Shown in pieces: positions 1 to 64,000 of a stretch of DNA of 64,000 nucleotides (the first letter of the stretch is position 1; every line of letters starts with the position of its first letter). The translations under genes were made by a program, and so were the position numbers. Origin of the DNA: Flavobacterium tibetense. Its GTDB lineage: Bacteria > Bacteroidota > Bacteroidia > Flavobacteriales > Flavobacteriaceae. Under the pieces are notes generated by a model. It was given only the letters and a program-made list of their open reading frames with translations. It was not told where the DNA came from and ran no database searches. The stretch is taken from positions 62,001 to 126,000 of the forward strand of contig NZ_QLST01000003.1 in the NCBI RefSeq assembly GCF_003293845.1. Reading direction: 5' to 3'.

Positions 1-120
1 GCGGAGCATATTGCGTATGTAATTTGGCAGAAACTTCGTGTGTTAATTGCTTCCGATAAAGATTTGGAAGTTACGTTATATGAAACACCACGTAATTTTG
101 TAACTTATAAAGGCGAATAA
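1..120 (+). CDS. queD: 6-carboxytetrahydropterin synthase, C-terminal fragment
   Basis: Only the last 39 codons are inside the window; the gene starts upstream of base 1. The visible tail has an aliphatic IWQKLR segment followed by VTLYETPRNFVTYKGE. That pattern (LYET-RNF) is typical of the C-terminus of Bacteroidota QueD/6-pyruvoyl-tetrahydropterin synthase proteins, where the Glu anchors the pterin substrate. QueD makes 6-carboxy-tetrahydropterin from dihydroneopterin triphosphate in queuosine/7-deazaguanine synthesis. The peroxiredoxin gene follows after a single base, so the two are probably co-transcribed. The family call rests on a short tail only. Confidence 0.75.
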   Translation, partial: AEHIAYVIWQKLRVLIASDKDLEVTLYETPRNFVTYKGE

Positions 121-121
121 T

Positions 122-571
122 ATGAGTATTCAAATTGGAGATAAAGTCCCTAGTTTTACAGCCAAAAAGCAAGATGGTGGTACTTTTGATTTGAATGATT
201 ATTTGGGAAAACCTTTGGTAATTTATTTTTATCCCAAAGATTTTACGCCAGGTTGTACTACACAAGCGTGTAGTTTTCGTGATTTTTACCAAGATTTTCA
301 AGATTTAGGTGCTGAAGTTATTGGAATTTCTGGTGATACCGCTGCTTCTCATGAGGCTTTTCAATCGAAATACAAGTTGCCTTTTATTCTACTTTCTGAT
401 TACGATAGAAAAATTAGAAAAGCTTTCGGGGTTCCTACGAGTTTATTCGGTTTGTTGCCGGGTCGTGTAACGTATGTGGTTCATCCCGATGGAACTATAA
501 AAATGGTTTTTAATAGCATGAGTGCCAAAAATCATATTACTAAGGCTTTGGAAATGGTTCGTGAATTTTAA
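122..571 (+). CDS. bcp: Thioredoxin-dependent peroxiredoxin, BCP/PrxQ type
   Basis: This 149-residue protein is full length for the PrxQ/BCP class. It has the AhpC/TSA fold signature FYPKDFTPGCTTQAC. The peroxidatic Cys is C45, and C50 is five residues on, the resolving position used by atypical 2-Cys PrxQ enzymes. These reduce H2O2 and organic or lipid hydroperoxides with thioredoxin electrons in the cytoplasm. There is no signal peptide. It begins one base after the queD stop and ends at a strong bidirectional hairpin at 597-626, so it closes that operon. The identification is firm; the preferred substrate cannot be read from sequence. Confidence 0.93.
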   Translation: MSIQIGDKVPSFTAKKQDGGTFDLNDYLGKPLVIYFYPKDFTPGCTTQACSFRDFYQDFQDLGAEVIGISGDTAASHEAFQSKYKLPFILLSDYDRKIRKAFGVPTSLFGLLPGRVTYVVHPDGTIKMVFNSMSAKNHITKALEMVREF

Positions 572-596
572 AAGTAGTTTATAAAAACTTTATAAA

Positions 597-630
597 AAAA
601 CCTCAATTGTATTAAATTGAGGTTTTGTTT
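597..630. terminator. Bidirectional rho-independent terminator
   Basis: A 12-bp perfect stem (597-608 with 615-626) with a 6-base loop has an A-run on one side and a T-rich tail on the other. It separates the converging bcp and SoxB-like genes. Confidence 0.85.
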
Positions 631-2241
631 TTATTGGAATTGGTAGCCTGTTTCTTTCATTTGAGAAAAAGCATTTGTACCTAAATCTGTGGCTATTGCT
701 CTTCCGTCTAGTTTAGAATTTACTGGGCTTTTCGCTTTTAAATATTCTTCTAGCGCTTGATGTAAGGTATAGGGTTGAATTGTGACATCTTTTGCATTTT
801 TCATACGGCACATAGTTTCTAATGGTTCGCCGGTTCTGTTGCAAGACGCCATGGTGTAGGTCTTTTCTAAATCGAGCGGTTTGCCTTGAATTTTTATTTC
901 TTAAATTCTTTTGCCGTTTTCTAATGAACTATTGAATTTAAGAGTTAGTCCTGAAAAGCGCACTAGCCAACCACCAAATCGATTTTCATATTCTTTGGCA
1001 AAGACATTGTTGATTTCTTTTTCCAGCCAATTTTTTATTTGATGTCCTGTTACCTTACCCGTTTTCATGTGTTCGTTTACGGGTAGCATTCGCCAGATAT
1101 CGTCTTTAGTAATTGCTTTTTTACCTGTTTCATCAGGAACAATTGGAACACCAAATCTAAAGCCATTTGAAGTTGCGAAATCGGCCCCTGTTTTCCATAG
1201 TAAGGCATCTGTAATTAGATTGTCCATTGGGTTTTCTACTACTAAATAACGGTATAAAGGTGTTGTGGTATGTCCTACTATTTGTTGCATTTCTTTTTGG
1301 TATGGCCTTAGCGCTTGATTCACTAATTTTTGTATTTTTAGATTTGCTTTTGTTTTTTCTGGATTAACATCCATTAGTTCGTATGAAAAATTTATCATTT
1401 TTTTATTTTTCATTTTGATGTCTAATTTTCCTAAAAACGAACCAAAAGCTCCAGGTTCCACTACATAGCTGTATTTGCCTTTGATTGGTTTTCTAATCCG
1501 TTCGTGTGTGTCGCTACCTAATATAAAATCGACCTCTTTTGTAATGGGATTGTTGGCAAGTTGAACTTGTTTGGCAATACCGATGTGTGTTATTAAAAAC
1601 AACAGCTCTACTTTTTCTTCCTTTTTTAGTTTGGAAATGAGGGTTTTTAAATTTTCTTGAACGGGTGTGAATTTAATCCCTTCGCTGTATTTTGGATTTT
1701 GTCTTTCGGGAATTTCTGGGTCGTTGTATGCGATAAACCCTATTTTAATTCCCTTTTTTTCTGTAATCCAATACGGAGGGAATAGTGGTTTTTGGGTTTC
1801 TTCATCGAACATATTCGCTGCAATTACATTCGAATTGTAATTGTTCATGATTTGTATCATGATTTTTTTTCCATAGATTACTTCCCAGTTTCCTGGAATC
1901 AGTAGGTCATATTCCATTGCTTGTACAATAGGTGGGAAAATACTTCCTTTTGAAAGCATGCTTGCACCACTTCCTTGAATTAGATCTCCAGCATCAATAA
2001 AAATTGTGCCTTCAGGGTTTTTGTTTTTTTGTTCGTCTACTAAGGTTTTTATTATGGCTAATCCACCTGCTTTTTTAAATACTATCGAATCATTTTCTAC
2101 ATAAAGTTCTTCGTGAGGATTTAGGTAGGCGTGAATGTCGGTGGATTGTAAAATTGTAATATTTTTTTCTTCCGTATTTTCTTTTTTTTCACATGCGGAA
2201 AATACTATTAGTGCTGCTATTGCGATTGTTATTTTTTTCAT
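631..2241 (-). pseudogene. SoxB-like / 5'-nucleotidase-family metallophosphoesterase lipoprotein, interrupted by an in-frame stop
   Basis: The reading frame starting at 2241 encodes a lipoprotein signal (lipobox FSAC, C17), then a calcineurin-type metallophosphoesterase with TDIH (D35, H37) and AGDLIQG (D86). The usual GNHE is replaced by GNWE (N118, W119), followed by ITHIG and GSDTH and the 5'-nucleotidase C-domain. A single TAA at 901-903 ends the frame after residue 446. The same frame continues without a shift for 16 codons and then another 73 residues (MASCNRTGEP...) to a stop at 631, giving a normal family length of about 536 residues. The lost tail is part of the C-domain that holds substrate. 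The local sequence (PYWITEKKG..IGF, YNDPEIP) resembles SoxB-type enzymes more than UshA. It is last in an operon with DsrE-like and DoxX genes. The stop could be a true nonsense mutation or a sequencing error; the 446-residue product could still be made. Confidence 0.8.
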
Positions 2242-2244
2242 TTT

Positions 2245-2688
2245 TTAAAGAGTTATGGTTTTGTATCCTAGTTCTTGCAAGCCGAATATGTAGGTTAGTC
2301 CATTGGTTGTACTTTTCATTTCAGATGGCAGGAGAGTAGGATTTATGTCTAGTTTTTTCAAGGATAATCCGCATGCCAAGATTTTAAATTGTTTTTGATT
2401 AATTGCTAATTGAATTTGTGATTGCAGTTTGTTATTGGATGTAATTTCTTGAATTACTTTTCTACAGATAACGATTTGAAAATCGATTTTATTACTTCTT
2501 GTTTTGAATTCCATACCTGTTTGAATGGCTGCTTTCAAGTGTTCGACATTTCTGACTAAAAGTGCATACTTTCCTTTCTTTTTAATTGCTTGTTCGGTTT
2601 TTTTTATTTCTTGTTTTGTTTGAGCTGTTGCCTTTGGAATGAACCAAAGAAAGCTACTAATGGTTAAAATAATGATATATTTTTTCAT
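2245..2688 (-). CDS. Periplasmic DsrE/F-like protein
   Basis: The 147-residue product has a clear Sec signal peptide (residues 1-23, ending ATAQ). The mature part shows the DsrE-like alternation: a KYALLVRNVEHLKAAIQ segment, a central IVICRKVIQEI strand-helix, and the ILACGLSLKKLDI stretch in which Cys lies at the position of the sulfur-carrying Cys in DsrE-family proteins. DsrE relatives relay sulfane sulfur in the cytoplasm; exported versions like this one are common in Bacteroidota but their role is unknown. It lies 3 bases upstream of the SoxB-like gene and 5 bases downstream of DoxX, so the three are translated from one transcript. Family membership is inferred from fold pattern and context. 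Confidence 0.65.
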   Translation of the reverse strand: MKKYIIILTISSFLWFIPKATAQTKQEIKKTEQAIKKKGKYALLVRNVEHLKAAIQTGMEFKTRSNKIDFQIVICRKVIQEITSNNKLQSQIQLAINQKQFKILACGLSLKKLDINPTLLPSEMKSTTNGLTYIFGLQELGYKTITL

Positions 2689-2693
2689 ATTTT

Positions 2694-3101
2694 TTATTTG
2701 TTATAAATGCTGTATTCTTTTGGATTGTTGAAAATAAAAAACAATAATCCACCAAAAAGTGCTATGTTTTTCCATAAGGGTCCGTGTAAGATTCCGTTAC
2801 CCATTTGTACGGTAATTGTAATTGGAATTAGTACTCCAAAAAGTACTATAGCGGCTATTCGGGTATAGATTCCTAGTAATAAAGCTGTGCCAAAGAGCAG
2901 TAGTACAGAGCCCGTTATGATACCTAAAGTGTAAGGGTCGCCAAAAAAAGTTGCTGTATTTTTAAGGACAGCGTTGTTTATTCTGTTAGCTACTTTATCG
3001 GGGTGAAGTAGGTGTGATGCACCTGCTACAATAAAAATGCCACTTAATAAAATGCGTAGGATTAGAACGGAAAATCCGTTCACTGAAATTTTTGTATTCA
3101 T
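2694..3101 (-). CDS. DoxX family membrane protein
   Basis: A 135-residue protein with four hydrophobic segments. The DoxX pattern (LRILLSGIFIVAGASHLLHPD near residues 17-35, then G-rich TITGSVLLLFGTALLLGIYTR) is clear. DoxX proteins are four-helix inner-membrane proteins; the name comes from the thiosulfate:quinone oxidoreductase subunit, and other members act in redox or detoxification complexes. Its place at the head of a DoxX-DsrE-SoxB-like operon, with an operator further upstream that is shared with sulfur and metal genes at 30-40 kb, supports a role in periplasmic sulfur handling. That role is inference; the family call is solid. Confidence 0.85.
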   Translation of the reverse strand: MNTKISVNGFSVLILRILLSGIFIVAGASHLLHPDKVANRINNAVLKNTATFFGDPYTLGIITGSVLLLFGTALLLGIYTRIAAIVLFGVLIPITITVQMGNGILHGPLWKNIALFGGLLFFIFNNPKEYSIYNK

Positions 3102-3150
3102 TTTTTTTCTAATTTATTGATTATACGTTTTTTTAAATTCAACGATAATA

Positions 3151-3501
3151 CTAACCAATTAGAAACTGTTTATGTAATAAGTAAGTAGGGATTTTTTCTT
3201 TTAGCAGCGTGAAAAAAGGAACAGCTTGTGATTTTTTTTCTGTTGTATTTTTTGTGTAAGTTGCAGAAAATTTTTCAGCAGGTAGAAGAATTTTTTGTTT
3301 TTCTTTTTTTGTAGTTGCCTGCTCGGTAACTTTACAAAAGGTATTGCAAACTCTTTTATTTGCTCCAGTATTTGAGTTATTAGTAGTTTCAGCAATTGGA
3401 GTCCATGATTTTATTTCTTTTTTTAATGCACAAGGAATTAGTACTGCCAAAGTGAGTACTATTACTGCGAATTGTGCTATAGAAAACTTTTTTAAGTTCA
3501 T
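3151..3501 (-). CDS. Small membrane-anchored hypothetical protein, first gene of the DoxX operon
   Basis: The start is placed at the ATG MNLKKFSIAQF (3501) rather than an in-frame ATG 42 bases upstream, because a hydrophobic anchor (residues 6-25, AVIVLTLAVLIP) follows directly and a promoter box overlaps the upstream codons. The product is about 116 residues: one membrane segment, then a Lys/Thr-rich hydrophilic domain with two Cys (RVCNTFCKV, CxxxC spacing). I do not recognise a family. It lies 49 bases upstream of DoxX on the same strand. The -7 box at 3508-3515 leaves almost no leader, so the mRNA may be leaderless or nearly so. Confidence 0.5.
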   Translation of the reverse strand: MNLKKFSIAQFAVIVLTLAVLIPCALKKEIKSWTPIAETTNNSNTGANKRVCNTFCKVTEQATTKKEKQKILLPAEKFSATYTKNTTEKKSQAVPFFTLLKEKIPTYLLHKQFLIG

Positions 3502-3507
3502 GATTGG

Positions 3508-3550
3508 CAAATTTAAGAAATCTAAATTGAGTTGGTGTAACAAAAGTTAC
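3508..3550 (-). promoter_or_regulatory. Operator site A plus -7 box, minus-strand DoxX operon promoter
   Basis: A perfect palindrome GTAAC-AAAA-GTTAC lies at 3537-3550, and the minus strand has TAAATTTG at 3515-3508. The operator centre is 35.5 bp from the last base of the box. This is the spacing seen at six other promoters between 30 and 40 kb. It fits a Crp/Fnr-family activator bound near -41.5. Confidence 0.7.
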
Positions 3551-3591
3551 GCAGTAATTTTTTTAATTCTATTTTATTTCAACTAATCTAT

Positions 3592-3599
3592 TAACTTTG
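3592..3599 (+). promoter_or_regulatory. manA promoter -7 box
   Basis: TAACTTTG matches the Bacteroidota sigma-ABfr -7 consensus TAnnTTTG and lies 23 bases before the GTG start of manA. It is not at the regulated spacing from operator A, so it is probably independent of it. Confidence 0.6.
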
Positions 3600-3622
3600 T
3601 AGTTCTCATTAAAAATATTTAC

Positions 3623-4576
3623 GTGTATCCCTTAACATTTTATCCAATTTTAAAAGAGCGTATTTGGGGCGGAACCAAATTGCAATCGCATTTGCACAAA
3701 GCTATTTCATCGGAAACTACAGGTGAGAGTTGGGAAATTTCAACGGTTTCTGGTGCTATTAGCGTAGTGAATCAAGGTGTTTTGGAAGGAAAAAATCTAA
3801 ATGAACTTATCGATTTGTATCCCGAAGCTATTTTGGGAAAATCGGTTGTGGCTCGTTTTGGGAAGCAATTTCCTTTGTTGTTCAAGTTTATTGATGCCAA
3901 AGAAGATTTATCCATTCAATTGCATCCAAATGATGAATTAGCTCAAAAACGACACAATTCCTTCGGGAAAACGGAAATGTGGTATGTCATGCAAGCGGAT
4001 ACGAATTCGCGTTTGGTGGTTGGTTTTAAAAAAGCGATTACTCCTGAAATTTATTTGCACCATTTACAGCAAAAGCAGTTATTGGATTTGTTACAAGAAT
4101 ATCCAGTGCAAGCTGGCGATGTTTTTTTTCTGGAAACAGGAACGGTTCACGCTATTGGTGCTGGGGTTTTGATTGCTGAAATCCAACAAACTAGTGATGT
4201 TACGTATCGTATTTACGATTGGGATAGAGTAGATGCTGAAGGGAAAAGTCGGGAACTGCATACGGATTTAGCATTGGAAGCGATTAATTTTGATACAACA
4301 GCTTCTAAAATCTCTTACGAATCTAAAGTAAATGAAATAACTTCTGTAGTTTCTTGTCCGTATTTTGTTACTCAACAATTGGTGTTGGAAGGCCATTTTC
4401 ATTGGAACCCATCCAAAGATTCGTTTACTGTTTTTATGTGTGTTTCAGGAAGTTTTGAACTGCTTTATAAGGATGAAAAATATAGTTATTCTAAAGGTGA
4501 TACCGTTTTGTTACCAGCTTGTATTACTGAAATTCAATTTTTTGGAACGGCTACTTTATTAGAAATTTCTATCTAA
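3623..4576 (+). CDS. manA: Mannose-6-phosphate isomerase, class I
   Basis: The 317-residue product interconverts fructose 6-phosphate and mannose 6-phosphate, feeding GDP-mannose and surface polysaccharide synthesis. Zn ligands of the cupin site are visible: LSIQLHPND (Q99, H101), KTEMWYV (E118) and ETGTVHAIGAG (H176). The short type without the large insert is the usual one in Bacteroidota. The start is a GTG (VYPLTFYPILKERIWGG), which aligns with the conserved N-terminus; no ATG is available nearby. It is a single-gene unit with its own promoter box. Confidence 0.92.
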   Translation: MYPLTFYPILKERIWGGTKLQSHLHKAISSETTGESWEISTVSGAISVVNQGVLEGKNLNELIDLYPEAILGKSVVARFGKQFPLLFKFIDAKEDLSIQLHPNDELAQKRHNSFGKTEMWYVMQADTNSRLVVGFKKAITPEIYLHHLQQKQLLDLLQEYPVQAGDVFFLETGTVHAIGAGVLIAEIQQTSDVTYRIYDWDRVDAEGKSRELHTDLALEAINFDTTASKISYESKVNEITSVVSCPYFVTQQLVLEGHFHWNPSKDSFTVFMCVSGSFELLYKDEKYSYSKGDTVLLPACITEIQFFGTATLLEISI

Positions 4577-4601
4577 TGCCTTTTTGTAACGATATATTGT
4601 G

Positions 4602-4609
4602 TAATTTTG
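4602..4609 (+). promoter_or_regulatory. -7 box for the 89-residue conserved protein
   Basis: TAATTTTG fits TAnnTTTG, 24 bases upstream of the ATG at 4634. Confidence 0.6.
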
Positions 4610-4633
4610 CGTCGAATTTTAAATTAAAATACA

Positions 4634-4903
4634 ATGGCAAGCGTTAAAAACTTGAAAAAAGAAATCAACTACGTATTAGGCGACATCGTGAACATCGTTT
4701 ATGTTTGGGAAATGACTAATGGTGGAAAACCAACAGAAACTTCAGATCAATTAGTTGATACTATCTACGAAACTTTTGATTCTTTAATGACAAGAGCAAA
4801 TCAAAAAGACGTTGAGAACAAAAAAGCGCATTTCAAACAAATCCGTAAGGAATACGAAGCTGCTGCTAATCAATTTGTTGCAAAAATTAACGAATTAAAC
4901 TAA
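4634..4903 (+). CDS. Conserved small cytoplasmic protein, function unknown
   Basis: The 89-residue product has no signal or membrane segment. It is predicted to be mostly helical (KNLKKEINYVLGDIVNIVYVWEM, then a long charged helix from about residue 45). Proteins of this size starting with an SVKNLKKEINYVLGDII-like stretch are widespread in Flavobacteriia and carry no assigned function. Its own promoter and highly regular codon use suggest good expression. It lies just upstream of tRNA-Thr, but the tRNA has its own promoter. Confidence 0.8.
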   Translation: MASVKNLKKEINYVLGDIVNIVYVWEMTNGGKPTETSDQLVDTIYETFDSLMTRANQKDVENKKAHFKQIRKEYEAAANQFVAKINELN

Positions 4904-4955
4904 AAAAAAGCGATAAAAAAGTGCCAATATTTTTTGGAAATTTAATTTTCAGAAC

Positions 4956-4963
4956 TATATTTG
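4956..4963 (+). promoter_or_regulatory. tRNA-Thr promoter -7 box
   Basis: TATATTTG matches TAnnTTTG, with a -33-like TTTG at 4933-4936 and a 19-base spacer. It lies about 55 bases before the mature tRNA. Confidence 0.65.
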
Positions 4964-5018
4964 CACCGCAATAAAGTTCACGGATTGACTGGAAACAATT
5001 AATTAGAACTTTAGTTTT

Positions 5019-5092
5019 GCCGGTGTAGCTCAGCTGGCTAGAGCAGCTGATTTGTAATCAGCAGGTCGTGGGTTCGAGTCCCTCCATCGGCT
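5019..5092 (+). tRNA. tRNA-Thr (TGT anticodon)
   Basis: A full cloverleaf can be folded by hand: acceptor GCCGGTG/CATCGGC with one G-T pair, D arm GCTC/GAGC, anticodon stem GCTGA/TCAGC around loop TTTGTAA (anticodon TGT), and T loop TTCGAGT with one T-T mismatch in its stem. The discriminator is T and CCA is not encoded. A terminator hairpin follows within two bases. Confidence 0.96.
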
Positions 5093-5093
5093 C

Positions 5094-5125
5094 AAAAAGG
5101 AAAGTGAAAGCTTTCCTTTTTTTGT
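5094..5125 (+). terminator. tRNA-Thr terminator
   Basis: An 11-bp stem (AAAAAGGAAAG with CTTTCCTTTTT) with a TGAAAG loop and T-rich tail follows the tRNA directly. Confidence 0.8.
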
Positions 5126-5172
5126 TTTTATACTTTTCTTGTTTTTTTATAAACGAATTAGAGTTTCAAAAA

Positions 5173-5201
5173 AAAACGACCCCGTTTTGGAGTCGTTTTA
5201 T
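5173..5201 (-). terminator. Terminator of the DUF4369 lipoprotein gene
   Basis: An imperfect hairpin with arms AAACGAC and GTCGTTT is placed directly after the minus-strand stop at 5202, with a T-tract on that strand. Confidence 0.6.
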
Positions 5202-5918
5202 TTATTTGTTAGCTTTTCTTTCTTCCATGTGTTTGGTTAGCATTTTTCCGTATTTGGAATTGGCTACTTTTGGTGATAGTTTTTTAGCTACTTCTTCTAA
5301 ATACGAAATATTTATATCCGCAATTTCAGATAAGGCAATGTAAGGTGCTACTTCATATTCGCCGTGAGTAGCTGCAAAATTAGCTGCAAAACGGTATTTT
5401 CTGATTAATAATTTTTCATATGCAGCGTCAATACTATCCGCAGTTTTTTGGTTGAAATTAAATTCGTTGTTCAGTCGTTTTTCAATTAAAGTTAAATTTT
5501 CCGTAGTGAACTTTTGATTCATTTCATTGAATTTTTGTAACAATTCGTGGTTTTTTGAACCTGTAATTTTGGCATCGGCATAAAATTGCTTTAATGTGGT
5601 TTTTAACTCCATTTTACCTGGTTCGGCGAAAAAAGGCAAGTTGTTGTCAATAGAATTGGTTTGCCCTCTATCAAGAAAGATATATAACATTTCTGGTTCG
5701 TCAAGTGCAATGTTGCTTTCAAAATTAGTGTCTTTTCCTTTGAAAATGATACTATCCAAAATTACTAAAGTAGAATCCTGAATTTTTTGGATATAAATTT
5801 TTCCTTGACTTAATCCTTTGATATTTCCGGTTAATTGTAATCCTGCAACATCGTTGTTCTCTTTGTTACAAGCGATAAAAACTAACATAATACTTGCTAA
5901 AAGCGCTAATTTCTTCAT
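5202..5918 (-). CDS. DUF4369 domain lipoprotein
   Basis: The start is set at MKKLALLASIMLVFIAC (5918); upstream in-frame codons would put residues in front of a clean lipoprotein signal with lipobox FIAC. The 238-residue product has an N-terminal beta-rich domain (GNIKGLSQGKIYIQKIQDST..., then LYIFLDRGQ and AEPGKMELK). That is the DUF4369 pattern found ahead of thioredoxin domains in Bacteroidota thiol:disulfide proteins. Here the C-terminal half is a charged helical region with no CxxC, so no thioredoxin domain is present. It is predicted to sit in the outer or inner membrane facing the periplasm. The DUF819 gene ends 31 bases upstream on the same strand, so the two may share a transcript. 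Confidence 0.78.
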   Translation of the reverse strand: MKKLALLASIMLVFIACNKENNDVAGLQLTGNIKGLSQGKIYIQKIQDSTLVILDSIIFKGKDTNFESNIALDEPEMLYIFLDRGQTNSIDNNLPFFAEPGKMELKTTLKQFYADAKITGSKNHELLQKFNEMNQKFTTENLTLIEKRLNNEFNFNQKTADSIDAAYEKLLIRKYRFAANFAATHGEYEVAPYIALSEIADINISYLEEVAKKLSPKVANSKYGKMLTKHMEERKANK

Positions 5919-5949
5919 TTTATGATATAGAATTGAATTGATAAATTTT

Positions 5950-7254
5950 TTATTTTGGTGCAGCAATTTCCATTAATAATGCTGCTAAAAGTGCGCCATA
6001 AGTTCCAACTACATAGCCGAAAACAGCTAATAAAACACCAACACTAGCTAACGATGGATGAAATGCTGATGCTACAATAGGTGCTGATGCCGCTCCACCA
6101 ACATTGGCTTTACTACCAACGGCTAAAAAGAAATAAGGTGCTCGAATTATTTTAGCAACACCAATTAATAATGCCACGTGAAATGCCATCCAAATAAGTC
6201 CAACTACTAATAAACCTGGGTTTTTTAACACGGAACCTAAGTCCATTTTCATTCCGATAGAGGCTACTAATATATAAATGAATACACTTCCAATTTTACT
6301 GGCTCCAGCGCCTTCATATTGCTTTAATGATGTAAACGAGAACGCAATTCCTAAAAAGGTAGCAATGGTTACCATCCAAAAGAAACGATCGCCAAAAGTA
6401 GACCAGAAAGAAGTTAAATCATTGACCACATCAAAATTTGCGGATAAATAAGAAGAAATACTATTACTTCCCCAATGTGATAGTCCAACTGCAGTAAACG
6501 CGATAGCTAAAATAATCATTAAATCTGTTAGACTTGGATTTCTGGTTACACCAGCGCTATAAGTTGACACTTTTTCTTTCAATTCTTCAATAGCAGAATT
6601 GTCTGCTTTCAACCATTTGTCAATTTTTTCTTTTCTTCCAATACCAAATAATAAAACGGCCATCCAAATATTGGCCACTACAATATCAACTAATACCATA
6701 GCGCCATATTTTTCTTGGTTGTATTTGAAAATCTCAAGCATTGCCGCTTGATTAGCGCCACCACCAATCCAACTTCCAGCTAAAGTTGTTAAACCACGCC
6801 AAACCGCATCAGGTCCAGCACCACCAACAGTTTCAGGTGAAAAAATGGATACAATTAAAATAGCAATTGGTCCACCTAAAATAATCCCAACGGTTCCAGT
6901 GAAAAACATTATTAAAGCTTTCGGACCTAATTTGAACATTGCTTTTAAGTCGATGCTCAATGTCATCAAAACCAATGCTGCTGGTAATAAAAAACGACTG
7001 GCTACATAATAAATGTTTGATTTTTTTGTTACCAATTCTCCGTTTTCGCCTAATTCTTTCCATTCTGGAGAAATTATATTTAAGGAACTAAAAATTGATG
7101 GTAATAAATAACACATTAATAACGATGGAAAAATGATGTAGAATTTTTTCCAAAATCCTTCTTTGATCGAAGAGGTATAGAAAACAAATCCCAATAACAA
7201 CATGAGTAGTCCAAAAACTATGGTATCGTCAGTAAAAAATGGTGTAGTTTGCAT
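5950..7254 (-). CDS. DUF819 family membrane transporter-like protein
   Basis: The 434-residue polytopic protein has about 10-12 hydrophobic segments. Typical DUF819 (YjcL-like) features are AGSWIGGGANQAAMLE, the repeated FTGTVGIILGGPIA and the C-terminal GSKANVGGAASAPIVASAF. The family is related to sodium-coupled or keto-acid transporters by fold but has no established substrate. The membrane-protein call is certain; the transport role is inferred from family architecture. A strong hairpin at 7284-7318 separates it from the M61 peptidase gene upstream. Confidence 0.88.
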   Translation of the reverse strand: MQTTPFFTDDTIVFGLLMLLLGFVFYTSSIKEGFWKKFYIIFPSLLMCYLLPSIFSSLNIISPEWKELGENGELVTKKSNIYYVASRFLLPAALVLMTLSIDLKAMFKLGPKALIMFFTGTVGIILGGPIAILIVSIFSPETVGGAGPDAVWRGLTTLAGSWIGGGANQAAMLEIFKYNQEKYGAMVLVDIVVANIWMAVLLFGIGRKEKIDKWLKADNSAIEELKEKVSTYSAGVTRNPSLTDLMIILAIAFTAVGLSHWGSNSISSYLSANFDVVNDLTSFWSTFGDRFFWMVTIATFLGIAFSFTSLKQYEGAGASKIGSVFIYILVASIGMKMDLGSVLKNPGLLVVGLIWMAFHVALLIGVAKIIRAPYFFLAVGSKANVGGAASAPIVASAFHPSLASVGVLLAVFGYVVGTYGALLAALLMEIAAPK

Positions 7255-7283
7255 GCTTTATGATTTGATGGCAAAATAAAGAA

Positions 7284-7318
7284 AAAATCCTCAAAATACT
7301 ATCGATTTTGAGGATTTT
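7284..7318 (-). terminator. Terminator downstream of the M61 peptidase gene
   Basis: A 14-bp perfect stem (7284-7297 with 7305-7318) and a 7-base loop lies between two minus-strand genes. It is followed on the minus strand by the DUF819 leader. Confidence 0.75.
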
Positions 7319-7340
7319 AATGTTTTTAAGTTAAAAAAGA

Positions 7341-9185
7341 TTAGCCTTTTAACCATGCATCACGAACTGCTTTTTTGCTGTCGTCTGTTGCGGTGTAGCC
7401 TTCTTGCTCGTCTGTTGGCATTTTTACAACGCCTTTTAGTTCCATATCTTTTCCATCACGGTTGATTTTAACTGTCATAGCATCACCGTCTTTCCAGTTC
7501 ATGCTGCTCATGATTAAATCGTAGATATTGTCTAAGTTGTAATTGGTTCCGTTGAAAGCCAATACTTTATCGTTATTTTTGATTCCTAAAGTAGTCATGA
7601 ATTCGTTTAGTTCAATTCCCGGTAAAATCATGATTTCTTTGGTTGAAGGATTTACCGTAATATATGGTGTTTGACCTTTTAAGAATGGATTGCCTGGTAC
7701 TTTGTAAGTAGTTTCAGAAACGCCCATTTTAGCAAAGAATTCTTCGTAAGGAATTGGTGTATCACCTGCTACATATTTGTTTAAAAATTCTCCAACAGCC
7801 GGATAGGTTAATTGTGTAATTTTTCCGAATAATTCTTCATCTTTAAACGCTTTTTTAGCGCCGTATTCTTTCGATAAATCTTGCATTAAGTTCAAGATTC
7901 CTTTTTGTCCATTGCTGTTTTCTCTGATTAAGATGTCAACGCACATAGCAATTAAAGCTCCTTTTTGGTAAACGTTGTAATATTCGTCTTTATAAGGTGC
8001 GTTTAGTACGTTTTTACTCATTTTGGTAAAGCTCAAGTTGTCGTTCATTTGGCGCGATTGTAAAATTTTGCCCGACATTCTTTTGTAGAATTCTTCTTCT
8101 GAAATTAAATCTTGGTTTACTTGGAATAAATTGGCGAAATATTCGGTAACGCCTTCGTACATCCATAAATGTTCCGACATTTTTGGTTGGTTGTAATCGA
8201 AGTTGTGAATTTCCAATGAGTGAATCGTTAACGGTGTAACAATATGGAAAAATTCGTGAGAAACTACATCTTTTAATTGCTCTTGTAGCATTTCTAATCC
8301 CATCATTTCTGGCATTACTACTACAGTTGATGTTGGGTGTTCTAACGCACCAAAACCTTTAGCATCGCCAGGTTTCGCATCAGCTAAATACAATAAGATA
8401 GCGTATTTTTTAGTGGCATCAAATTTACCTAAGAAATTCTTTTGCGCACGCATCATGGTTTCCATGTTTGGCGTTATGTCTTTGGCAGTATATCTTTTAT
8501 TTGGAGAATACACGCTGATAATGATTTCCATGTCATCAATCATGAATGTAGTGATATCAGGACGCGAATACATGATTGGCATATCAACCAATTCTGAATA
8601 TCTTGTTGAATAGAAAACATCAGAAGTGTTGCTATTGTCTTGGTCTACCATAGCAGAAACTCCTAATAAATGCTCTGGATGCGTTACGGTTAATTTGTAA
8701 GGTGTTTCTTTTTTATTTTGGAAGTAACCCACGAAACCATGCAAATTCAATACGAAATTTTCATTGGCTAAGATATTGGTTCCCGCTGGAGAAAAGATTT
8801 CATGAACTCCAGTTCCTTCTGTATCGTAAGTATCGTTTACTAAATACGTGATTTTTGCAATTTTTTTAGCGTCATCAATTTTATATGAGTTTTCGTCTAA
8901 TTTTGATACTCTTAAACTGTTTCCAGCAGTATCATAAGCTTTGAAATTTTCAATGAATCTCCCGTAATCATCTTCTGAATAGGTTCCAGGAACGATTTTT
9001 GGGACACTAAAAGTGGTGGTTTCTGTGGAGAATGTTGGAGGAACGATGGTTACTCTAACTTTGTCTTCTGTAACATTGATTAAGTCGATAGTAACATCAA
9101 CTGTTTCATTTTTTTGGGCTGTTGGTGTTGTTTTACAACTCCATAAAACACTTACTAGGGCAAGTGTGAAAAGTATTTTTCTCAT
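7341..9185 (-). CDS. M61 family metallopeptidase lipoprotein with PDZ domain
   Basis: The start is chosen at MRKILFTLALVSVLWSC (9185), which gives a lipoprotein signal with lipobox LWSC; upstream in-frame codons have no signal character. The 614-residue product has the M61 N-terminal beta domain, then the gluzincin site SHEFFHIVTPL (HEFFH at 310-314) with the downstream Glu in YEGVTEYF (about 348), and a C-terminal PDZ-like domain (GIKNNDKVLAFNGTNY). M61 enzymes are glycyl or acidic aminopeptidases and work in the periplasm or at the outer surface in Bacteroidota. The gene is monocistronic, ending at a strong hairpin. Confidence 0.92.
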   Translation of the reverse strand: MRKILFTLALVSVLWSCKTTPTAQKNETVDVTIDLINVTEDKVRVTIVPPTFSTETTTFSVPKIVPGTYSEDDYGRFIENFKAYDTAGNSLRVSKLDENSYKIDDAKKIAKITYLVNDTYDTEGTGVHEIFSPAGTNILANENFVLNLHGFVGYFQNKKETPYKLTVTHPEHLLGVSAMVDQDNSNTSDVFYSTRYSELVDMPIMYSRPDITTFMIDDMEIIISVYSPNKRYTAKDITPNMETMMRAQKNFLGKFDATKKYAILLYLADAKPGDAKGFGALEHPTSTVVVMPEMMGLEMLQEQLKDVVSHEFFHIVTPLTIHSLEIHNFDYNQPKMSEHLWMYEGVTEYFANLFQVNQDLISEEEFYKRMSGKILQSRQMNDNLSFTKMSKNVLNAPYKDEYYNVYQKGALIAMCVDILIRENSNGQKGILNLMQDLSKEYGAKKAFKDEELFGKITQLTYPAVGEFLNKYVAGDTPIPYEEFFAKMGVSETTYKVPGNPFLKGQTPYITVNPSTKEIMILPGIELNEFMTTLGIKNNDKVLAFNGTNYNLDNIYDLIMSSMNWKDGDAMTVKINRDGKDMELKGVVKMPTDEQEGYTATDDSKKAVRDAWLKG

Positions 9186-9237
9186 TTTAGTACTACTTGT
9201 TTGTATATAAGTAGCGCAATTTACTAAAATGTTACGA

Positions 9238-9513
9238 TTATCGCTTCGAAATTTTATTGTGTGTGATTTGGCGCTGTAAGGTGCATTTGAATCTGTCGAT
9301 TCCATTTGCGCGAAGTTTGGTGTGTTTAGTGGCTCTTCCTTGTACGCGTTTGCGCCACATTTTGAAACTGGATGGTTTCATTTCTCTACGCATCATTTCG
9401 ATAGTTTCTTGTTCAGAAATACCAAATTGAAACGTAATGGCATCAAAAGGTGTTCGGTCTTCCCAAGCCATTTCTATGATTCTGTCGATTTGCTCTTCAT
9501 TAAATACTTTCAT
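9238..9513 (-). CDS. TIGR03643/DUF2805 family protein, copy 1
   Basis: The 91-residue protein has the DUF2805 core: a helix-turn-helix-like stretch (QIDRIIEMAWEDRTPFDAI, FGISEQETIEMMR) followed by SSFKMWRKRVQGRATKHTK and a basic tail. The family is common in Flavobacteriia and cyanobacteria, often near photolyase or DNA-repair genes, and its biochemical role is not established. The HTH-like core and basic C-terminus suggest nucleic acid binding, which is inference. It lies 53 bases downstream of a second family member on the same strand, with a terminator between. Confidence 0.8.
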   Translation of the reverse strand: MKVFNEEQIDRIIEMAWEDRTPFDAITFQFGISEQETIEMMRREMKPSSFKMWRKRVQGRATKHTKLRANGIDRFKCTLQRQITHNKISKR

Positions 9514-9540
9514 GGTTCAAATTTCGGTAAAGCAAAAAAA

Positions 9541-9561
9541 AACGCTTGATAAACAAGCGTT
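9541..9561 (-). terminator. Terminator between the two DUF2805 genes
   Basis: AACGCTTG-ATAAA-CAAGCGTT is an 8-bp perfect stem flanked by A and T runs. Confidence 0.7.
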
Positions 9562-9566
9562 AAATT

Positions 9567-9848
9567 TTAATCAAATTTATTTTTGAAATAGTATTTGCTA
9601 TCTAGTTCGTCATCTTCAATAGGGTTGAATTTTACGGGTTTTGGTTTTGGTTTGCTAGCGGTTGCTTTTTTCTTCCACAATTCAAAATTGTCTTTTGATA
9701 ATCGTTTGCGCATTAATTCGGTTACATCGTTTTCTACCAGTCCGAATTCTTCTTTAATCACTTCAAAAGGTTTTTTTTCCTCTTGCGCCATGCTGACAAC
9801 TCTTTCTAATGTTTCGTTGTCTAATTCTGAAATTTTTCTCTTTTTCAT
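9567..9848 (-). CDS. TIGR03643/DUF2805 family protein, copy 2
   Basis: This 93-residue protein is a divergent paralogue of the neighbour at 9238-9513. Both share the core LxRVVSMAxEExxPFxxIxxxFGxxExxVxELMRxxLxxxxFxxWKKK. This copy continues into a Lys/Pro segment (SKPKPKPVKF) and an acidic then aromatic tail (DDELDSKYYFKNKFD) instead of the long basic tail of copy 1. The role is unknown. The tandem arrangement points to duplication, with the tails diverging while the core helix pair is kept. Confidence 0.8.
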   Translation of the reverse strand: MKKRKISELDNETLERVVSMAQEEKKPFEVIKEEFGLVENDVTELMRKRLSKDNFELWKKKATASKPKPKPVKFNPIEDDELDSKYYFKNKFD

Positions 9849-9988
9849 TACCTGAAAAATTAATCTTGATTTTTTTAAAGGATTAATAATGTCAATATTA
9901 CTAAAAAAATAGTTTCGAAAAACGGAAGTGTTTATTTTTTTTTAATTCTTAAAAATCAGCTGTAATTGTCTATATTTTTAGTGAATAT

Positions 9989-10591
9989 TTATAAAATCGT
10001 TCGGAATGTTAGATTTATTCTAGCATTTTTTGGCGAAGTGCTTTTGGGTAATTGATGTTTGTAGTGTATTTGGCTGCCTTCTTTCATAAGCAATAAGCTT
10101 CCATGTGTGAGTTCGAGATTGCATTTGTACTCTTTATTTGTATGATGTTTGATTTGGAATTTTCTTGTTTCGCCTAAGCTAATCGAAGCGATTATTGGAT
10201 CTCTACCTAGTTCTTTTTCGTTATCGGCGTGCCAACCGTTGCTGTCTTTTTCGTTTCGGTACAAATTGGCTAAAACGGTAGTGAAATTTTGGTTACAAAT
10301 TTTTTCGATTTCGGTTTTAAGAAACATGATGCTGCTGTTCCAAGGTTTTGGATACATAGTTAAACCCGAATACGAATAAGGTTTTCCTTCATTTCCAAAA
10401 AGACAAGTTAATCGCGGTTGGAGAATTTTCTTTCCAAAAATAGTGATTTCATCGTGTTGCCAAGGCGTTTCTTCTAGTAGTTTTTGGAATAAATCATCGG
10501 CTGTTTCATTGGAAATGAAATTGGGATACCATTCAAAAACAGCATCTGGCAAATTCAAATTTATTTTTTCATTTGGGAATAAATCTAGCAT
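9989..10591 (-). CDS. AlkB-like Fe(II)/2-oxoglutarate dioxygenase
   Basis: The start is set at MLDLFPNEK (10591), two bases after the stop of the upstream DoxX-like gene; the longer frame would overlap it. The 200-residue product carries the complete iron site H121-x-D123 (WHADNE) and H179 (YKHQLPK), plus the 2-oxoglutarate-binding R191 and R197 (ARINLTFR). It has the substrate-lid segment QPRLTCLFG seen in the ALKBH2/3-like bacterial group. Such enzymes directly reverse alkylation damage in DNA or RNA. It is probably co-transcribed with the DoxX-like gene; no adaptive-response operator is evident. Confidence 0.88.
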   Translation of the reverse strand: MLDLFPNEKINLNLPDAVFEWYPNFISNETADDLFQKLLEETPWQHDEITIFGKKILQPRLTCLFGNEGKPYSYSGLTMYPKPWNSSIMFLKTEIEKICNQNFTTVLANLYRNEKDSNGWHADNEKELGRDPIIASISLGETRKFQIKHHTNKEYKCNLELTHGSLLLMKEGSQIHYKHQLPKSTSPKNARINLTFRTIL

Positions 10592-10593
10592 GG

Positions 10594-10947
10594 TTAGGTA
10601 TATTGGTAAGCCCAAAATAACAACGCCACTTGTAAAGGCAAACGAGCCAAACGCAAGAATTTTGGAACGCCTAAACTCGCTTTTTCATTGGCATACATAT
10701 ATAAATTGGCAGGAAAAATCAAAACTAACAATACACAAATTCCCCAAGCGCCATAAGATTTTGTAGCTGGAAATAGTAAAAGTATGCCAAAAACAATTTC
10801 TAATAGACCTGAAGCATAATTTAAAAAAGGTTTGAATGGAAATTGTTCAGGAATAATCTTCAAATACAATTTTGGTACTCTAAAATGGTTCAATCCTGCG
10901 ATAATGTACAAAATTGCCATGAGGTATAAATGCCAAGGTGCTGTCAT
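10594..10947 (-). CDS. DoxX-like four-helix membrane protein
   Basis: The 117-residue protein has four hydrophobic helices. The first is followed by a conserved LNHFRVPKLYLKIIP, then SGLLEIVFGILLLFP and PANLYMYAN. This is the short DoxX-like/MauE-like type and is distinct from the DoxX at 2694-3101. Its stop is 2 bases before the AlkB start, so the two are translationally coupled. Substrate and partner are unknown. Confidence 0.8.
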   Translation of the reverse strand: MTAPWHLYLMAILYIIAGLNHFRVPKLYLKIIPEQFPFKPFLNYASGLLEIVFGILLLFPATKSYGAWGICVLLVLIFPANLYMYANEKASLGVPKFLRLARLPLQVALLFWAYQYT

Positions 10948-10980
10948 AGTTGATCAATTAACCCTACTAAAGTACACTTT

Positions 10981-11877
10981 TTATTTTCCTTTACCAAGTT
11001 TACTGTTCATAATTACGATAGCAGCAAGAATTAACAAAATCCCAAACCACTGTAATGCGATTACTTGTTCGTTTAAAATAAAAAATGCCATTAAAACAGA
11101 TACAGGTAATTCTAAAGACGAAACAATACTTCCTAATCCCAATCCTGTGCTAGGAAATCCAGCATTCATTAAAATAGGTGGGATTATTGTACCAAAAAGC
11201 GCTAAAATTATTCCCCATTTAGCAAAAATTTCAAAATTAAAAGGTGTTACTTGTGTGAAAATAGCAAAGAAAAACACTACAAAAGCACCGCCTAAAAGCA
11301 TGTATAAACTTCGTTGTGCCGTTGAAATTCCTAATGCAATTTTATTGGCAGTAAACATGGTTGTGGTAAAAGAAGCTGCAGCTAACATTCCAAAAACCAA
11401 TCCTTTCCAGTCTAAATTGATTTCGCTATTGAGTAAGTTGGTTGCCAATAAAGTTCCGATCAAAACAATCAATACTGAAATTATTTTTTGGTTGGAAGGT
11501 CTTTTTTTATCTAAAAACCATTCCAATAAAACGCCCATCCAAACGGTTTGCATAAGAAGCACAATAGCAATGGAAACATCGATAAAGCTTACGCATAAAT
11601 AATAGAAAACACTGGTCATGCCTAGCGAAGTTCCTGCTACCATTAATTGGAAAATGTTTTTGGGAGTAGCTTTTACTACTTGGTTTTTGTTTCTAGTTTT
11701 TTGGAATAAATTGATTAGTAACATACCAAGTATTCCATATACAAATTGGGCTGTGGTTACTTCAGCTGTGGTGAAATCTTCTTTATAGGCTAGTTTTACA
11801 AACGTGGCTAGCATTCCATAACTGGTTGCTCCTAATCCTACTAAAAAAACACCTTTTATTATATTGTTGTTCGACAT
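10981..11877 (-). CDS. EamA/DMT superfamily permease
   Basis: The 298-residue protein has ten predicted membrane helices in two EamA repeats (about residues 8-140 and 155-290). Repeat signatures are LVGLGATSYGMLATFVKLAYK and LGLGSIVSSLELPVSVLMAFFILNE. Members export metabolites or amino acids; the substrate cannot be read from sequence. It lies 33 bases upstream of the DoxX-like gene on the same strand. Confidence 0.88.
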   Translation of the reverse strand: MSNNNIIKGVFLVGLGATSYGMLATFVKLAYKEDFTTAEVTTAQFVYGILGMLLINLFQKTRNKNQVVKATPKNIFQLMVAGTSLGMTSVFYYLCVSFIDVSIAIVLLMQTVWMGVLLEWFLDKKRPSNQKIISVLIVLIGTLLATNLLNSEINLDWKGLVFGMLAAASFTTTMFTANKIALGISTAQRSLYMLLGGAFVVFFFAIFTQVTPFNFEIFAKWGIILALFGTIIPPILMNAGFPSTGLGLGSIVSSLELPVSVLMAFFILNEQVIALQWFGILLILAAIVIMNSKLGKGK

Positions 11878-11908
11878 GTCAAAAATTTTAGGGGCGCAAA
11901 GATAGGGA

Positions 11909-11970
11909 AAAAGAAGATAGATTTTAGAGGTTAGATTTTAGAAGATAGAAGTTAGATATAGGATTTAAGA
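11909..11970. repeat. Degenerate purine-rich word repeat (GAAGATAGA/TTAGA type)
   Basis: The segment is built from variants of AGAAGATAGA, TTTTAGAGG and TTAGAAG. It is related in composition and words to segments at 18681-18712, 22301-22339, 22451-22487 and 24571-24600. It carries no gene. Confidence 0.6.
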
Positions 11971-12408
11971 TTAACTTTCTGCAATTTCTTTAATTGTAGC
12001 CAAACCTTTTCCAAATGTTTCATTGAAATAGTCCCAATATTGTTCTGCAATATCCATTTCCACTGTAATGATTGTACTTCCGTTTTGCTCTGTTAAGGTG
12101 TAATTTTCTTTGGCACCTGTCCACGCTTTGGCTTCTTCGTCTAAAGGTTGTTCTTCGAAATTTTTTAGATTGCCAATATGTGTGAAATGCATTTTTTCAT
12201 TTGGAACAAGCGTTGTTAATTCGCTGTACATGCCGTCACCATTTGGCGTTAAAAAATGTACTCGTTCACCTTGTTTCCATGAAGATTTCGCATAAGAACC
12301 TTCGCAGAAAGCGGCTGTCCATTTGCGGTAATTCTCGTCTGTCCACATGGCGTTCCAAACTTTTTCTTTGGGTGTTTTTATTGTGATGGTGAAGGTTTGT
12401 TGTTTCAT
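11971..12408 (-). CDS. SRPBCC (AHSA1-type) domain protein
   Basis: The 145-residue protein covers a single START/Bet v1-like fold. It opens with TFTITIKTPKEKVWNAMWTDENYRKW and has GSYAKSSWKQGERVHFL and the C-terminal GLATIKEIA helix, as in Aha1-domain proteins. These form a ligand-binding cavity; some act as Hsp90 co-chaperone relatives in eukaryotes. The bacterial ones are mostly uncharacterised. htpG lies about 0.8 kb away, but on a separate unit, so no link is claimed. Confidence 0.85.
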   Translation of the reverse strand: MKQQTFTITIKTPKEKVWNAMWTDENYRKWTAAFCEGSYAKSSWKQGERVHFLTPNGDGMYSELTTLVPNEKMHFTHIGNLKNFEEQPLDEEAKAWTGAKENYTLTEQNGSTIITVEMDIAEQYWDYFNETFGKGLATIKEIAES

Positions 12409-12579
12409 TAGACGTTTTTTTAGTTTTGATTTTCTATAAATTGTTTTAAAGTAATTGAATGTTTTTATAGGTTTTGAAATTATTTAATCAAATATAAGAA
12501 ATACTTAGTAAATGTATCTTTTACCAATTGGTCAAAAATGAGTAACTTAGCAACATCAGGAGTAATTCATTTTAATGTT

Positions 12580-13155
12580 ATGAAGTTTTTATTTTCTTTA
12601 TTATTTGTTTTGTTTTCTTCACTTGCTGTTTGCCAAAAAGTGGAAATCACGTTTAAAAGCGTAAATCAAGATTCAATTTTTAACTATTTGGCAAAATATA
12701 AAATTTCGTACGATTTGGATGATTTGGCAATTTTGAAAAATATTAAAGTTTTTAGTAATTACTCTGTAACCGAGCGATTAGCCGTACCTGAAGCTTATTT
12801 TTTTAATACAGATGGTTTTTTGCTTAAGAATAAAAATAAAGGGGTAAGCTGTGGTGCTACTGTAAAAGATTTATCTAAAATAATAAAAAGTAAGATTGAT
12901 TCTAATCAAAGGCTTTCTAATTGGTTTGATGAACTTACTTTTTTAGGAAACGAAACTTTTCTTTCGGAAAAGTATGATCTTTATATACTTATTAATTGGG
13001 CTCTTTTTTTGGATTCCTATAACGAAACATCATTTAATTGGTATCGTTCATTAAAAGAAAAAAAAGATTTAAAAATTAAAGTGATTTTGGTTAATTTGGA
13101 TGTACAAGAAAGTTGGGATTTAACAGAAGGGCAAAAACAATTTTTAGGGATTTAA
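12580..13155 (+). CDS. Secreted protein of unknown function
   Basis: The start is set at MKFLFSLLFVLFSSLAVCQ (12580), a clean signal peptide; an in-frame ATG 42 bases upstream would precede it. The 191-residue product has no recognised domain. The YILINWALFLDSYNE / VILVNLDVQESWDL strands resemble a redoxin-like fold such as in TlpA relatives, but there is no CxxC, so I do not assign it. It is a single gene ending at a strong hairpin. Confidence 0.6.
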   Translation: MKFLFSLLFVLFSSLAVCQKVEITFKSVNQDSIFNYLAKYKISYDLDDLAILKNIKVFSNYSVTERLAVPEAYFFNTDGFLLKNKNKGVSCGATVKDLSKIIKSKIDSNQRLSNWFDELTFLGNETFLSEKYDLYILINWALFLDSYNETSFNWYRSLKEKKDLKIKVILVNLDVQESWDLTEGQKQFLGI

Positions 13156-13166
13156 GTCAAAATATA

Positions 13167-13199
13167 AAACCTACAAGGAATTTAAATCCTTGCAGGTTT
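13167..13199. terminator. Bidirectional terminator between the secreted protein gene and htpG
   Basis: A 13-bp stem with one mismatch (AAACCTACAAGGA with TCCTTGCAGGTTT) lies between converging genes. Confidence 0.8.
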
Positions 13200-13248
13200 C
13201 ATTTAGTTAATTATAAGATTCCGAAACAATTTCAGAGTAACAATCTTC

Positions 13249-15132
13249 TTACTTCAAAGTTTCAAAACTTCTCTTAACAAAAGCCGTTAACTCTTCTCCT
13301 TTTAATAAACCTTGCGAAAGTTTGGCTAAATCTAAGGCTTGTTTTACCAAGTCTTTTTGAATGTCTTCTGAACTGTTTAAAATGTTGGTTGCTAATTCCG
13401 AATTGGTATTTACAACTAAATTATACATTTCTGGAAAGTTGCCCATGCCAAACATCCCGCCGCCGCCAGACGCACTCATTTCTTTCATTCTACGCATGAA
13501 TTCGGGTTGGGTAATGATGAATGGTGCTGCATTGCTGTCTAAATTTTCTAGTTGTACGGTATAGTTTTCTTTTGGAACTACGGTTTCAATTGACGTTTTT
13601 AGTTTTTCTTTTTCGTCATCTGATAATTTAGAAATGGTTTCTTCTTCTTTCTGAATTAGTTTGTCGATATGGTCCGCATCTACACGAGCAAAAGTTAGAT
13701 TTTCATTGTCTGCTTCTAATTTTTGGATTAAATGCGATACAATTGGAGAATCTAATAACAATACTTGATAGCCTTTTTCTTTGGCAATATCAATGTAGCT
13801 GTGCTGTGCGTCTTTGTTCGAAGCGTAAAGCACAACTAGTTTTCCGTCTTTGTCGGTTTGGTTGTCTTTTAAGGCTTCTTTTAATTCTGCTAACGTATAA
13901 TATTTGTCTTCAGTTGTTGGATATAAAACGAAATCAGCTGCTTTTTCGTAGAATTTTGATTCCGAAAGCATTCCGTATTCCAATACTACTTTGATGTCGT
14001 TCCATTTTTGTTGGAAATCTTCTCGGTTCTCGTTGAATAACGATTTCAATTTATCCGCTACTTTTCTAGTGATGTAATTTGATATTTTCTTTACATTTCC
14101 ATCGGCTTGTAAGTACGAACGCGATACATTTAATGGAATATCTGGCGAATCCACAACTCCTCTCAACATCATTAAGAATTCAGGAACAATTCCTTCCACA
14201 TTATCCGTTACATACACTTGATTTTGGTACAGCTGAATTTTATCTTTCTGAATTTGTAAATCGGCTGATAATTTTGGGAAATACAAAATTCCTGTTAAGT
14301 TGAACGGATAATCCACATTCAAATGGATGTTGAATAACGGTTCGTCAAATTGCATTGGATACAATTCACGGTAGAAATTTTTGTAATCTTCAGCTGTTAA
14401 ATCACTTGGTTGTTTGGTCCAAGCTGGATTTGGATTGTTGATGATGTTATCTACATCAACGTATTCGGTTTTGTAATCTTCTGGTGCATCTTCTGGTTTT
14501 GGAAGCGCTTCTTTTTTCGTTCCAAATTTAATCGGAATCGGCATGAATTTGTTGTATTTGGTCAACAACTCACGAATTTTAAATTCTTCCAAAAACTCTA
14601 CCGAATCATCCGCAATATGAAGAATAATTTCTGTTCCTCTCTCGGTTTTATCATGAGGTACTAAAGTAAATTCCGGACTTCCGTCGCAGGTCCAATGTAC
14701 GGCTGGTTCGTCTTTGTATGATTTTGTGATGATTTCTACTTTCGAAGCCACCATAAAAGCGGAGTAAAATCCTAACCCAAAGTGCCCAATGACACCTGAA
14801 TCTTTGGCTGAATCTTTGTATTTTTCTAAGAATTCTTCCGCTCCTGAGAAGGCGATTTGGTTGATGTATTTTTCTACTTCATCAGCGGTCATTCCTAAAC
14901 CTTGGTCGATGATGTGTAGTTTTTTACCTTCTTTATCAATTTTGATTTCAATCATTGGATTACCATATTCCACTTTGGCTTCTCCAATACTGGTTAAATG
15001 TTTTAATTTTAAAGTAGCGTCGGTTGCATTAGATACTAACTCACGAAGGAAAATTTCGTGGTCGCTATACAAGAATTTTTTGATTAAGGGAAAGATGTTT
15101 TCTACAGAAACATTAATTTTTCCTGATGCCAT
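13249..15132 (-). CDS. htpG: Molecular chaperone HtpG (Hsp90)
   Basis: The 627-residue product has the GHKL ATPase N-domain with the Hsp90 signature LFLRELVSNATDA (bacterial YSDHEIFLRELVSNATDA), the lid and Mg site DQGLGM, and IGHFGLGFYSAFM. The middle domain has NVSRSYLQ and the C-terminal dimerisation domain follows. Length matches bacterial HtpG. It contains a roughly 30-residue DAPEDYKTEYVDVDN insertion region typical of the Bacteroidota version. It refolds client proteins with DnaK in the cytoplasm. It is monocistronic. Confidence 0.97.
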   Translation of the reverse strand: MASGKINVSVENIFPLIKKFLYSDHEIFLRELVSNATDATLKLKHLTSIGEAKVEYGNPMIEIKIDKEGKKLHIIDQGLGMTADEVEKYINQIAFSGAEEFLEKYKDSAKDSGVIGHFGLGFYSAFMVASKVEIITKSYKDEPAVHWTCDGSPEFTLVPHDKTERGTEIILHIADDSVEFLEEFKIRELLTKYNKFMPIPIKFGTKKEALPKPEDAPEDYKTEYVDVDNIINNPNPAWTKQPSDLTAEDYKNFYRELYPMQFDEPLFNIHLNVDYPFNLTGILYFPKLSADLQIQKDKIQLYQNQVYVTDNVEGIVPEFLMMLRGVVDSPDIPLNVSRSYLQADGNVKKISNYITRKVADKLKSLFNENREDFQQKWNDIKVVLEYGMLSESKFYEKAADFVLYPTTEDKYYTLAELKEALKDNQTDKDGKLVVLYASNKDAQHSYIDIAKEKGYQVLLLDSPIVSHLIQKLEADNENLTFARVDADHIDKLIQKEEETISKLSDDEKEKLKTSIETVVPKENYTVQLENLDSNAAPFIITQPEFMRRMKEMSASGGGGMFGMGNFPEMYNLVVNTNSELATNILNSSEDIQKDLVKQALDLAKLSQGLLKGEELTAFVKRSFETLK

Positions 15133-15251
15133 TTTTTAAAATTTTTAGTTAAACAATTTGTTGAAATTTGTTGTTCAAAACCAATACCAAAGTTGTTGAA
15201 CTGACAAAATGACGTAAAAATAATAACTTCAATAGTGCTCGTTTTTATGCG

Positions 15252-15259
15252 TATCTTTG
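15252..15259 (+). promoter_or_regulatory. -7 box for the lipocalin/OmpA lipoprotein pair
   Basis: TATCTTTG fits TAnnTTTG, 25 bases before the ATG at 15285. Confidence 0.6.
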
Positions 15260-15284
15260 TTAGACTAATTAAATTAAGTGTACT

Positions 15285-15752
15285 ATGAAGAAAATTGTAA
15301 TGTTTTTTTTACTATTAGGTTTATGTGCTTGTAAATCTAATCCAACAACAAGTTTGGATAAAAAAGCAGAGGTTGCTATTAAGGGTACATGGGAAATCAC
15401 CTCTGTAAGTTATCCGGGCTCTGATGTAATTTCGGTGAATTCATTTGAAATTGCTGATTCCAAATGTTTTATTGGTAGTAACTGGAAATTTGTATCGAAC
15501 AATAATACGGGTACAATGGCTATTCAGAAAAGGGATTGTCCTTCGTTTAGCTCGCCAATTACTTGGTATATTAACAAAGAAGGTAATTTTGTTATGAAAG
15601 TATTGAATGCCGGTGAAAAAGCTAAGCGAGTAAGAGAAGGTTATGTGTTAAGAGTAGCTAATCAAACTGCGACTTCTTTTCAATTGGTAGATAGAATAGT
15701 TGTTGGGGGAAGCTCAGCGGATGTGGTTTATCAATTTGTTAGAGTTAACTAA
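15285..15752 (+). CDS. Lipocalin-like lipoprotein
   Basis: The 155-residue protein has a lipoprotein signal (lipobox LCAC, C16). The mature part opens with KGTWEITSVSYPG, the G-x-W motif of lipocalin-like domains, followed by beta strands and paired Cys (SKCFIGSN and KRDCPSF) that could form a disulfide. The function is probably small-ligand binding or an envelope structural role, by fold only. The OmpA-type gene follows after 16 bases, so they form an operon. Confidence 0.75.
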   Translation: MKKIVMFFLLLGLCACKSNPTTSLDKKAEVAIKGTWEITSVSYPGSDVISVNSFEIADSKCFIGSNWKFVSNNNTGTMAIQKRDCPSFSSPITWYINKEGNFVMKVLNAGEKAKRVREGYVLRVANQTATSFQLVDRIVVGGSSADVVYQFVRVN

Positions 15753-15768
15753 TTTTAAAATTTAAATT

Positions 15769-16461
15769 ATGAAAAAAATAAGTGTTTTATTACTTGTGTC
15801 GTTTTTATTTAGTGGATTACTTTCTAGCTGTGATGCTACAAAGAATGCTAATCGCACCCAAAAAGGAGCGGCTATAGGTGCTGTTGCTGGTGCTGTCGTT
15901 GGCGGTGTTTTAGGAAATAACTTAGGTAAAGGCGGTAATACCGCTTTAGGAGCTGTAATTGGTGGTGTTGTTGGTGGCACTGTTGGTGGTGTTATTGGAA
16001 ATAAAATGGACAAACAAGCTCGTGAAATTGAACAAGCGCTACCAGGTGCTGAGGTAAATAGAGTAGGAGAAGGAATTGTATTAGTTTTAGGAGAAAATGC
16101 CGTTCTTTTTGATACTAACAAATCAACATTAACATCATCAGCTAGGGCAAATTTAGATAAATTGATTCCTGTTTTTGAAAGTTATTCTGATACTGATATT
16201 GTGATTTACGGCTATACAGATAGTACAGGTAGAGTAGCTTATAATCAAACATTGTCAGAGCAACGCGCCGCATCAGTACGTTCCTATTTGGTAAGCAAAG
16301 GATTAAAAACAAGTAGAATAAAAACGAAAGGAATGGGCGTAAATGATCCAATAGCAACTAATGAAACTGTGGAAGGAAGGAGTAAAAATCGCCGTGTAGA
16401 GTTTACTATAACCGCAAATGAAAAGATGATAGAAGATGCTAAAAAGGAAGTGGAAAATTAA
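15769..16461 (+). CDS. OmpA family lipoprotein with glycine-zipper domain
   Basis: The 230-residue protein has a lipoprotein signal (LLSSC) and a Gly-zipper segment (about residues 35-85, GAAIGAVAGAVVGGVLGNN repeated twice) that can insert in membrane. A C-terminal OmpA peptidoglycan-binding domain follows (LFDTNKSTLTSSARANLDKL, YTDSTGRVAYNQTLSEQRA, GRSKNRRVEF). It anchors the outer membrane to the cell wall, similar to YiaD-type proteins. It shares a promoter with the lipocalin-like gene. Confidence 0.92.
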   Translation: MKKISVLLLVSFLFSGLLSSCDATKNANRTQKGAAIGAVAGAVVGGVLGNNLGKGGNTALGAVIGGVVGGTVGGVIGNKMDKQAREIEQALPGAEVNRVGEGIVLVLGENAVLFDTNKSTLTSSARANLDKLIPVFESYSDTDIVIYGYTDSTGRVAYNQTLSEQRAASVRSYLVSKGLKTSRIKTKGMGVNDPIATNETVEGRSKNRRVEFTITANEKMIEDAKKEVEN

Positions 16462-16473
16462 ATGTTTTTAAAT

Positions 16474-16510
16474 AAAAAATCCTTAGAAAAAAACATTCTA
16501 AGGATTTTTT
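16474..16510. terminator. Bidirectional terminator
   Basis: A 15-bp perfect stem (16474-16488 with 16496-16510) with T-rich ends lies between converging genes. Confidence 0.85.
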
Positions 16511-16533
16511 AGTTTTGGGTTGGTAATTTATTT

Positions 16534-17133
16534 TTAATAATATTCATTAAATTTATAAACAATTCCTGCTGTTACATTATAAGTAATTCCAGTAAATGAA
16601 TTTACAGCATCTGTATAAGAGAAACTTCCATCAAAATTATAATGTTGTGAAATATTAAATATTACAGAGGTATCAACGGTGAAGTACAAACCATCAGTTA
16701 TTCTAAATCTTGGAGTTAAACCAGCAATAATATTTACTAGATTATCATTGCCCGCATTGTAAGATGATTTTACTAATGAGTACCCAGCACCTGCGTGCGC
16801 AATTAAGTTAAAAAAATCTTGACTACTAGCTCTAGTAGTTAATGTGGTTATGTTAGCTGTTCCTTGTAGTGAAAAACGAGTTATATCAATTCCTGTTTTT
16901 TCTTCAAATAAAGGATTATCTGTTCTAAATTTATCTGAACCAAAATCTACTTTAATTCCATAATGCTCGTCAAAATCATAGGTGATTCCGGCGCCAAAGT
17001 GAGAAAAACCATTGATGTTAGGTTCCATTACTCCATTCAAACCGTAATTGAATTCAATTCCATATTGTGCAAATGAAGATGTCGAGAATGACAATAAAGT
17101 CAGCGTAAATAGTAATTTTAAGGTTTTTTTCAT
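16534..17133 (-). CDS. Outer-membrane beta-barrel protein, PorT/OMP_b-brl type
   Basis: The 199-residue protein has a signal peptide (ending SSFAQ). The rest is alternating-residue beta strands (YGIEFNYGLNG, GAGITYDFDEHYGIKVDFG, LQGTANITTL, AGIVYKFNEYY). It ends in a Tyr-Tyr, fitting the aromatic C-terminal strand of barrel proteins. About eight strands are visible. No ligand can be assigned. It is a stand-alone minus-strand gene. Confidence 0.8.
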   Translation of the reverse strand: MKKTLKLLFTLTLLSFSTSSFAQYGIEFNYGLNGVMEPNINGFSHFGAGITYDFDEHYGIKVDFGSDKFRTDNPLFEEKTGIDITRFSLQGTANITTLTTRASSQDFFNLIAHAGAGYSLVKSSYNAGNDNLVNIIAGLTPRFRITDGLYFTVDTSVIFNISQHYNFDGSFSYTDAVNSFTGITYNVTAGIVYKFNEYY

Positions 17134-17251
17134 TTTATTTTTAAGTTCAAATTTGGGGACTGCAATATAGTTTTGTTTTTTTTAATTTTAAAAATAAATT
17201 TTAAAAAATTTTTTGTCATTAAATTATTCTTTTAATTTGTTGTTTTATATT

Positions 17252-18178
17252 ATGCTTCAAGTAAAAAATATTTCATTTTCCTATACTACCGAAATCACAA
17301 TTTCTTCGGTTGTTTTTACTTTAGCTAAAGGTCAAAATTTAGCTGTAATTGGTGAAAGCGGTTGTGGAAAAAGCACGTTGTTGAAATTAATTTACGGCTT
17401 ACACGACTTAAATCAAGGCGAAATCTTTTGGAATGAAACCCAAGTTTTAGGACCCAAGTTTCATCTGGTTCCTGGAATGCCATTTATGAAATATTTAGCA
17501 CAAGATTTTGATTTAATGCCTTTTATTACCGTTGCAGAAAACGTTGGAAAATACCTTTCTAATTTTTATCCTGAAGAAAAAAAAGCTCGAATTGCTGAAT
17601 TATTGGAAGTAGTTGAAATGTCCGATTTTGCTACTACCAAAGTAAAATTTCTTAGTGGGGGACAAATGCAACGGGTAGCTTTAGCTAAAGTTTTAGCACT
17701 CGAACCCGAAGTTTTATTATTAGACGAACCTTTCAGTCATATTGATAATTTTAGAAAGAATAGTTTACGAAGACGTATTTTTTCATATTTGAAGTCCAAA
17801 AATATTACTTGTGTTTTGGCTACTCATGATATTCACGATTCGTTATCGTTCGCTGATGAAATTTTGGTAATGAAAAATGGAGCAATTGAAGCTAAAGGAA
17901 CTCCAAAAGCTGTTTTCCAAAATCCTTCTTCTTTTTATACTGCTTCCTTATTTGGTGATGTTTCCGTTTTAAAAATGAACGGAACAACAAAGTTTATTTA
18001 TCCATACCAATTTCAATTGGTTCCAAATTCAGGTATACAAGTTGAGGTTGTGCAATCGTATTTCAAAGGCAGTCATTTTTTGGTAGAAGGGAAGTTCGAA
18101 AATCAAGCGGTGTTTTTTGAAAGTTTGATGGAATTGTCTTGTGGTAAAGTTGTTTTTTTGGAAGTGAAAGAAGAGTAA
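17252..18178 (+). CDS. ABC transporter ATP-binding protein
   Basis: The start is the ATG MLQVKNISFSY; an upstream TTG is ignored because the ABC fold begins here. The 308-residue protein has Walker A GESGCGKST, the Q-loop, signature LSGGQMQR, Walker B VLLLDEPF and H-loop ATHD. A C-terminal region of about 90 residues (from about 220) resembles the TOBE-like tail of importer ATPases such as PotA or CysA. No permease or binding protein is adjacent, so it is an orphan subunit or has partners elsewhere. Its stop overlaps the left end of the inverted repeat around the DUF559 gene. Confidence 0.88.
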   Translation: MLQVKNISFSYTTEITISSVVFTLAKGQNLAVIGESGCGKSTLLKLIYGLHDLNQGEIFWNETQVLGPKFHLVPGMPFMKYLAQDFDLMPFITVAENVGKYLSNFYPEEKKARIAELLEVVEMSDFATTKVKFLSGGQMQRVALAKVLALEPEVLLLDEPFSHIDNFRKNSLRRRIFSYLKSKNITCVLATHDIHDSLSFADEILVMKNGAIEAKGTPKAVFQNPSSFYTASLFGDVSVLKMNGTTKFIYPYQFQLVPNSGIQVEVVQSYFKGSHFLVEGKFENQAVFFESLMELSCGKVVFLEVKEE

Positions 18179-18207
18179 CATCCCCCTAACCCCCTTCAAA
18201 GAGGGAA
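18177..18207 (+). repeat. Left 31-bp terminal inverted repeat of the DUF559 unit
   Basis: The sequence reads AACAT, then two C5 blocks separated by TAA, then TTCAAAG and AGGGAA. It matches the reverse complement of 18608-18638 at 30 of 31 positions. The first two bases belong to the stop codon of the ABC ATPase gene. Confidence 0.85.
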
Positions 18208-18232
18208 AAGTTAGCATGATATTTAAGAAATT

Positions 18233-18601
18233 ATGAGAAATAAAATTATCCCATATAATCCAAAGTTAAAAGAGTTAGCTAGAGAATTGAGAAAAAATAG
18301 TACACCTGCAGAAATTGTTTTTTGGAAAATGGTAAAGGGAAAAGCTTTGGGTGTAGAGTTCCATAGACAAGTTCCAATGTTAAATTATATAGTCGATTTT
18401 TATTGTCACGAAATTGGTTTGGCAGTTGAACTTGATGGGTCTATTCATGATAATGCTTTTTTTGAAGATGCTAAAAGGCAAGGAGACTTAGAACAGCAAG
18501 GGGTTACTTTTTTAAGATTTTCAAATGAAGAAGTAATTCATTATAGTCATCATGTATTGAATGAATTGTCTGTTAAAATTTTAGAATTGAATAGTGATTA
18601 G
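18233..18601 (+). CDS. DUF559 endonuclease-like protein
   Basis: The 122-residue protein has the whole DUF559 (Vsr/MTES_1575-like) domain: LARELRKNSTPAEIVFWK (E27), GVEFHRQVPMLNYIVDFYC (D55), LAVELDGSIH (E66, D68), and the closing GVTFLRFSNEEV. These acidic residues match the PD-(D/E)xK-like nuclease core. Nuclease activity of stand-alone bacterial members is mostly untested. The gene fills a 462-bp unit bounded by near-perfect 31-bp inverted repeats. It starts 26 bases after the left repeat and ends 6 bases before the right one. Its own promoter is not obvious; it may be read from the ABC gene. Confidence 0.85.
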   Translation: MRNKIIPYNPKLKELARELRKNSTPAEIVFWKMVKGKALGVEFHRQVPMLNYIVDFYCHEIGLAVELDGSIHDNAFFEDAKRQGDLEQQGVTFLRFSNEEVIHYSHHVLNELSVKILELNSD

Positions 18602-18607
18602 AATGAG

Positions 18608-18638
18608 TTCCCCCTTTGAAGGGGGTTAGGGGGATGTT
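18608..18638 (-). repeat. Right 31-bp terminal inverted repeat of the DUF559 unit
   Basis: It is an inverted copy of 18177-18207 with one difference. This copy also contains an internal palindrome, CCCCCTTTGAAGGGGG, that the mismatch weakens in the left copy. No target-site duplication is visible outside the two repeats. Confidence 0.85.
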
Positions 18639-18649
18639 TTTTAAAAAAA

Positions 18650-18682
18650 AAAGACCTTCAAACAAATCGTTCAAAGGTCTAT
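18650..18682 (-). terminator. Possible terminator hairpin of the S9 peptidase gene
   Basis: Arms AGACCTT and AAGGTCT (with a further weak pairing inside) are placed downstream of the minus-strand S9 stop, with A/T runs outside. Confidence 0.5.
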
Positions 18683-18712
18683 TTTCTAATTTCTATCTTC
18701 TATTCTCTTTTC

Positions 18713-21124
18713 CTAATTTTTCAAATGTTTTTCCAAGAATTGATCTTGTTCCCATAACAAATGCAAAATATTTTCTTTCGCTACATAACTGTGTGATTCT
18801 TTTGGTAAAATTACCATTCTCACGGGTGCTCCTAAACCTTTTAACGCTTGGAAATAACGCTCGGTTTGTAACGTAAATGTTCCAGGATTGTTATCGGCTT
18901 CGCCGTGGGTTAATAACATTGGCGTTTTCATTTTTTCTGCATTCATAAATGGCGACATCCCGTTGTAAATTTGTGGTACATCCCAATAATTTCTTTGCTC
19001 ACTTTGGAATCCAAATGGCGTTAACGTTCTATTGTACGCACCACTTCTAGCAATTCCACAAGCGAATAAATTGGAATGCGTCAATAAGTTAGCCGTCATG
19101 AAAGCACCATAGGAATGTCCGCCAACCCCAACTTTACTCTTGTTAATATAACCCAATTGATCCACCGCATTAATCGCAGCTTCGGCATTGTTTACTAATT
19201 GCTCAATGAATGTGTCATTTGGCTCTGATGTTCCTTCTCCAATGATTGGAAAAGCCGCATCATCTAAAACCGCATAACCTCTAGTTACCCAATATACAAA
19301 AGAACCGTAGTAAGGAAACGTAAATTCATTTGGATTTTGTGTGCTTTGTCCAGCACTATTTTTGTCTTTGTATTCTCTCGGATACGCCCAAATTAACAAC
19401 GGTAATTTCTTGTCTTTTTTGGTTCTATCATAACCTGCTGGTAAATATAATGTTCCAGATAAAGTAACGCCGTCTTTTCTTTGGTACGTAATCACTTCTT
19501 TATGCACATTTTTCAAACTCTCAAACGGATTTTTGAAGGAAGTAATTGGTGTTAATTTCTTTGATTTCAAGTTTCTGTAATAGTAGTTTGGATATTCGTT
19601 TTTCGATTGAATCATGACCAAAACATCTCCTTTTTTCAAATCTTCGATTGACATTAAATCTTCTTTTCTGTCTTTCATGTTTGAAGTGTACAAACGTTTG
19701 GTTTTTAATGTGCCAAAATCAAATTCATCAATGAAAGGGAATTGTCCTTCTTTGGTATGACCAGCGCCAATTAAATACCCTTTATTGTTTTCAATAGCGA
19801 TTACATATCTTCCAAATTCATTTTTCTTCATTTCGAAATTACCCGGGTCAGAATACACATCTTGAGAATTTCTGTCTTCAATGATTTTCGGAGCCATTGC
19901 TGGATTGGAAGGATTAATTAAATAGGCTTTAGTATTTCTAGTATCGTACCAACTATCCATTACAATAGCAAAGTTGTTGTTGCCCCACATTACACCGCCG
20001 TAACGTTGCGGGATTTTCATCAAACTTTTTGGTGCTTGATTAAATGGTGCTTCCCAAAGGAATAGTTCATCACGAAATTCCACTTTATTTGCTTGGTCGC
20101 CACCATCAAGTGCTTCTACGAAATGTAACGTTGCAGGTTGGTCCGCTCTCCAACCCATACTTCTTTTTCCTGTTCTTGTTGAAGAGAACCCTTTTGGCAT
20201 AATTTCGCTCAATGGCACTTCATTTACTACTTTGATTTCTTTTCCATTACTGTCATAAATAGTAGTTTTTTGTGGAAAACGACTTAAGGGAACAATATAA
20301 GAAAACGGTTTTTCAATAGTCGTAATCATCAAATAATTACCATCTGGTGAAAACGTTTCACCTGCATACATTCCAGCAGTTTTGAAGTTTTTTATTGAAC
20401 CGTTTAAATCAACTGTTTTCAATTCAGAAGTTACCAATGCTTCAAAATTAGCTTCATCTGTTTTGTTTTTCAATAAATCTTGATACGTTCTGTTTTGAGA
20501 AACTTTTCCTTCACTTTCCGAAACAATTGGTCCTTTTGGTAAGTCCCTTTTCTCGTCGATTAACTTAGGTTTATTGGCAGGAATTACACGAATCAACAAT
20601 TGCTGACTGTCTTTCATCCAACTGTATGGATTGCCTAAATTGGCATTCAAATTATCGGAAGTTATTTTTTTGGCTTGCGCTGTGGCTACATCAATTGTCC
20701 AAAGTTCAATACCATTTGCAGTAGTATTGGTAAACGCGATTACTTTCTCGTTTGGAGCCCAACTAACATTTGTGATTTTTGCATTCTCAGGCAATCCTTT
20801 TACTTGAATTTCGTTTTTATCTTTTACTTTTCTAATTTTTAAGTTATTGATATACGTAACCGTACTAGAAATATTAGTAATTGGGTTGATTCGTAAACCG
20901 CCCAAACGCATTTCTTCTTGGTTTAAATCGTCTAAACTTTTGTAAGTGTTGCGGTAGCTTAAAAGCATGTATTCCTTTTTGGTATCCATAGATACACTTG
21001 GTGCTCTTTCGAAATCCGCTAGTTCTAAAATTTCTTTTGGAGGTTTTTGGTACGTTACATTTTCTTGTGCTATTCCAATGTAACTCAAGAACAACAAAGA
21101 AACCGATGCAATAATTTGTTTCAT
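18713..21124 (-). CDS. S9 family prolyl oligopeptidase / glutamyl endopeptidase-like
   Basis: The 803-residue secreted protein has a signal peptide (ending YIGIAQ). An N-terminal seven-bladed propeller region (for example TNVSWAPNEKVIAFTNTT, TFSPDGNYLMITT) is followed by an alpha/beta hydrolase domain. The catalytic triad is visible: S671 in GGHSYGAFM, D744 in HGEADNNPG and H778 in KESHSY. Length and layout match Bacteroidota relatives of plant chloroplast glutamyl endopeptidase. It degrades peptides in the periplasm. It is a monocistronic minus-strand gene. Confidence 0.92.
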   Translation of the reverse strand: MKQIIASVSLLFLSYIGIAQENVTYQKPPKEILELADFERAPSVSMDTKKEYMLLSYRNTYKSLDDLNQEEMRLGGLRINPITNISSTVTYINNLKIRKVKDKNEIQVKGLPENAKITNVSWAPNEKVIAFTNTTANGIELWTIDVATAQAKKITSDNLNANLGNPYSWMKDSQQLLIRVIPANKPKLIDEKRDLPKGPIVSESEGKVSQNRTYQDLLKNKTDEANFEALVTSELKTVDLNGSIKNFKTAGMYAGETFSPDGNYLMITTIEKPFSYIVPLSRFPQKTTIYDSNGKEIKVVNEVPLSEIMPKGFSSTRTGKRSMGWRADQPATLHFVEALDGGDQANKVEFRDELFLWEAPFNQAPKSLMKIPQRYGGVMWGNNNFAIVMDSWYDTRNTKAYLINPSNPAMAPKIIEDRNSQDVYSDPGNFEMKKNEFGRYVIAIENNKGYLIGAGHTKEGQFPFIDEFDFGTLKTKRLYTSNMKDRKEDLMSIEDLKKGDVLVMIQSKNEYPNYYYRNLKSKKLTPITSFKNPFESLKNVHKEVITYQRKDGVTLSGTLYLPAGYDRTKKDKKLPLLIWAYPREYKDKNSAGQSTQNPNEFTFPYYGSFVYWVTRGYAVLDDAAFPIIGEGTSEPNDTFIEQLVNNAEAAINAVDQLGYINKSKVGVGGHSYGAFMTANLLTHSNLFACGIARSGAYNRTLTPFGFQSEQRNYWDVPQIYNGMSPFMNAEKMKTPMLLTHGEADNNPGTFTLQTERYFQALKGLGAPVRMVILPKESHSYVAKENILHLLWEQDQFLEKHLKN

Positions 21125-21261
21125 ATATTAGTTGATTTATTTAAAGGTCTAAAAATAATTTTTTCTGAAGGATAAACTCTATATTTTTTGTTAAAAGTTG
21201 GTTGCGTTTTTTGATAAATTTTCAATTTTCAGAGTATAATTTATTGTATCTTTAAAATTCG

Positions 21262-21269
21262 TAAATTTG
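21262..21269 (+). promoter_or_regulatory. fabH promoter -7 box
   Basis: TAAATTTG is a full match to TAnnTTTG, 18 bases before the ATG at 21288. Confidence 0.65.
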
Positions 21270-21287
21270 CGGACTAATATTTCTATT

Positions 21288-22295
21288 ATGTATCATTCTA
21301 AAATTACAGGACTAGGCTATTATGTCCCTGAAAATATAGTTACCAATGATGATTTATCAAAAATCATAGATACCAATGACGAATGGATTCAAGAGCGAAC
21401 GGGCATTAAAGAACGTCGCCATGTGAATTCTTTGGAAGACACCACAACTTCAATGGGTGTAAAAGCAGCTGAAATGGCTATCGAACGCTCAGGATTAACC
21501 AAAGACGACATTGATTTTGTAGTTTTTGCTACGTTGAGTCCCGATTATTATTTTCCTGGACCAGGTGTTTTGGTACAACGCGATTTGGGATTGAAAACCG
21601 TTGGCGCTTTAGATATTCGTAACCAATGTTCGGGCTTTGTTTACGGAATTTCGGTGGCTGACCAATTCATCAAAACAGGTATGTACAAGAATATTTTGGT
21701 TATTGGTTCTGAAGTGCATTCTCGTGGTTTGGATTTTACGACTCGTGGTCGTGGAGTTTCCGTAATTTTTGGTGATGGTGCTGGAGCAGCCGTTTTATCA
21801 AGAAGTGAAGATGTTACCAAAGGAATTTTATCCACACATTTACATTCAGAAGGACAACATGCCGAAGAATTGGCTTTAATTGCACCAGGAATGGGAAAAC
21901 GTTGGGTTACTGATATCATCAAAGATAACGACCCAAATGACGAAAGTTATTATCCGCATATGAACGGACAATTTGTGTTTAAAAACGCGGTTGTTCGCTT
22001 TAGTGAAGTGATTAACGAAGGTTTACAAGCCAATAATTTACAGGTTTCAGATATCAATATGTTGATTCCGCATCAAGCGAATTTGCGAATTTCTCAGTTT
22101 ATCCAACAGAAATTCCGTTTGACGGATGACCAAGTGTTTAATAACATTCAGAAATACGGAAATACAACTGCAGCGTCTATTCCAATTGCGTTAACCGAAG
22201 CTTGGGAACAAGGAAAAATCAAAGAAGGCGATTTGGTAGTGTTAGCGGCTTTTGGCTCTGGATTTACTTGGGGAAGTGCTATAATCAGATGGTAG
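21288..22295 (+). CDS. fabH: 3-oxoacyl-ACP synthase III (KAS III) family protein
   Basis: The start is ATG 21288 (MYHSKITGLGYYVPE); upstream codons overlap the promoter. The 335-residue product has the KAS III triad C114 (RNQCSGF), H262 (IPHQAN) and N292 (YGNTTAA). It condenses acetyl- or branched acyl-CoA with malonyl-ACP to start fatty acid synthesis. Sequence features such as FYFPGPGVLVQRDLG and the PNDESYYPHMNGQ insert place it with the paralogous Bacteroidota KAS III group. A second fabH elsewhere is therefore possible and the symbol is by similarity. A hairpin at 22415-22438 follows. Confidence 0.85.
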   Translation: MYHSKITGLGYYVPENIVTNDDLSKIIDTNDEWIQERTGIKERRHVNSLEDTTTSMGVKAAEMAIERSGLTKDDIDFVVFATLSPDYYFPGPGVLVQRDLGLKTVGALDIRNQCSGFVYGISVADQFIKTGMYKNILVIGSEVHSRGLDFTTRGRGVSVIFGDGAGAAVLSRSEDVTKGILSTHLHSEGQHAEELALIAPGMGKRWVTDIIKDNDPNDESYYPHMNGQFVFKNAVVRFSEVINEGLQANNLQVSDINMLIPHQANLRISQFIQQKFRLTDDQVFNNIQKYGNTTAASIPIALTEAWEQGKIKEGDLVVLAAFGSGFTWGSAIIRW

Positions 22296-22300
22296 ATTTT

Positions 22301-22339
22301 AAAAGCTGGGAGTTTTGAGTTGGAAGTTTGATAATAGGT
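22301..22339. repeat. Degenerate purine-rich word repeat
   Basis: Variants of GAGTTGGAAGTTTGATAATAGG sit between fabH and the 62-bp repeat. They are roughly complementary to the pyrimidine-rich segment at 22451-22487, so the two could pair around the 62-bp repeat. Confidence 0.5.
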
Positions 22340-22348
22340 CAATTTTTT

Positions 22349-22410
22349 GTCATTCCGCCAAAGTAGGAATCTCCTACGGAGTAGGCTTCCATTTGAGCGA
22401 AGCGAAAACA
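22349..22410 (+). repeat. 62-bp dispersed intergenic repeat, copy 1 (GTCATTCCG type)
   Basis: It starts GTCATTCCG, has GGAATCTCCTA in the middle and ends CATTTGAGCGAAGCGAAAACA. Copy 2 at 24360-24421 has the same length and orientation and about 80% identity, with identical last 21 bases. The two flank argS as direct repeats. The TTCCG/GGAAT parts can form a small hairpin. Confidence 0.8.
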
Positions 22411-22414
22411 TACT

Positions 22415-22448
22415 AAAGCGGTTCATTAGAATCGCTTTTTCTTTTTTT
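22415..22448 (+). terminator. fabH terminator
   Basis: AAAGCG-GTTC/GAAT-CGCTTT hairpin with an ATTA loop and a long T-rich tail. It sits between the 62-bp repeat and the argS leader. Confidence 0.7.
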
Positions 22449-22490
22449 CAAAAACTTCTAACTTCTAACCTCTAACTTCCAACTTCTTAT

Positions 22491-22498
22491 TATATTTG
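22491..22498 (+). promoter_or_regulatory. argS promoter -7 box
   Basis: TATATTTG matches TAnnTTTG, 22 bases before the ATG. The upstream region where a -33 element should be is entirely made of AACTTCTAAC-type word repeats. Confidence 0.6.
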
Positions 22499-22520
22499 CA
22501 CCTTCAAAAAATAAGGAAAA

Positions 22521-24302
22521 ATGACATTACAAGAAACACTAACAACACACATCCAGCAAGCAGTTCAAAATGTATTTGGTTTAACTATCGAAAAAGTTGA
22601 ATTTCAAGCTACTAGGAAAGACTTTGAAGGTGATGTAACTATGGTTGTTTTTCCCTTAGTAAAAGCTTTAAAAGGCAATCCTGTTGAAATTGGAACTCAA
22701 ATTGGAAATTATTTAGTTGCCAATACCATTGAGGTTGAAAAATTCAATGTAGTAGCTGGTTTTTTGAACCTAGTTATTGCGGATGCTTTTTACATCAATT
22801 TCTTCAATACAATCAAAGACAACGAAACTTTTGGTTTTGTAAGTTCAAAAGAAGGAGAAAAAGCCGTAATGGTAGAATATTCTTCGCCTAATACCAATAA
22901 ACCTTTGCATTTAGGTCATATTCGTAATAATTTATTGGGCTATTCGGTGGCTGAAATTATTAAAGCTTCTGGAAAAAAAGTATATAAAACCCAAATCATC
23001 AACGATAGAGGCATTCATATTTGCAAATCGATGTTGGCTTGGCAAAAATTCGGAAACGGACAAACGCCTGAATCCACTGGATTAAAAGGAGATAAATTGG
23101 TTGGGAATTTTTATGTAGAATTCGACAAACAATACAAAAAAGAAATTTCAGAATTAATCGCTCAAGGAAAAACGGAAGAAGAAGCTAAGAAATTAGCACC
23201 GTCCATTTTGGAAGCACAACAAATGTTACGTAAATGGGAAGCTGGTGATGAAGAAGTTGTTGCTTTATGGAAAACCATGAACCAATGGGTTTACGATGGT
23301 TTCGAACAAACCTACAAAAACTTAGGTGTTGATTTTGATAGCTATTATTACGAATCGAATACCTATTTACTTGGAAAAGAAGTGGTTCAATTTGGTCTGG
23401 AAAAAGGCATTTTCGAGAAAGATCCTGATGGTTCGGTTTGGATTGATTTGACCGAAGATGGTTTGGATAGAAAAATCGTTTTACGTTCAGACGGAACAGC
23501 GGTTTACATGACGCAAGATATTGGAACGGCAATCCAACGTGTGAAAGATTTTCCTGATGTTGGTGGAATGGTGTATACCGTTGGTAATGAGCAAGATTAT
23601 CATTTCAAAGTATTATTCTTAATCTTGAAAAAGTTAGGATTTGATTGGGCAGATAGCTTGTATCATTTGTCTTACGGAATGGTGGAATTGCCTTCAGGAA
23701 AAATGAAATCTCGTGAAGGAACGGTAGTTGATGCGGATGATTTAATGGTAGAAATGACCACAACTGCACAAACGATTTCAGAAGAATTAGGAAAATTAGA
23801 AGGCTATTCCAACGAAGAAAAAGCGACTTTGTACAAAACCATCGGTTTAGGTGCTTTGAAATATTACATGTTGAAAGTAGATCCGAAGAAACAAATGCTA
23901 TTCAATCCTGAAGAATCAGTAGATTTTAATGGAAATACAGGACCATTTATTCAATATACTTTTGCCAGAATTCAATCGATTTTAAGAAAAGCGGATTTTG
24001 ATTATAAAAATGTAGTTTCGAGCGAAATCGAGATACACGAAAAAGAAAAAGAACTAATCAAGCAAATGCAATTGTTTCCAGATGTGATTCAAAGTGCAGC
24101 AGCCCAACATAGTCCAGCTTTAATCGCGAATTATACGTATGATTTGGTGAAAGAATTCAACTCGTTCTACCAACAAGTTTCAATTCTAGGAGAAGAAAAT
24201 CTGGATAAAAAAGTATTCCGAGTACAATTAGCAAAATCCGTTGGAAATACGATTAAAAATGCTTTTTCGTTGTTAGGAATAAACGTTCCTGAGAGAATGT
24301 AA
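22521..24302 (+). CDS. argS: Arginyl-tRNA synthetase
   Basis: The 593-residue class I synthetase has the N-terminal Arg-tRNA recognition (Add-1) domain (residues 1-95), the HIGH-type motif SSPNTNKPLHLGHIRNN and a KMSKS-equivalent region around SYGMVELPSGKMKSREG. It has the DALR anticodon-binding domain at the C-terminus ending in NVPERM. It charges tRNA-Arg in the cytoplasm. The gene stands alone and is enclosed by direct 62-bp repeats. Confidence 0.97.
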   Translation: MTLQETLTTHIQQAVQNVFGLTIEKVEFQATRKDFEGDVTMVVFPLVKALKGNPVEIGTQIGNYLVANTIEVEKFNVVAGFLNLVIADAFYINFFNTIKDNETFGFVSSKEGEKAVMVEYSSPNTNKPLHLGHIRNNLLGYSVAEIIKASGKKVYKTQIINDRGIHICKSMLAWQKFGNGQTPESTGLKGDKLVGNFYVEFDKQYKKEISELIAQGKTEEEAKKLAPSILEAQQMLRKWEAGDEEVVALWKTMNQWVYDGFEQTYKNLGVDFDSYYYESNTYLLGKEVVQFGLEKGIFEKDPDGSVWIDLTEDGLDRKIVLRSDGTAVYMTQDIGTAIQRVKDFPDVGGMVYTVGNEQDYHFKVLFLILKKLGFDWADSLYHLSYGMVELPSGKMKSREGTVVDADDLMVEMTTTAQTISEELGKLEGYSNEEKATLYKTIGLGALKYYMLKVDPKKQMLFNPEESVDFNGNTGPFIQYTFARIQSILRKADFDYKNVVSSEIEIHEKEKELIKQMQLFPDVIQSAAAQHSPALIANYTYDLVKEFNSFYQQVSILGEENLDKKVFRVQLAKSVGNTIKNAFSLLGINVPERM

Positions 24303-24735
24303 GGCGAAGTACGAAGTTGGGTGATAGGTAATTGGTAATAGGTGATGGGTTGATTTCGTGTCATTCCGATGCAAGAGGAATCTCCTAAGAAGTTGGTTGC
24401 CATTTGAGCGAAGCGAAAACAATTGTCCTTGATTTTTGTCCTTGAACTTGAATTTTTAAAACATATAAGTCATTTAAGTTTTAAAGTTTAGTTGTTTTGA
24501 GATTAAAAGTTCATAAAAGATTTTTTTGATTTTTCAAATTTCTTCAATCTGTGTTCCAAAAAAAGAGAATAGATGTAAGAAGTTAGAAAATAGATTTTGA
24601 ACTTGATTTTTGAATTTGAACTTGATTTTGATTTTTTTGCTCGCAAAGACGCAAAGACGCAAATTTTAAAACTTTGTGCTACTAATCTGTAAACTGCGAC
24701 TGCGACTGAAAACTTAAAACATTGGAATTTAATTA
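24303..24735. other. 433-bp gene-free spacer composed of several repeat families
   Basis: From left to right it holds a GGTAATTGGTAATAGGTGATGG-type word block (24305-24352), the second GTCATTCCG repeat (24360-24421), purine-rich GAAGTTAGAAAATAGA words (24571-24600), GAACTTGATTTTTGAATTT words, two tandem CGCAAAGA units (24642-24657) and a CTGCGA duplication (24694-24705). I see no credible reading frame. The promoter of the SGNH/MBOAT operon should lie here but no clear -7 box was found. Confidence 0.7.
24360..24421 (+). repeat. 62-bp dispersed intergenic repeat, copy 2
   Basis: Same orientation and length as 22349-22410. Variation is concentrated in the first third and the middle; the 3' part CATTTGAGCGAAGCGAAAACA is identical. 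Confidence 0.8.
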
Positions 24736-26190
24736 ATGAACACATCAAAATATTTTTTTCAAGCTCTCGTTGTTACTGTTTTGGCAGCGGTAAGTTTTAT
24801 TGGTTTCAAAAGTGTGCTTCCAAAAAAGATTTTTTCGGAAACGGGATTACCATCTAAAAATGTGGTGGTGGATAGTTTGCTTTTAGATGCTTTAAATGAC
24901 GCTGATGCATTAGTTACCAATGATACCATTGCCAATGAAAAAATCCATTTTACTAAAATTGATGGTATTCAATTTCCAACCGAAACTTTTGAAGATTTTA
25001 AAGGATTCCAATATCTAGTTCCGTTTTATGAAAAATTACTACAATTGGAAACCGAGCAAAAAGGGAAAGTTCGTATTGCGTATTTTGGTGATTCCATGAC
25101 GGATGGCGATATGATTGTGCAAGATTTCAGAACTTTATTTCAGCAAAAATTTGGTGGAAAAGGGGTTGGTTTTGTAAATATTACTTCCGAATCTGCGGCT
25201 TCACGAAGTTCGTTAGTTCATGAATTTTCGCCCAATTGGAAAACCCAATCGTATTTAAAAATCAAATCGCCTTCGCATCCTTTTGGAGTAAATGGTCATG
25301 TTTTTTATGCCAATGATAGTCTAAATGCAGCTTGGGTGAAATTCAAAGCCAATAAAATCCGATTTGCCACGGAATTAAATGAACCCACATTATTTTACGG
25401 AAGATCTAAAAATAAAGAAGGGAAAATAAAAGCAGTTATTGGAACAGATACCATTTCCAAAAAATTAAACCCAAATCAAAAACTGAATTTGCTCAAAATT
25501 GTAGATGCAAATCCTGCTGCTATGAAAGTCTATTTTAAAGAAGCCGATAGCATTCCTATTTATGGCTTCAATTTTGATGATGGAAAAGGAGTTCACGTGG
25601 ATAATTTTTCTAGTCGCGGAAATTCAGGTTTACCGTTATCGACTTTCAATGTGGATTTGATGCATGATTTTCAGGAGCAATTGAGCTACGATTTAATCAT
25701 TTTGCATTACGGAACTAATGTGTTGAACTACGGTTCGTTGAATTACAATTGGTACGAAAAGCGCATGAAAAAAACAGTCGAACATTTGAAAGCGTGTTTT
25801 CCTAGTGTAACTATTTTAGTGGTTTCTACTGCTGATAAAGCTACCAAATACGATTTAGAAATGAAAACCGATTCCGCTGTAGTTCCATTAACGACGGCGC
25901 AAAAACGGTATGCAATTGCTTCCGAAAGTGGCTTTGTGAATTTATTTACGCTAATGGGTGGTGATGGTTCCATGATACAATGGGTGGAAGAAACACCAGC
26001 CAAAGCCAATAAAGATTACACACATTTCAATTTTAGAGGAGCCAAAGAAGTAGCCAATATGTTGTATAACCAAATTAATGAAGGTTACCAACAATACAAA
26101 GTGTTGAGAAGTAAAAGAAAAATTAAACCCAAAGTAACCGCAAAAAAAGACAGCGTTTCCTTTACAAAAGACAGTGTTCATGAAGAATAA
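24736..26190 (+). CDS. SGNH hydrolase-type esterase, membrane-anchored
   Basis: The 484-residue protein has an N-terminal membrane anchor (residues 8-26) and a Ser/Thr/Asn-rich linker. An SGNH hydrolase domain follows with block I FGDSMTDGDM (Ser nucleophile), the block III-like ILHYGTNVL (Asn) and the C-terminal D-x-x-H pair in DYTHFNF. An additional beta domain sits between blocks I and III, as in PatB/AlgX-type O-acetyltransferases. It is the first gene of a three-gene operon with a LysM-SGNH protein and an MBOAT acyltransferase. It probably transfers or removes acetyl groups on an envelope glycan. Confidence 0.85.
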   Translation: MNTSKYFFQALVVTVLAAVSFIGFKSVLPKKIFSETGLPSKNVVVDSLLLDALNDADALVTNDTIANEKIHFTKIDGIQFPTETFEDFKGFQYLVPFYEKLLQLETEQKGKVRIAYFGDSMTDGDMIVQDFRTLFQQKFGGKGVGFVNITSESAASRSSLVHEFSPNWKTQSYLKIKSPSHPFGVNGHVFYANDSLNAAWVKFKANKIRFATELNEPTLFYGRSKNKEGKIKAVIGTDTISKKLNPNQKLNLLKIVDANPAAMKVYFKEADSIPIYGFNFDDGKGVHVDNFSSRGNSGLPLSTFNVDLMHDFQEQLSYDLIILHYGTNVLNYGSLNYNWYEKRMKKTVEHLKACFPSVTILVVSTADKATKYDLEMKTDSAVVPLTTAQKRYAIASESGFVNLFTLMGGDGSMIQWVEETPAKANKDYTHFNFRGAKEVANMLYNQINEGYQQYKVLRSKRKIKPKVTAKKDSVSFTKDSVHEE

Positions 26191-27619
26191 AATTTTTCTT
26201 TTTTTCTTTTTTATTACCCAATTACTTTTTGCACAAGTGGATTCATTGGCTGTAGATTCATTGGAAGTCAATTTCAATGAAGTTATAATTGATTCGGTGG
26301 TAGTGGATTCCATCGAAGTGACTACTTTCCAAAATCAAATTAGTAATGCCGAAGCAATTAAAAAATTCTACCAAAAACTACAGCAATTAGAAGTACAAAA
26401 AAACTGTAAATTAAGAATTGTTCACATTGGCGATTCGCATATTCAAGCGGATTTGTTCACGGGAAAAACACGAAGTTTGCTCCAACAAAAATACGGAAAC
26501 GGCGGTTTGGGGTTCACATTTCCTTACAATTTGGCCAAAACTAATGGCAGTCATTACATAAAATACAACGCTACAGCATCATTTGAAAGCTACCGAAATA
26601 TTTATTCAGATTCTACAAAACCTGTTGGATTAAGCGGAATTGCGTTATTTACAACTACCAAAGATGTTGCGATTGAATTGCAAGTTCGTGATAAGAATTT
26701 TGTTTTTAACAGCTTGAAATTGGTCATGCCAAAAAACCAACGTTTGTTTGATGTCGCCATAACTTCCAAAGAGATTATCATGGAATCTAGCGTTCCAAAA
26801 ACGATAACACACAAAATCAAATCAGGTGAAGCGCTTTCTATTATTGCTTCGAAATATGGTGTTTCCGTTTCGGCTATAAAAAAGGTAAATGGTTTGAAAT
26901 CGAATAACATTCAAGCGGGAAAAACCTTGCGAATTCCTTCCAATGAACTCGAACCTAAGAAAATTGTTCGTTCCGAATTTCAACCTTTGACTTTGTTTGA
27001 AGATGTTGCCTCTCAAAATTACTACAGTCAAGAACCGTTGGATAAAATATTTTTAGTTTCCAATGCTGAAGCTTCGAGCTATGCTTTAAACGGTTTGATA
27101 TTGGAAAATAATGAATCAGGAATTGTGTATAGCGCCATCGGAGTAAATGGAGCCAAAGCTTCAGATTACAATCGTTTTCCAGAATTTTATCAGCAATTAC
27201 AAGCTATTGAAGCGGATTTGGTAGTGATTTCTTTGGGAACCAATGAAAGTTTTGACAAGCAAAATTCGACGATTTATTTTGACAATTTACAAAAAATGAT
27301 AGCAGGAATTCGAGCTAAAAATCCTTCGGTAGAAATTTTAGTGGTAACGCCACCGCCATCATTGTTTAAAAGAAAATTTCCGAATACATTTGTGGCCGAT
27401 TACGCTAAAGTAATTCAGGAGAAAGCCAGCGAAAATAATTATGCGGTTTGGGATATGTTTCAAGCTTTGGGCGGACTTTTCAATGTAAACAGAAATTTTA
27501 GCAAAGGCTACATGTCGAAAGATAAAGTGCATTATTCAAAGTTGGGCTACGAGAAACAAGCCGAACTCTTTTTTGAAGCTTTGGAATACAATTACGAACA
27601 ATTTAAATCTGCACAATAG
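26180..27619 (+). CDS. LysM domain SGNH hydrolase-type esterase, secreted
   Basis: The ATG at 26180 is used; a GTG two codons earlier is also possible. It overlaps the preceding gene by 11 bases, so translation is coupled. The 480-residue product has a signal peptide (ending LLFAQ), SGNH block I HIGDSHIQADLF, an inserted LysM domain at about residues 210-254 (THKIKSGEALSIIASKYG ... NNIQAGKTLRIPS), then the Asn block SLGTNESF and the His block HYSKLGYE. LysM binds N-acetylglucosamine polymers such as peptidoglycan, so it suggests the substrate is cell wall. An SGNH domain split by a LysM insertion is unusual. Confidence 0.85.
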   Translation: MKNKIFLFFFFITQLLFAQVDSLAVDSLEVNFNEVIIDSVVVDSIEVTTFQNQISNAEAIKKFYQKLQQLEVQKNCKLRIVHIGDSHIQADLFTGKTRSLLQQKYGNGGLGFTFPYNLAKTNGSHYIKYNATASFESYRNIYSDSTKPVGLSGIALFTTTKDVAIELQVRDKNFVFNSLKLVMPKNQRLFDVAITSKEIIMESSVPKTITHKIKSGEALSIIASKYGVSVSAIKKVNGLKSNNIQAGKTLRIPSNELEPKKIVRSEFQPLTLFEDVASQNYYSQEPLDKIFLVSNAEASSYALNGLILENNESGIVYSAIGVNGAKASDYNRFPEFYQQLQAIEADLVVISLGTNESFDKQNSTIYFDNLQKMIAGIRAKNPSVEILVVTPPPSLFKRKFPNTFVADYAKVIQEKASENNYAVWDMFQALGGLFNVNRNFSKGYMSKDKVHYSKLGYEKQAELFFEALEYNYEQFKSAQ

Positions 27620-27621
27620 TT

Positions 27622-29136
27622 TTGAAAAGTTTGTTTTTGCTTCTGAATTCCTTGCAATCGCTTTTTACGGATGTTTCTTTAGAAACCATTCAAAATTGGT
27701 TTATTTACAATCCAAAACAACCGCTTTTGTTCAATAGTGCTTTGTTTTTGGGCTTGTTCATTATATTCTATTTTATTTATATTTTATCGAGAAAAACGCA
27801 TTATTTCCGTATTACTTATGTGGTTTTGTTTTCGTTGTTTTTCTATTATAAATGTAGTGGTATTTACTTTTGGTTGTTGGTTTTTTCTTCGGTTGTTGAT
27901 TATTCGTTATCGCGTTTGATTTATGCTGAAGTAGTTCAGTTTTATCGCCGCTTTTATCTAATCTTGAGTTTGACCATCAATTTGGGAATGTTGGCGTATT
28001 TTAAATATACCAATTTCTTCATCGACAATTTCAATGGTTTGTTTAGTGGAAGTTTGGCTTTTGAAGACATCTTTTTACCCATTGGAATTTCGTTTTACAC
28101 CTTCCAAACGTTAAGTTATACGATTGATGTGTATCGAAAAGAATTAGAACCTACGAAAAGCTTTATGGATTTCTTGTTTTTCGTTTCGTTTTTCCCGCAA
28201 TTAGTAGCTGGACCTATTGTAAGAGCAAGTGATTTCATTCCGCAGATTTATGAAAAATTACGACTGACCAAAGAAGATTTCAACAAAGCACTTTTCTTGA
28301 TAATTGGCGGTTTGTTGAAAAAAGCGGTTATTTCTGATTTCATTTCGACCAATTTTGTTGATCGCGTTTTTGATGCGCCCAATAGTTACACAGCATTTGA
28401 AAATTTAATGGCTTCGTATGGTTATGCGATCCAAATTTACTGCGATTTTTCAGGTTATTCTGATATGGCTATTGGTTTAGCTTTATTGATGGGCTTCAAG
28501 TTGCCACCCAATTTCCGAACGCCATATCAATCAGGTTCTATTACGGAATTTTGGAGAAGATGGCACATTTCCTTGTCGAGTTGGTTGCGCGATTATTTAT
28601 ACATTTCCATGGGCGGCAATCGAAAAGGAAACCTTCGTACCTATTTCAACTTATTCATGACCATGTTTTTAGGCGGATTGTGGCACGGAGCTTCTTGGAA
28701 ATTTGTGTTTTGGGGCGTTTTACATGGAATGGCATTGGTAGTAGAAAAATTCTTTGGTCAATTTATTAAGTTACCAAAAAATGCTTTTATTCGAATCATT
28801 CAAGTGTTCTTGACGTTCCATTTTGTGGTGTTTTGTTGGTTGTTTTTTAGAGCCAAAGACTTTGCCACCGCATTCCAAATAGCCGAAAATATTACCAAAA
28901 TTCAATTCAATTTAGAGCAGTGGCAAACGATTGTTTTGGGTTACCAAAATGTATTTTTATTATTATTGATTGGATTTATTTGGCATTTTTTACCGCAATC
29001 CGTTACCGATTTTAAAGAACGTATTTTTGGGAAATTACCATTTTGGGCAAAAGCTATCGTTTTAGGTTTTGTATTTTGGATTGTCTATGCAACTGCTTCC
29101 GCTGGAACACAACCGTTTATTTATTTCCAGTTTTAG
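27622..29136 (+). CDS. MBOAT family O-acyltransferase (AlgI/PatA-like)
   Basis: The start is a TTG two bases after the upstream stop; the next in-frame ATG would delete several helices. The 504-residue polytopic protein has the MBOAT signature WRRWHISLSSWLRDYLYISMGG, then GGLWHGASWKFVFWG with the conserved His (H355). AlgI/PatA proteins move acetyl groups across the inner membrane to a periplasmic SGNH partner, which acetylates alginate or peptidoglycan. The two preceding SGNH genes are the expected partners. The acyl acceptor is inferred, not shown. Confidence 0.92.
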   Translation: MKSLFLLLNSLQSLFTDVSLETIQNWFIYNPKQPLLFNSALFLGLFIIFYFIYILSRKTHYFRITYVVLFSLFFYYKCSGIYFWLLVFSSVVDYSLSRLIYAEVVQFYRRFYLILSLTINLGMLAYFKYTNFFIDNFNGLFSGSLAFEDIFLPIGISFYTFQTLSYTIDVYRKELEPTKSFMDFLFFVSFFPQLVAGPIVRASDFIPQIYEKLRLTKEDFNKALFLIIGGLLKKAVISDFISTNFVDRVFDAPNSYTAFENLMASYGYAIQIYCDFSGYSDMAIGLALLMGFKLPPNFRTPYQSGSITEFWRRWHISLSSWLRDYLYISMGGNRKGNLRTYFNLFMTMFLGGLWHGASWKFVFWGVLHGMALVVEKFFGQFIKLPKNAFIRIIQVFLTFHFVVFCWLFFRAKDFATAFQIAENITKIQFNLEQWQTIVLGYQNVFLLLLIGFIWHFLPQSVTDFKERIFGKLPFWAKAIVLGFVFWIVYATASAGTQPFIYFQF

Positions 29137-29208
29137 AATTTAATTGCTACATTGTTGGCATATTTTTAATTGATTAAATTAGTCTAATGTTTACTTATTA
29201 AGTTTGCT

Positions 29209-30024
29209 ATGAAAAAAATAATTTTACTTGTCATTTTGTATTCATTAAATGTTCAATGTCAAATTTTTGATAGTCCTTATCCTGGATATCGATTTTCGAA
29301 TTTTGATAATACGCCAGCCTCTGATTTAGCAAAAGCGGTCAAGGAGGAAAATATAAAGAAGATTACTAAAATTATTAAAGTCAATCCTGAGCTTATTGAA
29401 TATCAAGACCCAATATGGGGTATGAATTTACTTTGTTTGTCAATTGTTAACAACAAAAGGGAAGCATTTAAAACGTTACTAGCTAATGGTGCTAATGTTG
29501 ATGGTGTTTGTGGTAAAAGAGACGTTACCACTCCGTTAATTGCTGCAATTAATTATTTAGATAACTGTGATGCTTTTTTTGTTAAGGAATTATTGAAGAA
29601 TAATTGTGATGTAAATCTGAAAGCTGTTACAATTAATGAAAAAGGATTGATAGCTGAGGATTTACCATTATTTTCATCGGTAGATGCTAGGACTAATAAA
29701 GGTGAAGTGTGTACGGAAATAAGTAAAATAATAATAAATAATGGGGCCAATTTAAATGCTACTATACAACGTTTTCCCTATAAAAAGCCTTTTACAATAG
29801 TTGATGTATCTCTCAAGTATTTAGACTTTGATTTGCTTTTGTATCTGTTTAGTGAAGATAAAATTGAAATTCCTGAATTCATTGAGCATGAAACTATAGA
29901 AGGTATAACTAAAGTAGATTTTATAGAGTATTTAAATTTTGATAAATTTACTAATGTAGGTTCTTCTGAATTTCAAATTAAAAGAGAGAAATTGATTGAA
30001 TTGATTAAGGAGAGACAAAAATAG
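29209..30024 (+). CDS. Secreted ankyrin-repeat protein
   Basis: The 271-residue protein has a signal peptide (residues 1-18, ending NVQC). Three to four ankyrin repeats follow: AKAVKEENIKKITKIIKVNPE, NLLCLSIVNNKREAFKTLLANGANVDG, TTPLIAAINYLDNCDAFFVKELLKNNCDVNL and the SKIIINNGANLNAT helix pair. Ankyrin repeats mediate protein binding; the partner is unknown. A TAnnTTTG-like sequence lies only 2 bases before the ATG, so either the transcript is leaderless or that match is chance. Confidence 0.82.
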   Translation: MKKIILLVILYSLNVQCQIFDSPYPGYRFSNFDNTPASDLAKAVKEENIKKITKIIKVNPELIEYQDPIWGMNLLCLSIVNNKREAFKTLLANGANVDGVCGKRDVTTPLIAAINYLDNCDAFFVKELLKNNCDVNLKAVTINEKGLIAEDLPLFSSVDARTNKGEVCTEISKIIINNGANLNATIQRFPYKKPFTIVDVSLKYLDFDLLLYLFSEDKIEIPEFIEHETIEGITKVDFIEYLNFDKFTNVGSSEFQIKREKLIELIKERQK

Positions 30025-30120
30025 TAGTAAGTCTCATTCTAAAATCAGTTTACAATAATACTTCTATGATTTTACATTTAGTATAAACTCATTTTAAAAA
30101 ATATTTACAGTTTTAGTATA

Positions 30121-30165
30121 TGTAACCATTGTTACATTTATATCCCAATTATATTGCTAATTTTG
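30121..30165 (+). promoter_or_regulatory. Operator site B plus -7 box, cytochrome c/DUF3365 promoter
   Basis: Perfect 16-bp palindrome TGTAAC-CATT-GTTACA at 30121-30136 and TAATTTTG at 30158-30165. Operator centre to last base of the box is 36.5 bp. The start codon is 17 bases downstream. Confidence 0.75.
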
Positions 30166-30181
30166 AAGATATTTCAAAGTT

Positions 30182-31162
30182 ATGAAAAATTTTTTCCTTT
30201 TAATTGCTGTATTTATTTTTGCTAGTTGCCAAAAAGAGAAAAAAGAATTTCAACCCATTCCAGTTGAAGAAAGCGTTATTGCTACTAATGAACACGAAGG
30301 CAAAAAACTCATGGAAACGCATTGTTATTTGTGTCACAGTCCAAATGCAGTCGAAAATGAAGGAAGAGTTGCACCGCCAATGATTGCCATAAAAGCTAGA
30401 TACATTGATAAAGAAGGGTATACTAAAGAGGAATTTATTGCAGCTGTTGCTTTATTTGTAGAAAATCCAACTGAAGAAAAAGCAGTGATGTATGGAGCGC
30501 TTAAAAAACATGGTTTAATGCCCAAGCAAGCTTTTCCAGAAGGAAGTGTAGAAAAAATAGCCGATTTTATGTTCGACTATCAAATTGAAGAGCCAACTTG
30601 GTTTAAGGAGCATTGGGAAGGACATGGGAATGAAAATTGGACACAATCTGGAAAACCTTATAAAGTTACTGAGAAAGAAAAAACGTATGCTGACATTGGT
30701 TTAGAATATGCTTTAGGAACCAAAAAACTATTGGGTAAGAATTTAATGGAATCGATTCAGCAAAAAGGGACTTTAGAAGCTTTAGCTTTTTGTAATCATC
30801 AAGCTATTCCGTTAACTGATAGCATGGCAACCAAATATAACGCAACAATTAAACGCGTTTCGGATAAAAATCGAAATCCTAACAATAAAGCGAATGCAGA
30901 AGAATTGAAATATATTGCTCAATTCAAAAAAGACTTGGCTACTAAACAAGAAATTAAACCTGTTGTAATTGAAAAAGGAGATAAAATTCAGTTTTATTAT
31001 CCCATTGAAACCAACACCATGTGTTTGCAATGCCATGGAAAACCGGAACAAATCCAACCCGAGGTTCGAACCAAAACGTTGCAATTGTATCCTAAAGATT
31101 TAGCTATTGGATATAGTGAAAATGAAGTTCGAGGGATTTGGAGTATTACTTTTAAAAAATAA
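30182..31162 (+). CDS. Cytochrome c / DUF3365 (Tll0287-like) lipoprotein
   Basis: The 326-residue protein has a lipoprotein signal (lipobox FASC). A class I cytochrome c domain follows with heme motif CYLCH (48-52) and a candidate axial Met in GLMPKQAFP. The C-terminal DUF3365 domain (from about residue 160) has a second heme-type motif CLQCH (281-285). Tll0287-like domains bind heme and are linked to redox sensing. It is probably an outer periplasmic electron carrier or redox sensor with two c-type hemes. It has a regulated promoter at site B, and DUF6132 and a methyltransferase gene follow. Confidence 0.88.
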   Translation: MKNFFLLIAVFIFASCQKEKKEFQPIPVEESVIATNEHEGKKLMETHCYLCHSPNAVENEGRVAPPMIAIKARYIDKEGYTKEEFIAAVALFVENPTEEKAVMYGALKKHGLMPKQAFPEGSVEKIADFMFDYQIEEPTWFKEHWEGHGNENWTQSGKPYKVTEKEKTYADIGLEYALGTKKLLGKNLMESIQQKGTLEALAFCNHQAIPLTDSMATKYNATIKRVSDKNRNPNNKANAEELKYIAQFKKDLATKQEIKPVVIEKGDKIQFYYPIETNTMCLQCHGKPEQIQPEVRTKTLQLYPKDLAIGYSENEVRGIWSITFKK

Positions 31163-31165
31163 TTT

Positions 31166-31240
31166 GGTAATTGGTTATAGGTAATTGGCTATAGGTAACA
31201 TCTATTCTCCAATTACCCATCACCCATTACCCAATACCAA
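31166..31240. repeat. Inverted word repeat (GGTAATTGG / CCAATTACC type)
   Basis: The left half is GGTAATTGGTTATAGGTAATTGG-like and the right half is CCAATTACCCATCACCCATTACC-like, forming an imperfect inverted repeat right before the 67-residue DUF6132 gene. A related block precedes the 42-residue gene at 36503. Confidence 0.6.
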
Positions 31241-31247
31241 AGTAAAA

Positions 31248-31451
31248 ATGACAAAAAAAGCATATATCATCACAGGAATTGGAGTCGTAGTTGGACTTCT
31301 AGCAGGCTATTTGTATTATCAAGAAATTGGTTGTTTGAGTGGGACTTGCGCTATCACATCAAAACCATTGAACAGCACTTTATATGGTGGTTTGATGGGC
31401 GGATTATTGTTTAATTTATTTGTTACCTCTAATAAAAAGCAAGATAAATGA
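31248..31451 (+). CDS. DUF6132-like small membrane protein
   Basis: The ATG at 31248 is used; an upstream in-frame start would translate the intergenic repeat. The 67-residue product has two membrane segments (IITGIGVVVGLLAGYLYY and LYGGLMGGLLFNLF) around a conserved IGCLSGTCAITSKP loop with two Cys. Proteins with a GCxSGTCxxTS loop between two helices are common in Bacteroidota next to sulfur or rhodanese genes. The Cys pair could bind metal or sulfur; this is inference. It overlaps the methyltransferase gene by 4 bases (ATGA). Confidence 0.75.
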   Translation: MTKKAYIITGIGVVVGLLAGYLYYQEIGCLSGTCAITSKPLNSTLYGGLMGGLLFNLFVTSNKKQDK

Positions 31452-32044
31452 AGCAATTTTGGAACGAGCGCTATGCGGAAAGTAATTTTGCCTATGGAAA
31501 AGATTGTAATCTGTTTTTAAAAGAAAACTTACATTTTTTACCAAAAGGGAAAGTACTATTTGTTGCTGAAGGCGAGGGAAGAAATGCCGTTTTTGCTGCA
31601 AAAAATGGATTTGAAGTTAGCGCATTTGATTATAGTGAATCAGGAAAACAAAAAGCATTTTTGTTAGCGAATGAAAACGGTGTTCCCATCGATTATTTGG
31701 TATCGGATGTTTTGGAATTACCTTATGAAAAAGAAATTTTTGATGGTTTAGTGTTAATATTTGCCCATTTTCCAGCTGAAATTAGAAAACATGCGCATTT
31801 AAAATTGCTTGAACTACTAAAACCAGGAGGTAAAATTTTATTTGAAGCTTTTGGAAAAGAACAACTGAATTATACTTCGGGTGGACCAAAAGATATTGAT
31901 ATGCTTTTTTCGGAAGAGGAAGTTAAAAATGAGTTTCCAGATGTTGTAATTACTAGTTTATCAACTGAAAAAATAGTGTTAGATGAAGGGCTCTTTCATC
32001 AAGGTGAAGGAGTTGTTGTTCGATTTATTGGAACAAAAAAATAA
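31448..32044 (+). CDS. Class I SAM-dependent methyltransferase (TehB/TPMT-like)
   Basis: The 198-residue protein starts FWNERYAESNFAYG, the start typical of TehB/thiopurine methyltransferase-like proteins. The SAM-binding motif I is VLFVAEGEGRNAVFAAKNG, and the acidic residue after strand 2 is in VSAFDYSE. Such enzymes methylate soft nucleophiles, including thiols, selenium or tellurium compounds. The substrate is not evident. It is translationally coupled to DUF6132 and probably driven from site B with the cytochrome gene. It ends at a strong bidirectional hairpin. Confidence 0.85.
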   Translation: MKQFWNERYAESNFAYGKDCNLFLKENLHFLPKGKVLFVAEGEGRNAVFAAKNGFEVSAFDYSESGKQKAFLLANENGVPIDYLVSDVLELPYEKEIFDGLVLIFAHFPAEIRKHAHLKLLELLKPGGKILFEAFGKEQLNYTSGGPKDIDMLFSEEEVKNEFPDVVITSLSTEKIVLDEGLFHQGEGVVVRFIGTKK

Positions 32045-32075
32045 CCTCAAGTGAAAGCTTGAGGTTATTTTTTTA
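32040..32075. terminator. Bidirectional terminator
   Basis: 12-bp perfect stem AATAACCTCAAG/CTTGAGGTTATT with TGAAAG loop and T-tract, between the converging methyltransferase and TonB receptor genes. Confidence 0.88.
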
Positions 32076-34172
32076 TTAAAACTTATAATTTACAAATAGT
32101 GTAAAATTTCGACCAGGTTCTGTAATGGGTGTTCTTCCAAAATCAGGTTGGTTGTTAAATGCAAATGTAAGGTGATTGTTATAATATTGATCAAAAACAT
32201 TTAATACTGCACCACCAATTGAAAGGTTTTTTAGTGGAGAAAATCCGGCTTTAATATCCATAACTTCATAACCTGGAGTTGCAATCTCATCAAAACTTTG
32301 TGAGATTTTAGGTTGTCTTGCGGTTAAATTATATTGAACAGAAGCCCAGAATTTTTCAGTTTCATACCCTAATTTAAAACGAGTTTGTAAGGGTGGAGTT
32401 AATGGAAGATTTTCATTAAAATCTTTATTTTCCGTGTAAACGTAAGCTAATTCGGTTAAAAAATTAAAATGATTGTACAACTTAACATCTAAATACGTTT
32501 CAAACCCTGTCTTCATAGCATTATCGATGTTTCTGAACACTTTAGGGTGAATTGGAGGTGTTGTAGGGTTGTATTTTCTAATTAAAGTTTCATCAACCAC
32601 GCCTAAAATGTAATTTTCATAAATAGAATAATAGGTTGCTATTCCATAATTGATTTGGTTAATAGTTTTTCCTTCAAAGAATTTTTTTCCGTTAAAGCTA
32701 ATTTCAAATTGGTTATTGACTTCCGCTTTTAAATTTGGATTCCCCACGTATTCGTATGGATCTCTTCCAATATTAAAAAAAGCTATAAATCGTTCTTCAA
32801 TTGATGCGGAACGAGAGCCTCTACCATAAGAAATTTCTACTGTTTTGTGATTTGGTAAATACTGTTTAAAAGAAATGTTGCCACTGTAATTGGTTTCGTT
32901 TCGTTTTTCAAGATTTGGATATAAAGCTGCAAATGTTGGATCTAAATCCTCTGCATTTGAACTTACAAAGTCTAGTCTTGATCCAAGAGTCAAACTAGCT
33001 TTTTCGGTAATAAAATAGCGAGCTTCTAAAAACGCTCCCAAAGTATTGGTATAACTGTCTTGCCAAATTTTATCTTCAAAAGCCAATGGAGTAGGAAGTA
33101 AAACACCCATCATATTTCTTTTTACTAATCGGTTTCTATTTCCTTCTCTACTTAATGCAACAAAATCTGTTCCTCCAAAAAGTTTCCAATTTGTTCCCAG
33201 ATTCCATTCTGATTCTAATTTACCACCAAAAGTAGTTGCATCAACAAGTGCAATAGCTTCAGAATTAGTAAAAGAAGGTCTTCTGTAATTGCTCATGATA
33301 TGATCTACAAAAGAATAATATATTTTGGCATGTAAGCCTTTGAAATAATTGTTATTACTGGTTAACTTATAATCCAAACTGCCAATAGTACTGTCATCTT
33401 TATCGGTATCCATTGGTAAACCTGCATGTAAAACATCTCTACCAAAATTTTGTCTGAAACTAGCTTGCAAACTGTTTTTTTCGTTAAAGTCGTAACCAAA
33501 TTTAAGTCCATAACCTGTATTTCTGAAAGATGACGGAATTTCATTTTGGTTTCCATCTTCATAATTACCATAATCGCGATAACTTAAATTTCCAGCTATG
33601 TAAAATTTATTTATTCTACTCATCAGATTTATCATATTTACCGATGAATTTCCGTTACTTTCATAACCTGATGAAATGCTTCCTTGTATTTTTTTATTAG
33701 CCAGTGTACCCGTTTGTGTTACCATATTAATTACTCCACCAAAATTGGTTCCATATCGTACAGAAAATGGGCCTTTTATGATTTCGATTCGGGTAACTTC
33801 TTCTGGGTTTACCAAAGTAGTAATAGGATCCATACGATTAGGACAAGCATGATAGGCTTTTGTTCCACCGTCGTATTGAATATTTAATTGTTCGTATTGT
33901 GATGCCCTGAAGCTGGGTTCAACAGCATAATTTCCTCTTTTAATTAAGGAAAAACCATTGATGTCTTCAAAAAGTTGTCCTGAGTTTTTCGGTTGAACCA
34001 CTTTGTTTTGATAATCAGACTTTATTATTACTTGAGCAGGATCTTTTCTTATGTCTCCTGAAACAATTACTTCTTTTAATGGGGTTACTTTTATACTGTC
34101 TGAGGGTATTTCTACTTGGGCATTTACCATAGCACAAAGCCGTAGCAATGCTATAATGACTATTTTTTTCAT
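32076..34172 (-). CDS. TonB-dependent receptor, OprC/NosA-like copper receptor
   Basis: The 698-residue protein has a signal peptide (ending VNAQ), a TonB plug (about 30-155, with IEIIKGPFSVRYGTNFGGVINM) and a 22-strand barrel ending in an aromatic residue (FVNYKF). The plug has CPNRM (C110, M114), matching the CxxxM copper motif of Pseudomonas OprC. HIM (H291, M293) matches its HxM partner motif. In OprC these four residues bind copper at the outer face. It should import copper across the outer membrane. It is the second gene of a minus-strand pair with a small Cys protein, under operator site C. Confidence 0.88.
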   Translation of the reverse strand: MKKIVIIALLRLCAMVNAQVEIPSDSIKVTPLKEVIVSGDIRKDPAQVIIKSDYQNKVVQPKNSGQLFEDINGFSLIKRGNYAVEPSFRASQYEQLNIQYDGGTKAYHACPNRMDPITTLVNPEEVTRIEIIKGPFSVRYGTNFGGVINMVTQTGTLANKKIQGSISSGYESNGNSSVNMINLMSRINKFYIAGNLSYRDYGNYEDGNQNEIPSSFRNTGYGLKFGYDFNEKNSLQASFRQNFGRDVLHAGLPMDTDKDDSTIGSLDYKLTSNNNYFKGLHAKIYYSFVDHIMSNYRRPSFTNSEAIALVDATTFGGKLESEWNLGTNWKLFGGTDFVALSREGNRNRLVKRNMMGVLLPTPLAFEDKIWQDSYTNTLGAFLEARYFITEKASLTLGSRLDFVSSNAEDLDPTFAALYPNLEKRNETNYSGNISFKQYLPNHKTVEISYGRGSRSASIEERFIAFFNIGRDPYEYVGNPNLKAEVNNQFEISFNGKKFFEGKTINQINYGIATYYSIYENYILGVVDETLIRKYNPTTPPIHPKVFRNIDNAMKTGFETYLDVKLYNHFNFLTELAYVYTENKDFNENLPLTPPLQTRFKLGYETEKFWASVQYNLTARQPKISQSFDEIATPGYEVMDIKAGFSPLKNLSIGGAVLNVFDQYYNNHLTFAFNNQPDFGRTPITEPGRNFTLFVNYKF

Positions 34173-34202
34173 TTTTATATATTGTTATTGTTGCTGTTAT
34201 TT

Positions 34203-34616
34203 TTAACTTAAAAACAATATATTTTGAGGAGGATGAAATAGTTTGGTAGTAAAAATAGCGTTGTATCTATTTAGATAAAAAGCGTTTATTTTTTTATTTT
34301 TTGTTAAATAGTAAACAAATGGGCTTACTGCTTTCGTTTCTTGATAAAATAAAATTTCAACAGGGAAGCTTCTGTTTTCTGATTTTTCAGATTGTAAAGG
34401 TTTGTTAGACTCTGAAGTTTTTTCGATTTCTTTGTTTAAATGACATTTACCATTACATTTTAATTCAGGTTTACTTTTGTTGGAGCAATATTTCTCTGTA
34501 AATGCTTTGTTGTTTGTGGTGAACTCTACTACCAAATAAGAAAACTTCATAGTTTGAAAAAACATAGAAACTATTACAATAAGCGAAAAAATATGTAAAG
34601 CAGTTGTTTTCAACAC
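34203..34616 (-). CDS. Small membrane-anchored Cys-rich protein paired with the copper receptor
   Basis: The 137-residue protein has one N-terminal membrane segment (9-30). The exported part holds YCSNKSKPELKCNGKCHL (C44, C54, C58, H59), a likely metal-binding site, followed by a Lys/Ser linker and a C-terminal FHPPQNILF. Small proteins with a CNGKCxL motif and a terminal HPP are found upstream of TonB receptor genes in Bacteroidota; none has a known function that I can name. It is 30 bases upstream of the receptor gene. A distant relative is at 36717. Confidence 0.7.
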   Translation of the reverse strand: MLKTTALHIFSLIVIVSMFFQTMKFSYLVVEFTTNNKAFTEKYCSNKSKPELKCNGKCHLNKEIEKTSESNKPLQSEKSENRSFPVEILFYQETKAVSPFVYYLTKNKKINAFYLNRYNAIFTTKLFHPPQNILFLS

Positions 34617-34632
34617 GAAATTTAAAGAGGTA

Positions 34633-34705
34633 CAAAATTACGTCAAATTCTGTTAAGTTAAGTAATGTTTGTTACATATAAAGTCATTTAATGAAGTTAC
34701 TTTTA
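34633..34705. promoter_or_regulatory. Operator site C, divergent promoters
   Basis: GTAAT-GTTT-GTTAC at 34662-34675 has one mismatch to the palindrome. On the minus strand TAATTTTG (34640-34633) lies 35.5 bp from its centre and serves the Cys protein/TonB receptor pair. On the plus strand TACTTTTA (34698-34705) lies 36.5 bp from the centre and could serve the DUF2892-like gene, though its last base departs from TAnnTTTG. Confidence 0.65.
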
Positions 34706-34721
34706 CCTTTATTTTTTTATT

Positions 34722-34910
34722 ATGAAAAAGCTTCTCTTTACTAATTGGCATCTTATGCGTTGGGTTCGACTAATTTTAGCTTTTGCTATTGCATTTCATG
34801 CTATCACGACTGAAAATTATTTCTTTTTATTTTTTGCATTATTCTTTTTAATTCAAGCAGTTTTTGACACTGGTTGTGGTTCGAAAGGATGTAATACAAC
34901 TAATTCATAG
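34722..34910 (+). CDS. DUF2892-like small membrane protein
   Basis: The 62-residue protein has two membrane helices. MRWVRLILAFAIAFHAI and FFALFFLIQAVFDTGCGSKGC resemble the YgaP-type transmembrane (DUF2892) domain. A Cys pair (TGCGSKGC) sits at the end of the second helix, where the rhodanese-associated versions also carry Cys. YgaP couples a rhodanese to the membrane; here only the membrane part exists. It lies between divergent operators C and D. The family assignment is tentative. Confidence 0.65.
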   Translation: MKKLLFTNWHLMRWVRLILAFAIAFHAITTENYFFLFFALFFLIQAVFDTGCGSKGCNTTNS

Positions 34911-34921
34911 ATTGTTGTTAT

Positions 34922-34965
34922 GTAACAAATGTTGCTGTAAATCATTTCTATAGGCTTTAAATTTG
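34922..34965 (+). promoter_or_regulatory. Operator site D plus -7 box, SQR-like gene promoter
   Basis: GTAAC-AAAT-GTTGC at 34922-34935 (one mismatch to the palindrome) and TAAATTTG at 34958-34965; spacing 36.5 bp. The 22 bases around the operator are nearly identical to site F at 39399. Confidence 0.7.
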
Positions 34966-34985
34966 GTTTATTAAAACCAGAAATA

Positions 34986-36446
34986 ATGTCAAAAATAGTT
35001 GTTTTAGGAGCTGGTATTGCAGGACATACCGCAGCCGCTCACTTAAGAAGAAAACTTTCCAAAGACCACGAAGTAGTAGTGGTTTCTCCCAATAGAAATT
35101 ACCAATGGGTTCCTTCTAACATTTGGGTAGGAATTGGAAGAATGCAACCTAAAGATGTTATCTTTCCTTTAGAACCTTTATATAAAAGAAAAGGTATTGG
35201 TTACAAACAAGCGAAAGCTATATCCTTTCATCCGGAAGGAGATATTACAGAATCTAAACCTTATATTTTAGTGGAGGGTGTTTTTGGCAATAACCTAGGG
35301 AAACAAGAAAAAGTTACTTACGATTATCTAATCAATGCGACTGGTCCAAAACTTGCTTTTGATATGACCGAAGGTTTGCATCCAGGAACTAATAAAGTGT
35401 TCTCGGTATGTACTTATGATCATGCAGAACACGCATCGGAAGCGCTACATAAATTAATTGACCAATTGAAAAAATCGGATAAAAAATCTAAAATTTTAAT
35501 TGGAACAGGTCATGCTAAAGCGACTTGTCAAGGTGCGGCTTTTGAATATATTTTAAATGTTGAAAAGGAATTGCAAAAATTTGGCGTTCGTGATAAAGCT
35601 GAAATCACTTGGATTTCAAATGAATTTGAATTAGGTGATTTTGGAATGGATGGTATGCTGATGGATTATAATGGCTTCAACATGAAATCCAAAGATATGG
35701 TGGAGATGATTTTTGAAGATAGAGGCATTAAATGGATTTTGGGAGCTGGCGTTACAAAAGTGGAAGATGGGGTAGTACATTATGAAAATTTAGAAGGCGA
35801 ATATAAATCGGAAACTTTTGATTTTGGGATGTTGATTCCTGCATTCTCAGGACATGGCTTTCAAGCGTTTGATAAAGATGGACAAAATATAACCGAAAAA
35901 TTATTCAGAGGTTTTATGGTAGTGGATGCCGATTACACTCCAAAACCATATGAAGAATGGGCAGTTCAAGATTGGCCTGAAACCTATCAAAACCCAAGTT
36001 ATAAAAATATTTTCGCACCAGGAATTGCCTTTGCACCGCCTCATTCTATTTCGAAACCAAGAAAAAGTAAAAATGGAACAGAAATCTTTCCATCGCCACC
36101 TAGAACTGGAATGCCATCGGGAATTACAGCAAAACTAGTTGCGGATAATATTATTGATTCTATAAAAGCAGGAAAAGAATCATTGCATCACAAAGGTTCA
36201 TTAGGAAATATGGGTGCCGCTTGTATTGCTTCGGCAGGTTATGGCATGACGCAAGGTAGTGGCGTAAGTATTACTACATATCCTATTGTTCCTGATTATA
36301 AAAAGTATCCTGATACTGGAGGAAGAGATATCAATAAAACCTTTGGTGATATTGGTTTGGCTGGACATTGGGTGAAATTAGCCTTGCATTATGCATTTAT
36401 CTATAAAGCTAAAATGAAACCTTTTTGGTGGTTAATTCCTGAATAG
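34986..36446 (+). CDS. Sulfide:quinone oxidoreductase-like FAD flavoprotein
   Basis: The 486-residue protein begins with the FAD-binding GxGxxG (VVLGAGIAGHTAAAHLRRKL). It has the SQR/flavocytochrome c sulfide dehydrogenase layout, with NATGPKLAFD, a second dinucleotide fold and the PPRTGMPSGITAKLVADNI region. Two Cys suited to the active-site persulfide bridge are C181 (KATCQGAAFEY) and C413 (GAACIASAGYG). SQR oxidises sulfide and passes electrons to menaquinone at the inner face of the membrane. The C-terminal HYAFIYKAKMKPFWWLIPE is an amphipathic membrane-binding tail as in SQR. It is regulated from site D. Confidence 0.85.
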   Translation: MSKIVVLGAGIAGHTAAAHLRRKLSKDHEVVVVSPNRNYQWVPSNIWVGIGRMQPKDVIFPLEPLYKRKGIGYKQAKAISFHPEGDITESKPYILVEGVFGNNLGKQEKVTYDYLINATGPKLAFDMTEGLHPGTNKVFSVCTYDHAEHASEALHKLIDQLKKSDKKSKILIGTGHAKATCQGAAFEYILNVEKELQKFGVRDKAEITWISNEFELGDFGMDGMLMDYNGFNMKSKDMVEMIFEDRGIKWILGAGVTKVEDGVVHYENLEGEYKSETFDFGMLIPAFSGHGFQAFDKDGQNITEKLFRGFMVVDADYTPKPYEEWAVQDWPETYQNPSYKNIFAPGIAFAPPHSISKPRKSKNGTEIFPSPPRTGMPSGITAKLVADNIIDSIKAGKESLHHKGSLGNMGAACIASAGYGMTQGSGVSITTYPIVPDYKKYPDTGGRDINKTFGDIGLAGHWVKLALHYAFIYKAKMKPFWWLIPE

Positions 36447-36465
36447 TTAGTTAAGTATAAAGAAC

Positions 36466-36497
36466 CTTTTACCAATTACCCAACACCTAATACCTAA
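36466..36497. repeat. Pyrimidine-rich word repeat (TTACCAATTACCC type)
   Basis: It has the same word family as 31209-31240 and, in reverse complement, 24305-24352. It lies directly before the 42-codon gene. Confidence 0.55.
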
Positions 36498-36502
36498 AAA
36501 AA

Positions 36503-36631
36503 ATGACACAAAGAATATCCAATTCTCAAAAGAGGAAAATGCAAAATCCAGTTATTCAGTTTTTTAAGTTCATTTATTTGAATATTAGAATTTTAAAAAT
36601 TGTAGCTGGTGTACATGGTGGGACAAGATAA
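36503..36631 (+). CDS. Putative 42-residue small protein
   Basis: ATG 36503 to TAA 36629-36631 encodes 42 residues: a short basic start (MTQRISNSQKRKMQ), one hydrophobic/aromatic helix (VIQFFKFIYLNIRILKIVAG) and a Gly-rich end GVHGGTR. The A-run before the ATG is typical of translated genes here. Small proteins ending in a GHGGTR-like tail are, to my recollection, recurrent in Flavobacteriia, which supports a real gene. It lies 56 bases after the SQR-like gene and before operator E. Function unknown. Confidence 0.55.
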   Translation: MTQRISNSQKRKMQNPVIQFFKFIYLNIRILKIVAGVHGGTR

Positions 36632-36655
36632 AAATATGTTAGCCGTTCATTCTTA

Positions 36656-36699
36656 TGTAACATTTGTTACACAGTAATTTAAATTTTAAAATACATTTG
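36656..36699 (+). promoter_or_regulatory. Operator site E plus -7 box
   Basis: Perfect 16-bp palindrome TGTAAC-ATTT-GTTACA at 36656-36671 and TACATTTG at 36692-36699; spacing 35.5 bp. It drives the 105-residue, CxxCH and kelch genes. Confidence 0.75.
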
Positions 36700-36716
36700 T
36701 AATAAGTAACGCAAAA

Positions 36717-37034
36717 ATGAAAAAAGTAATTTTTATATTTATAGTGTATGTTGGGCTATTAACTGTGCTTCCTTCAGTTAGAGCCTTGAAAGCCTATTTA
36801 ATTTCATCTTGTGTTACGGAAAAATCTTGTGAAACAAACTCAAATTCAGGTTGCGAAACTAGTAATTTTATAATGAGTTTAAGCTTTAATGCTTTGCAAT
36901 ACATAAATGTTCAAACCATTTACGATTCAATATTTGTATTCGATTTGTTATTGGATAAAATAAATTTATTACCCCAAAATACCGCTATAATATTAGGTTT
37001 TAAATCAGCAATTTGGCATCCTCCAAAATTGTAA
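36717..37034 (+). CDS. Small secreted Cys protein with C-terminal WHPPK
   Basis: The 105-residue protein has a signal or anchor helix (5-22), then SSCVTEKSCETNSNSGCETSN (C32, C38, C46) and a C-terminal AIWHPPKL. The layout (helix, Cys cluster, terminal HPP) parallels the copper-receptor partner at 34203, so the two may be distant paralogues. The His-Pro-Pro and Cys residues suggest metal binding; this is inferred. It is the first gene behind operator E. Confidence 0.65.
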   Translation: MKKVIFIFIVYVGLLTVLPSVRALKAYLISSCVTEKSCETNSNSGCETSNFIMSLSFNALQYINVQTIYDSIFVFDLLLDKINLLPQNTAIILGFKSAIWHPPKL

Positions 37035-37077
37035 GTTTTTGAAATTAAAAACGATATACATTTAAAACATACTATTT

Positions 37078-37416
37078 ATGAAAAAATCACAATTCATGAA
37101 GATATCCTTATTAGTTGGATTCTTCTCTCTCTTTTTTTATGGAATAACATTTGCTAACAAAGGCAATTATATTTCAATATCAAAACCAATAGCTAATACG
37201 CAAAATTCAAAAAAGTATTCGGAACAAAATTGTTTTCAATGCCATGATTGCAGTGGAAATGTTTCGAAAGAATATGAAATACTTCCTTCATTAAAATTAC
37301 CAAAATTTGAAGATTCAAAAGAAAATCAAAAAATGAAGTCTTCTGTTGAATTTCAAGAAGAGCACTCTAAGCCAGAATTACAAGAATATTTTCAAGAAAT
37401 TAAATACGAACTATGA
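37078..37416 (+). CDS. Small secreted protein with CFQCHDC motif
   Basis: The 112-residue protein has a signal peptide (ending ITFAN) and a single CFQCHDC cluster (C52, C55, H56, C58). CxxCH could attach a c-type heme, but the protein has no other cytochrome features and the extra Cys at +2 is atypical, so metal or sulfur binding is as likely. The rest is an acidic, Lys-rich low-complexity tail. Its stop overlaps the start of the kelch gene (ATGA). Confidence 0.65.
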   Translation: MKKSQFMKISLLVGFFSLFFYGITFANKGNYISISKPIANTQNSKKYSEQNCFQCHDCSGNVSKEYEILPSLKLPKFEDSKENQKMKSSVEFQEEHSKPELQEYFQEIKYEL

Positions 37417-39017
37417 TGAAGAAAATAGTGTTTTTTTTGGCAGCAATTTTCGTAAGTTCATTTATGTTTTCACAAAGCACATTTGAATACGATGTTGTTC
37501 TTTCACCAAAAGTTGTTCCTGGTTTACCTGGTTTGCATTCTTATGCGTTTGCGCAACATAATGGTAAATGGTTAATTATTGGTGGAAGAAAAGATGGTTT
37601 GCACGCACGCCAACCTTTCAATGCTTTTCCAGAATCTCAGAACAATACGGATATTTATGTAGTAGATATAGCTACGTTACAATTTTGGTCAGCTTCTTTG
37701 AATGTTTTACCAATAGGAATTCGTGAGCAATTACAAGCTACGAATATGAATTTTTACCAAGATGGTACTAGTATGTATATTATTGGTGGTTATGCTTTTT
37801 CTGCAACTGCTAATGATCATATTACATTCGATAAGCTAACTTCAATTGATGTGCCTAATGTAATCACTGCAATAGTAAACGGAACTTCAATTACACCCTA
37901 TTTTAAACAGATTTCAGATCCTGTTTTTGCTATTACAGGCGGTCAAATGGGTAAAATTGGTACTACTTTTTATTTGGTAGGCGGACATCGTTTTGATGGA
38001 AGATACAATCCAATGAATAATCCAACGTTTACGCAAACCTATTCTAGTCAAATTAGAAAGTTTACTATTGATAATTCGGGTTCACAATTGAGTTTTGCTA
38101 ATTATGAAACGATAACCGATGCGGTTCACTTGCATCGACGCGATTATAATTTAGTTCCTCAGGTTTTTCCTGATGGCGAATTGGGTTACACGATTTCTTC
38201 CGGTGTTTTTCAAATTAATGCTGATTTGCCTTTTTTATATCCTGTTGATATTAAAACTTCAGGACATTTTCCACAAACGCATTTCAATCAGTATTTGAGT
38301 AACTATCACAGTGGAAAAGTTGGATTATATGACCAAACGGAAAATCGTATGCACAGCTTGTTTTTTGGCGGAATGAGTCAGTATTATTACCAAGACGGAA
38401 ATTTAATTCAAGACAATACAGTTCCATTTGTAAAAACAATTAGTCGAGTTACAAGATTTTCTGATGGAAGTTTATTAGAGTACCAGTTACCAATAGAAAT
38501 GCCAAACTTAAAAGGTTCTGGTGCCGAATTTATTCCTAATCAAAATTTACCACATTATTATCATGAAGTAATTAAGCTTTCCGAAATTACCGAAGATGAA
38601 TTTGTAATTGGTCATTTATATGGGGGTATTTTGAGTTCGTCTCCATCTGCTTTTACCGATAATCAAACCAACTTAACTAGTGCGGATCCTTCGATTTATG
38701 AAATTAAGTTGGTTAAAAATCCACTTTTAAGTTCTCCAACAATTGACGGGAGAAATCCATTTGCTATGCAAGTAAATCCAAATCCAACTAGTGGGGATAC
38801 TATACAAATTCAATTTACTATGCCGTATCAAACTACCATAAACTATATGGTTTCTACATTAGACGGTAAAATAATTGAGGAAGGAGAAATTGAAGATGGA
38901 ATTATTGGTAAAAATACAATGGCATTTGAACTAAACAAAGCAAAAGGACAAATGGTTATTATTACATTTATTTTTGATCATAAATATTACATTTCGCAAA
39001 AAGTAATTAGAAAATAA
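37413..39017 (+). CDS. Secreted kelch-repeat protein with type IX secretion sorting domain
   Basis: The 534-residue protein has a signal peptide (ending SFMFSQ) and several kelch-type blades: GKWLIIGGRKDGLHARQPF, GTSMYIIGGYAFS, GTTFYLVGGHRFDG and NRMHSLFFGGMSQYY. The C-terminal 80 residues (MQVNPNPTSGDTIQIQF ... FDHKYYISQKVIRK) form a type A T9SS sorting domain, so it is exported and anchored at the cell surface. Two adjacent ATGs are possible starts. As the last gene behind operator E it may be a surface protein of the copper/sulfur response. Its partner is unknown. Confidence 0.85.
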   Translation: MMKKIVFFLAAIFVSSFMFSQSTFEYDVVLSPKVVPGLPGLHSYAFAQHNGKWLIIGGRKDGLHARQPFNAFPESQNNTDIYVVDIATLQFWSASLNVLPIGIREQLQATNMNFYQDGTSMYIIGGYAFSATANDHITFDKLTSIDVPNVITAIVNGTSITPYFKQISDPVFAITGGQMGKIGTTFYLVGGHRFDGRYNPMNNPTFTQTYSSQIRKFTIDNSGSQLSFANYETITDAVHLHRRDYNLVPQVFPDGELGYTISSGVFQINADLPFLYPVDIKTSGHFPQTHFNQYLSNYHSGKVGLYDQTENRMHSLFFGGMSQYYYQDGNLIQDNTVPFVKTISRVTRFSDGSLLEYQLPIEMPNLKGSGAEFIPNQNLPHYYHEVIKLSEITEDEFVIGHLYGGILSSSPSAFTDNQTNLTSADPSIYEIKLVKNPLLSSPTIDGRNPFAMQVNPNPTSGDTIQIQFTMPYQTTINYMVSTLDGKIIEEGEIEDGIIGKNTMAFELNKAKGQMVIITFIFDHKYYISQKVIRK

Positions 39018-39059
39018 TTTTTTAATAAAAAATTAAGAAGCTGTTTCATAAAATTATTT

Positions 39060-39067
39060 ATATTTGT
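39060..39067 (+). promoter_or_regulatory. -7 box for the 77-residue Cys-rich protein
   Basis: TATATTTG matches TAnnTTTG. It has no GTAAC/GTTAC palindrome at the regulated spacing. Confidence 0.5.
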
Positions 39068-39109
39068 TCCAGTAGTAAAAAATAAAACAACAATTTAAAA
39101 TTACATACA

Positions 39110-39343
39110 ATGAAAAAAATCACATCAATCTTAGCTGTAGCTGCTTTTATGTTGGCTATGAATGTAAATGCACAAGAGCCTAAAAAACAACCAGCTAAAA
39201 AAGAAACTGTAAAAACAGAACGTGCTGAGGTTAAAGAAGAGAAAAAATCTTGCTCAACTGAAGAGAAAAAATCTTGTGGTTCTGATGAGAAGAAAGCAGC
39301 TTGTTGCTCTTCTAAAAAAACAACAGAGAAAAAAGCAGAATAA
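39110..39343 (+). CDS. Small secreted Lys/Cys-rich protein, probable metal binder
   Basis: The 77-residue protein has a signal peptide (ending NVNAQ). Its mature part is about 57 residues dominated by Lys, Glu and Ser, with two KKSC units (EEKKSCSTEEKKSCGSD) and an AACCSSKK pair. Four Cys in about 25 residues without aromatic core residues fit a flexible metal (probably copper) or thiol buffer. It lies between the kelch gene and the efflux operon and has its own promoter and terminator. No named family recognised. Confidence 0.7.
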   Translation: MKKITSILAVAAFMLAMNVNAQEPKKQPAKKETVKTERAEVKEEKKSCSTEEKKSCGSDEKKAACCSSKKTTEKKAE

Positions 39344-39364
39344 TATTCTGAATATATTTCAATC

Positions 39365-39397
39365 AAAAGCGTTCCGATTTTCGGAACGCTTTTTTTG
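39365..39397 (+). terminator. Terminator of the Cys-rich protein gene
   Basis: 12-bp perfect stem AAAGCGTTCCGA/TCGGAACGCTTT with a TTT loop and seven T's. It ends one base before operator F. Confidence 0.88.
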
Positions 39398-39398
39398 T

Positions 39399-39442
39399 GT
39401 AACAAATGTTGCAGTAAAGTTTCGAAATACGCGATACATTTG
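39399..39442 (+). promoter_or_regulatory. Operator site F plus -7 box
   Basis: GTAAC-AAAT-GTTGC at 39399-39412 and TACATTTG at 39435-39442; spacing 36.5 bp. The nearest downstream element is a terminator at 39491, not a long gene. Confidence 0.7.
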
Positions 39443-39447
39443 TACAT

Positions 39448-39521
39448 AACATTCGATGAGAAAGAATTGTTTTTAGTTTTATTGGTTAGTACAAAAGCGC
39501 TCTTGTAGCGCTTTTGTTTTT
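39448..39521 (+). ncRNA. Putative short regulated transcript (sRNA or attenuated leader)
   Basis: A complete promoter (site F) is followed about 45 bases after the expected start by a strong intrinsic terminator (11-bp stem 39491-39501 with 39507-39517, loop CTTGT, T tail). The transcript would be about 70-75 nt. It contains a 6-codon frame ATG-AGA-AAG-AAT-TGT-TTT-TAG at 39456-39476. It may be a small RNA, a leader-peptide transcript, or a leader of the TolC operon that is mostly terminated. The ends are estimates. Confidence 0.45.
39491..39521 (+). terminator. Intrinsic terminator between operators F and G
   Basis: ACAAAAGCGCT-CTTGT-AGCGCTTTTGT stem-loop followed by T's, immediately before the GTTAC elements of the efflux promoter. 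Confidence 0.8.
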
Positions 39522-39587
39522 GTTACAAATGTTACGCTCCTATGTAACTCTTGTTACCAACCACGCATTTATCTTGAACTAAATTTG
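39522..39587 (+). promoter_or_regulatory. Operator site G (tandem) plus -7 box, TolC/RND promoter
   Basis: GTAAC-TCTT-GTTAC at 39544-39557 is a perfect palindrome 36.5 bp from TAAATTTG at 39580-39587. A second, imperfect copy GTTAC-AAAT-GTTAC is at 39522-39535, with centres 22 bp apart (two helical turns). The ATG follows 10 bases after the box. Confidence 0.75.
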
Positions 39588-39597
39588 CTTCAAATAA

Positions 39598-40917
39598 ATG
39601 AATGGTATGAACACTAAAATTCAATTTTCGCTAATCCTTATCAGTTTGTCTTTAGGCGCTTTTGCTCAAGACACGATTACCATTTCTAAAAACGAACTTT
39701 TAGAAAAAGTAACCGATAAGAATTTACAAATTAAAATTGCAGAAAAAACCTTAGCGGGTGCCAAAGCCGATTTTAACGAGTCCAATTCGTTGTTTCTTCC
39801 AAAAATCTCGGCATCGCATACGGCTATGATGACCACTAACCCGTTAATGGCTTTTGGTTCTAAACTGAATCAAGAAATTTTAACGCCAGCCGACTTCAAT
39901 CCAGCCCTATTAAATGATCCAGATAAAACGGAAAATTACGCTACTCGAATTGAAGTCTTACAACCCCTAATTAATATCGATGGATTGTACGGAAGAAAAG
40001 CGGCTAAATCTAAAATGGAAGCTTTTGATTTACAACTAGAACGTACCAAAGAATATTTGGGATTGGAAGTCAGCAAAGCTTTCATGCAATTACAATTGGC
40101 CTATAAAGCAGTAGAAGTTTTAGAAAAAGCAAACACAACCGCTCAAGCTAATTTGAAACTAATCGAGAATTACAACAAACAAGGTTTACTACAAAAAACG
40201 GATTTACTAAGTGTGCAAGTTCGAGTGAATGAAGTGAAAAATCAATTGCAATATGCCAAAAGTAATGTACAAAACGCTTCCGATTATTTGGCTTTTTTAC
40301 TGGATGAATCCAATGAAAATAAAGTCTATAAACCATTGGAAGTAATAGAAAATACGATTGAAATTTCCACTTTCGAAACTCAATTATCTGCCAATAGAAA
40401 AGATGTTTTGGCTATGGATAAATCGGTGGAAGCTTATGAGAAAATGGCAAAAATGAGCCAAATGAATTTCTTACCAAGACTAAATGCATTCGGAAGTTAT
40501 GAAATGTATGACACCCAATTGTTTCAAACCGGAGCCAAAGGGTATACAATTGGCGCCCAATTATCTTGGGATATTTTCGACGGTTATAAATCCATTGGAA
40601 AATTCCAAAAAGCGAAAGCCGAATTCCAAAAAGCCGAAGTAGAAGCCAAACAATACAAAGCACAAAGCCAATTGGAATTAAATAAAACCAATCGCCAATT
40701 AACCGATGCTGAAAACAAAGTGAGTTTAACAAAATTAGCTCTAGAACAAGCGCAAGAAGCTTACCGAATAAGAGCCAATAGATTCCAAGAAGGTCTAGAA
40801 AAAACAACCGATTTATTACAATCTGAAACCTTGCAACAACAAAAAGAATTAGAATACCTGCAAGCGGTTTTTGAGTACAATTTCACTAAGAAATATTTAG
40901 AGTTTTTAACCAAGTAA
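39598..40917 (+). CDS. TolC family outer-membrane efflux protein
   Basis: The 439-residue protein has a signal peptide (ending GAFAQ) and the duplicated TolC helical repeats (KTLAGAKADFNESNSLFLPKIS; LNKTNRQLTDAENKVSLTKLALEQAQEAYRIRANRFQEG). It is the outer-membrane channel of the RND pump encoded next to it. An ATG three codons on is an alternative start. It is the first gene of a five-gene operon under the tandem operator G. Confidence 0.9.
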   Translation: MNGMNTKIQFSLILISLSLGAFAQDTITISKNELLEKVTDKNLQIKIAEKTLAGAKADFNESNSLFLPKISASHTAMMTTNPLMAFGSKLNQEILTPADFNPALLNDPDKTENYATRIEVLQPLINIDGLYGRKAAKSKMEAFDLQLERTKEYLGLEVSKAFMQLQLAYKAVEVLEKANTTAQANLKLIENYNKQGLLQKTDLLSVQVRVNEVKNQLQYAKSNVQNASDYLAFLLDESNENKVYKPLEVIENTIEISTFETQLSANRKDVLAMDKSVEAYEKMAKMSQMNFLPRLNAFGSYEMYDTQLFQTGAKGYTIGAQLSWDIFDGYKSIGKFQKAKAEFQKAEVEAKQYKAQSQLELNKTNRQLTDAENKVSLTKLALEQAQEAYRIRANRFQEGLEKTTDLLQSETLQQQKELEYLQAVFEYNFTKKYLEFLTK

Positions 40918-40971
40918 AACAAAAATATCAAGACAAAAGATTTTAGAATCCATCACAAAAAAGAACATAAA

Positions 40972-42042
40972 ATGAAAAAAATAGTTATCCCAATAATCGC
41001 TCTTTTAGTCGCTTCATGTGGAGGCGACAAACCAGAAGAAGTAAAAAAATCTAATCCAATTGCTGTAACCGTTAGTGCTGTAACAGAAAACAACAACGAG
41101 CCGTTCGTAACCGCAAGCGGAACTATCGAAGCTGAAAACAGTGCCAATTTAAGCACAAGAATGATGGGTCACGTTACGAAAATTCACGTAAAAGTGGGAC
41201 AAAAAGTAATGCAAGGACAATTGTTAGTTAGTGTAAACAATACGGATTTACAAGCTAAAAAAGCACAAGTTGATGCTAGTATCATGCAAGCCCAAGCTGC
41301 TTTTAACAATGCTAAAAAAGATTACGATCGTTTTGTGAATTTATTTGCACAACAATCCGCTTCTCAAAAAGAATTAGACGATATGACTGTGCGCTACGAA
41401 ATGGCTAAAGCTAATTTAGATGCTGCCAAACAAATGCGTAATGAAGTGGTAGCTCAGTTTGCTTATGTCAACTTAACCGCGCCATTTTCTGGTGTAGTGA
41501 CCAATACTTTTGTAAAAGAAGGTGATATGGCAAATCCAGGAATGCCATTAATTAGCGTTGAAGGTGCTTCGGGTTATCAGGTAACGGCAAGAGTTTCTGA
41601 AAATGATATTGCTCAAATCCAAAATGGAATGGCAGTAACAGTGCTTTTGAAATCCAAAAATACCGAAATCAAAGGAAAAGTAGCTGAAGTGAGTTTGTCA
41701 TCAAAAAACACAGGCGGACAATATTTAGTGAAAATCAATTTGGATAAAACCGATGCTAAAATTCTTCCAGGAATGTACACAACCGTGAAATTTCCAATTG
41801 AAAAAACAGCAAAAGTAACAACAGATAAAATTTTAATTCCAACAGAAATTATCTTCACTAATGGCGATTTAAAAGGAATTTACACCGTAAGCCAACAAAA
41901 TACAGCTGTTCTGCGTTGGATTCGTTTAGGAAGAACTTTTGGAAATCAAACCGAAGTTTTATCGGGATTAAATGCCAATGAAAAATACATTCTTTCCGCA
42001 GATGGAAAATTGTTCAACGGTGCAAAAGTAAGTGTGAAGTAA
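40972..42042 (+). CDS. RND efflux periplasmic adaptor lipoprotein
   Basis: The 356-residue protein has a lipoprotein signal (LLVASC) and the membrane-fusion layout: barrel-sandwich lipoyl halves (MMGHVTKIHVKVGQKVMQGQLL and YVNLTAPFSGVVTNTFVKEGD), an alpha hairpin between them (about 95-155), and a beta-barrel domain. It bridges the inner-membrane pump and the TolC channel. No His/Met-rich metal-binding tail is visible, so the substrate is open. Confidence 0.92.
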   Translation: MKKIVIPIIALLVASCGGDKPEEVKKSNPIAVTVSAVTENNNEPFVTASGTIEAENSANLSTRMMGHVTKIHVKVGQKVMQGQLLVSVNNTDLQAKKAQVDASIMQAQAAFNNAKKDYDRFVNLFAQQSASQKELDDMTVRYEMAKANLDAAKQMRNEVVAQFAYVNLTAPFSGVVTNTFVKEGDMANPGMPLISVEGASGYQVTARVSENDIAQIQNGMAVTVLLKSKNTEIKGKVAEVSLSSKNTGGQYLVKINLDKTDAKILPGMYTTVKFPIEKTAKVTTDKILIPTEIIFTNGDLKGIYTVSQQNTAVLRWIRLGRTFGNQTEVLSGLNANEKYILSADGKLFNGAKVSVK

Positions 42043-42043
42043 T

Positions 42044-42075
42044 AGTGTTCAGTAATCAGTTTGAAGTGTTCAGTA
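42044..42075 (+). repeat. AGTGTTCAGTA word repeat
   Basis: Two copies of AGTGTTCAGTA at 42044-42054 and 42065-42075, 21 bases apart, then AACACTT in inverted sense at 42087. They fill the spacer between the adaptor and permease genes. Confidence 0.6.
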
Positions 42076-42115
42076 GAAGAAATTCTAAACACTTAAACTT
42101 TAAACTAAAAAAAAT

Positions 42116-45100
42116 ATGAAAGAAGGTTTAGCAGGCAAAATAGCCAAAAACTTCATCGGTTCTAAATTAACCATATTGCTCATGATTGTTTTCATGGTCG
42201 TAGGGGTTTACAGTTCCTTTTTAATTCCAAGGGAAGAAGAACCACAAATTGATGTTCCCATGGCCGATATTTTTATTGGTTATCCAGGTGCAAGTCCGGA
42301 GGAAGTGGAATCTCGTGTAATCAAACCACTAGAAAAATTAATTTCCAATATCAAAGGTGTGGAGTATGTGTATTCAACTTCTTCCAATGAAATGGGAATG
42401 GTGATTGTTCAATTTTATGTTGGTGAAGACATCGAGCGTTCGTATGTGAAAATGTACAATGAAATCTTCAAACACATGGATCAAATGCCAGCGGGCGTAA
42501 CCATGCCATTAATCAAAACTAGAGCTATCGATGATGTGCCGATGTTAGGATTAACGCTTTGGAGTGAAAATTATGATGACTACCAATTACGTGCAATGGT
42601 AAATCAATTGTCAGACGAAATTGAAAAAATCAACGATGTTTCCATGACTACTAAAATTGGCGGAAGAAGTCGCGAATTGCGAGTAGTTTTGGATAAAGAT
42701 AAAATGGCAGCTGCTGGTGTAGATTTCTTAGGAATTGCTGAAAAAATTAACGCTAGTAACCAACAATTAGGTGCCGGAACATTCAACAATCAAGATACAG
42801 AATTTACCGTTGAAACAGGAAGTTTCTTGCAATCGGTTGATGATGTGGAGAATTTAATTGTTGGCGTAAAACAAAACAATCCTATTTATTTAAAACAAGT
42901 AGCAAGTATTATTGACGGACCCGAATTGGCTAAAAATTATGTGTCATTCGGTTACGGTCAAGCCAATGAAAAAGCATCAACGTATCAATCAGAATATCCA
43001 GCGGTAACTTTAGCTTTTTCCAAACGAAAAGGTGCTGATGCCATGAAAATTTCGGAAGTAATTCTGAAAAAAGTGGAACATTTAAAACAAACGCTAATTC
43101 CAGCTGATGTTCATGTAGAAGTAACCCGAAATTACGGAGAAACTGCTTCTCATAAAGTATCTGAATTATTGATGCACTTAATTGGCGCTATTGTAGCAGT
43201 AACCATTGTGGTGATGTTGGCCATGGGTTGGCGAGGTGGTTTGGTAGTATTTTTATCCGTTCCAATTACATTCGCTTTAACACTTTTGAGTTATTATTTA
43301 TTAGATTATACTTTAAACCGAATTACCCTTTTTGCCCTAGTATTCGTAACCGGAATTGTAGTAGATGATAGTATCATTATTGCCGAAAATATGCACCGTC
43401 ATTTCAAAATGAAGCGACTGCCATTCAAACAAGCGGCTTTATATGCAATTAATGAAGTTGGAAACCCAACAATTTTAGCCACATTTACCGTAATTGCTTC
43501 GGTTTTACCTATGGCATTCGTAAGCGGATTGATGGGGCCATATATGAGTCCAATGCCAATTGGTGCTTCGATTGCTATGATTTTATCTTTGTTTGTGGCG
43601 TTGACGATTACACCGTATTTGGGCTACATTTTCTTACGTGAAAAAGACAAAAAAGGAGAAGAAGTAAAAGAAGAAGGCGAAGGAATTGAAGATACTAGAA
43701 TTTACAAAATTTACAACAAATTTGAGCGTCCGTTGATTGAAAATGGCAAGAAAAGATGGTTGTTTTTAGGATTTACAGCATTCTTGTTGTTGGGTTCAAT
43801 GGTGTTGTTTTTTACCAAATCGGTTATCGTAAAAATGTTGCCTTTTGATAATAAAAACGAATTCCAAGTGGTAATCGACATGCCAGAAGGTACGACTTTA
43901 GAACGAACAGCAGTGGTTACACAAGAAGTAGCTCAATATTTAGCCCAACGTTCAGAAGTGGTAAGTTACCAAAGTTACGTAGGTTCCTCAGCGCCAATCA
44001 CGTTCAATGGTTTGGTTCGTCATTACGATTTGCGTGGCGGAAGCAATATGGCCGACATTCAAGTGAATATCAAAGATAAATCGGAACGAAGTGCTCAAAG
44101 TCACGACATTGCTAAATTATTACGACCTGATATTCAAAAAATTGGTGCGAAATATGGAGCCAATATCAAAATTGTTGAAGTGCCACCAGGACCACCAGTT
44201 TTATCTACTATTGTAGCCGAAATCTACGGACCTGATTATGCCAAACAAATTGAAGTGGCCAATGAAGTGCAAAATATTTTGAAAAACACGACTGATGTTG
44301 TCGATGTAGATTGGATGGTAGAAGATAATCAAGTGCAATTCAAATTTGATGTGGACAAAGAAAAAGCGATGTTGTATGGTATTGCGCCCCAACAAATAGC
44401 ACATTCATTGAACTTAGCTTTAGGCGAAAGAGCGATTGCTAAAATCTATGATGAAAGCGCGACAAAAGCCGTTGGAATTGTGCTAACCTTAGACGAAGCA
44501 GAAAAATCAACAACTGCGGATTTATCCCAAATTCACATTGCTTCTGCGCAAGGACAAATGATTCCTATTGGCGATTTGGTTACCATAAAAGAAAATGTTC
44601 GTGAAAAAAGCATTTATCGTAAAAACCAAAAACGAGTAGTTTATGTAATGGCGGATATGGCGGGAACTTTGGAAAGTCCGGTTTATGCGATTTTGGGAAT
44701 GGAAGAAAAATTAAAACAAATTCCACTACCAAAAGGATATGAAATCAACGAATTATACATCAACCAACCTGAATACGAAGATGACTACACCGTAAAGTGG
44801 GATGGCGAATGGCAAATTACATTGGAAGTCTTCCGTGATTTAGGAATTGCCTTCTTAGCTGTAATCTTCATCATTTACATCTTGATTGTAGGTTGGTTCC
44901 AAAATTTCAAAGCGCCAATCGTGATGATGGTTGCGATTCCACTTTCATTGGTAGGAATTGTGTTGGGTCACTGGATGATGGGTGCGTTTTTTACCGCAAC
45001 GTCTTTCATTGGAATGATTGCATTGGCAGGAATTATGGTACGAAATTCAGTGTTGTTGATTGATTTTGTGAACATTCGTTTGGCAGATGGTATTCCATTA

Positions 45101-45361
45101 AAACAAGCGGTTATTGAAGCTGGCGCCGTTCGAACAACTCCCATTTTATTAACTGCCGGAACAGTAGTTATTGGTGCGTTTGTTATTCTTTTTGATCCAA
45201 TTTTCCAAGGATTAGCCATTTCGTTGATGGGTGGAACCATTGTTTCTACTGTACTGACTTTATTGGTAGTGCCATTGGTATATTATATGATTGAAAAGAA
45301 AAATTATCCAGAAGCGGAAGAAAAATCGGAAGATGAAAATCAAGAAGAAACAACCAACTAA
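42116..45361 (+). CDS. RND superfamily efflux permease (AcrB/HAE1-like)
   Basis: The 1081-residue protein has twelve membrane helices in the 1+5+1+5 RND layout. It has the HAE1-like start KNFIGSKLTILLMIVFMVVGVYSS, the TM4 proton-relay region GIVVDDSIIIAENMHRHF (paired Asp), and large periplasmic porter loops. The conserved Met/Glu residues of CusA-type copper pumps are not evident, so it is better called a general HAE1-type pump than CusA. The co-regulation with a copper receptor and SQR nevertheless suggests a metal or sulfur-compound substrate. Confidence 0.93.
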   Translation: MKEGLAGKIAKNFIGSKLTILLMIVFMVVGVYSSFLIPREEEPQIDVPMADIFIGYPGASPEEVESRVIKPLEKLISNIKGVEYVYSTSSNEMGMVIVQFYVGEDIERSYVKMYNEIFKHMDQMPAGVTMPLIKTRAIDDVPMLGLTLWSENYDDYQLRAMVNQLSDEIEKINDVSMTTKIGGRSRELRVVLDKDKMAAAGVDFLGIAEKINASNQQLGAGTFNNQDTEFTVETGSFLQSVDDVENLIVGVKQNNPIYLKQVASIIDGPELAKNYVSFGYGQANEKASTYQSEYPAVTLAFSKRKGADAMKISEVILKKVEHLKQTLIPADVHVEVTRNYGETASHKVSELLMHLIGAIVAVTIVVMLAMGWRGGLVVFLSVPITFALTLLSYYLLDYTLNRITLFALVFVTGIVVDDSIIIAENMHRHFKMKRLPFKQAALYAINEVGNPTILATFTVIASVLPMAFVSGLMGPYMSPMPIGASIAMILSLFVALTITPYLGYIFLREKDKKGEEVKEEGEGIEDTRIYKIYNKFERPLIENGKKRWLFLGFTAFLLLGSMVLFFTKSVIVKMLPFDNKNEFQVVIDMPEGTTLERTAVVTQEVAQYLAQRSEVVSYQSYVGSSAPITFNGLVRHYDLRGGSNMADIQVNIKDKSERSAQSHDIAKLLRPDIQKIGAKYGANIKIVEVPPGPPVLSTIVAEIYGPDYAKQIEVANEVQNILKNTTDVVDVDWMVEDNQVQFKFDVDKEKAMLYGIAPQQIAHSLNLALGERAIAKIYDESATKAVGIVLTLDEAEKSTTADLSQIHIASAQGQMIPIGDLVTIKENVREKSIYRKNQKRVVYVMADMAGTLESPVYAILGMEEKLKQIPLPKGYEINELYINQPEYEDDYTVKWDGEWQITLEVFRDLGIAFLAVIFIIYILIVGWFQNFKAPIVMMVAIPLSLVGIVLGHWMMGAFFTATSFIGMIALAGIMVRNSVLLIDFVNIRLADGIPLKQAVIEAGAVRTTPILLTAGTVVIGAFVILFDPIFQGLAISLMGGTIVSTVLTLLVVPLVYYMIEKKNYPEAEEKSEDENQEETTN

Positions 45362-45374
45362 AAATTAAAAAGAG

Positions 45375-45680
45375 ATGAAATTATTAATAGTAACCGCTGT
45401 TTCAGAATACCAAGAAGCTATTTTGAAACTCTTTAAAAAAGCCAATATTGAAGCCTTTAGCACATCAGAAATTGACGGATTCAAACAAAATCATGGTTTA
45501 ATTGCGATGCAAAGTTGGTTTCCAACAGCCAATTCAGGAAATGAATCCGTGTTGTTTTTCACGTTTACTGATGAAGCTACTATTGACACTTTTTTTGAAT
45601 TGGGCTATGAGTTCAATCAAAATTTAGAAACCAATAATCCCATTCGTGCTGTGGTGGTGCCAATTGAAAGAAGTTTATAA
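45375..45680 (+). CDS. PII-like small protein linked to the RND pump
   Basis: The 101-residue protein has the ferredoxin-like pattern of PII-type proteins: MKLLIVTAVSEYQEAILKLFKKANIEAFSTSEIDGFKQ, with later beta strands VLFFTFTDEATIDTFFELG and IRAVVVPIERS. Related DUF3240-like proteins follow metal-RND pump genes in other phyla. It is likely cytoplasmic and trimeric, perhaps sensing pump substrate. It starts 14 bases after the permease. Confidence 0.7.
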   Translation: MKLLIVTAVSEYQEAILKLFKKANIEAFSTSEIDGFKQNHGLIAMQSWFPTANSGNESVLFFTFTDEATIDTFFELGYEFNQNLETNNPIRAVVVPIERSL

Positions 45681-45698
45681 CCTTTAAAAACTAGAAAT

Positions 45699-45887
45699 AT
45701 GATTAACAGAATAATTAGAGCCATTGCAGGAACTTTTATCATCTTGAGTGTGCTATTAGGAATGTATGTGAATGAAAATTGGTTTTGGTTTACCATTTTT
45801 GTGGGAGCCAATTTACTCCAATCGTCCTTTACCAAATGGTGTTTGATGGAGGATATTTTGAGAAAAGTATTTAAGATTAAGGATTAA
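45699..45887 (+). CDS. DUF2892 (YgaP-type transmembrane) protein
   Basis: The 62-residue protein is a clear DUF2892 domain: NRIIRAIAGTFIILSVLLG, then WFWFTIFVGANLLQSSFTKWCLMEDILRKV. The KWCLM Cys at the end of helix 2 is the conserved position of the family. DUF2892 forms the membrane part of YgaP sulfurtransferases, which fits the sulfur theme of the regulon. It closes the operon, which ends at the hairpin at 45894. Confidence 0.85.
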   Translation: MINRIIRAIAGTFIILSVLLGMYVNENWFWFTIFVGANLLQSSFTKWCLMEDILRKVFKIKD

Positions 45888-45893
45888 ATCAAG

Positions 45894-45920
45894 AGTCAGG
45901 TGAAAGCCTGGCTTTTTTAT
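45894..45920 (+). terminator. Terminator of the TolC/RND operon
   Basis: AGTCAGG-TGAAAG-CCTGGCT stem (one G-T pair) and a run of T's. Confidence 0.75.
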
Positions 45921-45966
45921 TTCTAATTATCTCAAAATACCACTTTGCGACTTTCCAACTTTATCT

Positions 45967-45974
45967 TATCTTTG
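45967..45974 (+). promoter_or_regulatory. ffh promoter -7 box
   Basis: TATCTTTG with a TTTG at 45944-45947 and a 19-base spacer, an excellent match to the Bacteroidota promoter. Confidence 0.7.
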
Positions 45975-45999
45975 CACTTCATTAAACAAAATCAAGATC

Positions 46000-47337
46000 A
46001 TGTTTGATAATTTAAGCGAAAAACTAGACAAAGCATTTCATATATTAAAAGGTCACGGTAAAATTACAGATGTTAACGTTGCTGATACGCTGAAAGAAGT
46101 TCGTAGAGCCTTATTAGATGCCGACGTGAACTTTAAAATTGCTAAAGATTTTACTACTCGAGTAAAAGAAAAAGCTATTGGTGAAAACGTATTGACTACG
46201 TTACAACCAGGTCAATTGATGGTTAAAATCGTAAAAGACGAGTTGACTGAATTGATGGGTGGTGAAGCGGCTGGAATCAACTTATCAGGAAATCCTTCTG
46301 TGATATTGATGTCGGGTTTACAAGGTTCAGGTAAAACTACCTTCTCTGGAAAATTAGCAAATTATCTTAAAACGAAGAAAAACAAAAAACCTTTATTGGT
46401 AGCTTGTGATATTTATCGTCCAGCGGCAATTAATCAGTTGCATGTAGTTGGAGGGCAAATTGGTGTTGAGGTTTACTCAGAGCCAGAAAATAAAAATCCT
46501 GTTGTTATTGCTGAGAATGCTATCAAACATGCCAAAGCGAATGGTTTCAACGTGGTAATCATTGATACGGCTGGTCGTTTAGCAGTAGATGAGGAAATGA
46601 TGACCGAAATCGCTAATGTTCACAAAGCAATTAAACCACATGAAACATTGTTTGTTGTGGATGCGATGACAGGTCAAGATGCTGTTAATACAGCAAAAGC
46701 GTTCAATGATAGATTGAATTTTGACGGAGTTATCTTAACCAAATTAGACGGTGATACTCGTGGTGGAGCCGCAATTACCATTAAATCTGTAGTGAACAAG
46801 CCAATTAAGTTTGTTGGTACAGGTGAGAAAATGGATGCTATCGATGTGTTCTACCCAAATCGTATGGCTGACAGAATCTTGGGAATGGGAGACGTTGTTT
46901 CCTTAGTAGAAAGAGCACAAGAGCAATACGACGAAGAAGAAGCAAGAAAATTACAAAAGAAAATTGCCAAAAACGAATTCGGTTTTGATGATTTCTTGAC
47001 GCAAATTCAGCAAATCAAGAAAATGGGAAGCATGAAAGATTTGGTTGGCATGATTCCAGGCGCTGGAAAAGCATTAAAAGATGTTGAAATTGAAGATGAT
47101 GCATTCAAACATGTTGAGGCTATAATCTTTTCCATGACTCCAGAAGAAAGAAGCAAACCTTCTGTTATTGACGTGAAACGTAAAAATAGAATTGCCAAAG
47201 GTTCAGGAAGAAAAATTGAAGAAGTTAACCAGTTGATGAAACAATTTGACCAAATGAGCAAAATGATGAAGATGATGCAAGGTGGAGGTGGTAAAAAAAT
47301 GATGCAAATGATGCAAGGCATGAAAGGCATGCGATAA
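46000..47337 (+). CDS. ffh: Signal recognition particle protein Ffh
   Basis: The 445-residue protein has the NG domain with P-loop [14 protein letters not shown] and [11 protein letters not shown], and a Met-rich M domain (MSKMMKMMQ ... [12 protein letters not shown]) that binds signal sequences and 4.5S RNA. It is the targeting GTPase for membrane protein insertion. The operon ends with a hairpin at 47345. Confidence 0.97.
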
Positions 47338-47344
47338 CATGTAG

Positions 47345-47371
47345 AGACGCGATTCATCGCGTCTTTTTTTT
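47345..47371 (+). terminator. ffh terminator
   Basis: AGACGCGA-TTCA-TCGCGTCT perfect 8-bp stem with a run of T's. Confidence 0.85.
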
Positions 47372-47471
47372 AAATTTTTTAAAATTTAAAACGGTTGGAT
47401 TTATTAAAATGAATTATTTTATTTTAATAAATCCAACCCCAAAAACCATAAACAACACAACAACAAAAAAA

Positions 47472-48356
47472 ATGCAATTATTAGACGGAAAAAAAGTGTC
47501 GGAAGACATTAAGAATGAAATCGCTGCTGAGGTAGCTCAAATGAAAGCAAACGGTGAAAAAGTTCCTCATTTAGCAGCTATTATCGTGGGTAACGATGGT
47601 GCTAGTTTAACCTATGTTGGGAGCAAAGTAAAATCTTGCGAAAGAGTAGGATTTGAGTCCACATTGATTAAAATGCCAAGTACTACTTCAGAAACCGAGT
47701 TACTAAAGAAAATTAAAGAGCTGAACGAGAATGATGATATAGATGGTTTTATTGTTCAGTTGCCATTACCAAAGCAAATTGATACGCAAAAAATCATTAT
47801 GGCTATTTGTCCAACCAAAGATGTAGATGGTTTCCATCCTGAGAATTTTGGTAAAATGGCATTAGATATGAGTACTTTTATACCTGCAACGCCTTTTGGA
47901 ATTTTGGAATTATTAGAGCGTTACAACGTGGAAACCAAAGGAAAGCATACAGTTGTTATTGGAAGAAGTCACATAGTAGGAAGACCTATGAGTATTTTAA
48001 TGGGAAGAAAAGGATTTCCTGGGAATTCAACCGTTACAGTAACGCATAGTCATTCTAAAAATATTAATCAAATTACTTCGCAGGCAGATATTATCATATC
48101 GGCATTAGGCGTTCCCAATTTCTTAAAGGCAGAAATGGTAAAAGATGATGTAGTTATTATTGATGTTGGTATTACAAGAGTTGTAGATGAAACCACTGAA
48201 AAAGGATATAAAATTGTGGGCGATGTTGATTTTGATAACGTATCTAAAAAAGCATCTTACATTACGCCGGTTCCTGGTGGAGTTGGACCAATGACAATTG
48301 CCATGTTATTGAAAAATACACTTTTAGCGAGAGAACGTAGAAGGATGATGGTTTAG
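47472..48356 (+). CDS. folD: Bifunctional methylenetetrahydrofolate dehydrogenase/cyclohydrolase
   Basis: The start is ATG 47472 ([14 protein letters not shown]); an upstream in-frame ATG adds a non-conserved AT-rich leader. The 294-residue product has the FolD signatures [14 protein letters not shown] (catalytic Lys), [10 protein letters not shown] and [13 protein letters not shown], with the NADP-site [11 protein letters not shown]. It interconverts 5,10-methylene-, methenyl- and 10-formyl-THF. Confidence 0.96.
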
Positions 48357-48374
48357 TTTTTAAATCATTTATAT

Positions 48375-48410
48375 AAAAAAAGCGTTGGATTTATTTCCAA
48401 CGCTTTTTTT
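48375..48410. terminator. Bidirectional terminator after folD
   Basis: Stem AAAAAAGCGTTGGA/TCCAACGCTTTTTT with a 6-base loop between converging genes. Confidence 0.85.
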
Positions 48411-48615
48411 ATGCTTTAGTTTTAGATTTTGATAATTGATTAAAATAATAAAAAGCAAAAATAATTCCTACCACAGCTAACCAGATCAATTTTGTGTTTA
48501 TTGGTGCTGGTGGTGGGTCATCATCCGCAGGTGGATCTAAAGGGTCTGCATAGCTAATGAAGCTCACAAAAGCCATCATTAGTGTAGCATAAAATTTTAA
48601 TAGGTTCGATTTCAT
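48409..48615 (-). CDS. Small secreted/membrane hypothetical protein, Pro/Asp-rich
   Basis: The 68-residue protein has a signal peptide (ending ISYA), a short DPLDPPADDDPPPAP segment and a C-terminal membrane helix (LIWLAVVGIIFAFYYF) with a basic tail, so it is held in the inner membrane with a periplasmic acidic patch. No family recognised. The stop overlaps the shared terminator. Small proteins with a PP-DDDPPPAPI stretch before one helix are seen in Flavobacteriia. Confidence 0.65.
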   Translation of the reverse strand: MKSNLLKFYATLMMAFVSFISYADPLDPPADDDPPPAPINTKLIWLAVVGIIFAFYYFNQLSKSKTKA

Positions 48616-48661
48616 CTTGATTTGGGGTTAAATTGAAATTCTATGCAATAATATTAAAAAA

Positions 48662-50257
48662 TTACTTAGTACGGAAGTCAGAAGTGAAAAATAATTTTAC
48701 ACTTGGGTATTTCTGTTGCGTCATTTGTATAGAAAATTCGCTATCGGCTAAGAAAACCAATTGTCCGTATTTGTCATGACCTAAGAATTTTTGTTTTACT
48801 CTTTTAAATTCTGAGAACTCTTCGTTTTTAGGATCGTCGGCTTTTACCCAACAGGCTTTGTAAGCTGGAAAGTTTTCATACGTACATTTCGCTCCATATT
48901 CATGCTCTAAACGATATTGGATTACTTCATATTGTAAAGCTCCTACGGTTCCAATCACTTTTCTTCCGTTCATTTCTAAGGTAAACAACTGCGCCACTCC
49001 TTCGTCCATTAATTGATCTACTCCTTTTTCAAGTTGTTTTGCTTTCAATGGGTCCGCATTATTAATATAACGGAAATGCTCTGGAGAAAAACTCGGAATT
49101 CCTTTGTAATTCATTTTTTCCCCTTCGGTTAATGTATCTCCGATTTTAAAATTTCCAGTATCGTGTAGTCCAACAATATCTCCTGGATACGAAATATCTA
49201 CAATTTCTTTCTTTTCAGCAAAAAAAGCATTCGGACTTGAAAATTTCAGGTTTTTTCCAAGTCGAACGTGTAAGTACGGTTTGTTGCGTTCAAAAGTTCC
49301 CGAAACCACTTTTACGAAAGCAATTCTGTCTCGGTGTTTTGGATCCATATTGGCGTGAATTTTAAAAACAAATCCGCTAAATTTTTCTTCATTTGGTGCT
49401 ACTAAACGCGTATCTGATTCTTTTGGTCTTGGGGTTGGAGCAATTTCGATAAAACAATCCAATAATTCTCTTACTCCAAAATTATTCAATGCCGAACCAA
49501 AAAACACCGGTTGTAATTCCCCATTTAAGTATTCTTCTTGGTTGAATGGTGGATATACTTCTTCAATCAATTCCAACTCTTCACGTAATCTATTAGCCGG
49601 TTTTTCACCAATAATAGATTCTAATTCAGGATTGTTGATGTCATCAAAAGCAATTGTTTCTTCGATATTTTTTCTGCTATCTCCTTCAAAAAGATTGATG
49701 TTCTTTTCCCAGATATTATAAATTCCTTTAAAATCATATCCCATTCCTATTGGGAAACTTAAAGGCGTAACACGTAATTTTAATTTTTGTTCTACTTCAT
49801 CTAATAAATCAAAAGCATCTTTTCCTTCACGGTCTAACTTGTTGATGAAAACTAGCATTGGAATGCTTCTCATTCGACAAACTTCTACTAATTTTTCCGT
49901 TTGTTCCTCAACTCCTTTTGCCACGTCGATTACCACAATAACACTGTCAACAGCAGTTAGGGTTCTAAACGTATCTTCAGCAAAATCTTTGTGTCCTGGC
50001 GTATCTAAGATGTTGATTTTTTTATCTTTATAAATAAAAGCTAAAACCGATGTAGCTACCGAAATTCCACGTTGGCGCTCAATTTCCATGAAATCGGAAG
50101 TGGCTCCTTTTTTGATTTTATTGCTCTTTACCGCTCCAGCTTCTTGGATAGCACCACCAAATAACAACAGTTTTTCTGTTAAGGTGGTTTTACCAGCATC
50201 GGGGTGTGAAATAATACCAAAGGTTCGTCTGCGTGCAATTTCTTTACTAAAACTCAT
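48662..50257 (-). CDS. prfC: Peptide chain release factor 3
   Basis: The 531-residue translational GTPase has G1 SHPDAGKTT, the switch I region, G3 DTPGH, G4 NKLD, and domains II and III with the RF3-specific SDFRTK end. It recycles RF1/RF2 from the ribosome. It stands alone on the minus strand. Confidence 0.96.
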   Translation of the reverse strand: MSFSKEIARRRTFGIISHPDAGKTTLTEKLLLFGGAIQEAGAVKSNKIKKGATSDFMEIERQRGISVATSVLAFIYKDKKINILDTPGHKDFAEDTFRTLTAVDSVIVVIDVAKGVEEQTEKLVEVCRMRSIPMLVFINKLDREGKDAFDLLDEVEQKLKLRVTPLSFPIGMGYDFKGIYNIWEKNINLFEGDSRKNIEETIAFDDINNPELESIIGEKPANRLREELELIEEVYPPFNQEEYLNGELQPVFFGSALNNFGVRELLDCFIEIAPTPRPKESDTRLVAPNEEKFSGFVFKIHANMDPKHRDRIAFVKVVSGTFERNKPYLHVRLGKNLKFSSPNAFFAEKKEIVDISYPGDIVGLHDTGNFKIGDTLTEGEKMNYKGIPSFSPEHFRYINNADPLKAKQLEKGVDQLMDEGVAQLFTLEMNGRKVIGTVGALQYEVIQYRLEHEYGAKCTYENFPAYKACWVKADDPKNEEFSEFKRVKQKFLGHDKYGQLVFLADSEFSIQMTQQKYPSVKLFFTSDFRTK

Positions 50258-50393
50258 GATTTTGTATTAAATGAGGCGCAAAATTAATGCAATTAATTAA
50301 GAATTAAAATCATTCTTAGGTCTCTTTTCTTTTTTTAAGTTGTTTTTTTAAATTATTCCAATGCAATTCTCTTGATTTATAGCAATGAATTAC

Positions 50394-50401
50394 TATTTTT
50401 G
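50394..50401 (+). promoter_or_regulatory. -7 box of the peptidylprolyl isomerase operon
   Basis: TATTTTTG fits TAnnTTTG, with a TTG at 50372-50374 and a 19-base spacer. Confidence 0.6.
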
Positions 50402-50431
50402 TTGGTTGCAACCTAAAATTTATTTACAACG

Positions 50432-52390
50432 ATGAAAAATAATGTATTGGCACTTTTCTTTTTAAGTTTTACTTCTTTGGTATTTGCCCAAAATAAAGAA
50501 GTTTTATTTACAATTAATGACAATCCTTATTACACAGATGAATTTGTTCGTGTGTACAAAAAGAATTTAGATTTAGTAAAAGATGATTCTCAAAAAGATT
50601 TAGATAAATATCTAGAGCTTTTTTTAGGTTACAAGCTTAAAGTTGAAAAAGCAAATAAATTAGGATTACAAAACGATACCAAATACCAAAATGAATTAAA
50701 ATCCTATCGTAATCAATTAGCAAAGTCGTATTTGAATGATTCTCAAGTAACCAATGCGTTAATTGAAGAAGCTTACGAAAGAATGAAATATGAAGTAAAG
50801 GCTTCACATATTTTGGTTATGGTTGAAGAAGGTGCTTTGCCAGCAGACACATTAAAAGCATATAACAAAATGCTTGATATTATCAAACGTATAGAATCAG
50901 GAGAAGCGTTTGATGCTTTAGCAGCTAAGTTTTCAGAAGATCCGTCTGCCAAAGAAAATAAAGGTGATTTGGGTTATTTTTCTGCTTTCCGAATGGTATA
51001 TCCTTTTGAAAATGCAGCATATAAAACGGCTGTTGGTAGTGTTTCAAAACCTTTCAGAACACGTTTTGGATATCATATTTTAAAAGTTGCAGACAAAAGA
51101 ATGAATAGAGGCGAAGTTTATGTGGCTCATATTATGATTATGAAGCCTGCAACACCAGATGCTGAATTGCAAGAAAAAGCCAAGCAAACGATTAACGATA
51201 TCTATAAAAAATTACAACAAGGGGAAAGTTTTGAATCACTAGCTGGACAATTTTCTGAAGATAAATCTACAGCTTCAAAAGGTGGTGCTTTGCAACGTTT
51301 TGGTTCGGGACAATTAACTTCGCAAGAATTTGAAGACGTTGCCTTTGGTTTAAAAGAAAAAGGGGAATTGTCTCAACCGTTTCAATCGCAATTTGGTTGG
51401 CATATTGTGAAATTGATTGATAGATTTCCATTACAACCATTAGAAGAATTAAAAGTTGATATTGAAAATAAAATCAAACGAGACGATCGTTCTTTATTAA
51501 TTACCAATTCATTAGCTAAAAAGCTAAGAGCTAAATACGTAATTAAAACCGACGCTAAGTTATTGGTAAAAACTAAAAAAGCGGTAACCAATGCATTTTA
51601 TGAGCAAAACTGGGTTATTCCTAGCAGTAATGAGTTTCAAGCTGCATTGGTAACTATTGAAAATAATAAAAAGTTAACGGCATTAGACTTTTTAGAATTC
51701 GTAAGTAGCCAACAAAAATCAAATGCTAAAACTAGACCTATTCAAAACTTAACCAATGAATTGTTTGAAAAATGGTTAGACGAGCAAGTGATTACGTATC
51801 ACAACGACAATCTAGAAAATGAGTTTCCAGAATTTAGATTTGTTATGGATGAATATAGAGACGGTTTGTTGTTGTTTGATTTAATGGAGAAAGAAATTTG
51901 GAATAAAGCCAAAAACGATACTATTGGGTTGGAAAAATTTCGTTTAGATAACATTAAAAATTACCAATGGAAAGAAAGAATGGATGTAGATATTTTTTCT
52001 TCAACTGATGAAAAAGTGATTAAAAAAGCGCAATCGTATCTTAAAAAAGGAAAATCAATTGATTTTATTAAGCAAAAATTAAACGTAAATGATAAAATCA
52101 ACGTTATAGTAAAATCAGGATTATTTGAAAACGATTATGATGTGCTTCCTGAATTTGCCATAACTAAAACGGGTGTGACTAAAATTGTAGCAAAAGGAAA
52201 TTATTTCTTTGTTACTAATGTGAAAGAAATTAAGCCAGCGCAACCAAAACTTTTAAACGAAACCAAAGGGAAATTGGTAAGTGATTACCAACAATTTTTA
52301 GAGAACAATTGGGTTGATGAATTACGCAAGGAATTCAATATTAAAATTAATACGACTGTGTTTGAAAAAACAAAAAAACAACTGCAATAA
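50432..52390 (+). CDS. Periplasmic SurA-like peptidylprolyl isomerase with two parvulin domains
   Basis: The 652-residue protein has a signal peptide (ending LVFAQ) and a SurA-N-like helical part. Two parvulin/PpiC domains follow: HILVMVEEGALP ... YFSAFRMVYPFENAAY ... FGYHILKVADKR, and HIMIMKPATPDAE ... QFGWHIVKLIDR. A long C-terminal chaperone region follows. It assists folding of outer-membrane proteins in the periplasm. It is the first of three related genes. Confidence 0.92.
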   Translation: MKNNVLALFFLSFTSLVFAQNKEVLFTINDNPYYTDEFVRVYKKNLDLVKDDSQKDLDKYLELFLGYKLKVEKANKLGLQNDTKYQNELKSYRNQLAKSYLNDSQVTNALIEEAYERMKYEVKASHILVMVEEGALPADTLKAYNKMLDIIKRIESGEAFDALAAKFSEDPSAKENKGDLGYFSAFRMVYPFENAAYKTAVGSVSKPFRTRFGYHILKVADKRMNRGEVYVAHIMIMKPATPDAELQEKAKQTINDIYKKLQQGESFESLAGQFSEDKSTASKGGALQRFGSGQLTSQEFEDVAFGLKEKGELSQPFQSQFGWHIVKLIDRFPLQPLEELKVDIENKIKRDDRSLLITNSLAKKLRAKYVIKTDAKLLVKTKKAVTNAFYEQNWVIPSSNEFQAALVTIENNKKLTALDFLEFVSSQQKSNAKTRPIQNLTNELFEKWLDEQVITYHNDNLENEFPEFRFVMDEYRDGLLLFDLMEKEIWNKAKNDTIGLEKFRLDNIKNYQWKERMDVDIFSSTDEKVIKKAQSYLKKGKSIDFIKQKLNVNDKINVIVKSGLFENDYDVLPEFAITKTGVTKIVAKGNYFFVTNVKEIKPAQPKLLNETKGKLVSDYQQFLENNWVDELRKEFNIKINTTVFEKTKKQLQ

Positions 52391-52393
52391 TTG

Positions 52394-53239
52394 ATGCGTT
52401 ATTTAGCATACATATTATTTTTTACTTTTTTTGCTTGCGATTATATTAAAAAACCGCAAGAACCAGAATCTGTTGCGCGTGTTGGAGATGACTTTTTATT
52501 TCGTTCCGATTTGCTAAATCTTGTGCCCAATGGTACTTCGAAAGAAGATAGTGTTGCTATTGTTAAATCTTTTATTGATCGCTGGGCAACACAAAAATTA
52601 TTGTTTGAAGCAGCAGAATTGAATCTGAATTCGGAAAAGGTTGATGAACTGAATCAATTAATGAAGCAATACAAAGTAGATTTGTTTACTAATGCTTATT
52701 TGGAAGAGTTAATTATTAGAAAAATTGATACCGTAGTTTCTAACGATGAAATTAACCAATACTACGAAGCCAATAAGCAATTTTTCAAAAATCCAAACGA
52801 ACTGGTTAAGTTGCGTTACATTAATTTAGTTAAAGAAAATCCAAAATTTGAAAAAATTAGAGCAAAATTTAATTCCTTTACACCGAAAGATAAAAAAGAA
52901 TTAGCGGAAATGGCCATTCAGTTCAAAAGTTATGCTTTTAACGATTCCATTTGGGTTGATGTTAACCAAGTTTATCAAAAGTTGCCATTTATAAATGCAG
53001 ATAACAAAGAGAACTACATTTCAAATGGAATGAGTTACCAATATCCAGATTCAACAACGGTTTGGTTAGTAAAAGTAAAGCAAGTCTTACCAAAGGATAA
53101 TCCAACGCCATTGCAGTTTTTGAGACCAACAATTAAACAAGTTATCATCAATAAAAGAAAAGTAGAATTAATAAAAACAATAGAAAACGAGATTACAAAC
53201 GATGCATTCAAAAATAACAAATATGAAATTTACAAATAA
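52394..53239 (+). CDS. SurA-like lipoprotein chaperone lacking a parvulin domain
   Basis: The start is the ATG three bases after the preceding stop; a TTG just before it is less likely. The 281-residue protein has a lipoprotein signal (FFAC). A SurA N-domain-like pattern (VARVGDDFLFRSDLLNLVP, RWATQKLLFEAA, VSNDEINQYYEANKQFF) and a C-terminal helical half are present. No parvulin motif is found, so it is probably a non-catalytic chaperone partner of its neighbours. It overlaps the next gene by 17 bases. Confidence 0.85.
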   Translation: MRYLAYILFFTFFACDYIKKPQEPESVARVGDDFLFRSDLLNLVPNGTSKEDSVAIVKSFIDRWATQKLLFEAAELNLNSEKVDELNQLMKQYKVDLFTNAYLEELIIRKIDTVVSNDEINQYYEANKQFFKNPNELVKLRYINLVKENPKFEKIRAKFNSFTPKDKKELAEMAIQFKSYAFNDSIWVDVNQVYQKLPFINADNKENYISNGMSYQYPDSTTVWLVKVKQVLPKDNPTPLQFLRPTIKQVIINKRKVELIKTIENEITNDAFKNNKYEIYK

Positions 53240-54575
53240 GAATACCTTTTTACTTTTAGCATTTCTAGCTGCATTTTTAACTTATGCCCAACCCAAAAAA
53301 CAAAAAGTGGATGGCGTAATTGGGGTAGTGGGCGATTATGTTATTTTGGATTCGGACATTGACTTAGAGTTTATTAATTTAAAAGCACAAGGGATTGATA
53401 CTAAAAACATCACACGATGTGAAATGTTTGGTAAACAATTAGAAGATAAACTATACGCGCATCACGCTATTCAAGATAGTATAGTGGTTACTGATATGGA
53501 AGTTAATGCCTTTTTAAATGAGCAAATTAATGTAGCAGTAGAGCAAATGGGTTCAATGGAAAAAGTGGTGAAATACTACAAGAAAAAAAGTGAAGAAGAT
53601 TTACGTTCTCATTTCTTTGATGTTGTAAAGTTGAACAAGTTGACTACGCAAATGCAAAAACAAATAATCGATAAAGTTGAAATAACACCTGAAGAAGTTC
53701 GTAACTTTTTTAGAGAAATCCCACAAGATGAAATTCCAATTTTTGGAGCAGAAGTTGAGATTGCTCAAATCATAGTGAAACCTGTAATTAATGAAGAAGA
53801 AAAACAAAAAGTAATTACCAAGTTGAAAGAACTTCGTCAAGAAGTTTTAAATGGTTCTAGCTTCTTTTCAAAAGCCGTTTTGTTTTCTGAAGATCCAGGT
53901 TCTAGTTCTAATGGAGGTTACTATAAAATGAATAGAAAAACACCATTTGTAAAAGAATTTAAAGATGTAGCATTCAGTTTAGGTGAAGGTGAAATTTCAG
54001 AACCTTTTGAAACTGAATTTGGTTATCATATTATTTTAGTCGAGAAAATTAGAGGTCAAGAAGTAGAATTACGTCATATTTTAATGGCTCCAAAAGTGAC
54101 GCCTCAAGCAATGAAAGATGCAAAAGATAAAATTGATGCTATTAGAGCTAAAATTGTTAGTGGTGAAATTTCTTTTGCCGATGCAGCTAAGTCAGATTCA
54201 GACGAAAAAGAGACCAAAAATAATGGTGGCGTTTTGCTAAATCCAAGAACTATGGAACCAAGATTTGAATTAACCAAAATGGATCCTTCTTTATATGGTC
54301 AAGTTTCAGCTTTGCAAGTTAACGATGTATCAAGACCAATTTTAGAAGATGATAGAGGAAAGAAGTTTTACAAAATTATTACTGTAAATAAGAAAACAGA
54401 AGAACATAAAGCCGAATTTTCTCAAGATTATATCAAAATCAAAGAATTAGCTTTAAGAGATAAGCAAATCAAAGAAATTGGTAAATGGTCTGAAGAAAAA
54501 ATCAAAGAAACGTATATTAAAATTAACGATGAGTACAAGTCGTGTGAATTTACCAATAACTGGTTGAAAAACTAA
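53223..54575 (+). CDS. surA: Peptidylprolyl isomerase SurA
   Basis: The ATG at 53223 gives MKFTNKNTFLLLAFLAAFLTYAQ, a good signal peptide; an upstream ATG in the overlap would break it. The 450-residue product has the SurA N-domain (VDGVIGVVGDYVILDSDID), a first parvulin domain (IAQIIVKPVINEE ... EFGYHIILVEK), and a second (LRHILMAPKVTPQAM ... KKFYKIITVNK). It is the main outer-membrane-protein chaperone. Ends before a hairpin at 54591. Confidence 0.9.
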   Translation: MKFTNKNTFLLLAFLAAFLTYAQPKKQKVDGVIGVVGDYVILDSDIDLEFINLKAQGIDTKNITRCEMFGKQLEDKLYAHHAIQDSIVVTDMEVNAFLNEQINVAVEQMGSMEKVVKYYKKKSEEDLRSHFFDVVKLNKLTTQMQKQIIDKVEITPEEVRNFFREIPQDEIPIFGAEVEIAQIIVKPVINEEEKQKVITKLKELRQEVLNGSSFFSKAVLFSEDPGSSSNGGYYKMNRKTPFVKEFKDVAFSLGEGEISEPFETEFGYHIILVEKIRGQEVELRHILMAPKVTPQAMKDAKDKIDAIRAKIVSGEISFADAAKSDSDEKETKNNGGVLLNPRTMEPRFELTKMDPSLYGQVSALQVNDVSRPILEDDRGKKFYKIITVNKKTEEHKAEFSQDYIKIKELALRDKQIKEIGKWSEEKIKETYIKINDEYKSCEFTNNWLKN

Positions 54576-54590
54576 ACTAAATTTTAAATT

Positions 54591-54620
54591 AACCCTTTGA
54601 GTTTTCGAAGGGTTTTTTAT
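54591..54620 (+). terminator. Terminator of the SurA operon
   Basis: AACCCTT/AAGGGTT stem with a partially paired 10-base loop and a T-tract. Confidence 0.7.
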
Positions 54621-54690
54621 GAATTTTTTTTCTATTTTAGTATTTTATTAAATGTAATTCAATTTCTGAATTCTAAATTCAAACTATATT

Positions 54691-55644
54691 ATGTCAGACG
54701 TAGTAGCCATTCAAAATTTAGTGCAACGCCAACACCAACTGAAACAAGAAATTGCCAAAGTTATTGTAGGTCAAGACGAAGTGGTTAATCAAATTGTATT
54801 GAGCATTTTTTCAGGCGGACATGCCTTGTTAATTGGTGTTCCAGGTTTAGCAAAAACCTTAATGGTAAATACTATTGCGCAAGCTTTAGGACTGAATTTT
54901 AAACGTATTCAATTCACACCCGATTTAATGCCGTCAGATATTTTAGGAAGTGAGATTTTGGATGAAAACCGTCAATTTAAATTTATAAAAGGACCGATTT
55001 TTTCTAATATTATCTTAGCTGACGAAATAAATAGAACGCCACCAAAAACTCAAGCGGCTTTACTTGAAGCAATGCAAGAACGCATCGTTACAGTAGCTGG
55101 ACATTCCTATCCATTGGATTTACCTTACTTTGTTTTGGCAACACAAAACCCTATTGAGCAAGAAGGAACGTATCCGTTACCAGAAGCGCAGTTGGATCGT
55201 TTTATGTTCGCAATTAAACTAGATTATCCATCGTTTGAAGAGGAAGTACAAGTTGTAAAAGCAACTACTACAGATTATAAAGCTTCTGTTAACGCGCTTT
55301 TTTCAGCGGATGAAATCATTGCTTTTCAAAACGTAATCAGAAAATTACCAGTTGCTGATAATGTTATAGAATATGCGGTTACTTTAGTTAGTAAAACAAG
55401 ACCAGATAATCCATTGGCACCTGATTTTATTAAAACCTACATTGATTGGGGAGCAGGACCGCGAGCTTCGCAAAATTTAATTCTAGCTGCCAAAACACAA
55501 GCCGCATTAAATGGAAAATTTTCTCCAGATATTGAAGATGTACAAGCCGTTGCTTTCGGAATATTACGTCATAGGATTGTGAAAAATTACAAAGCCGATG
55601 CTGAAGGAATTTCAGATGAAACTATTATCAAAAAGTTGTTTTAA
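54691..55644 (+). CDS. MoxR family AAA+ ATPase
   Basis: The 317-residue protein has Walker A GVPGLAKT, Walker B ILADEINR, sensor LATQNPIEQEGTYPLPEAQLDRF and the lid domain ending YKADAEGISDETIIKKLF. MoxR ATPases chaperone or activate VWA-domain partner complexes. The usual partners (DUF58, BatA/B-type) are not in this window; the next gene is an acyltransferase 9 bases downstream. The partner must therefore be elsewhere or the context is rearranged. Confidence 0.93.
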   Translation: MSDVVAIQNLVQRQHQLKQEIAKVIVGQDEVVNQIVLSIFSGGHALLIGVPGLAKTLMVNTIAQALGLNFKRIQFTPDLMPSDILGSEILDENRQFKFIKGPIFSNIILADEINRTPPKTQAALLEAMQERIVTVAGHSYPLDLPYFVLATQNPIEQEGTYPLPEAQLDRFMFAIKLDYPSFEEEVQVVKATTTDYKASVNALFSADEIIAFQNVIRKLPVADNVIEYAVTLVSKTRPDNPLAPDFIKTYIDWGAGPRASQNLILAAKTQAALNGKFSPDIEDVQAVAFGILRHRIVKNYKADAEGISDETIIKKLF

Positions 55645-55653
55645 AATTGTTGC

Positions 55654-56784
55654 ATGTTTGGACTAGCGATTGATTTAAATAAACGAATGCATGGTTTAGA
55701 TATTGCTAGAGCTATTGCAATTTCATTAGTCGTATTTGCTCATTCCCTTTGGATTAGTGATTTTTTTCCACCAGTAGTGAGTTGGTTAATGCAATTGAGT
55801 GGTACTATCGGAGTTGAAATTTTCTTTGTAATTAGTGGATTTCTAATTGGTAAAATTGTACTTCGAATGCTTGAGAAAGAAGATTTTTCTTTTTCAGTAA
55901 TAATGGATTTTTTAAAACGACGATGGTTTAGAACTTTACCTAATTACTATTTAATTCTCTTTGTTAATGTATTGCTTTGGTATTTGATTTATAAGGAAAT
56001 ACCAGAAAAACTATATCTTTATTTTGTTTATTTACAAAATCTAACCCAAACATCTCCTGATTTTTACAGAGTTTCATGGAGTTTGGCGGTTGAGCAATTT
56101 TGTTATATAATTGGACCTTTTACCTTGTTGTTTTTAGTTAAGTTATTTCCCAAAGCAAATCGAAGATATTTGTTTTTAGGAATGAGTTTGTTTATGATAG
56201 CTTTGTTTTTTGGGACTAGAATTTATTTTAATGCTACCTATGAATTGACTTCTATAGTAGATTGGAACCAATCCTTGCGAAAAGTTACTATTTACAGATT
56301 AGACGCCATTTACTATGGATTTGTACTTTATTATTTGTATTCTAGAAATTGTATAGCTGAAAAAATGAATTCCATTTTGTTTGTTTGTGGAGTTTTGGGA
56401 ATTTTTATACTTCATATTTTAATTTTTGCTTTAGGAATTCAAGCAGAAAATCACCCTTTTTTCTTTAATGTACTTTATTTACCATTGAATTCTATTTCAA
56501 TTTGCTTGACGATTCCTTTTTTGGTGGGCATCAAATTAAGAGAAAGTCTTTTTTTAAAATGGGTAACGCTTTTGAGTATTATCTCTTACAGTATCTATTT
56601 GTTGCATTACACAGTAATTCTTCACGCCATGAAAGTCTTGTTTCCGTCTGAAAGTCTTCGTGGATTTTCTCTTTTTGGATATACTTTTGTTTATTGGGCA
56701 TTAGTAGTTGTCTTATCTTATTTTTTCTATCGTTTTTTTGAAAAACCAATGACTAATCTTAGAGATAAGAAAACTTTTAATTGA
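55654..56784 (+). CDS. Acyltransferase 3 family membrane protein
   Basis: The 376-residue polytopic protein has about ten helices with the acyltransferase-3 start GLDIARAIAISLVVFAHSLW (His of the active-site motif), the RRWFRTLPNYY loop (R-x-x-R motif) and a SWSLAVEQFCY segment. It O-acylates surface polysaccharide or lipid-linked sugars. It is adjacent to moxR but functional linkage is not evident. Confidence 0.9.
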   Translation: MFGLAIDLNKRMHGLDIARAIAISLVVFAHSLWISDFFPPVVSWLMQLSGTIGVEIFFVISGFLIGKIVLRMLEKEDFSFSVIMDFLKRRWFRTLPNYYLILFVNVLLWYLIYKEIPEKLYLYFVYLQNLTQTSPDFYRVSWSLAVEQFCYIIGPFTLLFLVKLFPKANRRYLFLGMSLFMIALFFGTRIYFNATYELTSIVDWNQSLRKVTIYRLDAIYYGFVLYYLYSRNCIAEKMNSILFVCGVLGIFILHILIFALGIQAENHPFFFNVLYLPLNSISICLTIPFLVGIKLRESLFLKWVTLLSIISYSIYLLHYTVILHAMKVLFPSESLRGFSLFGYTFVYWALVVVLSYFFYRFFEKPMTNLRDKKTFN

Positions 56785-56974
56785 TAGAAATTAAGGTTTT
56801 TTTGAACCGTTTTAAGAAATTAATAAAAAAAGACTTTATATTTAAGAATTCGTTAATAAATGATTCTTTTTATTGGTTTTGTTGAATTATATTTATCAAA
56901 ATAGAATCTTTATAAATAATATTTCTTCTATTTAGCCTTTTTATTAAAAATTTTTAAATCTGATTAAGATTTAT

Positions 56975-56982
56975 TAATTTTG
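56975..56982 (+). promoter_or_regulatory. acnB promoter -7 box
   Basis: TAATTTTG matches TAnnTTTG; it lies 45 bases before the chosen ATG. Confidence 0.6.
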
Positions 56983-57027
56983 TGCCACAAAAAAATACAA
57001 CAATCACTAAAACAACCTATTTATAGT

Positions 57028-59817
57028 ATGACACTAGATGTTGAAATGAATCTTTATAAAGAGTATATTAAAGAAATTGAAGAAAGAAAAGGTCAAGGAT
57101 TACATCCAAAACCGATTGATAGTGCTGATTTGTTAAACGAAATCATTGCTCAAATTAAAGACACAAACAACGCTAATAGAGCTGATTGTTTGAAGTTTTT
57201 TATATACAATACTTTACCAGGAACAACTCCTGCAGCTGGTGCCAAAGCAAAATTCTTAAAAGAAATTATTTTAGGTCAAGAAGCAGTTGCTGAGATTACA
57301 CCAACTTTTGCTTTTGAGTTATTATCTCACATGAAAGGAGGACCTTCAATTGTAGTTTTATTAGATTTAGCTTTAGGAAATGACGTTGCAATTGCTACTC
57401 AAGCTGCTGAAGTTTTAAAAACACAAGTATATCTTTACGATGCCGATATGGCTCGTATCAAAGAGGCTTATGAAAATGGAAATGCGGTTGCAAAAGATAT
57501 TTTAGAGAGTTATGCGAAAGCCGAATTCTTTACTAAACTTCCTGAAATTGCTGAAGAAATTAAAGTAGTAACCTTTATTGCCGGAGAAGGTGATATTTCA
57601 ACCGATTTATTATCTCCAGGGAATCAAGCGCACTCGCGTTCTGACCGTGAATTACACGGAAAATGTATGATTACGCCTCAAGCGCAAGAGGAAATTAAAG
57701 CCTTACAAGCACAACATCCAGATAAATCGGTAATGTTAATTGCTGAAAAAGGTACGATGGGAGTGGGTTCTTCTCGTATGTCGGGTGTAAATAACGTAGC
57801 GCTTTGGACAGGAAAACAAGCAAGTCCTTATGTGCCATTCGTAAACTTTGCTCCTATCGTAGGAGGAACTAACGGAATTTCTCCAATTTTCTTAACTACT
57901 GTTGACGTTACGGGCGGTATCGGAATCGATTTGAAAAACTGGGTTAAGAAAACAGATGCAAACGGAGAGCTAGTTCGTGATGAAAATGGAGAACCCATTT
58001 TAGAACAAGTATATTCTGTTGCAACTGGAACGGTTTTAACAATCAATACAAAAACAAAAAAATTATACAACGGTGATAAAGAATTGATTGATATTTCAAG
58101 ATCTTTCACACCACAAAAAATGGAGTTTATCAAAGCTGGTGGTTCTTACGCAATTGTTTTTGGTAAAAAAATCCAAACTTTTGCTGCTAAAACATTAGGA
58201 ATTGAAGCGCCTTTAGTTTACGCACCTTCAAAAGAAGTTTCAGTTGAAGGACAAGGACTTACGGCAGTTGAAAAAATCTTCAATAGAAATGCAGTTGGAA
58301 CCCTTTCTAAAAAAGCATTACACGCAGGTTCTGATGTTCGTGTTACGGTAAATATCGTAGGTTCGCAAGATACTACGGGTTTAATGACGGCTCAAGAATT
58401 AGAATCGATGGCAGCGACTGTGATTTCTCCAATTGTTGACGGAGCATATCAATCAGGTTGTCATACTGCTTCGGTTTGGGATAAAAAAGCACAAGCTAAT
58501 ATTCCAAAATTAATGCAATTTATGAACGATTTCGGTTTAATCACCGCTCGTGATCCAAAAGGCGTTTATCATGCGATGACCGACGTAATTCATAAAGTAT
58601 TAAATGATATTACTGTAGATGAATGGGCTATCATTATTGGTGGTGATTCACATACAAGAATGTCAAAAGGTGTGGCGTTCGGTGCAGATTCAGGAACGGT
58701 TGCTCTTGCTTTAGCAACAGGTGAAGCTTCAATGCCAATTCCAGAATCAGTAAAAGTAACTTTCAAAGGACAAATGGCAAGTTATATGGATTTCCGTGAT
58801 GTGGTTCATGCAACACAAGCACAAATGCTACATAAATTTGGTGGAGAAAATGTTTTCCAAGGAAGAATTATCGAAGTACATTTGGGAACATTAACTGCTG
58901 ACCAAGCGTTCACATTTACAGATTGGACTGCCGAAATGAAAGCTAAAGCTTCAATTTGTATTTCAGAAGATGAAACGTTAATCGAATCATTAGAGATTGC
59001 TAAATCAAGAATCCAAATTATGATTGATAAAGGCATGGACAATAAAAACCGTGTGCTTCAAGGATTAATTGATAAAGCAAACCAACGTATTGCAGAAATC
59101 AGATCAGGTGAAAAGCCAGCTTTACGTCCAGATGCTAATGCAAAATACTACGCAGAAGTAGAAGTAGATTTGGATGTGATTAACGAACCAATGATTGCTG
59201 ACCCAGATGTAAATAATAAAGACGTTTCTAAACGTTATACTCACGATACAATTCGTCCACTTTCTTTCTACGGAGGTGATAAAAAAGTAGATTTAGGTTT
59301 CATCGGTTCTTGTATGGTTCACAAAGGCGATATGAAAATCTTAGCGCAAATGCTTAAAAATATCGAGAGACAACAAGGTAAAGTGGAATTCAAAGCTCCA
59401 TTAGTAGTTGCTCCTCCAACATACAATATTGTTGACGAATTAAAAGCTGAAGGTGATTGGGAAGTATTACAAAAATATTCAGGTTTCGAATTTGATGATA
59501 ATGCACCAAAAGCTGCGGCTCGTACTGAATATGAAAACATGTTGTATTTAGAGCGTCCAGGTTGTAATCTTTGTATGGGGAACCAAGAAAAAGCGTCTAA
59601 AGGAGATACGGTTATGGCAACATCAACACGTTTATTCCAAGGTCGTGTAGTAGAAGATTCTGCAGAGAAAAAAGGAGAGTCTTTGTTGTCATCTACTCCT
59701 GTGGTAGTTTTATCTACTGTTTTAGGAAGAACACCTTCTATTGAAGAATACAAACAAGCTGTAGAAGGAATTAACCTAACTAAGTTTGCTCCATCACACA
59801 AATTATTAGTAGGATAA
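57028..59817 (+). CDS. acnB: Aconitate hydratase B
   Basis: The ATG at 57028 is used; MNLYKEY at 57046 is an equally good start by alignment of the conserved N-terminus. The roughly 929-residue protein has the AcnB order: N-terminal HEAT-like domain (about 1-160), swivel domain 4, then domains 1-3. Cluster Cys are in SGCHTAS (catalytic domain) and GCNLCMGN (CxxC). The substrate motif GGDSHTRMSKGV is present. It interconverts citrate and isocitrate in the TCA cycle and can bind mRNA as an apo-protein. It is followed by a terminator and the AcnA-type gene. Confidence 0.95.
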   Translation: MTLDVEMNLYKEYIKEIEERKGQGLHPKPIDSADLLNEIIAQIKDTNNANRADCLKFFIYNTLPGTTPAAGAKAKFLKEIILGQEAVAEITPTFAFELLSHMKGGPSIVVLLDLALGNDVAIATQAAEVLKTQVYLYDADMARIKEAYENGNAVAKDILESYAKAEFFTKLPEIAEEIKVVTFIAGEGDISTDLLSPGNQAHSRSDRELHGKCMITPQAQEEIKALQAQHPDKSVMLIAEKGTMGVGSSRMSGVNNVALWTGKQASPYVPFVNFAPIVGGTNGISPIFLTTVDVTGGIGIDLKNWVKKTDANGELVRDENGEPILEQVYSVATGTVLTINTKTKKLYNGDKELIDISRSFTPQKMEFIKAGGSYAIVFGKKIQTFAAKTLGIEAPLVYAPSKEVSVEGQGLTAVEKIFNRNAVGTLSKKALHAGSDVRVTVNIVGSQDTTGLMTAQELESMAATVISPIVDGAYQSGCHTASVWDKKAQANIPKLMQFMNDFGLITARDPKGVYHAMTDVIHKVLNDITVDEWAIIIGGDSHTRMSKGVAFGADSGTVALALATGEASMPIPESVKVTFKGQMASYMDFRDVVHATQAQMLHKFGGENVFQGRIIEVHLGTLTADQAFTFTDWTAEMKAKASICISEDETLIESLEIAKSRIQIMIDKGMDNKNRVLQGLIDKANQRIAEIRSGEKPALRPDANAKYYAEVEVDLDVINEPMIADPDVNNKDVSKRYTHDTIRPLSFYGGDKKVDLGFIGSCMVHKGDMKILAQMLKNIERQQGKVEFKAPLVVAPPTYNIVDELKAEGDWEVLQKYSGFEFDDNAPKAAARTEYENMLYLERPGCNLCMGNQEKASKGDTVMATSTRLFQGRVVEDSAEKKGESLLSSTPVVVLSTVLGRTPSIEEYKQAVEGINLTKFAPSHKLLVG

Positions 59818-59838
59818 TTGGTTTACTATAATGTTATT

Positions 59839-59870
59839 AAAGTCTAAGTTTCACGCTTAGACTTTTTTTT
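59839..59870 (+). terminator. acnB terminator
   Basis: AAAGTCTAAG-TTTCACG-CTTAGACTTT perfect 10-bp stem and T-tract. Confidence 0.85.
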
Positions 59871-59924
59871 ATGCTCTTTTTTTCGTAACTTGTGTGTTTA
59901 ATAACTAAACAAACAAATAAATAT

Positions 59925-62189
59925 ATGGCTTTTGATATTGAAATGATTGAAAAGGTGTACGCAAACATGGCTGCAAGAGTTGATATAGCTCGCGAGTTAG
60001 TTGGTCGTCCACTTACTTTGTCTGAGAAAATTTTGTATTCGCATTTATGGGAAGGAACTCCTTCTCAAGCATTCACTAGAGGAAAAGATTATGTTGACTT
60101 TGCTCCAGATCGAGTAGCATGTCAAGATGCAACTGCGCAAATGGCTTTACTACAATTTATGCACGCTGGAAAGAAGACAGTAGCTGTCCCAACAACTGTT
60201 CACTGTGATCACTTGATTTTAGCAAAAAATGGCGCTAAGCAAGATTTAGAGCTAGCCAATAAACAATCTAAAGAAGTTTTTGATTTTTTATCATCAGTAT
60301 CTAATAAATACGGTATTGGGTTTTGGAAACCGGGTTCAGGAATTATTCACCAAATTGTTTTAGAAAATTACGCTTTTCCAGGCGGTTTGATGATTGGAAC
60401 CGATTCACATACGGTTAACGCTGGTGGTCTAGGAATGTTAGCCATTGGTGTTGGTGGTGCTGATGCAGTAGATGTAATGTCGGGCATGTCTTGGGAATTG
60501 AAATTTCCAAAATTAATCGGAGTAAAACTAACAGGAAAATTATCAGGTTGGACTGCTCCAAAAGATGTTATCTTAAAAGTAGCCGATATCTTAACCGTAA
60601 AAGGTGGAACAGGTGCTATAGTAGAATATTTTGGAGAAGGTGCTGAAGCAATGTCTTGTACAGGTAAAGGAACCATTTGTAACATGGGAGCTGAAATTGG
60701 CGCAACCACTTCAACTTTTGGTTATGATGATTCTATGAGAAGATATTTAGCAGCAACCGGTCGTCAAGATGTGGTTAATGCAGCTGATAAAGTAGCTTCT
60801 TATTTAACGGCTGATGCCGATGTTTATGCAAATCCAGCAAATTATTTCGATCAACTAATTGAAATCAATTTATCAGAATTAGAACCACATATCAACGGGC
60901 CATTTACTCCAGATAGAGGAACGCCAGTTTCAAAAATGAAAGAGGAAGCTGCAGCTAACGGATGGCCATTAAAAGTAGAATGGGGATTAATCGGTTCTTG
61001 TACCAATTCTTCTTACGAAGATATGTCGCGTGCGGCTTCGATTGTTAGACAAGCAGTGGCTCACGGAATTACACCAAAAGCAGAATTTGGAATCAATCCA
61101 GGTTCAGAGCAAATTCGTTTCACTATTGAAAGAGACGGTATTATTGCTGATTTCGAGAAAATGGGAACCAAAGTATTTACCAATGCTTGCGGCCCTTGTA
61201 TTGGCCAATGGGATAGAGAAGGAGCTGATAAACAAGAAAAAAATACAATCGTTCACTCGTTTAATAGAAATTTTTCTAAACGTGCTGATGGTAATCCCAA
61301 TACACATGCTTTTGTAACGTCTCCAGAAATGGTAGCGGCTTTAGCAATTTCGGGTCGTTTGGATTTTAACCCAATTACAGATACTTTAATTAATGATAAA
61401 GGAGAAGCAGTTAGATTAAATGCGCCTTTTGGTGACGAATTACCTACCAAAGGTTTTGATGTAGAAGATCCAGGTTTCCAAGCGCCGGCTGAAGACGGTT
61501 CGTCTGTTCAAGTGGTAGTTTCACCAACATCTGATCGTTTGCAGTTATTAGAGCCATTTTTACCTTGGGACGGAAAAAATATTACAGGAGCTAAATTGTT
61601 AATCAAAGCTTTTGGAAAATGTACCACCGACCATATTTCAATGGCTGGTCCTTGGTTGCGTTTCCGTGGCCATTTGGATAATATTTCCAATAATATGTTG
61701 ATTGGTGCCGATAATGCTTTTAACAGAAAAACAAATTCAGTTAAAAATCAATTAACAGGTGCTTATGATGAAGTCCCGAAAGTACAAAGAGCATACAAAG
61801 CAGCTGGTGTCCCTTCAATTGTTGTGGGTGACCATAATTACGGTGAAGGTTCTTCTCGCGAGCATGCAGCTATGGAACCTCGTTTCTTAGGGGTGAAAGC
61901 AGTTTTAGTGAAATCTTTTGCACGTATTCACGAAACGAATTTGAAAAAACAAGGAATGTTAGCCTTAACTTTTGCTAACGAAGCGGATTACGATAAAATT
62001 CAAGAAGATGATACCATTAACTTCTTAGATTTAACCGAATTTGCTCCAGGAAAACCACTAACATTAGAGTTTGTGCATGCTGATGGTTCAAAAGACATTA
62101 TCATGGCAAATCATACGTATAATGATAGTCAAATTGGTTGGTTTGTAGCTGGTTCAGCTTTAAACTTAATTGCAGCTGGTAAAGCTTAA
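59925..62189 (+). CDS. Aconitate hydratase, mitochondrial-type (AcnA-like)
   Basis: The start is ATG 59925 ([12 protein letters not shown]). The 754-residue product has the eukaryotic/mitochondrial aconitase layout. Ligand loops are [34 protein letters not shown] (first cluster Cys) and [11 protein letters not shown] (second and third Cys), with the C-terminal swivel [14 protein letters not shown]. It carries out the same TCA reaction as AcnB, so the locus holds two isozymes of distinct lineages in tandem, each with its own transcription unit. Confidence 0.94.
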
Positions 62190-62782
62190 TAGCAATAACT
62201 AAATAGTAAAAATGCGTTTGTGATAAGCAAACGCATTTTTTTTGAAAATAACTTAACGATATATTTCCAATTGGTTTTAGAAATTACATATTCAAAATTC
62301 AGCTTTTCAGTTTCACCATGATAGGCAACATTAATTTCTCTAACTTTTATTGCTCCTAATCGCTCCATTGCAATTTGCGAACGTATATTTTCTGTACCAA
62401 CGTGAAAATATACATGATCAATAAATTGAAAAGCATAATCTAACATCATTTTCTTTATCATTGGATTGTACTTTGAGCCCCAATAGTTTCTCCCGTAGAA
62501 AGTATAGCCAATTAGAACACTTTTTTCGTCAGGATTCCAATCGTAAAAACGCGTACTTCCAATGATTGCATTGGTTTCTTTATCCACAATAATAAAAGCT
62601 CCTTTAGAAAGTAAAGCACCATTAAAAAAGTTTTGAAAAACAGCTTTTTGGTAGCGGTTTTTATTGGGATGTTGTTCCCAAATCAAAGGATCAGACGCCA
62701 CATCATACAGCGCTTCAAAATCGGAAGCTTGCAAAGGAATAAGTTGGATGGTATCGTTTTCTAAAAAAGGTTGTAAGTTCAT
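62186..62782 (-). CDS. GNAT family N-acetyltransferase with an extended C-terminus
   Basis: The start is [18 protein letters not shown] (62782); the upstream in-frame ATG is inside the gap terminator. The 198-residue protein has the RimJ/RimL-type GNAT fold ([54 protein letters not shown]). Family members usually end near NWK; here the frame continues for about 26 hydrophobic residues. The extension runs through a strong terminator hairpin at 62208-62240 and overlaps the last 4 bases of the aconitase gene. This suggests the original stop was lost. Confidence 0.85.
62208..62243. terminator. Terminator of the AcnA-type gene, inside the GNAT C-terminal codons
   Basis: 13-bp stem AAAAATGCGTTTG/CAAACGCATTTTT with a 7-base loop and T's. 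It is within the reading frame of the converging GNAT gene. Confidence 0.85.
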
Positions 62783-62805
62783 GATTGGCTTTTTGTAAAA
62801 ATACA

Positions 62806-62835
62806 AAATCCGTCTCAATTGCTCAAGACGGATTT
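62806..62835 (-). terminator. Terminator of gap
   Basis: AAATCCGTCT/AGACGGATTT 10-bp perfect stem with a 10-base loop, 24 bases after the gap stop on the minus strand. Confidence 0.8.
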
Positions 62836-62858
62836 GTTAAATGCTATTTTTATGACTA

Positions 62859-64000
62859 CTAGTAGTACATATATCTTCTTACTTTTGCAATGTATTTTGC
62901 CAAACGAATTACTTGGTGGCTATAACCATATTCGTTATCATACCAAACATACATAACCACGTTTTTACCATCGGCAGAAACGATTGTTGCATTGCTGTCA
63001 AAAATTGCTGGAGCTGATGTTCCAACAATATCTGAAGAAACCAATTCGTTGTTTAAAGAATATTTGATTTGCTCTACTAAATTACCTTCCAATGCATATT
63101 TTTTCATGATTGCATTCAATTCTTCTCTAGTGGTAGTTTTGTTAACTTCTAAATTCAAAACCACTAATGAACCATTTGGAACTGGAACACGAATTGCGTT
63201 AGAAGTTAATTTTCCAGCTAAACTTGGTAAGGCTTTAGCAACGGCACTTCCCGCACCAGTTTCGGTGATTACCATATTCAAAGCAGCTGCTCTACCACGA
63301 CGGTATTTTTTGTGCATGTTATCTACCAAGTTTTGGTCGTTGGTATATGCATGTATTGTTTCTAAATGTCCTTTAACAACACCTAAAGTTTCTTCCATTG
63401 CCGCTAAAACGGGTGTAATAGCATTGGTCGTACATGAAGCTGCCGAGAAAATATTTACATTATCTGGGTTGTAATCGCCGTGATTAACTCCGTAAACGAT
63501 ATTTGGAACTCCTTTCCCAGGTGCTGTTAATAATACTTTCGAAGCTCCTTTTGATGTTAGGTGGCGACTTAAAGCTTCTTCTGTTGTAAATGCTCCTGTG
63601 TTATCAATTACCAAAGCATCTTCAATACCATATTGCGTGTAATCGATTTCTTCTGGACCATTTGCTGTAACAATGTAAACTGTTGTTCCGTTGATAATTA
63701 AAGCATTATTTTCTGGATCTGCATGAACCGAACCTTCAAAATCACCATGAACCGAATCATAACGCAATAGAGACGCTCTTTTTTCTAATAAAACCGCATC
63801 ACTTTTATCTCTAGTTACAATCGCTCTTAAACGTAATTGTTGACCTTTACCAATTTTACTCATCATTTCACGAGCCAATAAACGACCAATTCTACCAAAA
63901 CCATAAAGCACTACATCTTTTGGTTTGATTTCCGAATATTCTTTTGCATGCTTTAATTTGTCGATTACAAAAGCAGTAGCATCATTGTATTTATCGTCTT
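62859..64000 (-). CDS. gap: Glyceraldehyde-3-phosphate dehydrogenase, long form, 5' end outside the window
   Basis: The frame is open to the end of the window, so the start lies beyond 64000; a GTG at 63911 is internal. The visible 380 codons include a helical N-terminal extension (DATAFVIDKLKHAKEYSEIKPKD), the NAD-binding GFGRIGRLLAREM, the catalytic SAASCTTNAI Cys, and the C-terminal WYDNEYGYSHQVIRLAKYI. The extension before the Rossmann fold marks the longer GAPDH type of Bacteroidota. It oxidises glyceraldehyde 3-phosphate in glycolysis. Confidence 0.94.
   Translation of the reverse strand, partial: DDKYNDATAFVIDKLKHAKEYSEIKPKDVVLYGFGRIGRLLAREMMSKIGKGQQLRLRAIVTRDKSDAVLLEKRASLLRYDSVHGDFEGSVHADPENNALIINGTTVYIVTANGPEEIDYTQYGIEDALVIDNTGAFTTEEALSRHLTSKGASKVLLTAPGKGVPNIVYGVNHGDYNPDNVNIFSAASCTTNAITPVLAAMEETLGVVKGHLETIHAYTNDQNLVDNMHKKYRRGRAAALNMVITETGAGSAVAKALPSLAGKLTSNAIRVPVPNGSLVVLNLEVNKTTTREELNAIMKKYALEGNLVEQIKYSLNNELVSSDIVGTSAPAIFDSNATIVSADGKNVVMYVWYDNEYGYSHQVIRLAKYIAKVRRYMYY

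Follow-up and report, generated by a model that had tools for sequence, protein, structure and literature searches.

Do the genes that lie behind copies of the palindrome GTAAC-N4-GTTAC in one stretch of the Flavobacterium tibetense genome obey a single regulator, and which protein and signal would this be? The stretch analyzed, hereafter the window, comprised 64,000 nt (GCF_003293845.1, contig NZ_QLST01000003.1, positions 62,001 to 126,000, forward strand). An initial annotation had placed the motif at seven positions with a fixed distance to a TAnnTTTG-like promoter box and had attributed them to one activator of sulfur, copper, and redox genes. All seven sites were present, as exact copies at 3537, 30122, 36657, and 39544 and with one mismatch at 34662, 34922, and 39399 (Table 1). 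With up to one mismatch allowed, the window contained 12 copies, compared to a mean of 1.25 and a maximum of 5 in 100 shuffles.

TAnnTTTG is the promoter consensus of the Bacteroidota type. Around the 12 copies, searched in both directions, an exact box was found three times at a gap of 21 bp, four times at a gap of 22 bp, and three times at all other gaps between 0 and 69 bp together. The seven boxes at 21 or 22 bp correspond to a binomial p of about 4e-14, a value that has to be read with both gaps having been taken from the initial annotation of the same data. The distances from the center of the motif to the last base of the box, 35.5 and 36.5 bp, were those annotated, and the gap of 21 bp at 36657 was conserved in two other genomes (G160 and G214). 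The site at 34662 was indeed a two-way site, with a minus-strand box that is exact and a plus-strand box, TACTTTTA, that has one mismatch. A box spacing of 21 or 22 bp is the arrangement expected of a class II activator. Five further copies of the motif (6359, 9040, 39522, 43965, and 45390) had no exact box at either gap; the copy at 45390 is located within a reading frame and has a box with one mismatch.

Table 1. Operators, promoter boxes, and genes behind them in the window
Feature	Position	Strand	Remarks
Operator GTAACTTTTGTTAC with box TAAATTTG	3508..3550	−	Operator 3537-3550, box 3508-3515, gap 21
Gene run behind 3537 operator	901..3501	−	First gene: 116-aa Cys-containing protein, 3151-3501
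DoxX	2694-3101	−	3537 run; above Pfam cut-off
DsrE-like protein	2245-2688	−	3537 run; labeled by eye in initial annotation; no Pfam hit
5'-Nucleotidase/metallophosphatase (SoxB-like)	901-2241	−	3537 run; 5_nucleotid_C and Metallophos domains
Operator GTAACCATTGTTAC with box TAATTTTG	30122..30165	+	Operator 30122-30135, box 30158-30165, gap 22
Cytochrome c/Tll0287-like protein	30182-31162	+	Behind 30122 operator; PF11845 above Pfam cut-off
DUF6132 protein	31185-31451	+	Behind 30122 operator; above Pfam cut-off
Methyltransferase-like protein	31448-32044	+	Behind 30122 operator; label of initial annotation
Two-way operator GTAATGTTTGTTAC	34633..34705	Both	Operator 34662-34675
Plus box TACTTTTA of 34662 operator	34698-34705	+	Gap 22
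Minus box TAATTTTG of 34662 operator	34633-34640	−	Gap 21
Cys-containing protein	34203-34616	−	Behind minus box of 34662 operator
OprC-like TonB receptor	32076-34172	−	TonB-copper model 251.6 bits, cut-off 472
62-aa membrane-type protein ("DUF2892-like")	34722..34910	+	C-terminal cysteines; no Pfam hit at E 0.001
Operator GTAACAAATGTTGC with box TAAATTTG	34922..34965	+	Operator 34922-34935, box 34958-34965, gap 22
SQR-like flavoprotein	34986..36446	+	Pyr_redox_2; type III SQR model 55.9 bits, cut-off 525
Operator GTAACATTTGTTAC with box TACATTTG	36657..36699	+	Operator 36657-36670, box 36692-36699, gap 21
Cys-containing small proteins	36717-37034, 37078-37416	+	Behind 36657 operator
Kelch-like protein	37413-39017	+	Behind 36657 operator
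Cys-containing small protein	39109-39342	+	Behind 36657 operator; run ends at 39342
Operator GTAACAAATGTTGC with box TACATTTG	39399..39442	+	Operator 39399-39412, box 39435-39442, gap 22; of predicted small RNA
Predicted small RNA	39449..39522	+	Ends approximate; core TTTAGTTTTATTGGTTAGT, then terminator hairpin
Operator GTAACTCTTGTTAC with box TAAATTTG	39544..39587	+	Operator 39544-39557, box 39580-39587, gap 22
TolC-like protein	39598-40917	+	Behind 39544 operator; labeled by eye
RND adaptor	40972-42042	+	Behind 39544 operator; labeled by eye
RND pump	42116-45361	+	Behind 39544 operator; labeled by eye
101-aa "PII-like" protein	45375-45680	+	Behind 39544 operator; no Pfam hit at E 0.001

The gene labels differed in how well they stood. 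Those of DoxX, the Tll0287-like protein (PF11845, which we take to be the former DUF3365), and DUF6132 were above the Pfam cut-offs, and the SoxB-like protein had 5_nucleotid_C and Metallophos domains. The OprC-like and SQR-like labels are weaker, with NCBIfam scores under the cut-off, as are the DUF2892-like and PII-like ones. The proposed short RNA gained support, since the predicted RNA with its own operator was conserved in four genomes. No Rfam family reached the gathering score between 29900 and 40000, and 11-base matches within the window yielded no convincing antisense target for this RNA.

When the whole genome was scanned, the bare exact motif was barely enriched, with 10 places compared to 7 in the reversed control, as would be the case for a chance match in AT-rich DNA, but the motif followed after 22 bp by the box occurred at 20 places and only at 6 in the control. 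At a gap of 21 bp, there was no genome-wide enrichment (12 places, 13 in the control). At every level compared, from the window to the genome to the family sample described below, motif plus box exceeded the controls. This refuted a chance match, which retains virtually no probability. On the minus strand, a site on contig C11 has a thioredoxin-like gene as target in promoter direction, and three other motif-box places of this genome are located inside reading frames.

As the initial annotation had stated, the window harbors no Crp/Fnr gene: a scan of the genome for the Crp helix-turn-helix family gave four places, none of them on the contig of the window. The likely activator is a 210-aa Crp/Fnr protein encoded on contig C7 of the same genome, outside the window (G000:C7:24693-25322). 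Its gene adjoins a TauE/SafE gene and a persulfide-dioxygenase-like gene, the latter with its own operator site and coding for a metallo-beta-lactamase fold plus two rhodanese stretches. The C7 protein contains PF00027 (40.2 bits, cut-off 27.5) and PF13545 (31.9 bits, cut-off 27), and its fold search matched Crp/Fnr structures. Crp/Fnr operators are palindromes that lie about −41.5 or farther upstream of the start, a placement that the fixed spacing to TAnnTTTG predicts here as well. At one other locus (L237), the copy of the regulator gene is itself preceded by an operator site. Alternatively, the FNR-like protein of contig C55, which has a site with two mismatches upstream of its own gene, may be the binder. 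However, 39 genomes with a C7-type regulator and no strong match to the FNR-like protein had an average of 5.15 sites, compared to 0.45 in 11 genomes with the FNR-like protein and no strong C7-type regulator. This disfavored the FNR-like protein, the role of which as binder is very improbable.

The sites followed the C7-type regulator through the family. Among 149 family genomes, the 116 with a strong ortholog contained 527 sites (control, 41) and the 33 without one contained 9 (control, 6), an association that genome size does not account for. Three genomes (G045, G122, and G130) possess a strong ortholog and had no site at the cut-off used. Within the genus, 61 genomes without a strong match to the regulator with a valine at residue 183 (Val type) contained nevertheless 88 sites (control, 12); reading 20 stretches from these genomes, with the same target genes, revealed a diverged ortholog with a glutamate at this position (Glu type). 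With this ortholog added, the association held over 101 genus genomes. One genome (G207) had sites, one of them before a cytochrome c gene, without a strong match to either type. The compared genomes share descent, so that p values overstate their independence. That one activator is responsible, as initially claimed, is strongly supported at the sequence level by the enrichment of motif plus box following one Crp/Fnr gene and by an operator that co-varies with a residue of the recognition helix.

This residue, 183, occupies the position of Glu181 in CRP and was Val in 109 of 109 rows of the first type and Glu in 30 of 30 rows of the second. Its assignment to an operator base follows the residue-base contacts of CRP. 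In the genus, Val183 regulators go with GTAAC sites and Glu183 regulators with sites holding GTGAC. Genomes with the Val type only (n = 38) had 165 matches to the GTAAC pattern and 10 to the GTGAC pattern, those with the Glu type only (n = 45) had 85 and 78, respectively, and those with neither (n = 16) had 3 and 2. At least one GTGAC-pattern match was present in 9 of the 38 Val-only genomes, three Val-type genomes aside; one locus (L064) was left out of the residue and site counts. The type of regulator also agreed with the type of site in ten loci from other families; outside the family, Glu-type loci with sites came from two families only. Judged from these alignments, the operator base co-varies with residue 183, which offers a natural experiment on a change of specificity within the Crp/Fnr family.

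The operator itself is not new. It was predicted in 2005 as GTAACnnnnGTTAC for the HcpR2 branch of the Crp/Fnr family, which occurs in Bacteroides and others, with hcp and nitric oxide stress as the predicted regulon and with Pro where CRP has Glu181 (PMC1274295). Alternatively, an HcpR2-type nitric oxide regulator of the same family may bind the identical consensus at the sites found here. Against this, Val or Glu replaces the Pro reported for HcpR2, sulfur genes take the place of the hcp regulon, and hcp was not recognized among the genes read behind the sites, hcp not having been a query itself. Moreover, HcpR of Porphyromonas gingivalis (9day) was found in the fold search only and was absent from the sequence matches up to an E value of 10. 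An HcpR2-type binder is improbable.

What these genes have in common was surveyed in 14 genomes with 71 distinct sites, 67 of which had an assignable gene: persulfide-dioxygenase/rhodanese (13), TauE (9), DUF983-like (7), TolC (7), and YeeE (5) were most frequent. Among 80 named loci of the regulator gene, many of them cut by contig ends, 48 had a persulfide-dioxygenase-like, 37 a YeeE, and 42 a TauE neighbor. Other recurrent targets, namely DUF983-like, TolC/RND, and P5C dehydrogenase, are not obviously sulfur genes, and a peroxiredoxin gene was behind one site of the survey. Across genomes, the predicted targets are largely sulfur genes, which supports the sulfur part of the original sulfur/copper label; the copper part, for which the basis is the OprC-like receptor together with the Cys-containing partner, is weaker.

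The only cysteines of the C7 regulator are C77, C83, and C84 (C77-x5-C83-C84), aligned with the loop of the effector pocket, and this is the reason for proposing a persulfide sensor. C77 was present in 139 of 139 aligned regulator rows, each with a second cysteine nearby. This was C83 in 117 rows, and the remaining 22 (Lutibacter type) have a cysteine where S90 aligns. One protein outside this set (L310) has C77 and no second cysteine. The structure model was weak in the loop with the cysteines, where block pLDDT values were 63 and 59, and the N-terminal [4Fe-4S] cysteines of FNR are absent.

NtcA, the global nitrogen regulator of cyanobacteria, binds GTA-N8-TAC near −41.5, responds to 2-oxoglutarate, and targets nitrogen genes. 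It is a close solved relative of the C7 regulator (2xgx, E 5.5e-12) with a similar helix, STRVTVTRLL compared to TSRVVISRLL, but its aligned loop is without C-x5-C, and the NCBIfam NtcA equivalog scored 52.5 bits, below the cut-off of 244.95. The best sequence match of known structure, a Crp/Fnr protein of Eubacterium rectale (3dv8, E 9.6e-16), shares the C-x5-C spacing of this loop with the C7 regulator but has a different helix, SHREVITR, and a record title without a function.

Known regulators of sulfane sulfur are FisR, SqrR, CstR, CsoR, OxyR, and MarR-type proteins, of which SqrR and CstR are repressors whose two cysteines become joined by a tetrasulfide or disulfide link (PMC11211675). 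They likewise control sulfur oxidation genes through cysteines, but they belong to other protein families, and an activator is proposed here. C7-type regulators share two features of such thiol-based sensors, two conserved cysteines and, judged by site position, genes for the oxidation of sulfide and sulfane sulfur behind their sites. The terms "crp" and "fnr" are absent from the main text of that review. No Crp/Fnr regulator or regulon for sulfane sulfur was among the matches listed in a literature search by title or start of the abstract, and no description of a regulator for flavobacterial sulfide oxidation genes was found, preprints and most subscription papers being outside the scope of both.

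The sites, their spacing, their co-occurrence with the regulator, and the co-variation at residue 183 can be read from the genome sequences, and as a whole, one Crp/Fnr activator encoded on C7 and controlling a sulfur regulon, part of it in the window, is quite probably the best explanation. A dimer of this regulator would bind GTAAC-N4-GTTAC centered near −41.5 and recruit RNA polymerase to the TAnnTTTG promoter by class II activation; it probably activates rather than represses. The regulon would oxidize, transfer, import, and export sulfide and sulfane sulfur; its members in the window may be the SQR-like enzyme, the cytochrome c, the DoxX run, the TonB receptor with its Cys-containing partners, the RND pump, and the small RNA. 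The proposed signal is a persulfide or polysulfide, which, within what was once the nucleotide pocket, would react with C77 and a second cysteine, either C83/C84 or, in proteins of the Lutibacter type, the S90-aligned residue. Alternatively, the same regulator and operator may respond to copper, to peroxide or disulfide stress, to nitric oxide, or to an NtcA-like small metabolite, and the sulfur genes would form one portion of the response. Oxidants or metals can act on cysteine pairs, NtcA is among the nearest solved relatives, and the targets include the OprC-like receptor, the RND pump, thioredoxin-like, peroxiredoxin, and cytochrome c peroxidase-like genes, and cydA. The commonest genes behind the sites are nevertheless those for persulfide dioxygenase/rhodanese, TauE/SafE, and YeeE, and genes of this kind flank the regulator gene itself in many loci; another signal is possible but rather unlikely.

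We see about an even chance that a persulfide-responsive C7 regulator represents a Bacteroidota-wide Crp/Fnr subfamily, in which the pocket would have become a cysteine-based persulfide or polysulfide sensor, genes for sulfide oxidation and for the transfer and export of sulfane sulfur, together with a dedicated small RNA, would be under positive control, and one residue would shift the operator between GTAAC and GTGAC. The outcome comprises one defined gene, an operator with a rule for its spacing, a list of targets, and a one-residue test of specificity. If the signal is right, the Crp/Fnr family would join the known persulfide regulators, and it would do so as an activator, in contrast to the repressors SqrR and CstR.

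The window contained 12 copies of the GTAAC-N4-GTTAC operator with at most one mismatch, compared with a mean of 1.25 and a maximum of 5 across 100 shuffles, and all seven operator positions named by the initial annotation were present. Around these 12 operators, searched in both directions, an exact TAnnTTTG box was positioned three times at a gap of 21 bases from the operator and four times at a gap of 22, with a total of three boxes for all other gaps within 0 to 69. The fixed spacing that had been claimed was recovered, with a binomial p of about 4e-14 for gaps 21 and 22 in the window, a value that takes both gaps from the original claim on the same data. The one-mismatch operators at 6359, 9040, 39522, 43965, and 45390 possessed no exact box at either gap.

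The expectation that this arrangement extends to the whole genome of Flavobacterium tibetense (2.74 Mb, 56 contigs) held for one gap only. The bare exact operator was not striking, with 10 places vs 7 for the control, which was the same pattern read backwards. Operator-N22-TAnnTTTG with at most two mismatches was found at 20 places vs 6 for the reversed pattern, but operator-N21-TAnnTTTG was not enriched across the genome (12 places vs 13). Some of the lower-scoring places fall within reading frames and are probably due to chance.

Features associated with the operator in the genome of F. tibetense (C, contig; L, fetched locus)
Feature	Location	Strand	Remark
Predicted small RNA	window, ~39443-39522	+	own operator (39399 site)
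Candidate regulator, 210-aa Crp/Fnr protein	C7:24693-25322		outside window
Persulfide-dioxygenase-like gene	C7		downstream of site, outside window
Rhodanese-domain protein	C12		downstream of site, outside window
P5C-dehydrogenase-like gene	C12:188671 (L022)		downstream of site, outside window
DUF983-like protein	C12:75997 (L037)		downstream of site, outside window
LysE-type transporter	C1		downstream of site, outside window
Thioredoxin-like gene	C11		downstream of site, outside window
FNR-like gene	C55:17873 (L032)		two-mismatch site upstream, outside window

The Crp helix-turn-helix family matched four places in this genome, two of them above the family cut-off. A Crp/Fnr gene associated with a matching site, as sought by the initial annotation, was found on C7; this candidate regulator gene is directly followed by TauE/SafE and then by a persulfide-dioxygenase-like gene, the operator of which overlaps the final bases of TauE. 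The latter label is derived from the domain make-up, a metallo-beta-lactamase plus two rhodanese stretches, and all NCBIfam matches of this protein were under the cut-off. The closest solved relatives of the regulator were 3dv8 (E 9.6e-16) and NtcA (E 5.5e-12). The FNR-like gene is preceded by a site with two mismatches, which is a possible link between both regulators.

The regulator protein and the operator-box pattern with at most one mismatch were searched across the same 149 genomes of the family. A strong ortholog (E ≤ 1e-60) was present in 116 genomes, which contained 527 sites vs 41 for the control; the 10 genomes with a weaker match only contained 4 vs 3, and the 23 genomes with no match 5 vs 3. 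At least two sites occurred in 102 of the 116 strong-ortholog genomes vs 1 of the 33 others (Fisher 1.9e-20), although such p-values overstate independence because the genomes are related by descent. Three genomes (G045, G122, and G130) had a strong ortholog yet no site at this mismatch limit. Genome size needed to be considered because many of the genomes lacking the regulator are small: 16 of the 33 genomes without a strong ortholog had at least 2.6 Mb (58.1 Mb in total) and contained 7 sites (control, 5), while ten regulator genomes of at most 2.4 Mb (20.7 Mb in total) contained 37. An FNR-like protein, as the alternative, did not explain the sites, as judged by the site averages per genome class. 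These were 5.15 for the regulator without a strong FNR-like match (39 genomes), 4.23 for both proteins (77 genomes), 0.45 for FNR-like only (11 genomes), and 0.18 for neither (22 genomes).

To assign genes to the sites, 60 stretches were fetched, comprising most sites of 14 family genomes among the matches listed, and genes were labeled from translations by eye except for family-scanned proteins. Among these listed matches, 67 of 71 distinct sites had an assignable gene: persulfide-dioxygenase-like and rhodanese-domain proteins, counted as one cluster (13), TauE/SafE (9), TolC (7), DUF983-like (7), YeeE (5), thioredoxin-like and Cys-containing proteins (3 each), cytochrome c peroxidase-like, SQR-like, cytochrome c, SulP-like, and DUF2892-like proteins (2 each), a peroxiredoxin-like protein (1), and nine single cases. 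The latter include a copy of the regulator gene as well as SoxC-like, DsrE-like, cydA, P5C dehydrogenase, and a LacI-type regulator. The DUF983-like proteins, small membrane proteins with CxxC motifs, were a recurrent target (L037, L189, L205, L210, L228, L233, L236, L240, L248, and L252). The P5C-dehydrogenase-like gene of the proline pathway had a site in F. tibetense and in a second genome (G101, L211). In 80 named loci surrounding the regulator gene, many from close species, 70 sites were located within 45 loci, with none for the reversed control; the first gene was persulfide-dioxygenase-like at 33 sites, TauE at 9, YeeE at 6, TolC at 3, a cytochrome at 1, and SoxC-like at 1, with no assignment for 17.

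Within the genus, a strong ortholog of this first type was present in 40 of 101 genomes. These contained 179 sites vs 7 for the control, but 88 sites (control, 12) still occurred in the remaining 61 genomes. In 20 site-bearing stretches from ten of these 61 genomes, the genes, labeled by eye, were of the kinds seen before (rhodanese pairs, persulfide-dioxygenase-like, SQR-like, TolC, DUF983-like, and cytochrome c), and the half-sites were frequently GTGAC. Genome G127 encodes a diverged regulator (40% identity) with rhodanese, TauE, cydAB, persulfide-dioxygenase-like, and YeeE/YedE genes as neighbors and the recognition helix SREVVSR vs SRVVISR in the first type. In the regulator alignment, all 109 rows of the first type had Val at residue 183 and all 30 rows of the diverged type had Glu, the latter being the subset, retrieved as loci, of 49 Glu-type matching places. 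A search for the Glu-type regulator and the GTGAC pattern in the same 101 genomes, with mixed sites counted under both patterns, gave 165 GTAAC-pattern and 10 GTGAC-pattern matches in 38 Val-only genomes, 85 and 78 in 45 Glu-only genomes, 14 and 3 in 2 genomes with both types, and 3 and 2 in 16 genomes with neither. At least one GTGAC-pattern match occurred in 9 of the 38 Val-only vs 42 of the 45 Glu-only genomes (Fisher 2.5e-11). Sites were also present in a genome that matched neither type strongly (G207), including one that precedes a cytochrome c gene (L265).

In other families, 20 stretches around orthologs were screened for GTRAC-N4-GTYAC with a box at a gap of 21 to 23 and at most one box mismatch. 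Ten contained a qualifying site and the other ten contained no such site with a box. The main regulator residue and the site type agreed in all ten, five Val with A-type sites only and five Glu, from just two families, with at least one G (Fisher 0.008). One of the loci (L339) possessed an additional, second regulator of the Glu type plus a GTGAC-type site. Both types were also present together in G230 and G239, and this coexistence suggests that the regulator was duplicated and that each copy has an operator set of its own. In CRP, Glu181 makes an operator-base contact. The Val/Glu183 exchange fits this contact and the residue-base rule of comparable kind described for Crp/Fnr regulators in PMC1274295.

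The short RNA target claimed by the initial annotation was supported as a predicted RNA. Its core consists of 19 invariant bases, TTTAGTTTTATTGGTTAGT, located between the 39399 operator and that of TolC and followed by a hairpin and a T-rich tail. Core, terminator hairpin, and own site were conserved in four Flavobacterium genomes (F. tibetense, G160, G214, and G180), with both sites 145 to 149 bp apart in all four. G160 and G214 additionally share the order of the genes that begin with the 36717 protein and end with the pump, as well as the gap of 21 at the 36657 promoter. An Rfam scan of 29900 to 40000 revealed no family at gathering score.

Neither the Crp/Fnr family nor the operator is new; this operator had already been predicted for HcpR2 (PMC1274295). 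No Crp/Fnr regulon for sulfane sulfur was found in the literature searched, which excludes most subscription papers, and the sulfane-sulfur regulators in the accessible portion of the review PMC11211675 belong to other families.

The comparisons demonstrate the sites, their spacing, the link to the regulator, and the specificity residue. With an operator centered near −41.5 as judged from the −7 box, the regulator would act by class II activation. Its only cysteines are C77, C83, and C84, in a loop that, aligned to NtcA, presumably corresponds to the effector-pocket region. All 139 aligned rows had C77; in 22 of them, from Lutibacter and relatives, C83 was replaced by Ser and C84 by Ala, and the residue aligned to S90 was Cys. 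Against a thiol switch, locus L310 has C77 as the sole cysteine of the set, and the predicted structure is weak in the cysteine loop. Our best guess, with about an even chance of being correct, is that persulfide or polysulfide operates a thiol switch in this regulator, because of the compensating cysteine pattern and the sulfur regulon.
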